DNA of 39,433 nucleotides, from the IMG/VR virus record IMGVR_UViG_3300042114_000023, positions 1-39,433 of that record. One strand, written 5' to 3'. Numbering within the stretch: the stretch's first letter is position 1; the number at the start of each line of letters is the position of its first letter. Shown piece by piece: positions 1 through 39,433 of this stretch. Under the pieces are notes generated by a model. The model did no database searches, was not told where the DNA came from, and saw only the letters and a list, made by a program, of their open reading frames with translations. Both the position numbers and the translations under genes were made by a program. The DNA is from a virus.

Positions 1-27
1 AGTAAAATCACATCAAGGATAAACGCA

Positions 28-333
28 ATGGACCTACTTACAAAAATGGCTGAAACATGTAAATCACCAAAGGATATTAGTATCCTAAATAGACTTCTAG
101 ATACAGCTTATAGTGATAATACCATACAAATAGACAATGTAACTATGTTAGCAGAAGAGTATGAAGTAGCTAGATCAAAATTGAACGGACTACTGAAAGC
201 ATTTGAAAAAGCAGGACTATTCAAAAAATTAGATAGAGGTATATATTTTATAAACCCATTTATATTTGTAGGTAAACGGGTAAAATCAAATGAGCTTAGA
301 GAAGTGGCACAACAAAAATGGAGGAGTATATGA
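28..333 (+). CDS. Small winged-helix DNA-binding protein (RepL-like)
   Basis: This 101-residue protein is mostly helical. It ends in a winged-helix-like segment in which two helices (about residues 38-68) are followed by a beta-hairpin region reading GIYFINPFIFVGKR. That resembles the C-terminal wing of plasmid RepL-type replication proteins and of small phage regulators. The ATG at 28 follows an AAGGA ribosome-binding site (14-18 region). Its 3' end overlaps the polymerase start as ATGA, so the two are probably co-translated. A role in initiating replication or in transcription control is inferred from fold and position only. The family assignment is by eye and moderate. Confidence 0.6.
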   Translation: MDLLTKMAETCKSPKDISILNRLLDTAYSDNTIQIDNVTMLAEEYEVARSKLNGLLKAFEKAGLFKKLDRGIYFINPFIFVGKRVKSNELREVAQQKWRSI

Positions 334-2080
334 ATGTGTTCATACAGTCAGACAGCAGTGTAGTTATCTATGCTTCTACTCATCACCACAACCTCATCAA
401 AGAATGCTTACGTGACTATAAACTCAGATGGAACGAATCTATCGCTAACAAAATAGCTTATACAGACATTCTATCAGAACTGCCTAAAGGCTCTACTATC
501 ATCATACCTACATATCTCTCATACCAGATCAATCCACTTGATTTCAAACGAGTAGTTAATATTGATGCTATCCAGAATATATCAATCTACGAACTCAGAC
601 GAGCAGTTATAGAGACATCATATCGTTATACTAAGTCAGTAGATGAAGCTAGGCGATGGTTATCAGAACTACCATCCACATTCAGCTACGATTGTGAGAC
701 AACAGGTTTATCAGTCCACAATGATTCACTCACTATGTTCTCATTTGCACCAGATGAAACTACATCTATAGTTCTATCTAACGAGCCAGGTATGGAAAAA
801 CTAGTTATGGACTTCCTCACCACTACTGAATCTACAGTTATCATGCATAACGCATCATTCGACATGAAGATAGTCAGACATCGTACAGGAAAGTTTATTA
901 AGCACTTTGAAGATACTCAACTATTAGCTAGGTGTTATACTAACCATGCAGATTCAGACAAAGCCAAAACAGGACTCAAACACCTAGCAGGAAAAGTCTA
1001 CAGCCAATGGGCAGTCAGTAAAGAGCTTTTTGGCATAGAACACAAATACAATGAAAATCTTATAGCCTATGCAGGAGTAGATAGCGCTGCTACTATGTTC
1101 CTATGGAAAGAGTTCTCTATCATAGATCCAGTATGGACTTCACATACATTCTCAGAATTATTCCCTATTCAACCTCCATCCCTGCATGAGGAGTCACCTA
1201 GATATTTCTACGAAAACGTACTTAAACCATTAGTTCCATCTATGATAGATCTCATGCTCAATGGTATCCCATTAGACATGTCTAAAGTAGATACACTAGA
1301 AACACGTTTAGACGAAATTCTAGACAAGGTTAGACAGGATCTACTTCAAAATTCCGTAGTACAGAACTTTCAAAAACTGCAATTCACCCGTCTAAAGCAG
1401 TCTAAAATAGATGAATACAACTTAAAGAAACGAGACATTCGTCAATACCTCAAAGAATATAAACCAGACGACATAGTTATGCGCTCATGGTTAGTAAACA
1501 CTTACTTAAAGTCTCAAGGAGCATTTAATTTTGTCTACTACCCTACGGACTTCCTTCCAAATGGGCATATAAAATGGACTGTATCCGACATCACTAAGTT
1601 TTATAAAAATAATCCAACTCATCGTATATTCTCATCTATCATAGATAAGACCATAGCTCAAGACAACGAATACGTAGTTACAGCTATGGTAGATTTAGCT
1701 AGGTATAAAACAGAACTATACAATACAGATTACGATATCAAGATAGGAGCTATAGACACATCCATATTACCACTATTTAATCCAGGTAGCTCAAAACAAC
1801 TCATAGATTTATTCTCATTCCTACAGATTGAACCACTAGCTTACACACCAGCGGGCTCACCATCATGGGGCAGAGACCAGATCGCAGAGATTTCGTATAG
1901 CTTATCAGATATAAACCTAATAGCCCTATGTAAAGCCATTATAGAGTATTCTCAGGCATCTATCATTAGATCCACATTCATTACAGCTTTCAATAAATAC
2001 ACAGTAAATGGTGTCCTTTATGGAAACATCCGTATAGCTGGAGCTAAAACATACCGTCCTACTTCAGACAAGCCAAACCT
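330..2080 (+). CDS. Family A DNA polymerase, exon 1 (3'-5' exonuclease and start of polymerase domain)
   Basis: This is the 5' exon of an intron-split replicative DNA polymerase (881 residues after splicing), corresponding by order to N4 gp39. The proofreading domain shows Exo I DCE (D121, E123), Exo II NASFD (N174, D178) and Exo III YAGVD (Y247, D251). The polymerase domain begins before the exon ends and reaches the conserved TYRPTSDKPNL segment (in other polymerases R-S-S-x-x-PNLQN-P). The start is ATG 330, because GGAGGAG lies just upstream at 320-326 and the codon overlaps the previous stop as ATGA; an in-frame ATG at 318 overlaps that ribosome-binding site. Without splicing, the frame runs 16 to 19 odd residues into the intron and stops at 2138. 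The 3' boundary at 2080 is inferred from protein homology and intron rules. Confidence 0.9.
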
Positions 2081-3024
2081 TAACAACATTATAAATAATA
2101 TTGACTATTTACCTCATTTGATGAAAATAAACAAATGATAGAATGGTGTAAAAGACAATTAGTTTATAAATGTTACAGGGCTTCATGTAAGTGATTACAT
2201 GTCGAAACTATCCTAAACGGGGAAACTCCTTAAGGTAGATTTAAAAAGTATTATTGTACAATACTAAATTTACCGATAAAGGACAATCCCGTGCTAAATA
2301 TTAATGATGAGAAATGGTTACCTGTTAAAGGCTTTGAAAAGCTTTATGAGGTATCTAATTTAGGAAATATTCGTAACAATAGAGATAAGATTTTAAAACC
2401 ATATAAAATCAATTCAGGATACAGTGCTATTAAATTTACATATAACACTGTTCGTACACATGCACTAGTACATAGAGTAGTAGCAGAAGCTTTTTTAGAT
2501 AGTCTACATGATCTAACAGAAGTAAACCACATAGATGAGAATAAAAGCAACAACATAGTAAGTAACTTAGAATGGGTTACTAGCTCTCAGAATAAGCAAC
2601 ATAGTATTAAATCTGGGAGATATGATGCAATATTCACAACAAAAAATACTCTTGGTATAAAGCATAAAAGTACTGCCTCAAAATACCATAATGTATCTTG
2701 GGATAACAAAAGGCACAAATGGATTGCAAGTGTAAGATATGATAAGAAAACTTATTTCCAAAAAAGATTTACATGTGAAGAAGATGCAGCTAAACATGTA
2801 AATTGGATTATTGATGAATTAAAACTAACAGACAGACCTAAAAACATTGTTGATTAAACGCCGAACGACTATCCCTGAAATGGGAGTAGGGCAGAAGCTT
2901 ATGCTGCTCGAAACGGATAGCATCTTTATAAGATGTTGATATAGTCTACTCTATATAGCAATATATAGCTGACCTCAAATTGAGGGTCGATCATAAGAGT
3001 TGCGTCTTATGGTGAATATAAAGG
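2081..3024 (+). ncRNA. td-like group IA2 self-splicing intron in the DNA polymerase gene
   Basis: The 944-nt insertion carries core sequences nearly identical to the phage T4 td intron: CTAAACGGGGAA, GACAATCCCGTGCTAAAT and AACGACTATCCC. Visible pairings are P2 (2184-2190/2195-2201), P3 (2208-2213/2915-2920), P4 (2217-2221/2288-2292), P7 (2867-2872/2941-2946), P8 (2921-2926/2930-2935) and P9 (2951-2957/2962-2968). The proposed 5' splice site follows the U of AAACCU (2080). That segment pairs with an internal guide GGGCUU at 2178-2183, with a U-G pair at the site and one A-C mismatch. The proposed terminal G is 3024. Splicing there restores PNLLNLPSTGS, the expected polymerase motif. The P6 region holds an HNH endonuclease. 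Splice sites are predicted, not measured; the P1 loop would be long (about 97 nt). Confidence 0.9.
2291..2857 (+). CDS. Intron-encoded HNH homing endonuclease (NUMOD4-HNH-AP2)
   Basis: This 188-residue protein has three modules. A NUMOD4-like N-terminus carries EKWLPVKGFEKLYEVSNLG (about residues 7-25). An HNH nuclease core follows, with VHRVVAEAFL, then VNHIDENKSNN and LEWVTSSQN (about 60-105). The C-terminus is an AP2-like DNA-binding domain with the segments YHNVSWDNKRHKWIASV and EEDAAKHVNWI (about 135-180). Such proteins cut intron-less alleles and spread their intron. The GTG start at 2291 has AAAGGA upstream (2278-2283) and no in-frame ATG nearby, and it lies inside the P4 strand of the intron core. 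The gene sits within the P6 region, the usual place in td-type introns. Confidence 0.93.
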   Translation: MLNINDEKWLPVKGFEKLYEVSNLGNIRNNRDKILKPYKINSGYSAIKFTYNTVRTHALVHRVVAEAFLDSLHDLTEVNHIDENKSNNIVSNLEWVTSSQNKQHSIKSGRYDAIFTTKNTLGIKHKSTASKYHNVSWDNKRHKWIASVRYDKKTYFQKRFTCEEDAAKHVNWIIDELKLTDRPKNIVD

Positions 3025-3919
3025 ATTAAATCTTCCTAGTACGGGATCTATCTTTGCAAAGCCTATCAAAGAGTGTATGATAGCCCCGCCAGGCAAAGTT
3101 ATTGTCGCCGTAGATTTTGAACAGTTAGAGGATAGGGTTATAGCTAACCTCACCAAAGATGAAGGTAAATGTAACATCTTCCTAAAGAATTTAGATAGTC
3201 ACTGCTATAACAGTCTCGGATACTTCCCAGATAGAGTAGCTGCAGAAATGTCTCTTACAAGAAATAAGATAGCAAACACCCTCGAGTACAAACGACTTAT
3301 AGATGAAGGTAATAAAATACTTAAAACTGTTAGGCAGGATGGTAAGTCCGTTACATTCGGAATTAGCTACGGGGCATTCCCACCCAAGATTGCAGCTACC
3401 ATTAAATGTCCTCTATCTACAGCAGAGAAAATATTCGACAGCTACCATAATGAACTCTATCCAGGTATCACCTACTTTCGTGAGCAGATAGTCCTAAAAG
3501 ATGCTATGCAGAACGGTTATATTCATATGGGACTAGGAGCCAAAATGTATTCAGATGATATTGGTAAAAACGCTCGTACCATCTTCAACTCGGCTTCCCA
3601 GTTCTGGTCTATCCTTATGCTTATAACTATGGCTGAAATTCACCAGTTAATACACTTACATGGTTTAGAGAAATCTATAACAGGATCAGCTACAGTATAT
3701 GACTCAGGTTACTTTATAGTAGATGCAGACCCAACCATCATTAAATGGCTCAACGATCATCTCATCCCTATTATGACACGACAGTGGATTATAAACGAGA
3801 TAGTTCACAACAGAGCCTCAATAGAAATAGGCACATCATGGGCAGATTTATATGAGATAAAAAACGGAGCGCCGATAGATGAGATACAGGAGATTCTAAA
3901 GGGTGTTAACAACAAATGA
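3025..3919 (+). CDS. Family A DNA polymerase, exon 2 (palm and fingers)
   Basis: This is the catalytic exon of the polymerase. In spliced numbering, motif A is VAVDFEQLEDR (D614), the O-helix is RQDGKSVTFGISYG (R687, K691, Y699) and motif C is TVYDSG (D810). The segment before motif A, LPSTGSIFAKPIKECMIAPPG, directly continues the PNL motif of exon 1. The coding frame is open across the junction, so the first ATG inside it (3077) is not a true start. In motif C the usual HDE is YDS: the metal-binding Asp stays but His and Glu are replaced. The stop overlaps the start region of the next gene. Confidence 0.9.
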
Positions 3920-4175
3920 CGTAATAGATTTATTAATATATAAAATGTCTGATAGTCATACAGAAGCACTACAAAAACTTATACGCAATATAGAAATAGA
4001 TAACATACATAAGTTATATATAGGCGTACTAATATCCAGTAGTTCTAACTTACTAAACTACTGGATAAAACGAAAAAACCTCATAGATAGATACTATAGA
4101 AAACCAAAAATAATAAAAATGAAATTCAACATAATTGGAAAATACTATACAAACTTACCAAAGGACAAACAATGA
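3903..4175 (+). CDS. Hypothetical small protein
   Basis: This 90-residue protein is not recognised. It is lysine- and isoleucine-rich, predominantly helical, with a basic C-terminal third and no obvious membrane segment. The likely start is GTG 3903, with AGGAG at 3887-3891, overlapping the polymerase end by 17 bases. An internal ATG at 3945 is the alternative. It overlaps the next gene by an ATGA junction, so it belongs to the same co-translated string after the polymerase. Confidence 0.6.
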   Translation: MLTTNDVIDLLIYKMSDSHTEALQKLIRNIEIDNIHKLYIGVLISSSSNLLNYWIKRKNLIDRYYRKPKIIKMKFNIIGKYYTNLPKDKQ

Positions 4176-4378
4176 AATACACAGTTAGACTAGAATTTGA
4201 CGTAAACTCCATAGACTTTGGAGATGTAATTGTAGAAGCCTCTTCACCAGAGGAAGCTAAAGAAAAAGCCATAGAAGTATATTATAATGGAATGGATATA
4301 GACTACTATTCTTCCAATAGTTATGATTCTACACTCAAAGAAGAAGACTCAGACTATTGGTTAATTGAGGAACTGTAA
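4172..4378 (+). CDS. Hypothetical small acidic protein
   Basis: This 68-residue protein is not assigned to a function. It starts with a beta-strand (KYTVRLEFDVNS), followed by a helix EASSPEEAKEKAIEVYYNG and a strongly acidic tail (LKEEDSDYWLIEEL). The strand-then-EEAKEKA-helix pattern is common in small phage proteins that may act as inhibitors or DNA mimics, but nothing here proves that. The ATG overlaps the preceding stop as ATGA, and an AAAGGA site lies just upstream (4160-4165). Confidence 0.65.
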   Translation: MKYTVRLEFDVNSIDFGDVIVEASSPEEAKEKAIEVYYNGMDIDYYSSNSYDSTLKEEDSDYWLIEEL

Positions 4379-4501
4379 ATGAGAACTTGCAATACATGCG
4401 GAAAGCCTTATAACAAGGGGTACACACCAGAACAACGAGATGAGAACTGTGAAAATGGGTATATCTACTACACTGAATGGGAGAAAGAAAATGAAAATTA
4501 A
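4379..4501 (+). CDS. Small zinc-ribbon-like protein (40 aa)
   Basis: A short open frame starts at ATG 4379 directly after the previous stop and encodes 40 residues beginning MRTCNTCGKPY. It contains CxxC near the N-terminus and a third Cys in ENCENG, as in half of a zinc knuckle or treble-clef. Its stop at 4499-4501 overlaps the start of the next gene. The upstream AATTGAGGAAC region (4363-4373) offers a GAGG ribosome-binding site. Tight packing, codon use like the neighbours and the cysteine pair make it a likely real gene. Function is unknown. Confidence 0.55.
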   Translation: MRTCNTCGKPYNKGYTPEQRDENCENGYIYYTEWEKENEN

Positions 4502-4754
4502 GTTTTTAAAACCTAAAGCACTAGTAGAGATTTACACTAGACATGGGGTATACCTACAACACTATAATAGTATCGTAGCTTTTAGACCAGAATACGGAAC
4601 AGATCGTACTATAGAAATAGGTGAAGATTGGAACTACAGTAGAACCACTATGAAACACGTAGGTCACTTCCTGAACAGTAACGCAGCAGAAATACGCAAA
4701 AATATAGCTGTATCTAAATGGAAGCTCAATACATCATTAGGAGATATTGTATGA
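4491..4754 (+). CDS. Conserved small phage protein (DUF8033-like)
   Basis: This 87-residue protein has the pattern IYTRHGVYLQHYNSIVAF followed by GEDWNYSRTTMKHVGHFL and a final SKWKLNT. I recognise this arrangement as a common small protein of tailed phages (W-x-YSxTTxxxxxxFL core) of unknown role, often near nucleotide or replication genes. ATG 4491 is preferred over the in-frame ATG at 4440, because GGGAGAAAG lies just upstream and 4491 overlaps the preceding stop. It ends in an ATGA overlap with the next gene. Confidence 0.7.
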   Translation: MKIKFLKPKALVEIYTRHGVYLQHYNSIVAFRPEYGTDRTIEIGEDWNYSRTTMKHVGHFLNSNAAEIRKNIAVSKWKLNTSLGDIV

Positions 4755-5152
4755 CTCACTATGTAAAAATGACTATAGACGAATACAACGAACTCATCAC
4801 CGTACAAAATAAACCATCAGACCTACTCAAAGCAGAAAACAAGAACCTCAAACACCACTTAGACGTAGCTCAAACCAAGATTAAAGAACTTGAAACAGGA
4901 CTTAGCCAATACATTATAAGTGGAATGAAACCTATCAGTACACCTTCAGCAGAACCAGAGTATACTACTACCCCAAATGCGAGTAGCTACCAGAAATGGA
5001 GTCATTTAGAAGACCTTCTTATCCTTGATACAGAGTATTCTGTATCAAACATAATTAAAAGAACAGGTAGAACTAGAGGATCAATACTATCGCGTATAGC
5101 ACATTTGGGGTATAGGACAAAAAACGATAGAATCTACAAAAAGGAATACTAA
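4751..5152 (+). CDS. Coiled-coil protein with Myb/SANT-like helix-turn-helix
   Basis: This 133-residue protein has an N-terminal helical stretch (about residues 20-55, a likely coiled coil), a Ser/Thr/Pro-rich linker and a C-terminal domain WSHLEDLLILDTEYSVSNI followed by KRTGRTRGSILSRIAHLGY. The W...ED..l....y....I....GRT..si..R...LG pattern matches the Myb/SANT-like helix-turn-helix of phage DNA-binding proteins. It probably dimerises through the coil and binds DNA. ATG 4751 is chosen because it forms an ATGA overlap with the previous stop; the in-frame ATG at 4718 lies within the upstream gene. Its stop overlaps the next ATG (TAATG). Confidence 0.65.
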   Translation: MTHYVKMTIDEYNELITVQNKPSDLLKAENKNLKHHLDVAQTKIKELETGLSQYIISGMKPISTPSAEPEYTTTPNASSYQKWSHLEDLLILDTEYSVSNIIKRTGRTRGSILSRIAHLGYRTKNDRIYKKEY

Positions 5153-7512
5153 TGGCTGCCACAACAGAAGAACGTCTCGTTGCTATCAAACATATAGTAA
5201 AACTGTTTGAAGTAGAACTCAAAGACATTATCTCAGTAGACGATAGGTTCGACATCACTAGACTTCCATCAATTATACAGGACGTAATAAAACTAGCTAC
5301 AGCAAAATCTCCAGCATTCTCGAACATCTCAGCATGTACTACAGGGAACACAGTCTTTATGCATTTACTAGCTCAACTACGTCCAAAGATAAACGATATT
5401 ACCTATTCGAATGACATCTTAGGTATTAACTACCTGGGAATCAACATAGCAGGATCAGGTAGCGGAAAGGACAGTACCTACTCTACCATTTCAAAGGCTT
5501 GTGATACAGCATTCAAACTTATCACTCAAGAACGTAAAGACCAAGAAGAAAAAAGAGCTCGCTCCATAGCACTAAGAGAGAAGCGAAAGGATGACCCTAA
5601 TGCAGTAGATGCAGACCTTACCTATTCAGACTACTTCGACTTTATACGACCACTTCCAACCACAATAGCTGAAGCCAGTTCCACTCGTGGAGGAATAGTA
5701 TCGAATCTTACAGAGCACCAGTCTCGTGAGTACGGAGCTTTACTAGTCATTATGAATGAGTTTGGATTAGCCCTCAAAACAAACTCTACAGTATCAGAAA
5801 TCCTAGAACTATTAGGTACTCTATACGATCAAGGTAATGCATCTACTCAGATGTTCAAGACAGTAGAAGTGCGAGAACAAGCTATAGAATCTACCTACCC
5901 GAACGCACTACTACATAGTTCGCCACGAATTATATTTGGAGACGAAAGGGTACGTAATAATATATCTATGATATTCTCTACTATGTTAGGAAGGCGTACA
6001 TGGTTCTCTATGCCAGAAGAGGATGAAGCTACTGAAAATACGCCTATACCGTCTACATTGGAAGAACTTATAACTATAGCCAATGAAAGACGTGCCACTA
6101 TATCTACACTCTCATCAAAGCTAGATAATATTACTGCTGAAATAGTACGAAACCTACTAGCATCAGAAGAATCTCGTATAGTTTCATTCGATGAGGAAGC
6201 GGCTACTCTATACACCATGTACTTTGAGTATTGTGCGAAACGTGCAGAACTTATGGAAGATACATCTATACTTCAAATAGAGATGAATGGACGTACATTC
6301 AAACTTGGCAGACTGGCAGCTTTATGGTCACTCATTAGTGGCTCAAACATCATCTCACTAGGTATTATGAAATCTGCTATATACTTCGCAGAATACAACT
6401 CAAAATACTTAGAGACATTTATAAAGAAGACTTCCTCAAAGTATTATGAACTACTCGGTGAAGTATTCAAAAAAGGTAAAATTAAAAAAATGGACCTAGA
6501 CGTAGCTTTATCTAACGGTTACATTACACGTGTATCCAAAGACTTTACAGAACTATTAGAACCACTCAATAGTTACCTCAGAAATTCAGGTGTTGCCTCC
6601 TACAACTCAGATACCAGAACTTTTGAGTATACACCATTCAAGAAAGTTGAAGATACCGGTGAATACGCCATCTCATATACCAACGTAGAAGGAGTACCAA
6701 AACACAACCGTACCGTATACTTAGGAAACTTCGAGAACTACCGTACTGGATCTATGCTTCTACTTAAAACAGTAGTTAGTAGAGACACTATATATAATAT
6801 GTTTAAATTTGTAGATGAAGACATAGATGGTAAAATAACTAAAATGAAGCGAAATCAAAAGTCTCTCATAGGAACTACTAAAGTCCTATCCATAGACGTA
6901 GATGAATCCACTATAGACATAGAAGTAATGCACCGTTACTTATCAGAATATAAACACATTATCACCACTACATCAGATTATGAGAATAAACACAAATTTC
7001 GTATCATCCTACCAGTAGATACAGAAATTAGTGGGGAAGACCCTCAACGCTTCAAATGTATAGTTCGTACCATTTGTGAAGAGTTATCCATAAAAGCGGA
7101 CCCCACATCCTTTATACCAGCTCAGCCAATGTATGGGTATACTGGAGCAGAGGTATTCTCACAAGAAGAGGGTATCCTATACAGAGTATCAGAAATAATA
7201 GCTGAATGTGCCGTTATTAAAGAAGAAGGCATCAGACCAACAGAAAAACCTAAAACATCTACAGCTCGTAAGAAAGCAGTAGAGGAGATCATGACCAATG
7301 CCACTAAGGTATTTGACTACGTTATCAACTGTCCTCGAGGGTCAGGCTCCTTATCCATGGCTCGTGCATCGCTCCATATGGTAGATGTAGGTTTCAATCA
7401 GGAACAGTATCTCCAAGTCATGAACTATCTTAACAGTTCTTGGCAGGCACCAATGGAATCACAACGCTTTGAAAAGCTCACCAATCAATTTATACATAAA
7501 ATGGAGAATTAA
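5152..7512 (+). CDS. Replicative helicase/primase-like protein (DUF3987 ATPase plus AEP-primase-like C-terminus)
   Basis: This 786-residue protein corresponds by order to N4 gp42. The N-terminal half has a DUF3987/YfjI-type P-loop, GSGSGKDST (K106), in the context GINIAGSGSGK, and a downstream acidic strand VIMNEFG. The C-terminal quarter resembles an archaeo-eukaryotic-type primase core: an ID-V-D motif (D582, D584), then KHKFRIILP (H614), then KADPTSFIPAQPMYG (D650). That matches the DxD / sxH / hD pattern of AEP enzymes. It probably unwinds and/or primes DNA for the adjacent polymerase. The ATG overlaps the previous stop by one base, and the next gene starts on the base after its stop. Helicase-first, primase-last order is unusual. 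The fold assignment is by motif only. Confidence 0.75.
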   Translation: MAATTEERLVAIKHIVKLFEVELKDIISVDDRFDITRLPSIIQDVIKLATAKSPAFSNISACTTGNTVFMHLLAQLRPKINDITYSNDILGINYLGINIAGSGSGKDSTYSTISKACDTAFKLITQERKDQEEKRARSIALREKRKDDPNAVDADLTYSDYFDFIRPLPTTIAEASSTRGGIVSNLTEHQSREYGALLVIMNEFGLALKTNSTVSEILELLGTLYDQGNASTQMFKTVEVREQAIESTYPNALLHSSPRIIFGDERVRNNISMIFSTMLGRRTWFSMPEEDEATENTPIPSTLEELITIANERRATISTLSSKLDNITAEIVRNLLASEESRIVSFDEEAATLYTMYFEYCAKRAELMEDTSILQIEMNGRTFKLGRLAALWSLISGSNIISLGIMKSAIYFAEYNSKYLETFIKKTSSKYYELLGEVFKKGKIKKMDLDVALSNGYITRVSKDFTELLEPLNSYLRNSGVASYNSDTRTFEYTPFKKVEDTGEYAISYTNVEGVPKHNRTVYLGNFENYRTGSMLLLKTVVSRDTIYNMFKFVDEDIDGKITKMKRNQKSLIGTTKVLSIDVDESTIDIEVMHRYLSEYKHIITTTSDYENKHKFRIILPVDTEISGEDPQRFKCIVRTICEELSIKADPTSFIPAQPMYGYTGAEVFSQEEGILYRVSEIIAECAVIKEEGIRPTEKPKTSTARKKAVEEIMTNATKVFDYVINCPRGSGSLSMARASLHMVDVGFNQEQYLQVMNYLNSSWQAPMESQRFEKLTNQFIHKMEN

Positions 7513-8277
7513 ATGACATTAAAAGATCTGTCACTCACAGAACGTAAAAAACTCACACGCTCTTATCCCGTACTGATATCAGCATTCCCAAAAAGTGGAA
7601 AGAGTTCCGCAGTAGAGTTTTTATCAGATGAAGATAAAGCCCGTACAGTCGTCTATGATCTAGAAGGGAAAGGATTACCTGACGATGATGAATCTAAATA
7701 CCGCTCAATAATTAAATTAAAAAATGGAATGGACCCAACCTTGAACTACCTATATGAAGACGTAGGCAATGTAAAGTATAGAGACATAGATTCTATGATG
7801 CTTCATATGCGTAAAGCTATAGCACACCAAGATGTAGACCGTATAGTCATAGACAGCTTTTCTACACTAGTAGATGAGTTTGAGAAATACTATGTAAAGG
7901 TTAATAATGGATTTACTACATGGATAAACTACAATACAGAGTTATACACATGGTTTCGTATGCTTAAAGAAGAAACATACACCCATGCAAAATTCGTATA
8001 TGTATTAGGGCACTATACTCCAGCTAAGCCCGAAAAGGATCCAATCACAGGCAAAACAACAGTAGATAAAGAGTCAGAACGCTTCACAAAGGTAAAAGGA
8101 AAAGATCATTTTCATATGGTAGAATCACATTTTAATACTGTAGTTACAATAGAGAACTTCAAATTCATTGCAGATAATGCTAATGACTTTGATTCTACCA
8201 GAGTACGTAGAAGTATTAACCCAATAGAAACAAAAGAAAATTCACTAGCAGAATTAGAAATAGCTCTTACAAAGTAG
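7513..8277 (+). CDS. RecA-like ATPase of the Sak4/AAA_24 type
   Basis: This 254-residue P-loop ATPase has Walker A PKSGKSSA (K30) and Walker B DRIVIDSFS (D114), followed by a strand FVYVLGHYTP of the sensor type. The size and layout match phage Sak4-like single-strand annealing/recombination ATPases, and by order N4 gp43. It probably acts with the downstream ssDNA-binding-like protein in recombination-dependent replication. It starts immediately after the helicase/primase stop, so the two are co-translated. It is followed by a 93-base gap, the largest in this operon up to here. Confidence 0.8.
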   Translation: MTLKDLSLTERKKLTRSYPVLISAFPKSGKSSAVEFLSDEDKARTVVYDLEGKGLPDDDESKYRSIIKLKNGMDPTLNYLYEDVGNVKYRDIDSMMLHMRKAIAHQDVDRIVIDSFSTLVDEFEKYYVKVNNGFTTWINYNTELYTWFRMLKEETYTHAKFVYVLGHYTPAKPEKDPITGKTTVDKESERFTKVKGKDHFHMVESHFNTVVTIENFKFIADNANDFDSTRVRRSINPIETKENSLAELEIALTK

Positions 8278-8370
8278 TACCCGTGTTGGGTTAATATACA
8301 ACACATTCATAACGGATTCACAACACACGATGTTACGTAACCAGAACACCAAGTAAAAAGGATTAATCAA
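8278..8370 (+). promoter_or_regulatory. Intergenic region with inverted repeats upstream of the SSB-like gene
   Basis: This 93-base gap contains a 6-bp inverted repeat GTGTTG/CAACAC (8283-8288, 8299-8304) and a perfect palindrome GTTACGTAAC (8332-8341). A clear AAAAGGA site then precedes the ATG at 8371. The first hairpin has no T-run, so it may be an mRNA-processing or leader structure. The palindrome could be an operator. No convincing -10/-35 pair was found. Confidence 0.35.
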
Positions 8371-9057
8371 ATGAGTTCATTATTAGAAAAATACAATAGT
8401 ATGTCAGCAGAGGAACAAGCAGGTCTTGGAAAAGTAAGCTCAAAAATCAATACGCCAGGTGTACACTTAGTTACTATTGAGTCTATGAAAGTTATTGATG
8501 GCAGTAGAGTTAAAATAGAATTCAAAGATACAGCAGGTCAGATAATCGACTATACAGACTTCCTCACAAACAAAGACCCAGCTAAAGTAGAGGCTACAGT
8601 ACAGCGTGTTATGAATCGTCTTACTCATATGTGTAATGCAGCAGGTACCAATCTCAAATCAGTTTTATCTAGATCAGTACCAGGTACAGAAACATATAAA
8701 ACTGGAACAGTACCTACAGAAGAGTATCCATCTATTAAAAGCAAAAGTCTATACATCACTACTACATCAGAGATCGAGCCAGATGAGAAAGACGCTAACA
8801 AAGTATGGATACATCAGGTAGTAGATACATTTAATTTCTTTGACACAAAGAAACGCAGTGCCTTAGAAATTTCTACTAATGTAGATGAAGGTAAAACTAT
8901 GGAAGCAGCAGATGCTAAAGCTAAAGCTACATTCGCTATCAACTACCGTCATACAGCAAACAAAGCAGCCATTGCTAAACTAGCTGAACTCTCAGGTGGA
9001 CAGTACACACCTACTGTAGCATCAGCACAAACTACTGTAGCAGATGATGAAATATAG
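8371..9057 (+). CDS. Putative single-stranded DNA-binding protein
   Basis: This 228-residue protein has a beta-rich N-terminal region (PGVHLVTIESMKVIDGSRVK then IEFKDTAGQIIDYTDFL), as in phage OB-fold-like SSB or DUF2815/DUF669 proteins. Its Ala/Thr-rich C-terminus ends in ADDEI, the acidic tip typical of SSBs that recruit partners. It follows the Sak4-like ATPase as N4 genes 44/45 do. It has its own leader region with hairpins before it and a UUCG hairpin after it, consistent with high, separately tuned expression. I cannot identify the OB fold with certainty. Confidence 0.5.
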   Translation: MSSLLEKYNSMSAEEQAGLGKVSSKINTPGVHLVTIESMKVIDGSRVKIEFKDTAGQIIDYTDFLTNKDPAKVEATVQRVMNRLTHMCNAAGTNLKSVLSRSVPGTETYKTGTVPTEEYPSIKSKSLYITTTSEIEPDEKDANKVWIHQVVDTFNFFDTKKRSALEISTNVDEGKTMEAADAKAKATFAINYRHTANKAAIAKLAELSGGQYTPTVASAQTTVADDEI

Positions 9058-9091
9058 TTAAGTTTAAGTTTCACTGCATTACAATATCAAC

Positions 9092-9107
9092 TCTACCTTC
9101 GGGTAGA
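9092..9107 (+). terminator. UUCG-tetraloop hairpin after the SSB-like gene
   Basis: TCTACC-TTCG-GGTAGA forms a perfect 6-bp stem with a UUCG tetraloop, in the 70-base gap after the SSB-like gene. No T-run follows, so it is either a weak terminator or a 3'-end stabiliser that sets high SSB and lower downstream expression. Confidence 0.5.
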
Positions 9108-9127
9108 AACTAAACAAAAGGAATTAC

Positions 9128-9376
9128 ATGCTTAAATCAGGAATCGTTACACGTCCCGTTGAACTTTTTGAATCAGTACAATTAGACATGGATGGAGCTA
9201 CAGCAGGTACACTTGCAGGAGTACTTAACCACATCTTTGAAATACAACTAGATAAAATATTCAAATCAGAGCAACGTATAGTTTTAAGACAACTTAATGA
9301 CGCACTTGTAGAAGTATCAAACAAATACAACTCAGAGTTTAAAAACAATGAATATGTTGGAGATACTCAGTGTTAG
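9128..9376 (+). CDS. Hypothetical protein upstream of ribonucleotide reductase
   Basis: This 82-residue protein is not recognised. A central amphipathic helical region (about 18-65) with regular hydrophobic spacing suggests an all-helical or coiled-coil fold. It starts at ATG 9128 after AAAAGGAAT and ends in CxGDTQC-like residues, overlapping the GTG start of nrdA by seven bases. Translational coupling to nrdA suggests, but does not prove, a role with the reductase. Confidence 0.6.
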   Translation: MLKSGIVTRPVELFESVQLDMDGATAGTLAGVLNHIFEIQLDKIFKSEQRIVLRQLNDALVEVSNKYNSEFKNNEYVGDTQC

Positions 9377-11169
9377 GTAATACTAGAGGATGGGAAACAC
9401 TACCTCAAATTTCAAAAGCTCTCTATCAAGAAACTTATTTCCTGCCAGGAGAGAGTTATTCGGAATGGGCAATACGCATAGCTGAAGCATACGCTAACGA
9501 TGTTGCACACGCAACCCGTATCCGCAGATACGTAGAAAATTACTGGTTTCACCCATCCACACCTATCAGCTCAAATGCTGGTACAGACAGAGGATTGCCT
9601 ATCTCATGTTTCACAGGTTCCGTACCAGACTCAAAAGAAGGCATATTCTCATCATGGCAGGAATCATGTTGGCTTGGAGCTATGGGTGGAGGAGTAGGCA
9701 AAGACTGGTCACAGGTACGTGAAATCAATCACCTAGTAGGTGGACATGGCGGCACATCCAGCGGAATTATCCCATTCATGAAAGTGAATGGTTCCCTCTC
9801 CAATGCCATCTCACAAGGTGGAAATCGTAGGTATAGTGAAGCGAATTATCTAGACATTTCTCATCCAGAGATAGAAGAGTTTATTGATATTCGTAAACCT
9901 ACAGGAGACCAGTCTCGTAGAGCACTTGACCTACATCATGGAGTAGTTATCACAGACAACTTTATGGACGCAGTCATATCAGATTCCGATTGGAGTCTAA
10001 TATCACCAAAGTCTAAAAAAGTCATCAAAGTAATTCCAGCCCGTAAGTTATGGACTCAGATTCTAGAAACTCGTGTCACTACAGGAGCACCATATGTCTT
10101 ATTTAAAGATACAGTTAATAGCCTAGCTCCAGAGGAGTATAGACATGAGCAGATCGAAATCACCACTTCCAATCTTTGTTCCGAGATTATGCTTCGTACT
10201 GATGACACACATAGCGGTGTTTGTTGTCTTGGCTCCATTAATCTTGAGTATTGGGATGAGTACCAAAACAATTTTGACGAATTTATAGCAGACTGTTCTG
10301 ACTTCCTAGATAACGTTCTACAAGACTTCATTGATCGTACAAAGCACATGCCAGGATTCGAAAAAGCACGAGCCTCAGCTATTGATGAACGCTCATTAGG
10401 ACTTGGTGTTATGGGACTACACAGCCTATTCCAGTCCAAAATGATACCGTTTGAATCACCTATGGCAAAAGGCTTGAATCTACATATTTTCCAAAAAATT
10501 AAAGAATCCGCAGATAAGCATAATACGTTTATGCGTACAGCAGTATGTCCAATGTCAGCACGTAATGGTACCTTTAAACGCAATATTCACGTCACAGCTA
10601 TAGCTCCTACTATGTCTATATCGAATCTATGTAACTTAGCTTCAGGTGGTATTGAACCGTGGGTTACCAATACATTTACTAAGAAGCTTAAACAAGGCTC
10701 ATTCGCAGTACGTAACAAGTATTTACATACTTGGTTAATAAATTATGCAGTATCCTTAGAAAATACGGTAAAAACACCATTACTAAATTGGGTAGATGAT
10801 CAATGGGCTTCGATCCAAAAAAATAATGGCTCAATTCAACACCTAGATTGGATGGATCAGAATACTAAAGATGTATTTAAGACAGCATTCGAGATAGACC
10901 AGAAATGGGTTATAGAACTAGCTGGAGATAGGGCACAACACATAGATCAATCTCAGTCAGTGAATCTATTCATAGCTGGAAATAGTCACGTACAACGCCT
11001 ATCTGATCTGCATATCATGGCTTGGAAGAAAGGACTTAAATCTTTATACTATCTACGTTCTAGTGCAGTAAATAGGGGATCTACATCTTCAGACGATAGG
11101 AAACAAATTCAATTACAGGAAGTAACTATGGACATTCTAACATCCGATAGTTGTGTAGGTTGTGCATGA
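9370..11169 (+). CDS. nrdA: Ribonucleoside-diphosphate reductase, large (catalytic) subunit
   Basis: This is the class I reductase alpha subunit (599 residues), converting ribonucleotides to deoxyribonucleotides. The redox pair is C80 (SCFTGSV) with C285 or C286 (GVCCLGS). The radical site is NLCSE (N268, C270, E272), the radical-transfer tyrosines are Y560-Y561 (LYYLR), and the C-terminal tail ends CVGC (C595, C598) for thioredoxin/glutaredoxin exchange. It is shorter than bacterial NrdA (about 760), and the N-terminal ATP-cone is absent, so dATP overall-activity control is probably lost. It starts at GTG 9370 overlapping the previous gene and ends in an ATGA overlap with nrdB. Confidence 0.95.
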   Translation: MLGNTRGWETLPQISKALYQETYFLPGESYSEWAIRIAEAYANDVAHATRIRRYVENYWFHPSTPISSNAGTDRGLPISCFTGSVPDSKEGIFSSWQESCWLGAMGGGVGKDWSQVREINHLVGGHGGTSSGIIPFMKVNGSLSNAISQGGNRRYSEANYLDISHPEIEEFIDIRKPTGDQSRRALDLHHGVVITDNFMDAVISDSDWSLISPKSKKVIKVIPARKLWTQILETRVTTGAPYVLFKDTVNSLAPEEYRHEQIEITTSNLCSEIMLRTDDTHSGVCCLGSINLEYWDEYQNNFDEFIADCSDFLDNVLQDFIDRTKHMPGFEKARASAIDERSLGLGVMGLHSLFQSKMIPFESPMAKGLNLHIFQKIKESADKHNTFMRTAVCPMSARNGTFKRNIHVTAIAPTMSISNLCNLASGGIEPWVTNTFTKKLKQGSFAVRNKYLHTWLINYAVSLENTVKTPLLNWVDDQWASIQKNNGSIQHLDWMDQNTKDVFKTAFEIDQKWVIELAGDRAQHIDQSQSVNLFIAGNSHVQRLSDLHIMAWKKGLKSLYYLRSSAVNRGSTSSDDRKQIQLQEVTMDILTSDSCVGCA

Positions 11170-12182
11170 GCTTAATTAAACAGAACGGAATGCTCATATT
11201 CAAACCTACATTAGGCTTTAAGTATCCTCATTTTTGGGAGTACTACAAACAGCATGATCGTATGTTTTGGACAGCAGATGAAATTAATCTTACCAAAGAC
11301 GTACAAGACTACCAGAAAGCTTCAGAAGAAGAACGTACCATGATTCGTAATATTATGATGCTATTCACTCAAAATGAAGTTCTAGTAGGTTCAGGATATT
11401 CAGTCATGTTACGTATCTTTAAACCAGTAGAAGTTCAAGCTATGCTATCTAGCTTCAATGCTCGTGAGTACACGCATATAGAAAACTACTCTCTATTCAC
11501 TGAAACTCTAGGATTACCTAACTCTATCTACTCAGACTTCTTAGACGTACCAGTTATGTCTACCAAAACAGAGTATTTAGAAAAAGCCAAAGTACGAAAG
11601 TACGAGGACTACAAACAAGCAGGTCTTACAGACGCTCAGGTAGATTATGAGTTCCGTAGATCCGTAGCTCGTATGTTAGCAGTCTACGCAGGAGGTACAG
11701 AGAACATTAGTCTTATGGCTCAATTCGCACTACTTCTACGATTTCAATTTGAAAACAAGTATCCAGGACTATGTCAGATAGTTGAATTTTCACTCAGAGA
11801 AGAGACTATGCACGGTATTGGAAACTCTCATCTATTCCGAGATTTTGTATCAGAGAATGGTGACATATGGGACGACACGCTTAAATTTGACATTTATGAA
11901 GGCATTAGAGAGATAGTATCATATGAACACGCTCTACTAGATTACCTCAACCCATCCTACAAAAACGCATACAAACGCTATGTAGAATATCGTGCAGATA
12001 TAGCTCTTAAAGAATTAGGTATGAAACCGAACTACCATACTCCTATGCCCCCTGAACTGAACTATATGAATGACGTAGTCGGTATACAACTTACTGATTT
12101 CTTTTCCGCTCGTGTAACAGAGTATACAAAATCAGTTCAAGGTAACTACGGTGACATTGACTATTCAGGATGGCAGTCGTGA
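11166..12182 (+). CDS. nrdB: Ribonucleoside-diphosphate reductase, small (radical) subunit
   Basis: This 338-residue R2 subunit generates the tyrosyl radical used by NrdA. Di-metal ligands are D45 (LTKDVQD), E101 and H104 (REYTH), E179 (GGTENIS) and E213/H216 (REETMH). The radical tyrosine Y108 stands four residues after H104, as in E. coli R2. This is therefore an oxygen-dependent class Ia-like enzyme. ATG 11166 overlaps the nrdA stop (ATGA); an upstream TTG is less likely. The C-terminus (about 20 residues) is the probable docking tail for NrdA. Confidence 0.95.
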   Translation: MSLIKQNGMLIFKPTLGFKYPHFWEYYKQHDRMFWTADEINLTKDVQDYQKASEEERTMIRNIMMLFTQNEVLVGSGYSVMLRIFKPVEVQAMLSSFNAREYTHIENYSLFTETLGLPNSIYSDFLDVPVMSTKTEYLEKAKVRKYEDYKQAGLTDAQVDYEFRRSVARMLAVYAGGTENISLMAQFALLLRFQFENKYPGLCQIVEFSLREETMHGIGNSHLFRDFVSENGDIWDDTLKFDIYEGIREIVSYEHALLDYLNPSYKNAYKRYVEYRADIALKELGMKPNYHTPMPPELNYMNDVVGIQLTDFFSARVTEYTKSVQGNYGDIDYSGWQS

Positions 12183-12361
12183 CACTACTAGAATATCAAC
12201 ATAAACTATCGTCTTACATGTCTTCAGATGCACCCATCAAAGAACGTGAGGAAGCAATACACAAGCTTAAAGAACAGTTCGATACTTCTTACTTTACCCA
12301 AAAAGCTAGAGACCAGATGAAAGAATCAGCACCAGATACATCAGACATCGGAGAAGACTAA
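12179..12361 (+). CDS. Hypothetical small protein after nrdB
   Basis: This roughly 60-residue, charged, helical protein (LLEYQHKLSSYMSSDAPIK, then EREEAIHKLKEQF) has an acidic tail ending GED. It is not recognised. The GTG at 12179 forms a GTGA overlap with the nrdB stop and has AGGA eight bases upstream. An in-frame ATG at 12170 overlaps that site and is the alternative start. Its stop overlaps the next ATG. Confidence 0.6.
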   Translation: MTLLEYQHKLSSYMSSDAPIKEREEAIHKLKEQFDTSYFTQKARDQMKESAPDTSDIGED

Positions 12362-12699
12362 TGAATTGTAACCAACAGAATGTAAAGTTCACTAAAGCTG
12401 ATTCAAACAAACTTATGTTCTCACTCATAGAACCTAGATTTATAGAAGGTGTAGCTCAAGTACTTTCAGAGGGTGCTGCAAAATACAGCATAGACAATTG
12501 GAAAAATCTACCAGTGAATGAAAAACGACGTTACAAAGACGCACTTCTCAGACACATCAATGAATACATGAAAGGTAACATTCTAGATTCTGAGACTCAC
12601 CATTCTCATTTATATCACGCAGCTTGTAATCTCATGTTTCTAGATTATTTCGACAAAGTAGAAACTGTTATCACATCAAATTCCCATAAAGGCTTCTAA
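12361..12699 (+). CDS. dATP/dGTP pyrophosphohydrolase (DUF5664, MazG-like)
   Basis: This 112-residue all-alpha NTP-PPase domain protein has the family pattern KADSNKLMFSLIEPRFIEG, AKYSIDNWKNLP, RYKDALLRHINEYMKG and HLYHAACNLMFLDYF. I recognise this as the dATP/dGTP diphosphohydrolase (DUF5664) family, common in phages. It would cleave selected (d)NTPs to (d)NMP and pyrophosphate, adjusting the nucleotide pool with the neighbouring ribonucleotide reductase. It shares one base with the previous stop, and the next gene follows without a gap. Confidence 0.85.
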   Translation: MNCNQQNVKFTKADSNKLMFSLIEPRFIEGVAQVLSEGAAKYSIDNWKNLPVNEKRRYKDALLRHINEYMKGNILDSETHHSHLYHAACNLMFLDYFDKVETVITSNSHKGF

Positions 12700-13284
12700 A
12701 TGCAAATAACTCTAGAACCACCTAAATCTAAATCAGATTCTATATGGGACGACTATGTCCCTATTATTCAACGTGGAAACATATATGATGTTTACCTTAC
12801 AGATAGTATTGAGGAACCAGCAGAATATAACAAACTAATCAACCTCCTTGTAGGACTTGATTATTATAATAAAGTACATATGTACATAAACAATAATGGT
12901 GGAGCAGTAGCTTCTGCATTTATGATTCGTAACGCTATGCTAAAATGTAAAGCACACATAGTAGGTTACCTATCTGGCACTGTAGCATCATCCGCAAGCA
13001 TCTTATCATTAGCATGTGATGACATAGTGGTTAGTCCATTTCTATCACACATGTCACATAACTACTTTCATGGAGTACAAGGTACAGGTAACCAAGTAAA
13101 AGACTATGTAGACTTCACAGACCGTGAACTTAAACGAGCATTTCGTGAAATATACACTGGCTTTTTAACAGAAGAAGAGATACTCTTAGTTACAGAACGT
13201 GACAAAGAAGTATGGCTAAATGAACTAGAAGTTACAGAACGATGGAAAGCATACCAAATAGCACGAACGCCAAAGGAATTTTAA
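12700..13284 (+). CDS. ClpP-like serine protease
   Basis: This 194-residue ClpP/crotonase-fold protease shows the family features MYINNNGGAVASAF (oxyanion region), YLSGTVASSASILSLACDD with nucleophile S97, and HMSHN with H120. The Ser-His spacing is 23, against about 25 in E. coli ClpP. The third residue is less clear; a helix TERDKEVWLNELEV occupies the usual position. Unlike most phage ClpP-like proteases it lies not in the head cluster but between nucleotide-metabolism genes and phoH, so capsid maturation is not implied by context. Its stop overlaps the phoH ATG. Confidence 0.8.
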   Translation: MQITLEPPKSKSDSIWDDYVPIIQRGNIYDVYLTDSIEEPAEYNKLINLLVGLDYYNKVHMYINNNGGAVASAFMIRNAMLKCKAHIVGYLSGTVASSASILSLACDDIVVSPFLSHMSHNYFHGVQGTGNQVKDYVDFTDRELKRAFREIYTGFLTEEEILLVTERDKEVWLNELEVTERWKAYQIARTPKEF

Positions 13285-14621
13285 TGGAAGCATTGGATAC
13301 CAATATCATACTTCTCGATGCAAACAACATATACGCATTCGCAGGACCTATATTATTAGCTGCCACAGTAATAGATGAACTAGACTCAAAGAAATCTGAT
13401 CTCACAGAGATTGGTTTTCAAGCAAGAGAGTTTGGTAGAATTATTACAAAATCTCAGCTAATATCTACTACAAGTAATGACGTATATGCAGAGTCTGTAT
13501 TTAAATCTAACAATGTAGAAATACACATAGTTGAGCTTAAAGAATATTCAGACTTTAAAGACTCTCACCCAAACATTGTAAACGATCGTAAAATCATCGA
13601 AGTTACAAAACACTTCAATGCTAAATTCATATCGAATGATGTAATGGCGAGAATCCGAGCATCAGCAGAAGGAATAGAAAGTACTGAATTTCGCTCCATA
13701 GAAGTGACAGATTCAGTATTTACCAAATTCATAACTCTCCCTACAGAGAAGTTTGAATTATTAGAAGATCCGTCTACTGACATACTAGTTCTAGACCCAG
13801 ACCATGAGCCTGAAAACTACAACTACGTATTTAGATGTGCATCAACTGACCAAACAAAACTAACTACCGTAATCAATAACGTACTGTCAGTACTTGGCAA
13901 AACAGAAGAAGCAGACCTTCGCAAGCAGGACATACCCCCTATTAATGCTCAACAGTTATTCATGTGTAAATATTTACAAGACCCACTATTAGATATGTTA
14001 ATTGTAGAGTCTCCAGCAGGTACAGGTAAATCAGCCGTAGCAATCTCCAATGGAATCCGTCTAGTACGTCAGCACAAGTACGAAGGTATTCTCTATGTAC
14101 GTTCATCAGTGAACGATGTTGACCCTATAGAAGAAGTAGGATTCTTACCAGGACTAGCAGAAAAGTTCGCAGTATACCTACATCCACTAGAAGATACACT
14201 AGACTTCATCATACGTAACAAGCATAAAGCCTCCAAACTAAAAGGGCAAGCCCTTGAACTAAAAGTAGCAGAAGGTATTGAAGCCTTACGTGAGAAAGCT
14301 AATATCAAAGCTATAACTACACTAGGTATGCGAGGTAGAACTTTCTCTAACTACTTTATAATCATAGATGAGTTTCAAAACCTATCACCTAAACAAGCTC
14401 AAAAGATACTTACACGTATTGGACAAGGTTGTAAAGTAGTACTATTAGGCTCAAACAACCAAATAGACAACAAATACATTACCAAACACACAAATGGTAT
14501 GGCTGTACTGCTCAATGCTTGCAAAACAAATAATGAGTACATCACTATGGCAGCAGTAGACCTAACACGTATAGTACGTTCTCCTATGGCAGAATTTACT
14601 GAACGTCTATTCAGCAAGTAA
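13284..14621 (+). CDS. phoH: PhoH-family ATPase with N-terminal PIN domain
   Basis: This 445-residue PhoH2-type protein has an N-terminal PIN ribonuclease-like domain with acidic residues LLDANN (D12) and VIDELDSKK, and a C-terminal P-loop domain with Walker A SPAGTGKSA (K249) and Walker B FIIIDEFQN (D362, E363). The later segment VVLLGSNNQIDNKYI is typical of PhoH. PIN-PhoH proteins are RNA-unwinding/cleaving ATPases, and phoH is common in marine phages. ATG 13284 shares a base with the preceding stop and has AAGGA upstream; an in-frame start at 13242 lies inside the protease gene. Confidence 0.92.
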   Translation: MEALDTNIILLDANNIYAFAGPILLAATVIDELDSKKSDLTEIGFQAREFGRIITKSQLISTTSNDVYAESVFKSNNVEIHIVELKEYSDFKDSHPNIVNDRKIIEVTKHFNAKFISNDVMARIRASAEGIESTEFRSIEVTDSVFTKFITLPTEKFELLEDPSTDILVLDPDHEPENYNYVFRCASTDQTKLTTVINNVLSVLGKTEEADLRKQDIPPINAQQLFMCKYLQDPLLDMLIVESPAGTGKSAVAISNGIRLVRQHKYEGILYVRSSVNDVDPIEEVGFLPGLAEKFAVYLHPLEDTLDFIIRNKHKASKLKGQALELKVAEGIEALREKANIKAITTLGMRGRTFSNYFIIIDEFQNLSPKQAQKILTRIGQGCKVVLLGSNNQIDNKYITKHTNGMAVLLNACKTNNEYITMAAVDLTRIVRSPMAEFTERLFSK

Positions 14622-14635
14622 TAAGGAACCGCTTA

Positions 14636-15097
14636 ATGGAAAACCCAATAAAATCCATAGTCCTGTTTAATAAAAAAGCAGGACTACTAGAATCAGGCTA
14701 TGACGACTTCCTAGAGTCCTCATTTCAGATAGAAGAAGCACTCGAAGGATTTAACAACTGCAAATTTGCTGAAGTATTCGTTGAACTCAGTAAGACATCT
14801 ACCGCAAAAGACATAGCTAGAATAATAGTAGCTACTGCCATTGTGGGAGATACAGTAATGTCTGACGTTGATCGCTTAGATAAAGCTTGTGATGCAGTAG
14901 TGTTTGCAGTTGGATCTATGGCTAAATTAGGGCTTACAGCTCATCAAATCACAGCTGCACTTAACGCAGTTGTAAAAGCCAACAATCAGAAGCTCTCTAT
15001 GCCTAAAGACGAATATGGTAAACTCATAAAACCAAATTCCTTCATAGGGCCTGAACCAGAACTCCAACGTATTTTAAATCAAAAGAGTAAAATATGA
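14636..15097 (+). CDS. MazG-like all-alpha NTP pyrophosphohydrolase
   Basis: This 153-residue helical protein ends in the pattern DKACDAVVFAVGSMAKLGL, then AALNAVVKANNQKLSMPKDE, GKLIKPNSFIGPEPELQRIL. The ending N-x-(S)-K-x6-DExGK-x-KP...PEP..L..IL, preceded by an acidic D...DA helix, is the signature of the MazG/phosphoribosyl-ATP-pyrophosphohydrolase superfamily found in phages. The N-terminal EE motif SFQIEEALEGF probably supplies metal ligands. It is the second NTP-PPase in this operon. ATG 14636 follows AAGGAACCG. Its end overlaps a possible 18-codon frame. Confidence 0.7.
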   Translation: MENPIKSIVLFNKKAGLLESGYDDFLESSFQIEEALEGFNNCKFAEVFVELSKTSTAKDIARIIVATAIVGDTVMSDVDRLDKACDAVVFAVGSMAKLGLTAHQITAALNAVVKANNQKLSMPKDEYGKLIKPNSFIGPEPELQRILNQKSKI

Positions 15098-15150
15098 GTT
15101 GTAAAATAAAAAATCGAAAAATTACCAAAGAAATAAAAGGATATAAATGA
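15094..15150 (+). CDS. Possible 18-residue micro-ORF
   Basis: An 18-codon basic frame (MSCKIKNRKITKEIKGYK) bridges two genes with an ATGA overlap at both ends. It may only serve to carry ribosomes across the gap, because the next gene has its own AAAAGGA site inside this frame. Evidence that the peptide itself matters is weak. Confidence 0.25.
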   Translation: MSCKIKNRKITKEIKGYK

Positions 15151-15374
15151 GAAATTTTATAGAAAAAACACAACTAATGAACACGGTAAATGCACCACTA
15201 AATGTATGCCCAGATTTAGTAATGAACAATATAGTAGAACTGGCTTGTAACTTACAGCAACTAGTACAACTAGGTTTTGACTATGAGCAAATAGACATGT
15301 TACTATTAATGCTTTTAGACAATGATAAGCAGTTTAAGAACAACATAATAAGTACCATATTATCGAGAAAATAA
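15147..15374 (+). CDS. Hypothetical small helical protein
   Basis: This 75-residue protein is not recognised. It is Leu/Asn-rich and helical throughout (ELACNLQQLVQLGFDYEQID), with no strong membrane segment. It starts at ATG 15147 after AAAAGGATATAA, the recurrent ribosome-binding site of this phage, and ends one base before the next gene. Confidence 0.6.
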   Translation: MRNFIEKTQLMNTVNAPLNVCPDLVMNNIVELACNLQQLVQLGFDYEQIDMLLLMLLDNDKQFKNNIISTILSRK

Positions 15375-15375
15375 A

Positions 15376-15648
15376 ATGGAAGCAGTAATAATTGCGATAG
15401 CTGCTGCATTCAACCTTCTCATAATAAAATGGAAAGTAGAACACCATAGGTACCAAGATGCAGTATTAGATACTACACTATTGGTAATACTCTCTTCTGT
15501 TTTCGCTAACTCATTAGGGGGTATGATAATAGCCACAATCAGTTCTTTTATAGCATCTATCTATTTATTATTCTCTCCTCCTGCATTCCTAAGTTCTGTA
15601 GATACTACAGAACTTATAGATAAGTGGAAAGAGAGGTTTCCTAAATGA
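15376..15648 (+). CDS. Small membrane protein (about three TM segments), possible holin
   Basis: This 90-residue protein has an N-terminal hydrophobic helix (AVIIAIAAAFNLLII), a charged loop (KWKVEHHRYQD) and one or two further hydrophobic helices (TTLLVILSSVFANSLGGMII and ATISSFIASIYLLF), and ends in a basic tail. The size and layout fit small phage holins or membrane-remodelling proteins, but a GTA-type holin is also encoded in the late region at 38151-38567, so this early-region protein may do something else. Its stop overlaps the next ATG. Confidence 0.6.
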   Translation: MEAVIIAIAAAFNLLIIKWKVEHHRYQDAVLDTTLLVILSSVFANSLGGMIIATISSFIASIYLLFSPPAFLSSVDTTELIDKWKERFPK

Positions 15649-15818
15649 CATTTCTAAAATCCCTATTCTACACTATCATAATAGTAATAGTTACAATTGC
15701 AATATTAGCTACAGTCTATGTTTCAATTTGGATTATCCTAAGTATAGTAGTATTACTATTATTCTCAGGATTTCACAGCTTATTAAAAGCAAAGCTTCAC
15801 CTACTTAAGAATTCCTAG
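15645..15818 (+). CDS. Small hydrophobic membrane protein (57 aa)
   Basis: This 57-residue frame starts at an ATGA overlap with the preceding membrane protein. About 40 consecutive residues are strongly hydrophobic (TIIIVIVTIAILATVYVSIW, then IILSIVVLLLFSGF), giving two likely TM helices, with a basic end LLKAKLHLLKNS. With the preceding gene it forms a membrane-protein pair ending the plus-strand operon. Its last 18 bases overlap the 3' end of the convergent minus-strand gene and contain part of a terminator-like inverted repeat. Confidence 0.6.
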   Translation: MTFLKSLFYTIIIVIVTIAILATVYVSIWIILSIVVLLLFSGFHSLLKAKLHLLKNS

Positions 15819-15838
15819 GAATTGTAAAGAAGTAGGTG
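15798..15838. terminator. Nested bidirectional terminator-like inverted repeat at the convergent junction
   Basis: CACCTACTT (15798-15806) and AAGTAGGTG (15830-15838) form a perfect 9-bp stem. The loop contains the perfect 14-base palindrome AATTCCTAGGAATT (15810-15823). The element lies across the stop codons of both converging genes. T-rich stretches follow on the minus side (GCTTTGCTTTTAATA), less so on the plus side. It is the only candidate for ending both transcripts. Confidence 0.65.
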
Positions 15839-18800
15839 TTATTGCGTTATCAAAGTGTTTAAACATATCTTGATGTAAATTACTAAAACTTCTAGTAAGA
15901 ATGTTTTGATCTTGTATGTCATCAACCTCAAAAAACGCTTCTTGTGCAAACACACTTAAAAGTACATTAAGAGGTTTATCATGAATAGACTTATGTACTA
16001 CTCTGGTAATTCTCTTCATATACTTTGTAAACATGAATAACCCCATATTATTCAAGTACTCCTCAAAACTACTAGCTGGCTTCCCATAGTTAATAAATAC
16101 ATCGAGTACATTATCTAAAGCTACTTTTTGACTAACACCCCTCTCTCTGAGTAATTGATACTCAGTAGCCCTAGCTATAAAATCACTATATTGAGTAGCA
16201 GTAGTCATAAAATCAAAAAACCCTGTACCTTTACCTAAGTATAACCAATTAGCACCATTCTTTACATACTCAGGTAAACTATCTGTTGCATACTCTATTT
16301 TTCTAACTACTTTATTAGAGCTTTTTATATCTTGCTTTTTCAAGTCTTCTACAATAGCTTGGTACATTCCTGCTTCCATTAAATCGGCTACAGCACTACT
16401 TTTCAACTCTCTTTCTAGCATACTGATTCTTTTACTACTATCTTTTCCGACCAATCCTGCGATACGTAGTTTTTCAACCTCTGCTTGCACATCTAAATAA
16501 TCTTTTATAGCTTGCATGTTACGAACTTGCATTTTAAGTACTCTTAACGGACTTGTCCCATTAACTACACTATACATAAAATTAGATATTACATTTCCTA
16601 TAAATACTACAGGAGTTCTAATTACTATATCCACTTTACTTATACTTACTATTTGTTGCCACATCTTTTCAGCATACTTAACCCATTTATGTAGCACATC
16701 AGGAGTTACCCCATGAACCAACTTAAAATCTAAAATACTCATATCCCTAAACCCAAAGTAGTTATGTAGCATATCTCTTCTTACCGCAATAAAGCCATTA
16801 TCACTGTCCCTAATAGCTTCTTTCATATGTTCTGGTAACAGTTTATATATCTCACTTACCGTAGTATTTGGACTATTATTTTCAATCTTAATGTACTGTT
16901 GGTTGTTTCGACCAAGTGCAGATCCTTTTACATAGTTAGTTTTCATGTCTTTTTGTATAACTTCTAATACTAACTTATTCTGTATATCTGTATCTACTTT
17001 ATCTCTAATACTCCCTAATGTTCTACCCATTACTGCAGTAGCTTTAGTGTCCTGTCCTAACAGTTCTTTTTTATTAACTTTACCCATCATATACCTATAA
17101 TTCATAACTAAACCGTCTTGATTAAGAACTGGAGATAGGGTATTACCAGTATCTGGAGTATATTCTCCAGATTGCATTTTAGCTACTTCTTCATAAGCTT
17201 CATAACGTATTCTTTTAATTTCTTTCTGTAATGCTCTTTTAGATGTACTATAATCATCTGTAAATGAGATATCAGTTAAAGATGTTCCCCTTTTCACTAT
17301 ATTAGTAATTCTACTAGCACCTCTATTATAACTACTATTAACATACATTTTTGATCTATATAAAGCCATAGTTCCAGTATCCCCATCCAGCACTTTTACC
17401 AACTCAAATCCATTATACTCCATAATAGCTTTTTCTGATAATGGTCTTATTCTTACATCTATAGTATCATCAAATATTTCTTTACTATACCCTTTTATAA
17501 TATTAACATCAGTTTCAAAGATTTGCTCTCTTGCATCTTTTTTAATACCTTCGTTTAACTCCAATACATACTTTACAGCATCTGGATTTTTAGCAATTAA
17601 CTTACTCACTAGTTCATTAGAGTCTTGAAAGGTATACTTTATCCCTACAAGCGTAGCTAACTCATCTACTTTTTCAACTACATTTCTTCTAGCTTTTCTT
17701 CTATGTACTGTAAGTATTCCAGATGCAATATTATAAGCATTTAGATTCTGAGCAACACCTGCTTTACCAGTAGCTAGATAAAACCCTAACCCTGTAGCTT
17801 GGTTTATATTCCAAAAGAAATTTTTACTGTCAATTTTACGAAGTTCATTTTTAACTTTTACAATTCTCTTTTCAAGTGCTTCTGGGTTACTTAAAAGTCC
17901 ACCAATCTCTTGTATAGAGTAATCTTTTAATAATACCCCAACATCCGTATCTAATAAGGATAGTGTAATAGCTTCGTCTTCCACTGAAGTAAGCTCTCCG
18001 AATTTCTCTCTGATAGTTTTAGTAGTTTCCACAACAGTAAGCTCTCTCACTCTATCAATACCATCAGAAGCCATAGCTAAGTGCTCAATATCCCGCTCTA
18101 ATGAAGATGGATTTCCTTCTACATCTCGCATAATGTTTTGAATAACCCCTTCTGGACTTAATCCAAACGATGATATTACCACTTCTCTAATACCTCTTAA
18201 ATCTTCTCTAACAGCAAGTTTAGGCAACATTTTTAACATGTAAGCAGTTTTCTCAAATACCCCTGCATTAAAGTTTGGCATACCTATTCTAGCATCAGGA
18301 TCTCCTGCAAAAGCATCTGTTACCATATTAAATAATTGGCTTATTTTTTTATTTCCTATGTTAATCGATTTAGCAACAGCGTCTAAAGTTGAGTTTAAGT
18401 TCTTTTGATTAGTACTTTTTATTGCCTTTCCATTATGCACCATCAATTCAAATGTGAGCTGGTGTAATTGAGCTTTCATATTTTTATCTATACTACTCCA
18501 TTTAACTTTTCCTAAAGCTACATTAAGTAGTTTCTGTACAAATACTTGAAGTTTATCAAATAGTGTCATATCTTTATCTGGTGTAAAAGTAGTTTTGTTT
18601 GCCTTGAGTTTACTCATTACTTTTTTATTAGTCATTCCATAAGCTAAAAATTCATGTCTACTATTAATATTTTCAAATATATACTCATACCTAGCCTGAG
18701 CTTTAACTTTATCTGCAGTCTTGTTCAATGATTGCGTAGGCATAAAATCCTTCCAACTGAATATTTTCGCAGCTTGATTTCTTAGTTCAGTTAGCTGTCT

Positions 18801-19652
18801 AGTAATAGTTTGCACTTCTAAATCTTTACTTTCAATTGCAAATCTAGTAATTGCGTGCATTAATTCATGTGCATATACTTCTGTAGCTGTTTTATCACTA
18901 TAATCCATATTTGGTGCAATATTTATAACTATACCATTCATATCAACAGTTCCACTGTTTCGTTGTGCATCTTTATTCAAATATAAACTCTTATTCCTGA
19001 TAAATTCTGGACCTATCATATCAATAAGACCTTTTACATATTTTTTATATCCTTCATCAGCATCGTCCAATTCATCTATAATGGCTTTCATACCATCAAT
19101 ACTTTTCAATGCATTCTTCCGTAGGCTCTCTTCTCTTTTATTATCTATAGCCTCTTCATCACTACCTAGTATTTGTTGTAGAGTTTTATGGAATATCTCA
19201 TCGAAGTCTGGAGCTACATCTCCATCTTTAGTAGACCACACTCCATTTTCATTATGTAATTGTAATGTATCACCCCTAGTTCTAATGATATTTATAATCT
19301 TACCTTTCTTTACTATGTTAATACCCAACACATCTATAGTCTCTTCATGGTTATCCCAAAACTTTACATACAATCCTTCAAATATTAATACATCTTCCAG
19401 TTCTTCTTTAAATTTCTTACTTTGTATCTGATTATATGAATCCGAAACTGTACTTTCGTCACTTCCTAAAGTAGTTCCAATAGGAATACGAGGCATAGCA
19501 GTAACATACGTACCTACTTCACTATCTACAGTAAATCCAGCTGTATCTGATTTGACTTCGGCATGTTTTTCTATAGCCTCTTGAATTTGTTCGTATACGT
19601 TTACACTTCTTTTTTTCACTAATTCAATAGCTTGAGATATTTGACAATTCAT
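15801..19652 (-). CDS. Detached C-terminal module of the N4-type virion RNA polymerase, with zincin motif
   Basis: This 1283-residue protein lies directly downstream of the virion RNA polymerase. ATG 19652 shares one base with the polymerase stop (TAATG) and has GAGGAG just upstream, giving tight translational coupling. An HExxH zinc-protease motif YAHELMHA (H262, E263, H266) is followed by SRHEFLAYGMTNKKV, whose Glu could be the third ligand, a pattern seen in phage polyvalent-protein metallopeptidases. The C-terminal third has TPVVFIGNVISNFMY and NMGLFMFTKYMKRI. Adding it to the polymerase gives about 3358 residues, close to N4 gp50 (about 3500), whose C-terminal third is needed for packaging and injection. 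I infer that it is packaged and ejected with the polymerase. Confidence 0.7.
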   Translation of the reverse strand: MNCQISQAIELVKKRSVNVYEQIQEAIEKHAEVKSDTAGFTVDSEVGTYVTAMPRIPIGTTLGSDESTVSDSYNQIQSKKFKEELEDVLIFEGLYVKFWDNHEETIDVLGINIVKKGKIINIIRTRGDTLQLHNENGVWSTKDGDVAPDFDEIFHKTLQQILGSDEEAIDNKREESLRKNALKSIDGMKAIIDELDDADEGYKKYVKGLIDMIGPEFIRNKSLYLNKDAQRNSGTVDMNGIVINIAPNMDYSDKTATEVYAHELMHAITRFAIESKDLEVQTITRQLTELRNQAAKIFSWKDFMPTQSLNKTADKVKAQARYEYIFENINSRHEFLAYGMTNKKVMSKLKANKTTFTPDKDMTLFDKLQVFVQKLLNVALGKVKWSSIDKNMKAQLHQLTFELMVHNGKAIKSTNQKNLNSTLDAVAKSINIGNKKISQLFNMVTDAFAGDPDARIGMPNFNAGVFEKTAYMLKMLPKLAVREDLRGIREVVISSFGLSPEGVIQNIMRDVEGNPSSLERDIEHLAMASDGIDRVRELTVVETTKTIREKFGELTSVEDEAITLSLLDTDVGVLLKDYSIQEIGGLLSNPEALEKRIVKVKNELRKIDSKNFFWNINQATGLGFYLATGKAGVAQNLNAYNIASGILTVHRRKARRNVVEKVDELATLVGIKYTFQDSNELVSKLIAKNPDAVKYVLELNEGIKKDAREQIFETDVNIIKGYSKEIFDDTIDVRIRPLSEKAIMEYNGFELVKVLDGDTGTMALYRSKMYVNSSYNRGASRITNIVKRGTSLTDISFTDDYSTSKRALQKEIKRIRYEAYEEVAKMQSGEYTPDTGNTLSPVLNQDGLVMNYRYMMGKVNKKELLGQDTKATAVMGRTLGSIRDKVDTDIQNKLVLEVIQKDMKTNYVKGSALGRNNQQYIKIENNSPNTTVSEIYKLLPEHMKEAIRDSDNGFIAVRRDMLHNYFGFRDMSILDFKLVHGVTPDVLHKWVKYAEKMWQQIVSISKVDIVIRTPVVFIGNVISNFMYSVVNGTSPLRVLKMQVRNMQAIKDYLDVQAEVEKLRIAGLVGKDSSKRISMLERELKSSAVADLMEAGMYQAIVEDLKKQDIKSSNKVVRKIEYATDSLPEYVKNGANWLYLGKGTGFFDFMTTATQYSDFIARATEYQLLRERGVSQKVALDNVLDVFINYGKPASSFEEYLNNMGLFMFTKYMKRITRVVHKSIHDKPLNVLLSVFAQEAFFEVDDIQDQNILTRSFSNLHQDMFKHFDNAITPTSLQFLGILK

Positions 19653-22600
19653 TAACACTCCTCTAATTGTATATTATTGCGTAATAGTAACTGCTTCACA
19701 ACTGGCTTATTTAATATCTCTAAGATAGCCTTTTTCTGTGCATCATTATACTTACTTTCTACTTTAATATTCTCGCCTTTATAAGCATACTTACTTCCAG
19801 GCATAGCACTCATGTGCACTACATCTATATCATGATTAAAAAGTTCTTTTCTCATCTTAGTAATAAACTCCGCTACTTCTTTTAACTCTGTTAGCGTTTT
19901 TTCTGATTCCTCAGTAGAAGCATCTTTGAAAACTCTAGTATAAGATTCTAATAGAGCCTCTATTATGCTATACTCTTTATTAACTTTAACTATGTTCTTA
20001 TTGTAGCTACTGACTACTTCTTTTGTTTTGAGTAGTTTTGTTATAATAGCATCATGTATTCCTAAAATACCACCATTAAAATCTAATATAGTATTTCCAA
20101 TAGCAGCACCATCTAAATAGTGAATAGGTACAACAGAACCAGATTTAATAGCTGCCTTCAATTGACGTATCTTACTTTGTACCTTCTTATTTTTACCATC
20201 TGCCAACTTAGTTGATACGGTACCATAGCTCTCTTCTAGTGTTTTAGAATCTATATTAACTGTATCATAAATTGCAATAGTGTCACTTAAATTTTCAGCT
20301 TTAGAGTAAGGTCCTTTTATAAGTGGAAATTTATCACGTAAACTTTTGATTATTTCTAAGTCTTCTTTCTTTGTAATACCTCTACCTTTACTATTTTGCA
20401 CTTCACTTACCGCAATTAAATAGTCAGTATCATATGCTATAAACATCTCAGTGAATGCTTTATTAGTTATATCGTTTACCTTAACGAACTCACTAAAATT
20501 ATCTTCCAATGATTTAGCTGCCAAATGACCATAAGTACTTACACCCATATCATTTAAGTATTTATACAAATCTGACATACCTGGACTTATAGCTGTAATA
20601 GTGCTAGGATCTTTCTTTTTTAAGTCTGATATTAAACTCTTTCCGTACGTAAGTTTTAGCTTTAAGAGTAGTGCATTTTCTTCTTTTGACAAGTCTTTAC
20701 CAGCAACAAACTTATCTATCAGACCATCTGCTATAATACTTCCTAAGCTCTTCTTGATTGCACCGATTCCTCTACTATAGTTGAATGTCATAAATGGGTC
20801 TTTAAATAGTGTACGTAATGCTTTACCTACTTTCCCTTCATCATCTACTGTAGGTAACGCAGCCACAAATACCTCATGAGGTATGCTACTATCATACTTT
20901 ACAACCCCATCCCAAGGATTCCAATCTTTGCCTTCTTTTTTAGGGTAATTCTCTTCTCTAACCTCACCATGATGTACAGTTTTAGCTAATGTCTCATAAC
21001 TATCAAAAAATACTTTCTTGCCTGTAACAACATCTATCGTACTAATTTCATCATTCATAGATGTAACAGTTTTATCTATAAACATACCTGTTTTAGCTAA
21101 CCAATCTTTGACAGTTTCAAATACACTTTTAATGCCCTCTTTATCTTTCAATATCGGAAATTGTAATAGTTTTAGCCCAAACCCTGATGTAACTGCATCA
21201 GACTCTACCGTTAGGAAGGTATCAAACTTCCCATCTTTTGCTGCATTATACACCTTTAAAGCTTCTACACCTTGTAAGTAATGACTTAAATGTTCTACCT
21301 CAATACCATCAGTAAACTTACCAGTCTCTAACATCTGCATCAATTCTTTCGGGTCTTTTTTTAATAGTAGCTTTCCAAACTCTTGTACCTCAGCATTAGA
21401 CTTCTTATCAGTGCTCATACCAAAAGCTTGTGCTAATGCAAACCTAAATAGTTCCATATGTTCGTTATTATTTACATCTAATTCTGATCTATGGGCTTCC
21501 ATAACTACAGTAAATCTATGTAATTTGTCTGTCTGAGGATTTACAGTATTACTATCCATCATGTAACGACCGTTTTTAGAATAGAACCAATCAAAATACA
21601 TCTCATCCATCTCTAGTTCTTTCAATGCATCTAAACTACGTATTATCTCCTCGTTCTTAGCTTTTTGTGAGTCTCTTGCATTATAGCTTAATTCTTGCAT
21701 CTCTTTTTCAGTCATATACCCTAGACGGTGTAATACTATATCTCTATTTTTATTTTCTACTAACCATGTAAATACACCTTCTTCTTTTACAAACTTATCT
21801 TGTCTAAACAAGTCCAATACTTTTGCAGCAGTATCGGATTGCTCTGTAATAGGGTTATTTCTAATACTTCTATCTTTAGTTTTTATAGGTTTAAAGTGAG
21901 GTCCTTTTTTAAACGTATCTTCTACTTTCAACACTTTCTTAAACTCATCAAATGTAGCTTTATGTATAGGCATATTGACCTTACCTTTAGCTGTAAATCT
22001 AATAAATGGGATAGTAGTCTCTACCGTCTTTTCGTCTATTATATAGCCTAAAAATTTATTATGCTTCGCAGCTTTAACATCAATAAACTCTAAATCTCCA
22101 TTCTTTATACCTACATGCAATGCTACATTTCCAAGATCTGCTACAAGTTTAGCGTACAAATCTTGGGGTATATTCTCATTCATAGATAAACCTAAAGATT
22201 GTAATATGGTCTTACCTATATCATCTACAGCATTCTTAGAGTACATACCTAAGTCTTTAAAGAACTTAATCATATCTTTATCAATATCAAACTCTTGTTT
22301 ACCTGTCATAGCTGCTATCTGTTCTTTATTTTTACTGCCTAAATTATACGCACCCATAGCCATATACTCAGTAAGTGCAACATCTATAGCTACAGCTACA
22401 TTCTCATTTATACTGCCTTCAGTATCAAATATAAGTCCTCTAGAAGGGGATGACATTAACTGTAATAACTCTTTAGGTACTTTATATTTTGTTACCTCAT
22501 TATCTATCGGAGCTAGTATCTTTTTTAACAGGTTAGTTGTTAAACGTTGAGCATCTTGCACTACAGCACTACTGAAATATTTGACATGTACACTACCTAA

Positions 22601-25600
22601 TAAACTGGATACACTATTACTAAGCTTTACATACTTACTAATTTCTGTAGGTTGAGCAAACTTAGCACCTGCATATCCTTTATCTGCTTCTTTTATTGTA
22701 TTACTTACACTATTTCTTAACAGGTCTCGTGTTATGTCTTTACTGATTATCTTTTCTTTTCGAGCCTCTAATTCTTCTATCATATTAGAGAGCTTTAATA
22801 TCTCTGTACCATTACTTTCTGCATCTTTTTCTAATTCTTTTAACTCTTCTGTGTATACATCAACATTGTTATCTATCTGCTGTATTTTAGCAATGACATC
22901 TACTTGTTGTAATTCTTGTTTTACCTGAGCTTCATGTTCTGCTTTAAACGCCTCCTCTTCAGGAGTAAGTAATTCTTTACGTTGTAATCTAGTAACTATT
23001 TTAGTAACTTCCATACTTTCTGTTTTCTTTTCTAGCTTCTGTCTCTTTGCTTCAACTTTAATTTCATCTACTTTTATATTAATCTTACTTACCCATCTGC
23101 CTGATTTTGGTTGTGGGTGTCCAGCAACATCTACTTCCACATACCCATTCTTGGCTAATTTATTAGCAGTAATATGTTCTGTTTTAGTACGCTTACTTGC
23201 TATATCCATAAAAATAGTTTCACCCTTTTTTATTTTAGACTCTAACTTACTTAAAAATCCCAACCTATTTTTAGGTGTAACCTTTTTATCTACTCTAAAT
23301 TTTCCTGTAGGTGAGTAAGGATCTATACCAGTAGGTTCAGTACGTTGAATACCATACTTATCTATAACCTTACCAATCCCTTCCACGTTACGTTTAATTG
23401 CTTTGATAGTATTATAGGTAGCAGGGATTATCTTACCCTCTTTAATGTAGATATCAAACCCCCCTCCACCAGCATACGACACCCTTTCTTTTCCGTCTTT
23501 TTGAATACCACTTTTTAAATTAGCCTCAATAGTAGATACTTTCTTTTCAAACCTATCTAATCTATCTATTTGCGTGTTTTCAAAATGCTCTAGCTGATCC
23601 TCTATTTGAGATATGGTTTTACTATTTCCTTCTGGGTCTGTATTTAATCTTTTTAAAGCTCTGTCATAAGTCTGATACCCTTTTTTTCCAGCAGTAGCTT
23701 CAAACTCTACAGTTGCACTATCTTTTATAAGTTTAACTGTTTCAAAACCAACACCAAACCTTTCTCCAATTTTCAATAGGTTATTCATCAAAGATGTACT
23801 ATTCCTATCTGTAGCGTTTACAAACATCTCCTCTATAAATGCCTCAGCTTCTTCACTACTACCTAAACGTAACTCTTCCAGCTTAATAGGCACATCAGTT
23901 TGTGACAGCTTATCAGCGATTGTTTGACGTAACTTTTGAGCTTCTATCTCAGTATCTTTACTCATATCCAATATATCTAGTTTTTTAAGTACAGCTGCAT
24001 ATCCTTTAGGTTCATTCGTGTTTACAAACTTCTTCAATTTATCAACAGTTTCAGCACTCTTAATTTGAGCCTCAGTAAGCTTTACTGGTTTCTCATTGAT
24101 GGTTTCAGACTTACTGTTTGTAATACCCTCTATACCTGCAGCTACTGGTACATACGCTACACCTGCAGCTTTCATAACACCTACAGATCCTGGAGTCATC
24201 ATAGCACTAACTATCATATCCTCTTGGTTTTTCTGGGATGTAACTATATCAGTAATACCTAGCCCATCTTCTTTGTAGACCTTAGATACATTTTCCATAC
24301 TAGCTTGAATAACCTCAGTAGGAATCTCTTTGATAATTATATCAGCAGCTACACCAAAGCCTTTAGCAGTTAAGGTTTTAGCTAATACTAACTTGTCTTT
24401 ATCAGAAGCCATATTAAGTAGCTTCATTACACTTTCAGAACCAATACCAGCCTTAGTAATGATACCTTTATCTATAAAGCCATCCAAGTTATTTACTAAC
24501 ATATTAATACCAAATGAGCCCATAACCCTAATAGGTGACATATCTTCTTTATATAACGCTTTATACTCTTCCATATTTGCAGATGTCTGTCCCATACTAT
24601 TAGCTATAAATCCTGTTTGACCTTGAGCTACCCTCATTAACTTGTCTACAGTTTTAGCCCCGTCTACTAATTCTTTAGTCTTAGAAGCTTTATCTACTGC
24701 GTTCATACCAGCGGTTTCGGCTTTAATTAGTTTTCCTAACTTACTTGCAGCCTGTAAAGGCTTTCCTGGAAGAAACAGTGTAGCTACAAACGCTAATGAA
24801 CTAGCTCCAGCCTCTCCAGCAACCTCTAATGCAGAAGGTCCAGCAGTAAATAAGAACTCACCCCAATCTCCATCTTTTTGGAATTTACCGTACGCTGTTT
24901 TTATCTCTTCGGAGGCATTTTGCATATGAGAAGCATCATACCCAGTAAGCTTATTAGCATATTCTTCTATTTCTTTAGAAGATGCTATACTACCACCTAC
25001 TTTACCTTCACTTAACCATCCTGCCAACTCACTAACAGCATCTGCAGTTCCATATACAGACTTAACTATTGTACTAGCAGCAGCCTCTACTGCGTTTCCA
25101 ACCTTATTGCGATTAGAAGTAAACGCCCTATTAGTATCAACATCCATTAAGCCTACATATTCAGGTTCTCTATACCCTAAACTATTACCGATACTTTGTT
25201 GTGTGCTAGGATTACGTACATTAGTTAATGGTCTACCAAAATGCCCAACTTCTCCTGTATCTACCCTTTCCACTGGTATATTTAATGGGTTCTTCTTATC
25301 ACCCAAGTGTAGCCCGTGATCTTTATCTACCCAGTCTAATGGTCCTGGAGTCCAAGAAGAAGTGTTAGCATCTTTTGTTAAGTTATATAACCCTAATAAT
25401 TGTTCTTTAGTACCTGCTCTATATATATCATCCATAGTAATAGATTTAATAGGTCTATTCAACTCTTGTGCTAACCTTGCTTTCTGACGTTCTATTTTTA
25501 ATTTACCACTTGGAGTATTCAGGTATTCATCGTTTTTTACATTATCTGGATGAGGTACTTCATATGCATCAAATCCTTGAATTCTATCTTCAGTAGCTAC

Positions 25601-25879
25601 ACCAATAAGAGCACCTCCAGCACCAACTCCTCCTGTAACTCCTAAGAATTGAGGGCTATCTGCATCTGTCATACTTTCTAATATAGCCGTTTTATATATA
25701 GGCTTTTCTTGTAATGCATCTACTTTTGCTTCTTTGGCGACAGATAATGCAGCTAATTTAAGATCCCGCTTTGAAGGTACAGCTTGTATAATTGGGTTAG
25801 GCATAATAGCCGTATCATGAGCTGTAGGAATTGGTGATATAAGTTGGTCTAGTGTAAGTGGAGTTAGTAGTTTATCCAT
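19652..25879 (-). CDS. Virion-encapsidated RNA polymerase (N4 gp50-like), truncated after the polymerase domain
   Basis: This 2075-residue single-subunit RNA polymerase would be injected with the genome to transcribe early genes. The polymerase motifs are in order: T/DxxGR-type FYSKNGRYMM followed by NPQ (R1438); motif A TVESDAVTSG (D1561); motif B RTLFKDPFMTFNYSRG (R1689, K1693, Y1701); and motif C GIHDAI (D1943). Spacings closely match N4 mini-vRNAP. About 1000 N-terminal residues precede the domain, with hydrophobic stretches around 370-600 and a coiled coil around 950-1050, as in N4 gp50. Unlike N4, the frame stops soon after motif C, and the C-terminal third is a separate gene. An extended -10 promoter lies at 25910-25918, and AAGGAT precedes the ATG. 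Confidence 0.92.
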   Translation of the reverse strand: MDKLLTPLTLDQLISPIPTAHDTAIMPNPIIQAVPSKRDLKLAALSVAKEAKVDALQEKPIYKTAILESMTDADSPQFLGVTGGVGAGGALIGVATEDRIQGFDAYEVPHPDNVKNDEYLNTPSGKLKIERQKARLAQELNRPIKSITMDDIYRAGTKEQLLGLYNLTKDANTSSWTPGPLDWVDKDHGLHLGDKKNPLNIPVERVDTGEVGHFGRPLTNVRNPSTQQSIGNSLGYREPEYVGLMDVDTNRAFTSNRNKVGNAVEAAASTIVKSVYGTADAVSELAGWLSEGKVGGSIASSKEIEEYANKLTGYDASHMQNASEEIKTAYGKFQKDGDWGEFLFTAGPSALEVAGEAGASSLAFVATLFLPGKPLQAASKLGKLIKAETAGMNAVDKASKTKELVDGAKTVDKLMRVAQGQTGFIANSMGQTSANMEEYKALYKEDMSPIRVMGSFGINMLVNNLDGFIDKGIITKAGIGSESVMKLLNMASDKDKLVLAKTLTAKGFGVAADIIIKEIPTEVIQASMENVSKVYKEDGLGITDIVTSQKNQEDMIVSAMMTPGSVGVMKAAGVAYVPVAAGIEGITNSKSETINEKPVKLTEAQIKSAETVDKLKKFVNTNEPKGYAAVLKKLDILDMSKDTEIEAQKLRQTIADKLSQTDVPIKLEELRLGSSEEAEAFIEEMFVNATDRNSTSLMNNLLKIGERFGVGFETVKLIKDSATVEFEATAGKKGYQTYDRALKRLNTDPEGNSKTISQIEDQLEHFENTQIDRLDRFEKKVSTIEANLKSGIQKDGKERVSYAGGGGFDIYIKEGKIIPATYNTIKAIKRNVEGIGKVIDKYGIQRTEPTGIDPYSPTGKFRVDKKVTPKNRLGFLSKLESKIKKGETIFMDIASKRTKTEHITANKLAKNGYVEVDVAGHPQPKSGRWVSKINIKVDEIKVEAKRQKLEKKTESMEVTKIVTRLQRKELLTPEEEAFKAEHEAQVKQELQQVDVIAKIQQIDNNVDVYTEELKELEKDAESNGTEILKLSNMIEELEARKEKIISKDITRDLLRNSVSNTIKEADKGYAGAKFAQPTEISKYVKLSNSVSSLLGSVHVKYFSSAVVQDAQRLTTNLLKKILAPIDNEVTKYKVPKELLQLMSSPSRGLIFDTEGSINENVAVAIDVALTEYMAMGAYNLGSKNKEQIAAMTGKQEFDIDKDMIKFFKDLGMYSKNAVDDIGKTILQSLGLSMNENIPQDLYAKLVADLGNVALHVGIKNGDLEFIDVKAAKHNKFLGYIIDEKTVETTIPFIRFTAKGKVNMPIHKATFDEFKKVLKVEDTFKKGPHFKPIKTKDRSIRNNPITEQSDTAAKVLDLFRQDKFVKEEGVFTWLVENKNRDIVLHRLGYMTEKEMQELSYNARDSQKAKNEEIIRSLDALKELEMDEMYFDWFYSKNGRYMMDSNTVNPQTDKLHRFTVVMEAHRSELDVNNNEHMELFRFALAQAFGMSTDKKSNAEVQEFGKLLLKKDPKELMQMLETGKFTDGIEVEHLSHYLQGVEALKVYNAAKDGKFDTFLTVESDAVTSGFGLKLLQFPILKDKEGIKSVFETVKDWLAKTGMFIDKTVTSMNDEISTIDVVTGKKVFFDSYETLAKTVHHGEVREENYPKKEGKDWNPWDGVVKYDSSIPHEVFVAALPTVDDEGKVGKALRTLFKDPFMTFNYSRGIGAIKKSLGSIIADGLIDKFVAGKDLSKEENALLLKLKLTYGKSLISDLKKKDPSTITAISPGMSDLYKYLNDMGVSTYGHLAAKSLEDNFSEFVKVNDITNKAFTEMFIAYDTDYLIAVSEVQNSKGRGITKKEDLEIIKSLRDKFPLIKGPYSKAENLSDTIAIYDTVNIDSKTLEESYGTVSTKLADGKNKKVQSKIRQLKAAIKSGSVVPIHYLDGAAIGNTILDFNGGILGIHDAIITKLLKTKEVVSSYNKNIVKVNKEYSIIEALLESYTRVFKDASTEESEKTLTELKEVAEFITKMRKELFNHDIDVVHMSAMPGSKYAYKGENIKVESKYNDAQKKAILEILNKPVVKQLLLRNNIQLEEC

Positions 25880-25909
25880 AGGTAGTAATCCTTATACTTT
25901 TATACAAGA

Positions 25910-25918
25910 ATTATAGCA
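25910..25918 (-). promoter_or_regulatory. Extended -10 promoter upstream of the virion RNA polymerase
   Basis: The minus strand reads TGCTATAAT, a perfect extended -10, 31 bases before the polymerase ATG. No -35 hexamer was found at the usual spacing (GTAATT is there instead). It lies in the 74-base gap after the 552-residue gene, which also holds a weak GAAAG/CTTTC repeat. Confidence 0.55.
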
Positions 25919-25953
25919 TATCAAGAAAGGGAAATTACTTTCACCTTTACTTA

Positions 25954-27612
25954 TTATTGAAGTAAAGGGGCTACAGGATCACTATCATACGAAGAAGATT
26001 GAAGTATACGACTTTTATGCTTTTGAGTATCTAAAATTTTTAGTGTGCTAACCACTAATGATTTAGCATCATATGAGACATTAGCTACAGCATCTCCTAA
26101 AGTTATATACCCCTCAGCCACTGCATTTCCAAGAGTTTCCCAACGCTTTTTATTTTCTGCTGTCATGGGTCCTAAGTTAACAGCACTTTCTAGAGCGTTA
26201 GCCCTACCTATAGCTATTTCATCTTTTAGTATTGCGTTTCTTTGCTCGTCTGTAATGGCTGTAGCATATTGCCTTTGTAATTTAGGTATATAATCCTTAT
26301 CCTTACTTTTTAGTATAGGTCCTACTTCCGTCATATTGGGGACTGCTTTAGGAGCTTCAATTACATCTTTATTTTGACTGTATGAAGGATTAATGGTTAA
26401 TGATACTTTACCGCCAGAATTAGTAATATTGTAGTAAGGATTACCTTTTGAATCCCTAGTATCAGTAAGTTTCATTGCTTGACTCATCGGTATAATTTCT
26501 GCTACTCCTGTTGCAGGATTCACTAAATTTATCTGCGAGTCCTTATATACCTCATCTACTTTATTTTTATCTATTGTTTCTGTGCCTGCACCAAATATCC
26601 CACCCTTATCTGAAAGACTATCAAAATCAATTAATACTTCATCTGTACTTTTCCCAGTTAACAATTGAAGTTTATATAATTGCTTAACCGTTTTATCTAA
26701 GTTGTCTTGATTTACTGTACTAGACTTATAAAATGTAGATACCTTATCACGTAATGCAGTTATAGCTTTAGGATCCCCCATTATAGTTTTACTTGAGTCC
26801 ACTTGTCCATTCCTATCTAGAATACCAGAAGACCCTTTACCTGCCACATTGTTTCCATGCATATCATTCCATATTGATATAGGAACTACCCCTTTAGGTA
26901 CTTCTGTAGCATTTTTAGGTACTCTTACTATATTCCCATCTGGGCTTACGTAATCCGTATAGGAGTCTTTTTCTCTACTTTCCCCACTACCTTTTATCTT
27001 TTGTTTGTAATTAATCAAGTACATTTGATCTTTCAAATTCTGTGCTCTGTCTGCTTCTTTAACCTTAGCTGCAGTAACAGCATCGAGCGTATCTTGAGGT
27101 CGTTTAAGTGCTTTCTCTTTCTGAATAAGCAGTTTTGTAGTATCATACTCTCCACTAGGTAGAGTCATAGACTGTAAATGTTGTATTTGTTGTTCAGGAG
27201 ACGCATTATACCCCGCTATACTTTTATCATACATAGGTTGTAGTGAAGCATTTGGGTTAGCGTCATACACCTGTAACATCTTTTGTGCATCAGCATCTGT
27301 AACAACATCTTGAGCATTTACACCTAATTGATTAGTGTATTGCAGTAATGCTTGATCTTCCCTATTAGACTTGTCAATAGCGTCTATAGCTCTTTGTTCA
27401 GCATTTTGCTGCAGCAGCAGTCCAGCATCAGCTCTCTTATTAACTCTAGCCAGTTGAGCTTCTTCTTTAGCTATTCTTGCTTCTTCTAGTTTCTTATTCT
27501 GAATATCAGTCAGTGATCCAGTCAACCCTTTTAGAGATTGATTTAAACCAGATACATCTATTTGTGGTACAGTTCCTATTTGTGTTTGGTATGGTTGATA
27601 GTATTGAGCCAT
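25954..27612 (-). CDS. Probable internal virion/ejection protein
   Basis: This 552-residue protein is not assigned by motif. The first 50 residues are Gln/Thr/Leu-rich, followed by a long Ala/Glu/Lys-rich coiled-coil stretch (about 38-90, with KKLEEARIAKEEAQLARV) and a mixed C-terminal region with no membrane segment. It lies between a small gp51/52-like protein and the virion RNA polymerase, where N4-like phages encode structural or ejected proteins. It starts after AAAGGAT at ATG 27612. Confidence 0.55.
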   Translation of the reverse strand: MAQYYQPYQTQIGTVPQIDVSGLNQSLKGLTGSLTDIQNKKLEEARIAKEEAQLARVNKRADAGLLLQQNAEQRAIDAIDKSNREDQALLQYTNQLGVNAQDVVTDADAQKMLQVYDANPNASLQPMYDKSIAGYNASPEQQIQHLQSMTLPSGEYDTTKLLIQKEKALKRPQDTLDAVTAAKVKEADRAQNLKDQMYLINYKQKIKGSGESREKDSYTDYVSPDGNIVRVPKNATEVPKGVVPISIWNDMHGNNVAGKGSSGILDRNGQVDSSKTIMGDPKAITALRDKVSTFYKSSTVNQDNLDKTVKQLYKLQLLTGKSTDEVLIDFDSLSDKGGIFGAGTETIDKNKVDEVYKDSQINLVNPATGVAEIIPMSQAMKLTDTRDSKGNPYYNITNSGGKVSLTINPSYSQNKDVIEAPKAVPNMTEVGPILKSKDKDYIPKLQRQYATAITDEQRNAILKDEIAIGRANALESAVNLGPMTAENKKRWETLGNAVAEGYITLGDAVANVSYDAKSLVVSTLKILDTQKHKSRILQSSSYDSDPVAPLLQ

Positions 27613-27622
27613 GTTTTATCCT

Positions 27623-28117
27623 TTATACCATATGACTCTGAAACTTAGCAGTTTTAGCATCTGCCATAGCATCTCTATCTCTAGCATATTGCTGAGCATC
27701 TTTCATTAGGTTTAGGTTTTGGTTAGCAAAATACATATTTCCTAATACGCCAGCTCCAGATATGCCAGCATTAGTCCACCCTAGTGCATTACCTATTCCG
27801 CTTTCTTTGGGCTTAACGGGTTTAACACCAGCAGTAGCAGCATCTACTGTAGCACCATTCTCTACAGATGGGTATCCTGCAGCCAAAGACTTATCTACAG
27901 TAGGATACAGAGTGCTACTCATACCTGCAGTTCCTGTATTATATTGAGTAGTACCGTAAGGGTTACCAATACCTAAATCTATAGATTTTGAAAGTGGCAT
28001 ACTCATACCCATATCTATATTACCAACTTTAGATACATACCCTGGAGCCATACCCATAGAGGCTATTTCTAATGGAGTATAGGGGTTACCAGTAAGGGGG
28101 TTTATTTTATCAACCAT
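27623..28117 (-). CDS. Small virion protein (N4 gp51/52 position)
   Basis: This 164-residue protein is Gly/Pro/Thr-rich in its first 100 residues (INPLTGNPYTPLEIASMGM), then has a glycine-rich hydrophobic segment (LGWTNAGISGAGVLGNMYFA, about 118-137) and a helical end MKDAQQYARDRDAMADAKTA. A small protein with one Gly-rich hydrophobic helix next to the virion polymerase suggests an ejection or internal head protein like the 16-kDa N4 virion proteins; this is inference from position and composition. It is preceded by AAAGGAT and by the extended -10 at 28146-28154. Confidence 0.55.
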   Translation of the reverse strand: MVDKINPLTGNPYTPLEIASMGMAPGYVSKVGNIDMGMSMPLSKSIDLGIGNPYGTTQYNTGTAGMSSTLYPTVDKSLAAGYPSVENGATVDAATAGVKPVKPKESGIGNALGWTNAGISGAGVLGNMYFANQNLNLMKDAQQYARDRDAMADAKTAKFQSHMV

Positions 28118-28140
28118 AGTTAAATCCTTTATATTGTATT

Positions 28141-28155
28141 ATGATATTATATCAT
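28141..28155 (-). promoter_or_regulatory. Extended -10 promoter embedded in a perfect palindrome
   Basis: ATGATATTATATCAT is a perfect 7+1+7 palindrome. On the minus strand it contains TGATATAAT, an extended -10, 28 bases upstream of the 164-residue gene. Its TGA is also the stop codon of the radical-SAM fusion gene. The symmetry could make it an operator as well as a promoter. No -35 box was seen. Confidence 0.5.
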
Positions 28156-30761
28156 AGCTTGTATAGTATATTTGCTATATACTCATCAGTACCTGCATTA
28201 CCTACTACATTATTATCCATACTGATACCGAAATCCATGAATGCCTCTCCTTTATACTCATATCCAAAATTAGCAGCTATAGTCATCTCTGGATCGAATG
28301 TAGACGTTGGGTTGACAAATCCTGACATTACGTATTCTGCATTTCGATTAGATGAGTACGTGAGCATATCTTCTACTTGCTTATATGATTGTATCAATCT
28401 TCTAGCATTTAGTTTAGCTATTTTATCATAGATTTTATCAGTATCGGCACGTAGCCTTCTCTTAGTTTCTTGCAATGCTTCTTCAGCCTGTACTGTATCT
28501 TGGTATGTCACATACCCATTATATGCAGTACTCAACATCTCGTACGTAGTATATGCATCACTGGAAAATACAGCAGCTACCGTATCGGGCAGATGTGCCA
28601 TTAGTATAGCACTAGCATTTTCAGGAGTAGTAGACAACATAACTACTTTAGCAGATATATTAACTATTGTATTTATTGCCATAAAGTACTCAGTCAGTTC
28701 TTGGTAGTACTTAGCATCACTATACATATATGTACCTAGTTCTGACCACGACTCTTTTAGGTTAAATACATCATTTAGTAGCATATCCAACATTGAGAAT
28801 ACAGCATTCATCAGCACACCTTGACCGTACTGAGAATCCAGTGTAATTACTAGGTCCATTATTTGTGTAATAATTGCTATAGTAGTTGTAGTTGTAAATA
28901 CATACCCACCAGGAACTAGTATGGAGATTGCTACTAGAATAGCTATCTGAGTGAGTTTCCATAGTATATTTAATAACCTACCTCCAGCTTCCATATCCCC
29001 ATCAAGGAAAAACCCTTTAGCATCACTAGCTATACCACCAACTACTAAAGGAAGCCACATAAGATACTTTAGTTGCGGATGTTTCAATACACCTTGTATA
29101 AAGTCATAATTTTCTTGGAACTCCTTCACTAGTGCATCCACTCGAGCAGAAGCTTCACTCAGCTTTGCACTCCACTCTCTCTGAGTTCTTTTTAGTTTTG
29201 CAGAAGCCACCAATTGTAATACTTCATCTGGCATAACCCATTTGTCTGTGAGCTTATCCATTGTATCTTCGTATTTATCAACCAGCTCGTTATACCCTTC
29301 TACCGCATCATTCACTTTCTGTTGATCGTCAGAATACTTACCAGTAACTACGTCATATACTTGATTGGCATCTTCTTGATTAGTGAGTCCAAATCCTATC
29401 ATAGCTATACCTGCTACAAAAGTGAATGGATTGGCTAACATAACTATACCTAGTAAAGTACCACGATTACGCTCTAGCTCATCCCCTGCATTATTCCAGG
29501 CTCTATCCGCCTCGTCAAAAACATTATTTTTACCACGCTCAAACTCATCTGCTATGTCTTGAGTACTTGGTATGCTCACACAAACGCAGTCACAAACACA
29601 AAAACACTGTTCTTTGTTAAAGCTATCTGCTTTCGTTATAAAAGGATGTTCTACAACTGTAATTTTATTTTTAGTCCATAAAGTTTTAGGATTCAATACA
29701 ATAAGTTTTCTATTATATTCGAGGGCATTGCTTATAGTTTTATTTGATACTTTCGTATCAACTTTAGCTACAATTATCTCTTTACCTATAGAAGCTCGCT
29801 TTATAAAACAATCATTTGCCTTTCCGTCTACTCTATATATAGGGCATCCTCCATGACACTCTTGAAGTTTAGGACAAGTTAAACAATCATCATGTATTTC
29901 AAATGCACCGCTTAAGAAGTAGTTCGCCCTTTTCCCTATAATATCTATTAGTGATGACTCATAGATATTACCTATAGCAGACGTTATCTCTCTATCTTGA
30001 TTACATGGGTAGGCTGTTCCATCATCTTCTATTTCAAGGATTGTACATCCGCTTCCGCTTACTTGCGTATCATTACTTCTAAAAGAAGCCATGTACTTTG
30101 TAAATCCTGCTTCATGCATAGCATTAATATACATACGCATTTGAGCTTTTGACAAAACGTTTTTTTCACCTTCAACAAGTCTAAAACGCAATTGCTCTTT
30201 AGACTCTTTGAGCATTATTGGAATCCACTCCATAAACTCGTCTAAATTATCTATCGTATGACGAGTAATCGTACAGAGGTAGTTCATTCTTACTTTATAG
30301 CTATCTAAAATAGTCATACCTCTTCTCACGGCAAAGTAAGATTCATCTCTACTTAGATTATGAATCTTTTCAGTACCGTCTATCGTAGTACTTACCCCAA
30401 ACTTTTTAAGGGTTGATTTACGGATTACTTTAAAAAAAATATCTGCGTACTCTATTTTACCAAAATTTATAATATTTGATTGTATAGAAACATTTGATGC
30501 CACATCAGCAACGATGTTTAAACACTCCGCCAAAATAGCAGCAGGCAAAAGTGTACACTCAGCACCTATAAATACAATGCTATTATAGTAAATCCCATAT
30601 TCCATGCACTCGGTTCGTATTTTACGCACAAGTTTAAGGGTAGCCTTTAAGTTTACACTGCTCCCCTTACGTACACTCGTAGGAATATGGCAATACTCAC
30701 AATCAATATTACATTTTCTCGTTGGTGAGATATAGAGAGTACCTTCTATCCTATTCAGCAT
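28152..30761 (-). CDS. Radical-SAM/SPASM enzyme fused to a cysteine-motif membrane virion protein
   Basis: This 869-residue protein has two halves. Residues 1 to about 345 form a radical-SAM enzyme: the 4Fe-4S motif CNIDCEYC (C17, C21, C24), a GGE-like FIGAEC loop, and a full SPASM domain (C-x13-C with DGTAYPC, then CLTCPKLQECHGGC and a last Cys in NDCFIKR), as in anSME and RiPP-maturing enzymes. At 386-394 is CFCVCDCVC. Residues 395-869 contain no cysteine at all and have several hydrophobic segments (LGIVMLANPFTFVAGIAMIG, LMWLPLVVGG, IAILVAISILVPGG, TIAIITQIMDLVI) among helical regions, like an ejection or membrane-channel protein. The gene sits inside the virion operon, one base after the preceding stop, with a weak ribosome-binding site. 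The substrate is unknown; the cysteine motif is the obvious candidate. Confidence 0.85.
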   Translation of the reverse strand: MLNRIEGTLYISPTRKCNIDCEYCHIPTSVRKGSSVNLKATLKLVRKIRTECMEYGIYYNSIVFIGAECTLLPAAILAECLNIVADVASNVSIQSNIINFGKIEYADIFFKVIRKSTLKKFGVSTTIDGTEKIHNLSRDESYFAVRRGMTILDSYKVRMNYLCTITRHTIDNLDEFMEWIPIMLKESKEQLRFRLVEGEKNVLSKAQMRMYINAMHEAGFTKYMASFRSNDTQVSGSGCTILEIEDDGTAYPCNQDREITSAIGNIYESSLIDIIGKRANYFLSGAFEIHDDCLTCPKLQECHGGCPIYRVDGKANDCFIKRASIGKEIIVAKVDTKVSNKTISNALEYNRKLIVLNPKTLWTKNKITVVEHPFITKADSFNKEQCFCVCDCVCVSIPSTQDIADEFERGKNNVFDEADRAWNNAGDELERNRGTLLGIVMLANPFTFVAGIAMIGFGLTNQEDANQVYDVVTGKYSDDQQKVNDAVEGYNELVDKYEDTMDKLTDKWVMPDEVLQLVASAKLKRTQREWSAKLSEASARVDALVKEFQENYDFIQGVLKHPQLKYLMWLPLVVGGIASDAKGFFLDGDMEAGGRLLNILWKLTQIAILVAISILVPGGYVFTTTTTIAIITQIMDLVITLDSQYGQGVLMNAVFSMLDMLLNDVFNLKESWSELGTYMYSDAKYYQELTEYFMAINTIVNISAKVVMLSTTPENASAILMAHLPDTVAAVFSSDAYTTYEMLSTAYNGYVTYQDTVQAEEALQETKRRLRADTDKIYDKIAKLNARRLIQSYKQVEDMLTYSSNRNAEYVMSGFVNPTSTFDPEMTIAANFGYEYKGEAFMDFGISMDNNVVGNAGTDEYIANILYKL

Positions 30762-30762
30762 C

Positions 30763-31074
30763 TTACACTACATTTATTATTTGACCATTTACGTACGAAA
30801 TAGTACAAGTAGTTACAGTCTTTGCTATAAAATCTACTGCTGTAACTACTGCTATACTTCCTGTGTACCCATTCTTATCTACCTTACTACTTAGAGCAGT
30901 TAATGTTTCAGAACTTATAGGCTTATCTGCATCACTTGTATTATCTACATTCCATAACCCTACTTGACTTTTAGTTACTTGATGAGGGTTTACTATACTT
31001 TGCATGTGAACATTTGAGATATTACTTACAGCATGTGACCGTATAGTCATAGGACTCTCTTTTGACTTAACCAT
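30763..31074 (-). CDS. Short structural protein with tail-fibre-type motif
   Basis: This 103-residue protein contains HQVTKSQVGLWNVDNTSDAD followed by KPIS, the VTxxQVGLxNVxNTSDxxKPIS element that recurs in phage tail fibres and other appendage proteins. The C-terminal half is beta-rich (GSIAVVTAVDF, TCTISYVNGQIINVV). It is probably a virion or appendage component. The ATG at 31074 overlaps the preceding gene. A second in-frame ATG at 31050 has a better AGAGAG site and may be the true start. Confidence 0.55.
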   Translation of the reverse strand: MVKSKESPMTIRSHAVSNISNVHMQSIVNPHQVTKSQVGLWNVDNTSDADKPISSETLTALSSKVDKNGYTGSIAVVTAVDFIAKTVTTCTISYVNGQIINVV

Positions 31075-31948
31075 TTGCTATCACTTGCCCGATATCTTTT
31101 TCATAGTATGCGGGCCATTCAGTAAATGCAGTAGTAGGAATACCAGTCTTAGTTGCATTTATCCAATACAGTACATTTCCGTTTTTATCTTTCATTCTGT
31201 CATTTAGGTATATCATATCATATTCAATATTAGGATTAGATACACCATCATTTATACTTTGAACTAAACCTACCATATTTTTAAAGTGGTGCTCTCCAGG
31301 AATAGCTCCTGCAGCACTACTATACTTTAAATACTCAGCGTACTGTTCAGTAGCTTTCATTCTTACATTATCTTTACGAGTATGCTCCATAATGATCTTT
31401 TTAGAAGTATTGAATGAAATATCCGCCTCTGCACTTTCCAACAATAGTTCTTTCTGTCCTAGTTCTGCATTAGCCATAGCAGGTTTAATACTTAGCTCTA
31501 TATCAGACGAAGCTTTTTGGTTTTCCATCATACTCTTAGTTATAAGCCATTTCTCCATATCTTCTTCTAGTTTACGTTCAGCAGCATATATTTGTTCCTG
31601 TTTTAACTCACCATCTATTATCAAGTTGTCTGTTTGTTGTTCTGTAGTATGTATCTGTGCTTGTTTTAACTCACCATCTATTATCAAGTTGTCTGTCTGT
31701 TTTTCCGTACCTTGTTTTTGTAACACGAACGTAAAAGACTGCTGAATAGCTGTAGGAACTATGCCGATATACGCTCTAACCATCTCTGTACTAGTCATTC
31801 TTTTAGCATTATAATGTGCCACTAAATGTGTATTGACAGTTTCCATCAATTTATCTAATACTCCATCTCCTGTTACCGCGTACTTACCATCAGTAGATGT
31901 TACGACATTACTAGTAAGATCTTCTATTCTTATAGTTGTGTTACTCAT
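31067..31948 (-). CDS. Virion protein with coiled coil and internal repeat (N4 gp54 position)
   Basis: This 293-residue protein has a long central helical region (about 80-190) that contains two copies of QTDNLIIDGELKQ spaced 21 residues apart. The flanks are globular; the C-terminal part holds YDMIYLNDRMKDKNGNVLYW. Position in the capsid-to-polymerase interval suggests a structural or ejected protein comparable to N4 gp54; I see no catalytic motif. It starts at ATG 31948 after AAGGCAG. Confidence 0.55.
   Translation of the reverse strand: MSNTTIRIEDLTSNVVTSTDGKYAVTGDGVLDKLMETVNTHLVAHYNAKRMTSTEMVRAYIGIVPTAIQQSFTFVLQKQGTEKQTDNLIIDGELKQAQIHTTEQQTDNLIIDGELKQEQIYAAERKLEEDMEKWLITKSMMENQKASSDIELSIKPAMANAELGQKELLLESAEADISFNTSKKIIMEHTRKDNVRMKATEQYAEYLKYSSAAGAIPGEHHFKNMVGLVQSINDGVSNPNIEYDMIYLNDRMKDKNGNVLYWINATKTGIPTTAFTEWPAYYEKDIGQVIANG
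31599..31696 (-). repeat. Two identical 35-bp copies, 63-bp period, inside a virion gene
   Basis: The sequence at 31599-31633 recurs exactly at 31662-31696. The 63-base period equals 21 codons and keeps the reading frame, so the protein gains an extra coiled-coil repeat. The near-identity at DNA level indicates a recent duplication. Confidence 0.85.
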
Positions 31949-31958
31949 TATACTGCCT

Positions 31959-32282
31959 TTATATTATTATTTCAGTAGGACTATTGGGTAGTCTTCTGAC
32001 ATATGTATTTCCCATTCTAGTCAATACTGGAGCTGTATCTAAATCTACAACAGATGATAGAAACATACGTATCTTATTCCCATTTTCAGCTAAAGGTACA
32101 CCATTGAATAATACGTACCCATCAGAAACGTTAGCTACTTGTGGTATTACTGTAGGACTATTCACTAAACTAGTGGCTGTAGAGTTAGTCACTTCTAAAT
32201 GTACAGTAGCAGCAGAGTATGTTACCGTATCATACTTACTTAATACCTTTCTTATATTTATAGTAGAGTTTGCTGTTATCAT
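31959..32282 (-). CDS. Small beta-rich virion protein
   Basis: This 107-residue protein is not recognised. It is rich in Val, Thr and Ser, with short beta-strands throughout (TVTYSAATVHLEV, GYVLFNGVPLAENGNKIRMF) and no cysteine or membrane helix. It probably serves as a head or neck accessory protein, since it lies between the capsid and ejection genes. It starts at ATG 32282 after AAAGGAG. Confidence 0.55.
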   Translation of the reverse strand: MITANSTINIRKVLSKYDTVTYSAATVHLEVTNSTATSLVNSPTVIPQVANVSDGYVLFNGVPLAENGNKIRMFLSSVVDLDTAPVLTRMGNTYVRRLPNSPTEIII

Positions 32283-32300
32283 TTATATACTCCTTTAATG

Positions 32301-32333
32301 TATACCAGAATCTACCTAGATAGACTCTGTATA
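32301..32333 (-). terminator. Long imperfect hairpin between two virion genes
   Basis: TATAC-AGA-TCTA pairs with TAGA-TCT-GTATA, about 12 base pairs with one bulge and one mismatch, in the 53-base gap after the 163-residue gene. There is no T-run, so it may be a leaky terminator or an RNA-processing site. Confidence 0.4.
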
Positions 32334-32335
32334 AA

Positions 32336-32827
32336 CTATGATTTATTCTTTTTTTCTAGCTTACGTTTGTACTCTTCTTCATCTGTATCTAGTACATCTA
32401 CGGTATACTTCTTAGCTGATTTAGCTACAGCATTGCCTTCTTGATCTTTGATGAAATTGATATACTCAATACTTTTAAGATTATCTATATGCATCTGTGA
32501 AATCCACCATTCCACACCGATAGGAATTACTTTAGCATCACCAAAGAAACTATTACGTACACTTGAGAAACATTCAGTATCTTCTGAGTTACGCTTATCG
32601 TTATTATACACGATACATAGACTACGTTTTCTAGCAGTAGCAATAACTTTAGCTCTCTTAGTACGTTTGTCATCTACAGGTACTTCTATCCTCACATTGA
32701 TGCGTTCTTCAACTACTGGTTCTTCAATCTTAGCTAATAGTTCTTCCAACTTAGATGTTGGTGCATTATCTTTGTACTCAATTCCGAGAGATGTTAGCTT
32801 TGCCTTCAAGTCTTCTCTAATATCCAT
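32336..32827 (-). CDS. HeH/LEM-domain protein downstream of the capsid gene
   Basis: This 163-residue protein starts with a helix-extension-helix (LEM/SAP-like) pattern, LKAKLTSLGIEYKDNAPTSK followed by LEELL, a small DNA- or protein-binding module common in phage head-region proteins. The rest holds SLCIVYNNDKRNSEDTECFS and a lysine/glutamate-rich tail. The C-terminal segment VEWWISQMHIDNLKSIEYI resembles T5- and T4-type small structural proteins, but I cannot name a family. It starts after AAGGATATAAA and is separated from the capsid gene by two hairpins. Confidence 0.6.
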   Translation of the reverse strand: MDIREDLKAKLTSLGIEYKDNAPTSKLEELLAKIEEPVVEERINVRIEVPVDDKRTKRAKVIATARKRSLCIVYNNDKRNSEDTECFSSVRNSFFGDAKVIPIGVEWWISQMHIDNLKSIEYINFIKDQEGNAVAKSAKKYTVDVLDTDEEEYKRKLEKKNKS

Positions 32828-32857
32828 TTTATATCCTTAAAACTATTGATTTATATA

Positions 32858-32893
32858 GAGGGTCTAGACCCTCAGATTAGTCCCCGAAGGGAC
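32858..32893 (-). terminator. Tandem terminator hairpins after the major capsid gene
   Basis: On the minus strand, GTCCC-TTCG-GGGAC (32893-32880, UUCG tetraloop) comes just after the capsid stop and is followed by the 16-base perfect palindrome GAGGGTCTAGACCCTC (32873-32858). Two strong hairpins behind the most highly expressed virion gene indicate a transcription terminator or attenuator that limits downstream expression. Confidence 0.75.
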
Positions 32894-32896
32894 ACC

Positions 32897-34141
32897 TTAC
32901 ATTACTTTTGGACCATTCACGTTAGTAGTTCCACCTGAACCATACGCACCAATACCAATATCAGTAGCTGCAGTTTCTACACGTAACAGTTTAGACTCAT
33001 CTAAGATGATACCAGCATAGAACCAGTTCACTGAGAAGAAACCTCTTGTTCCATATTTGTCAGTATCAGATACTTGACCAGGAGCTTTCGCATTGAACTT
33101 CATTTTACCCCAACCTTGTAAACCAACAGTTGCAAATGCACCCTGTGTAGGACAAAGAATAGGGTAAACATTAAATTTAGTGCCATTATGAGCTAGTGTA
33201 CCTGTATATGATGCAGGAATGTTTGCACCAGCACCTACCCATTTTTGAGCACGTTCAGTCTCTACGAATCTTAATTCATTAATAGCACCTACTTCATGAG
33301 GCATCAACGTAGCTGCAGAACCATACTGATTAACAGGAATCCATGCAGGTCTTCCAAACGTATCAGCTACACCTTGTAAATCAAACTTAACTTCAGGTCC
33401 AATGATACCTACATACGATGCATTGACAGTTTTGCTATCAATTTTAGTAGAACCAGTCACGATAGAAGTAAATTTCTTAGCACGATTAGAAACCAACGTA
33501 GCAACAATCTTACGAGTATCATCATAGCTAATTAAAGAATCAGCATCATCAGCACCAGTAACAGAAGTAGTGTCAGCACCTATAGTAATACGGCTTACAG
33601 CAGAACCTACATAAAATACGTTTGTACCAGACAACATATCCTTTTGAATCAAATCCTCATTCACTTGAGCAGCTGCATCACCTAACATCTCACGATAAAT
33701 CATCTGAGTTCTGTCTTCACTAAACAAATCAATCTCATCAGTATACGCTAAGTGTAGACCAAAACGGTTAAATGTTACTTCGCCAGTTTTCTTTGTAACT
33801 ACAACTCTATTGACTTCAGAAGCGCCTTCACCAAGAACTGGAAGACCAGCAGTAATATCTCCTAAATTTCTTGTAGATCCGTACAAGTTACCAGTAGTAG
33901 CTACACCATTTGCATTAAGACCTTTACCCGCTACACCAGCACCATCTAGGATTTGTTGAAACATTGAAATCTTGAAAGTCTTACCATATTTCTGTGGCAT
34001 ACTCTTACTATCAGCAAACGCTGAGTAAATTAAGTCAGCCGTTGCCGCCTTAACCCCTGCTCTATCATAATGATGCGTAACTGTATTAGCTCCGCTTGTT
34101 GCAGTTGTTGTACCATTTCCGTAAATCATTTCTCCAGCCAT
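32897..34141 (-). CDS. Major capsid protein (N4 gp56 family)
   Basis: This 414-residue protein has the typical N4-gp56-family features: an N-terminal arm with HHYDRAGVKAATADLIYSAFAD, then the segment TKKTGEVTFNRFGLHLAYTDE, and a later part with GYG-like loops, IIGPEVKFDLQ, LPHE-like LMPHEVGAINELRFVETER and a C-terminal GGTTNVNGPKVM. The length fits N4 MCP (about 400). It follows the scaffold-like gene, starts after AAGGAG and ends before a tandem hairpin terminator. Confidence 0.92.
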   Translation of the reverse strand: MAGEMIYGNGTTTATSGANTVTHHYDRAGVKAATADLIYSAFADSKSMPQKYGKTFKISMFQQILDGAGVAGKGLNANGVATTGNLYGSTRNLGDITAGLPVLGEGASEVNRVVVTKKTGEVTFNRFGLHLAYTDEIDLFSEDRTQMIYREMLGDAAAQVNEDLIQKDMLSGTNVFYVGSAVSRITIGADTTSVTGADDADSLISYDDTRKIVATLVSNRAKKFTSIVTGSTKIDSKTVNASYVGIIGPEVKFDLQGVADTFGRPAWIPVNQYGSAATLMPHEVGAINELRFVETERAQKWVGAGANIPASYTGTLAHNGTKFNVYPILCPTQGAFATVGLQGWGKMKFNAKAPGQVSDTDKYGTRGFFSVNWFYAGIILDESKLLRVETAATDIGIGAYGSGGTTNVNGPKVM

Positions 34142-34161
34142 AATTAGCTCCTTTTTGTAAC

Positions 34162-35223
34162 TTAGCTACGCATTACACTATTATAGAACTTCTCGTAATC
34201 CTCGTCACTCATATTCACGAAGTCGGTCTCTGTCGTCTTAGACGATGTAGCTCTACTTTGAGTAGGGGCTGCAGCCTTTTTCTTCTGAACTACTTGTTGA
34301 CGTTTCTCACTTTTCACTTCCATATTTTTACTATCTTTAGCTATTTCAGCTTCATAGTATAGTTTCTCTGCAGCTAAGTAATAATCCAGCTTACTCTTTT
34401 TCCCATTATCTAGAATCTCCATTCTGAGAGCTTCAGGAGCTACTTTCGCATACACCCCTTTTTTTATCTCATTATGCAGACCTCGAATCATCTGAGGATT
34501 TTCAGCAAGCACCTTTCTACTTTCACTATCCCACTGAGTATCTACAACTTTTTGGGTCATTTCATACTCAGCATCTTTACTGATTTCAGCAACAATCTCC
34601 TGTATTGCACTAGTAGATTCATCTACACCATGCTCATTAGGAACGTACTTACTAACAGCTTCAGTGTCAATATCCAGTGGGTCTACACCCAGTCCTTTGA
34701 CGAATGATTGTAAGGCTTCTTTACTTCCCTTCTTCATATCTATTAAAGTATTAATGTCAGACTCTGTCAACCCATTCTCTTTCATGGCACTTATACTACG
34801 TCTGAAAGGGGCTATGTCAGCCATCTTTCTCTTATAGTCAGCACCCATACTCGCCATTTGATAGACTTCATCTAAACTTTTCACTGGTATATCGACACCA
34901 TTAGCACGAACTGGTCTCAAACCTGATTCTGCTTTCGCCTTTTCTTCCACTTTAGCTTCTGGTTCTTCCTCTACGGATTCCTTCACCTCAACTTCTTCTT
35001 TGGCTTGTTCATCATCGGAGTCTTCATCGCCTACAGTTTCTGAATTATCAGCAGCAGTAGGTTTTTCATCTACTTCTTCAGCTGGTTCATCATCCTGTGT
35101 TTCGTCAGGTTGTTCCGCTTCATCAAACACTTTATTAGCATCATACGCACCCTGTTCTATTTCTTCGTCAGAAGCTCTCCATAGGGCTTCTTCTTCGGCA
35201 GTCATTTCCATTATATCACTCAT
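34162..35223 (-). CDS. Scaffold-like acidic protein (N4 gp57 position)
   Basis: This 353-residue protein has an extremely acidic first 100 residues (runs such as EEVDEKPTAADNSE, EEVEVKESVEEEPEAKVEEK), a helical coiled-coil middle and a Lys/Gln-rich end. The acidic N-terminus plus helices, directly upstream of the capsid gene, fits a scaffolding protein of the N4 gp57 type. Function is inferred from composition and position. It starts at ATG 35223, three bases after the preceding stop. Confidence 0.75.
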   Translation of the reverse strand: MSDIMEMTAEEEALWRASDEEIEQGAYDANKVFDEAEQPDETQDDEPAEEVDEKPTAADNSETVGDEDSDDEQAKEEVEVKESVEEEPEAKVEEKAKAESGLRPVRANGVDIPVKSLDEVYQMASMGADYKRKMADIAPFRRSISAMKENGLTESDINTLIDMKKGSKEALQSFVKGLGVDPLDIDTEAVSKYVPNEHGVDESTSAIQEIVAEISKDAEYEMTQKVVDTQWDSESRKVLAENPQMIRGLHNEIKKGVYAKVAPEALRMEILDNGKKSKLDYYLAAEKLYYEAEIAKDSKNMEVKSEKRQQVVQKKKAAAPTQSRATSSKTTETDFVNMSDEDYEKFYNSVMRS

Positions 35224-35226
35224 GGC

Positions 35227-35538
35227 TTACTCTTCTGAATCTATTACAGATTCTGCTTCTGCTCTCAATGCTTCATGAGCACTCTCTCCAAGTCTTTCCA
35301 CAATAAGTAAAAAGTTCTGCAATACACTCACACCATGCAGATCCGAATAGATACCAGCTCTATCCACTCCAGGTGTAGCTAGCATACTTACTTGATTTAA
35401 TGGGTATAATTCCATAAAACCATATTCAATAAGATGCTTGAAGTCAGCATTTTTACTTAGACGCTCATAAGCATCATACAATTTAGCAGTTAATTCTGCA
35501 TTTTCTCTAAGGTTGGTATTCGGTTTGTCTTTAATCAT
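35227..35538 (-). CDS. Small conserved head-region protein (N4 gp58 position)
   Basis: This 103-residue helical protein includes HLIEYGFMELYPLNQVSMLA and RAGIYSDLHGVSVLQNFL, with an acidic C-terminus ESVIDSEE. It lies between portal and scaffold, the place of the small gp58 gene of N4. I know of no function. ATG 35538 is favoured over an upstream TTG (35553) because GAAAGG precedes it. An extended -10 promoter lies further upstream at 35602-35610. Confidence 0.6.
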   Translation of the reverse strand: MIKDKPNTNLRENAELTAKLYDAYERLSKNADFKHLIEYGFMELYPLNQVSMLATPGVDRAGIYSDLHGVSVLQNFLLIVERLGESAHEALRAEAESVIDSEE

Positions 35539-35601
35539 AAAGGACCCTTTCAATTATCTATAGATTCAGCTTTTATCCACATCAGTTTTTAGTGCTGTAG
35601 A

Positions 35602-35610
35602 ATTATACCA
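35602..35610 (-). promoter_or_regulatory. Extended -10 promoter at the portal stop codon
   Basis: The minus strand reads TGGTATAAT overlapping the portal stop codon, 64 bases upstream of the gp58-position gene. It would add transcription to the small gene, scaffold and capsid. At the -35 position there is only GCTACA (three of six matches). Confidence 0.5.
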
Positions 35611-37591
35611 CAGATTTATTCATTGTAGCTATTTGTTGCTTAACTACTTCACCATCTATTTTCTGACCTTGTTTTTCCATCTCTCTTTGATGAGGAATTC
35701 CCTGTTCTCTCTCAAGGAAGTCAATATCCTTGAGGTCAGTCTCAGAATGAGCCATTCTAGCTTTAGCTTGTTCCACCATAGTCTTAGCTTTTTTGAGTTC
35801 TACATCCACAGCATTTTCTTGACCTTTAGCTTGCTCATTGAATACCTCAGCTTCTAGTTTAGCTATCTGTAGTTCTTGTATTTTCATAGCCATAGGATCT
35901 GGTTGAGGTGCATATTCTTCTATCATTTTAGCTAGGTCTGGCATCTTATTCAATCTAGCTATTTCACTCATGATTATTTTACGCATACCCTCATCCATAG
36001 ATTGAGCCATAGTCTGCATTAAGAAACCTAGCTCCTGAGCCTTAGCTGCGTTATCCTCAGCTGTGCTTACAGATATATCTATATCTATTAATCCGCTTAC
36101 ATCATCGTCATGTCCTGGAACTACTTCTTCGTTAGTAATTCTCATGATATCTTCAGCATCTAGGAACTCTACATTATACGCCATCCACTTTCTCAGTAAT
36201 GGTTTTACTAAATTCTCAGCTATGCTTCTCACTATGTTTAATCTACGTGTACTAGTTGCATCTAATGCTCCTCTAGCACCAGTAGCTGTACTTCCGAGAC
36301 TTGCTCCACTGATACCACCACTGAAGGATTTAACACCAGTTAGGGATTCTATATCATTATTCATTAGTCCAAACATATCGAATGCACTACCAGGTATTTG
36401 ATTGAAGCTACCGTCCCAGAAATCTGTAGGACTATTGTTGAACTCAAAGTTATCCCCACTCAGAAATTTCTTTCTATTGAGTGTATCTAGGGCACCTTTC
36501 TTGACACCTTTCTGACCATTAGTGCTTTGAGCCATGTTATCTATAATACCTCTCAGAATAGCAGTCTTCACCTTCTGATTGTCCCCTATCATTTCCATGT
36601 TACTTTCACCGAACAAGCTAAATGGTACACTATTAAATGGAGCTACTATGAACGGTAGTTTCTTATCAGGAAATGGGTTTTCTTCTATTCTAATTACAGT
36701 ACTTCCTACCCATGTACACACTATAGGTTCTACGATACCATCACCATTCCTATCGAAATTACCCCAGTACTCATACACTAGTAGCTTCTTTCTAGCATCA
36801 TCACTGAATCTGAACTTAGTTAGGTCTTCACTAATATACATATAGCTAGATCCATCTAGAGTTTGATTTACATCAAGATCTACCTTATCGAGATTCCTAT
36901 ATCTACCATCAGCTTTTAACGTAGATATATCACTTTCATATCTATAGATTATAAATTGGGCATTATCTATGTCATCTTGACATGTAGGATCTATGAACAC
37001 ATCCTCATTTCTACATACCTTAGCAGTAGGTTTGTTTACTAGTACCCTAGTTTGTCTATCTAGTCTAACACCTCTCTGATATTGCATACCATCAAATGGA
37101 TTAATTTCCATCACAGGTACTTCCACTTCTATCTCGTCTTCCTCATACTTCCATCCAGTCTGTACTACACATGTACCTTCTTGGTCTAATACTTTAATAG
37201 CTTTAGTCATGAAATTGAATCTGTTGAATTGTCTACAGAATTGAGTATTGAGTATTAGTTCATTCTGTCTAGCTAAAGGTCTATCCTCAAACGATACAGG
37301 ATTGCCTTTTACTATATCTCCAGTACTTACAAATGGATCTATCAGGGTTGCATGTTGCCATTCACCTTGTCTTTTCCCATCTCTAGATACTATAGAGGAT
37401 CTACCTTTTACTTCATTGCCGTAAGGTTTACCTTCATACTCATTTTTCCATTTATCTATCTTACCATCTAGGTCACGTCTTTGTAATTCAGCACTTCTCA
37501 AGTCACTCTTGAAGATACGTAGCATTTCAGATATACCTACTTTCGTACTTGCAGTGCCTTGTCCCATACTAGTATATTCGTTTGTGCTCAT
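35603..37591 (-). CDS. Portal protein (N4 gp59-like)
   Basis: This 662-residue protein has features of podoviral portals of the N4 gp59 type: an N-terminal region with RRDLDGKIDKWKNEYEGKPY and VSFEDRPLARQNELILN, a central SRYE-like YRYESDISTLK, and a helix/loop SFSGGISGASLGSTATGARG. A long coiled-coil C-terminus follows (about 540-650, Gln/Lys/Glu-rich, KAKTMVEQAKARMAHSETD), which forms the portal barrel or crown. It is the first gene of the head operon, after a 138-base gap containing a TATAAT box. Confidence 0.85.
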   Translation of the reverse strand: MSTNEYTSMGQGTASTKVGISEMLRIFKSDLRSAELQRRDLDGKIDKWKNEYEGKPYGNEVKGRSSIVSRDGKRQGEWQHATLIDPFVSTGDIVKGNPVSFEDRPLARQNELILNTQFCRQFNRFNFMTKAIKVLDQEGTCVVQTGWKYEEDEIEVEVPVMEINPFDGMQYQRGVRLDRQTRVLVNKPTAKVCRNEDVFIDPTCQDDIDNAQFIIYRYESDISTLKADGRYRNLDKVDLDVNQTLDGSSYMYISEDLTKFRFSDDARKKLLVYEYWGNFDRNGDGIVEPIVCTWVGSTVIRIEENPFPDKKLPFIVAPFNSVPFSLFGESNMEMIGDNQKVKTAILRGIIDNMAQSTNGQKGVKKGALDTLNRKKFLSGDNFEFNNSPTDFWDGSFNQIPGSAFDMFGLMNNDIESLTGVKSFSGGISGASLGSTATGARGALDATSTRRLNIVRSIAENLVKPLLRKWMAYNVEFLDAEDIMRITNEEVVPGHDDDVSGLIDIDISVSTAEDNAAKAQELGFLMQTMAQSMDEGMRKIIMSEIARLNKMPDLAKMIEEYAPQPDPMAMKIQELQIAKLEAEVFNEQAKGQENAVDVELKKAKTMVEQAKARMAHSETDLKDIDFLEREQGIPHQREMEKQGQKIDGEVVKQQIATMNKSVV

Positions 37592-37728
37592 TCTTTACCT
37601 ACTTTAATTATCTTAGTTTATAGAGTGTTCTCAGATATTCTTTAGTTCCCTGATACTCTGCCTTAAACCGACACATTTTGATGTATTGAAACTAGTCGGT
37701 CCTTTACTTTAAGGTATTATACTATACT
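37592..37728 (-). promoter_or_regulatory. Intergenic region upstream of the portal gene
   Basis: This 137-base gap holds a -10-like TAGTATAAT on the minus strand (37724-37716) without a visible -35, and an inverted repeat ACCGAC/GTCGGT (37667-37672, 37695-37700) in the leader. An inner ACAT/ATGT stem lies in its loop. The hairpin lies between the putative start site and the portal ATG and could be a leader structure or a terminator for the lysis genes. Confidence 0.4.
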
Positions 37729-38139
37729 TTACACGATTTCGAGAGTTATATGCTCTGTCTCGGACTCTAACTTCTTCATCAAAGTAACCAGTGCAGTCTT
37801 ACTATCTCCTATCCATGCATCATTATCGTTTACATTTCTATTGCCTACAAGTATACATCCTTCCGTATGACTAGCAGTATTTCCACTATGTATACGAATA
37901 CCAGTAAATTGAGGCACATCTAGCAATATAGGAAGTACTTTCAAGAATCTAGTACTTTTAGTAAGTTTTACTTCGTATACACCTCTAGGAATACAGGTAT
38001 TATTCTGTATTTTTATACCCCCAGTTTCTAAGAATCTATCTTCATCTTCTAACGTGTAGCACTCGAATGTGCCATTGACGTACAGTCTACCTTCAGTAGC
38101 TTTGTTATGTGAAGCCCCTCGTACAAGTTGTAAATACAT
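37729..38139 (-). CDS. DUF5675-family protein, putative peptidoglycan-active
   Basis: This 136-residue beta-rich protein carries the DUF5675 pattern: ATEGRLYVNG, CYTLEDEDR, IPRGVYEVKLTKS and GIRIHSGNTASHTEGCILVG (H84, H91, C95). The H...SHxxGC segment resembles the active-site motif of L,D-transpeptidases (HG...SxGC), which is why a cell-wall role is often suspected; this is not proved. It is in the lysis-like cassette beside the holin. ATG 38139 has AGGAG upstream and is preferred over TTG 38154. Confidence 0.75.
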   Translation of the reverse strand: MYLQLVRGASHNKATEGRLYVNGTFECYTLEDEDRFLETGGIKIQNNTCIPRGVYEVKLTKSTRFLKVLPILLDVPQFTGIRIHSGNTASHTEGCILVGNRNVNDNDAWIGDSKTALVTLMKKLESETEHITLEIV

Positions 38140-38150
38140 ACTATCTCCTA

Positions 38151-38567
38151 TCAATTATTTATTGACTTAATTTTCTCTACTGTTCTACCCGCAAAATAGA
38201 AAGACATAATTAACATGCCCCAGTTACCTAACAGCTCAACGTAAGCTGGGGTTACCTCAAACTCAAACCCACTAGATATACTCAGTAAAGAATACATCAC
38301 TAGTATGTAGATTAGTGCTAAAGGTCTAATATTCTTACTCAACCAGCTATCGCTTTTCATGTCATTCTCATGCCTGATGGTGACTTGTTTTGAGTACTCT
38401 AAATCTATGCTATCTGCTTGTGTCTTAGCATCAAGCTCTATTTTTACTAGCTCATTCTTTAACTGTAGTTTCTCAGCATCAGAAGTCACTAAGCGATCAA
38501 TGGCTTCACCTGCCTTCTCTACCACGGTTCCTACACTACTTGTGAATACATCTGTTATCCAACTCAT
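38151..38567 (-). CDS. Holin (GTA_holin_3TM-like)
   Basis: This 138-residue protein has a helical N-terminal part (AGEAIDRLVTSDAEKLQLKN, then ELVKIELDAK) and hydrophobic helices at about 83-100 (RPLALIYILVMYSLL) and 113-128 (LLGNWGMLIMSFYFAGRTVE). The D(R/K)LVTSDxEKLxLKNEL signature is that of the gene-transfer-agent-type 3-TM holin family. It probably makes the membrane lesion at lysis. It starts four bases after the preceding stop, with GGGG upstream, and ends next to the DUF5675 gene. Confidence 0.75.
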   Translation of the reverse strand: MSWITDVFTSSVGTVVEKAGEAIDRLVTSDAEKLQLKNELVKIELDAKTQADSIDLEYSKQVTIRHENDMKSDSWLSKNIRPLALIYILVMYSLLSISSGFEFEVTPAYVELLGNWGMLIMSFYFAGRTVEKIKSINN

Positions 38568-38571
38568 CTTA

Positions 38572-38937
38572 TTACCCCTGTGCTTTTATAGTCCAAATAA
38601 TTAAACCAATGAGTGTGGTTGCAAGTGCGGCTACAACTGTTTTACCAATTGTCACGAAGATATTGTATAGTGTACACGCCTTTGCAACTTTTGGAACTAA
38701 TTCGGATACATTTTTATTTGTGTGGTCGATACGAGTATGAAGTAAATCATTAGCGAGTTTCTGTGCTACATAGCGAGTTTCAGCTCGTTCTTCCATTATA
38801 CGTATATCAGATTGCATAGTGACCAAAGACTCCATTGCGTTAGCCATTTTGTCGACACTTTTGCCTATATACTTTAAATCAGTATGGAATGCGTTAAACT
38901 CTTTTTCAAGCCTATCTACTCTTACGTCGTCCCCCAT
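38572..38937 (-). CDS. Coiled-coil protein with C-terminal TM (XhlA/antiholin-like)
   Basis: This 121-residue protein has a long heptad-like helix (about 5-95: DRLEKEFNAFHTDLKYIGKS, VDKMANAMESLVTM) followed by one C-terminal membrane helix (VVAALATTLIGLIIWTI). This is the layout of XhlA-type lysis accessory or antiholin proteins, and it is next to the holin. Its ATG overlaps the previous stop as TAATG, after a GGGGGAG site. Confidence 0.55.
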   Translation of the reverse strand: MGDDVRVDRLEKEFNAFHTDLKYIGKSVDKMANAMESLVTMQSDIRIMEERAETRYVAQKLANDLLHTRIDHTNKNVSELVPKVAKACTLYNIFVTIGKTVVAALATTLIGLIIWTIKAQG

Positions 38938-39185
38938 TACTCCCCCCTACTTCTAAAACAGTGATTACTGTCCATTTTCTTAAGTATAAAACATATAGCA
39001 TTATCAAACCATGTTGCTTTGCCGCTCTCAACAAGTCTGCCAATATGAGAGCTGATTGTCTCATCCTGGGAACCATTCCAAAATACAACGTTGCACATCT
39101 GGTCAAACACTAACAAAAAACGCTGAATGCGACTGCGTTTTTCTATGTCTCGCTTAAACTTTAGTATTAGGAGTTCTCTTTCCAT
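38937..39185 (-). CDS. Conserved small phage protein with DQxxN...DETIS motif
   Basis: This 82-residue protein has LLVFDQMCNVVFWNGSQDET, then ISSHIGRLVESGK and a final His in MDSNHCFRS. I recognise the DQxxNxxxxNGxxDETISxHxxR motif as a small protein found in many tailed phages, often near lysis genes, with unknown activity. It starts with MERELL after AGGAG and closely resembles the start of the next small gene. It ends in a TAATG overlap. Confidence 0.7.
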   Translation of the reverse strand: MERELLILKFKRDIEKRSRIQRFLLVFDQMCNVVFWNGSQDETISSHIGRLVESGKATWFDNAICFILKKMDSNHCFRSRGE

Positions 39186-39186
39186 C

Positions 39187-39327
39187 TTATACTCCTATCT
39201 CGTGCATAAGGATTTTTTCATGTGTACGTTTAACACGGGTACGTACGACGTAGGGAGTGACACCTGACGATGGTGTAAAACATTGTATCTTATACCCAAA
39301 TCTATCTACTAATAGTGCTCTTTCCAT
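39187..39327 (-). CDS. Hypothetical 46-residue protein
   Basis: This short frame starts at ATG 39327 after AAAGGATATAAA and codes for MERALLVDRFGYKIQCFTPS followed by a basic segment (RTRVKRTHEKILMHEIGV). It ends one base before the next ATG. The first six residues match those of the following gene (MERxLL), suggesting a local duplication of the start region. Function is unknown. Confidence 0.5.
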   Translation of the reverse strand: MERALLVDRFGYKIQCFTPSSGVTPYVVRTRVKRTHEKILMHEIGV

Positions 39328-39358
39328 TTTATATCCTTTTATTATTGTGTAAGTATAG

Positions 39359-39433
39359 CTAAATTTCTTCTATACCCAAAGCTAACCATTCGCTTCTATT
39401 AGCAAATTTTAGAGCAATTGTATCGTCACGCCC
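39359..39433 (-). CDS. C-terminal fragment of an unidentified gene (cut by window edge)
   Basis: An open minus-strand frame enters from the right edge and ends at the stop 39361-39359. It encodes GRDDTIALKFANRSEWLALG and a short end IEEI. It is too short to name and is placed as the next gene of the same operon. Confidence 0.4.
   Translation of the reverse strand, partial: GRDDTIALKFANRSEWLALGIEEI

Follow-up and report, generated by a model that had tools for sequence, protein, structure and literature searches.

In-frame fusion of a radical-SAM/SPASM domain with a hydrophobic ejection-module protein in an N4-like phage

We describe here a phage gene in which a radical-SAM/SPASM domain and a hydrophobic, predicted helical protein form one polypeptide within the block of structural genes; the evidence presented below supports a real in-frame fusion. 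The window (the whole stretch of DNA that was analysed) is a virus record of 39,433 bases, from an uncultured phage with N4-type portal, capsid and virion RNA polymerase (vRNAP) genes. The fusion suggests that the phage may chemically tailor part of its own particle. The explanation that we prefer, tentatively and as something short of probable, is that a probably active seven-cysteine SPASM enzyme modifies a peptide of its own module, the favoured target being an array of five cysteines where the two halves meet. The established substrates of radical-SAM enzymes are bacterial peptides and a few proteins, and phage-borne members have been given a role in metabolism (PMC2853527); covalent attachment of such an enzyme to an ejection-module protein would bring radical chemistry into virus assembly. 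The features discussed are listed in Table 1.

Table 1. Features of the fusion gene and its surroundings, in window coordinates
Feature	Position	Strand	Evidence
Block without DNA identity to sister contig L004/L016	24143..32300	.	blastn; flanks 87-94% identical
gp51-position protein, 552 aa	25954..27612	-	132 residues aligned with the sister's counterpart at 33% identity; gene order
gp52-like protein, 164 aa, ejectosome outer-membrane pore family	27623..28117	-	PHROG 2646, same as N4 gp52
Fusion ORF, radical-SAM/SPASM half plus hydrophobic helical half	28152..30761	-	869 aa; uninterrupted frame from an ATG
C-terminal half, residues 395-869; predicted helical, cysteine-free, no detectable relative	28155..29579	-	hydropathy, AlphaFold2, homology searches
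Long predicted helix near C-terminus, residues 734-812	28326..28562	-	AlphaFold2, low confidence
Hydrophobic stretch 2, residues 606-639	28845..28946	-	hydropathy
Hydrophobic stretch 1, residues 437-455	29397..29453	-	hydropathy
Five-cysteine array CFCVCDCVC, residues 386-394, joint of halves	29580..29606	-	sequence; cysteine counts and shuffles
Radical-SAM/SPASM half, residues 1-345	29727..30761	-	PHROG 1802, TIGR04085, anSME by sequence and fold
SPASM cysteine set, residues 239-318, seven cysteines	29808..30047	-	alignment
GAEC, residues 66-69, replacing GGEP SAM-binding motif	30555..30566	-	alignment
CxxxCxxC radical-SAM cluster motif, residues 17-24	30690..30713	-	alignment with 9 homologues
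103-aa protein with tail-fibre-type module; stop directly before fusion start (TAAGATG)	30763..31074	-	PHROGs; start context
gp54-like (tail tube family) protein, 293 aa	31067..31948	-	PHROG 2050, same as N4 gp54

Reading frame and gene position

The two halves are encoded in one continuous frame, as the first-pass annotation had stated, and the gene indeed lies within the capsid-to-polymerase block, between the major capsid protein gene (32897-34141) and two vRNAP genes (15801-25879). The stop codon of the upstream 103-aa gene runs up to the ATG of the fusion (TAAGATG), before which no canonical Shine-Dalgarno sequence was found, and translation of the fusion looks coupled to that of the gp54-like and 103-aa genes. 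A further in-frame start codon, a GTG at 29577-29579, directly follows the cysteine array. We regard it as decidedly unlikely that the fusion is only apparent, whether through an assembly or sequencing error joining two genes or through two products made by way of this GTG. The fusion is known as one copy, on a single metagenome contig, with no second copy in IMG/VR, and both the location of the GTG and the missing Shine-Dalgarno sequence at the ATG could be read in favour of two products or genes. However, the internal GTG is not preceded by a Shine-Dalgarno sequence either, whereas many neighbouring genes have AAGGA-type sites, so that a separate C-terminal product is unlikely. Moreover, no repeat of at least 14 bases links the joint to any other place in the window, no clear sharp break in GC content or codon use is seen across it, and both flanks of the surrounding block match one sister contig.

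IMG/VR was scanned with the full-length fusion, with its enzyme half and two segments of its C-terminal half, and also with vRNAP, the N-terminus of vRNAP and the gp51-position protein; the sole return was the sister contig, through portal and vRNAP. No fusion of the same layout was found in related phages, the named-phage collection, IMG/VR or the literature searched, in agreement with the earlier remark that no phage virion protein of this kind has been described. Radical-SAM/SPASM proteins of phages occur commonly in the predicted viral structures (a 974-aa viral protein, A0A1B1IX00, is a weak match there), and none of those seen is known as a fusion with an ejection-module protein.

The gene order in N4 is gp50 (vRNAP), gp51, gp52, gp53, gp54, gp55 and gp56 (capsid), and it is found again, with some insertions, in the other annotated N4-like phages examined. 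Since the neighbours of the fusion belong to the PHROGs of N4 gp54 and gp52 (2050 and 2646), the fusion occupies the gp53, or tail-plug, slot between them. In N4, gp51 and gp52 are channel-forming ejection proteins, gp54 is the tail tube, and gp53 is the tail plug; most of gp53 sits outside the tube, which it closes with a hydrophobic knot, and the receptor-binding sheath protein attaches to it (PMC12633501).

Comparison with the sister phage (contig L004/L016) revealed that the ejection module is exchanged in its entirety, together with vRNAP residues 1-578, as one sharp block. DNA identity is 93-94% over 15142-24142 and 87-89% over 32301-37641, and between these regions blastn found no alignable DNA. 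The block measures 8.2 kb here and 7.5 kb in the sister, and it comprises, besides the vRNAP N-terminus, the gp54-like, 103-aa, fusion, gp52-like and gp51-position genes. At the gp53 slot the sister encodes a PHROG 2220 (gp53) protein of 948 aa together with an acetyltransferase-like gene, and its 24-kb contig contains no radical-SAM gene. Because the fusion belongs to the exchanged ejection module, and N4 ejects gp50, gp51 and gp52 (PMC12633501), the enzyme half could be an effector that enters the host with the genome, like vRNAP, and modifies an envelope or cytoplasmic target early in infection. This appears very unlikely, as N4 gp53 is not ejected but remains tethered to the tail (PMC12633501), and a three-cluster enzyme would need to refold after passing a channel of about 35 angstrom, for which there is no known case.

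Other genes at the same slot may be of interest in their own right. The acetyltransferase-like gene of the sister (GNAT, 135 aa; L016:3696-4103) lies directly before its gp53 gene, where this phage has the radical-SAM fusion. In the Alteromonas phages R22Y (L050:23774-24554) and PT11-V19 (L025:24951-25701), an acyl-carrier-like protein of 92-98 aa is encoded directly before gp53, accompanied by a conserved 167-aa protein without known family. These cases hint that, in N4-like phages, genes for protein modification tend to settle at the gp53 slot. The acyl-carrier-like gene of R22Y has been published as an auxiliary metabolic gene (PMC11705849); its position suggests tail-protein modification instead of metabolism.

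Two polymerase genes of the window are split. The giant vRNAP is encoded by overlapping genes at 19652-25879 and 15801-19658 (2075 and 1285 aa; stop/start overlap TTAATG), divided near the border of the polymerase and the C-terminal domain, which in N4 inhibits the polymerase. The split is identical in the sister phage and differs in PT11-V19 (1000 and 2082 aa). In the family A DNA polymerase (318-3919), a gene for a NUMOD4/HNH homing endonuclease (2291-2857) separates a 606-aa part from a 280-aa part, each a gene of its own, and Rfam reported no intron there at gathering score.

The radical-SAM/SPASM half

Both cluster-ligand sets that the first-pass annotation had placed in residues 1-345 are complete: the radical-SAM motif C17-x3-C21-x2-C24 is intact, and the SPASM set consists of C239, C253, C293, C296, C302, C306 and C318, with the spacing CX13C (GX4C) ... 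CX2CX5CX3C ... C. The SPASM model TIGR04085 scores 36 bits, above its curated cut-off of 27; Pfam Radical_SAM falls slightly below its own (26.2 against 29.5), and PHROG 1802 matches residues 4-344 (E 3e-21). Profiles of named radical-SAM subfamilies score far under cut-off, PapB-type ranthipeptide and cyclophane maturases being among these sub-threshold matches. The closest solved relatives by sequence are the anSME structures 4k36-4k39 (E 5e-14). An AlphaFold2 model of the fusion, built with nine homologues, contains the SAM-binding fold: Foldseek aligns it with the full anSME chain (E 6e-11, about 340 columns), followed by lesser matches to ChlB, SkfB, MoaA, PqqE and EpeE. ChlB, SkfB, PqqE and EpeE act on peptides. 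The idea that PHROG 1802 is a tail-associated phage radical-SAM family was ruled out, since 13 of 14 control genomes contain ordinary bacterial genes that its profile also matches; for the same reason, the PHROG 1802 match common to the fusion and Campylobacter phage CAM-P21 is weak evidence of kinship.

The anSME-like reading stands as regards the best sequence and fold match, but it is otherwise weakened, and the identity of a sulfatase maturase (anSME) was ruled out. There is no cysteine between 239 and 253, i.e. the eighth SPASM cysteine (C261 in anSMEcpe) is absent, and the residue after the GX4C cysteine is Asn254, where anSMEcpe has Asp277, its catalytic base. Likewise, the score with TIGR03942 is 59.5 bits against a cut-off of 349. 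Seven SPASM cysteines are the complete set for most of these enzymes: only anSME has eight, and AlbA, ThnB, QhpD, MftC and KW_cyclase have seven, without exactly the extra one of anSME (PMC5491770). As judged from the aligned cysteines, the pattern of the fusion is that of peptide- and protein-cross-linking enzymes (AlbA, QhpD, MftC).

Two motif changes bear on activity. The GGEP position reads GAEC, a substitution that the first-pass annotation does not mention and in which the Glu is retained, and the QTNG motif is not preserved; activity is therefore not assured. On the other hand, none of the ten cluster cysteines has been lost at an identity of about 20% to any homologue (19-25% for the bacterial homologues fetched), which argues for selection on cluster binding, and the enzyme half is likely, though not certain, to be catalytically active. 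The same observations bear on a structural exaptation, whereby the radical-SAM fold would be a rigid outer or receptor-facing part of the plug and the array would bind metal or form disulfides. GAEC and the other motif changes would fit such a role, as would the variable outer part of gp53 proteins (a Calx-beta domain in R22Y), but a mere scaffold would not need the ten cysteines, and we find this explanation quite unlikely.

The joint, the helical half and a candidate substrate in cis

The array CFCVCDCVC, likewise absent from the first-pass annotation, has a cysteine at every second position, five in all, right where the two halves meet, and no cysteine follows in the remaining 475 residues. 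Its pattern was reached in 1 of 20,000 shuffles of the whole fusion protein, and CxCxCxC occurs in no other open frame of at least 80 aa in the window or the compared loci. The DNA encoding the array is a degenerate hexamer repeat, from which it may have been created by slippage; one TGC amid the TGT codons indicates some drift with the cysteine retained. Virion-type proteins of this phage (15801-37591) are nearly cysteine-free: the gp51-position, gp52-like, gp54-like and gp57-like proteins have none, and the 103-aa protein and the two vRNAP chains (2075 and 1285 aa) have one each. We infer that the array is the best candidate for an in-cis substrate of the enzyme half.

An active enzyme could instead act in trans on the tail tube, the tail fibre, the gp52-like or gp51-position protein, or a sheath protein encoded outside the contig; the array would then be incidental and the fusion would merely deliver the enzyme to the assembly site. 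SPASM enzymes are typical protein and peptide modifiers, also on non-cysteine residues (PMC5491770), the neighbouring genes appear to be translationally coupled to the fusion, and CAM-P21 likewise has a radical-SAM gene next to tail genes. Nevertheless, the near absence of cysteines from the neighbouring module proteins (0 or 1 each), and the array that such a target would leave unexplained, make this possibility unlikely.

The C-terminal half was modelled as all-helical at low confidence (pLDDT 42-50), and a model of this half alone (pLDDT 42) was too poor for a fold search. Its earlier description as multi-helix and hydrophobic is correct in kind, but the clear hydrophobic stretches are two, not many. 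By sequence, no relative was detected in named phages, IMG/VR, 398 genomes from the phylum of an Endozoicomonas genome, or the PDB. No homology to gp53 could be shown: neither tblastn nor hhalign against grouped and pooled gp53 alignments gave a significant match, and pairwise scores were not significant against shuffled and reversed controls. A profile of the conserved WY core recovers the gp53 proteins used to build it and not the fusion, and no other frame of the window matches this core above chance. Since the fusion has no gp53 signature or similarity, 'tail plug' is a reading of its gene position alone.

Returning to the explanation that we prefer, the enzyme half would act inside the host cell before virions are assembled, drawing on SAM and host reductant to modify a peptide of its own ejection module. 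The favoured target would be the array that tethers the enzyme to its partner half; if this were cross-linked by thioether-type bonds, such as QhpD, sactisynthases and ranthipeptide maturases form, the joint would become a strap, and the modified helical half would then be placed in the tail or ejection apparatus. A maturase tethered to its own substrate is the most economical model. Against it weigh the lack of any homologue of the fusion or of its C-terminal half, the GAEC motif, the lost QTNG, the repeat-coded array and the missing gp53 signature. A stronger version, which we find doubtful, is that of a self-modifying virion protein, whose built-in radical-SAM enzyme cross-links its own five-cysteine strap so that the particle carries its own maturase. 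If this were true, a radical-made, RiPP-like hinge would gate or stabilise genome ejection. An enzyme joined in this way to an ejection-module protein would be a self-contained enzyme-substrate pair on one chain, convenient to test.

Comparison with known systems

Among proteins of the same slot, N4 gp53 (PHROG 2220; PDB 9yft) resembles the fusion in its position between gp54 and gp52, its length (885 against 869 aa), its hydrophobic stretches and a long helix towards the C-terminus. The fusion differs in having neither sequence similarity to gp53 nor the WY core, while gp53 has no enzyme domain. Campylobacter phages CP220, CPt10 and CAM-P21 also encode radical-SAM domains, but fusion to a hydrophobic ejection-module protein was not seen there. 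The radical-SAM proteins of CP220 have been described as likely metabolic and non-essential (PMC2853527). The radical-SAM/SPASM gene of CAM-P21 (L002:19974-21731; 585 aa, with a C-terminal extension of 200 aa) belongs to the tail gene cluster, where tail-fibre and tail-sheath genes flank it, and, like the fusion, it has GAE instead of GGE.

Among the enzymes, anSME is the best sequence and fold match to the enzyme half; however, the fusion lacks equivalents of C261 and Asp277, and there is no sulfatase in the window. The sactisynthases and ranthipeptide maturases AlbA, SkfB and PapB are SPASM enzymes acting on cysteine-rich peptides, SkfB being a fold match and PapB a sub-threshold profile match. 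In contrast to these, the fusion scores far under the family cut-offs, shows no leader peptide or separate precursor, and belongs to a virus module instead of a peptide cluster. QhpD (of quinohemoprotein amine dehydrogenase) is, like the fusion, a seven-cysteine SPASM enzyme, and it introduces thioether bonds within a protein subunit (PMC5682303, PMC5491770). It acts in trans on a separate subunit, whereas in the fusion one chain carries both enzyme and candidate substrate, and the enzyme's partner is a phage protein.
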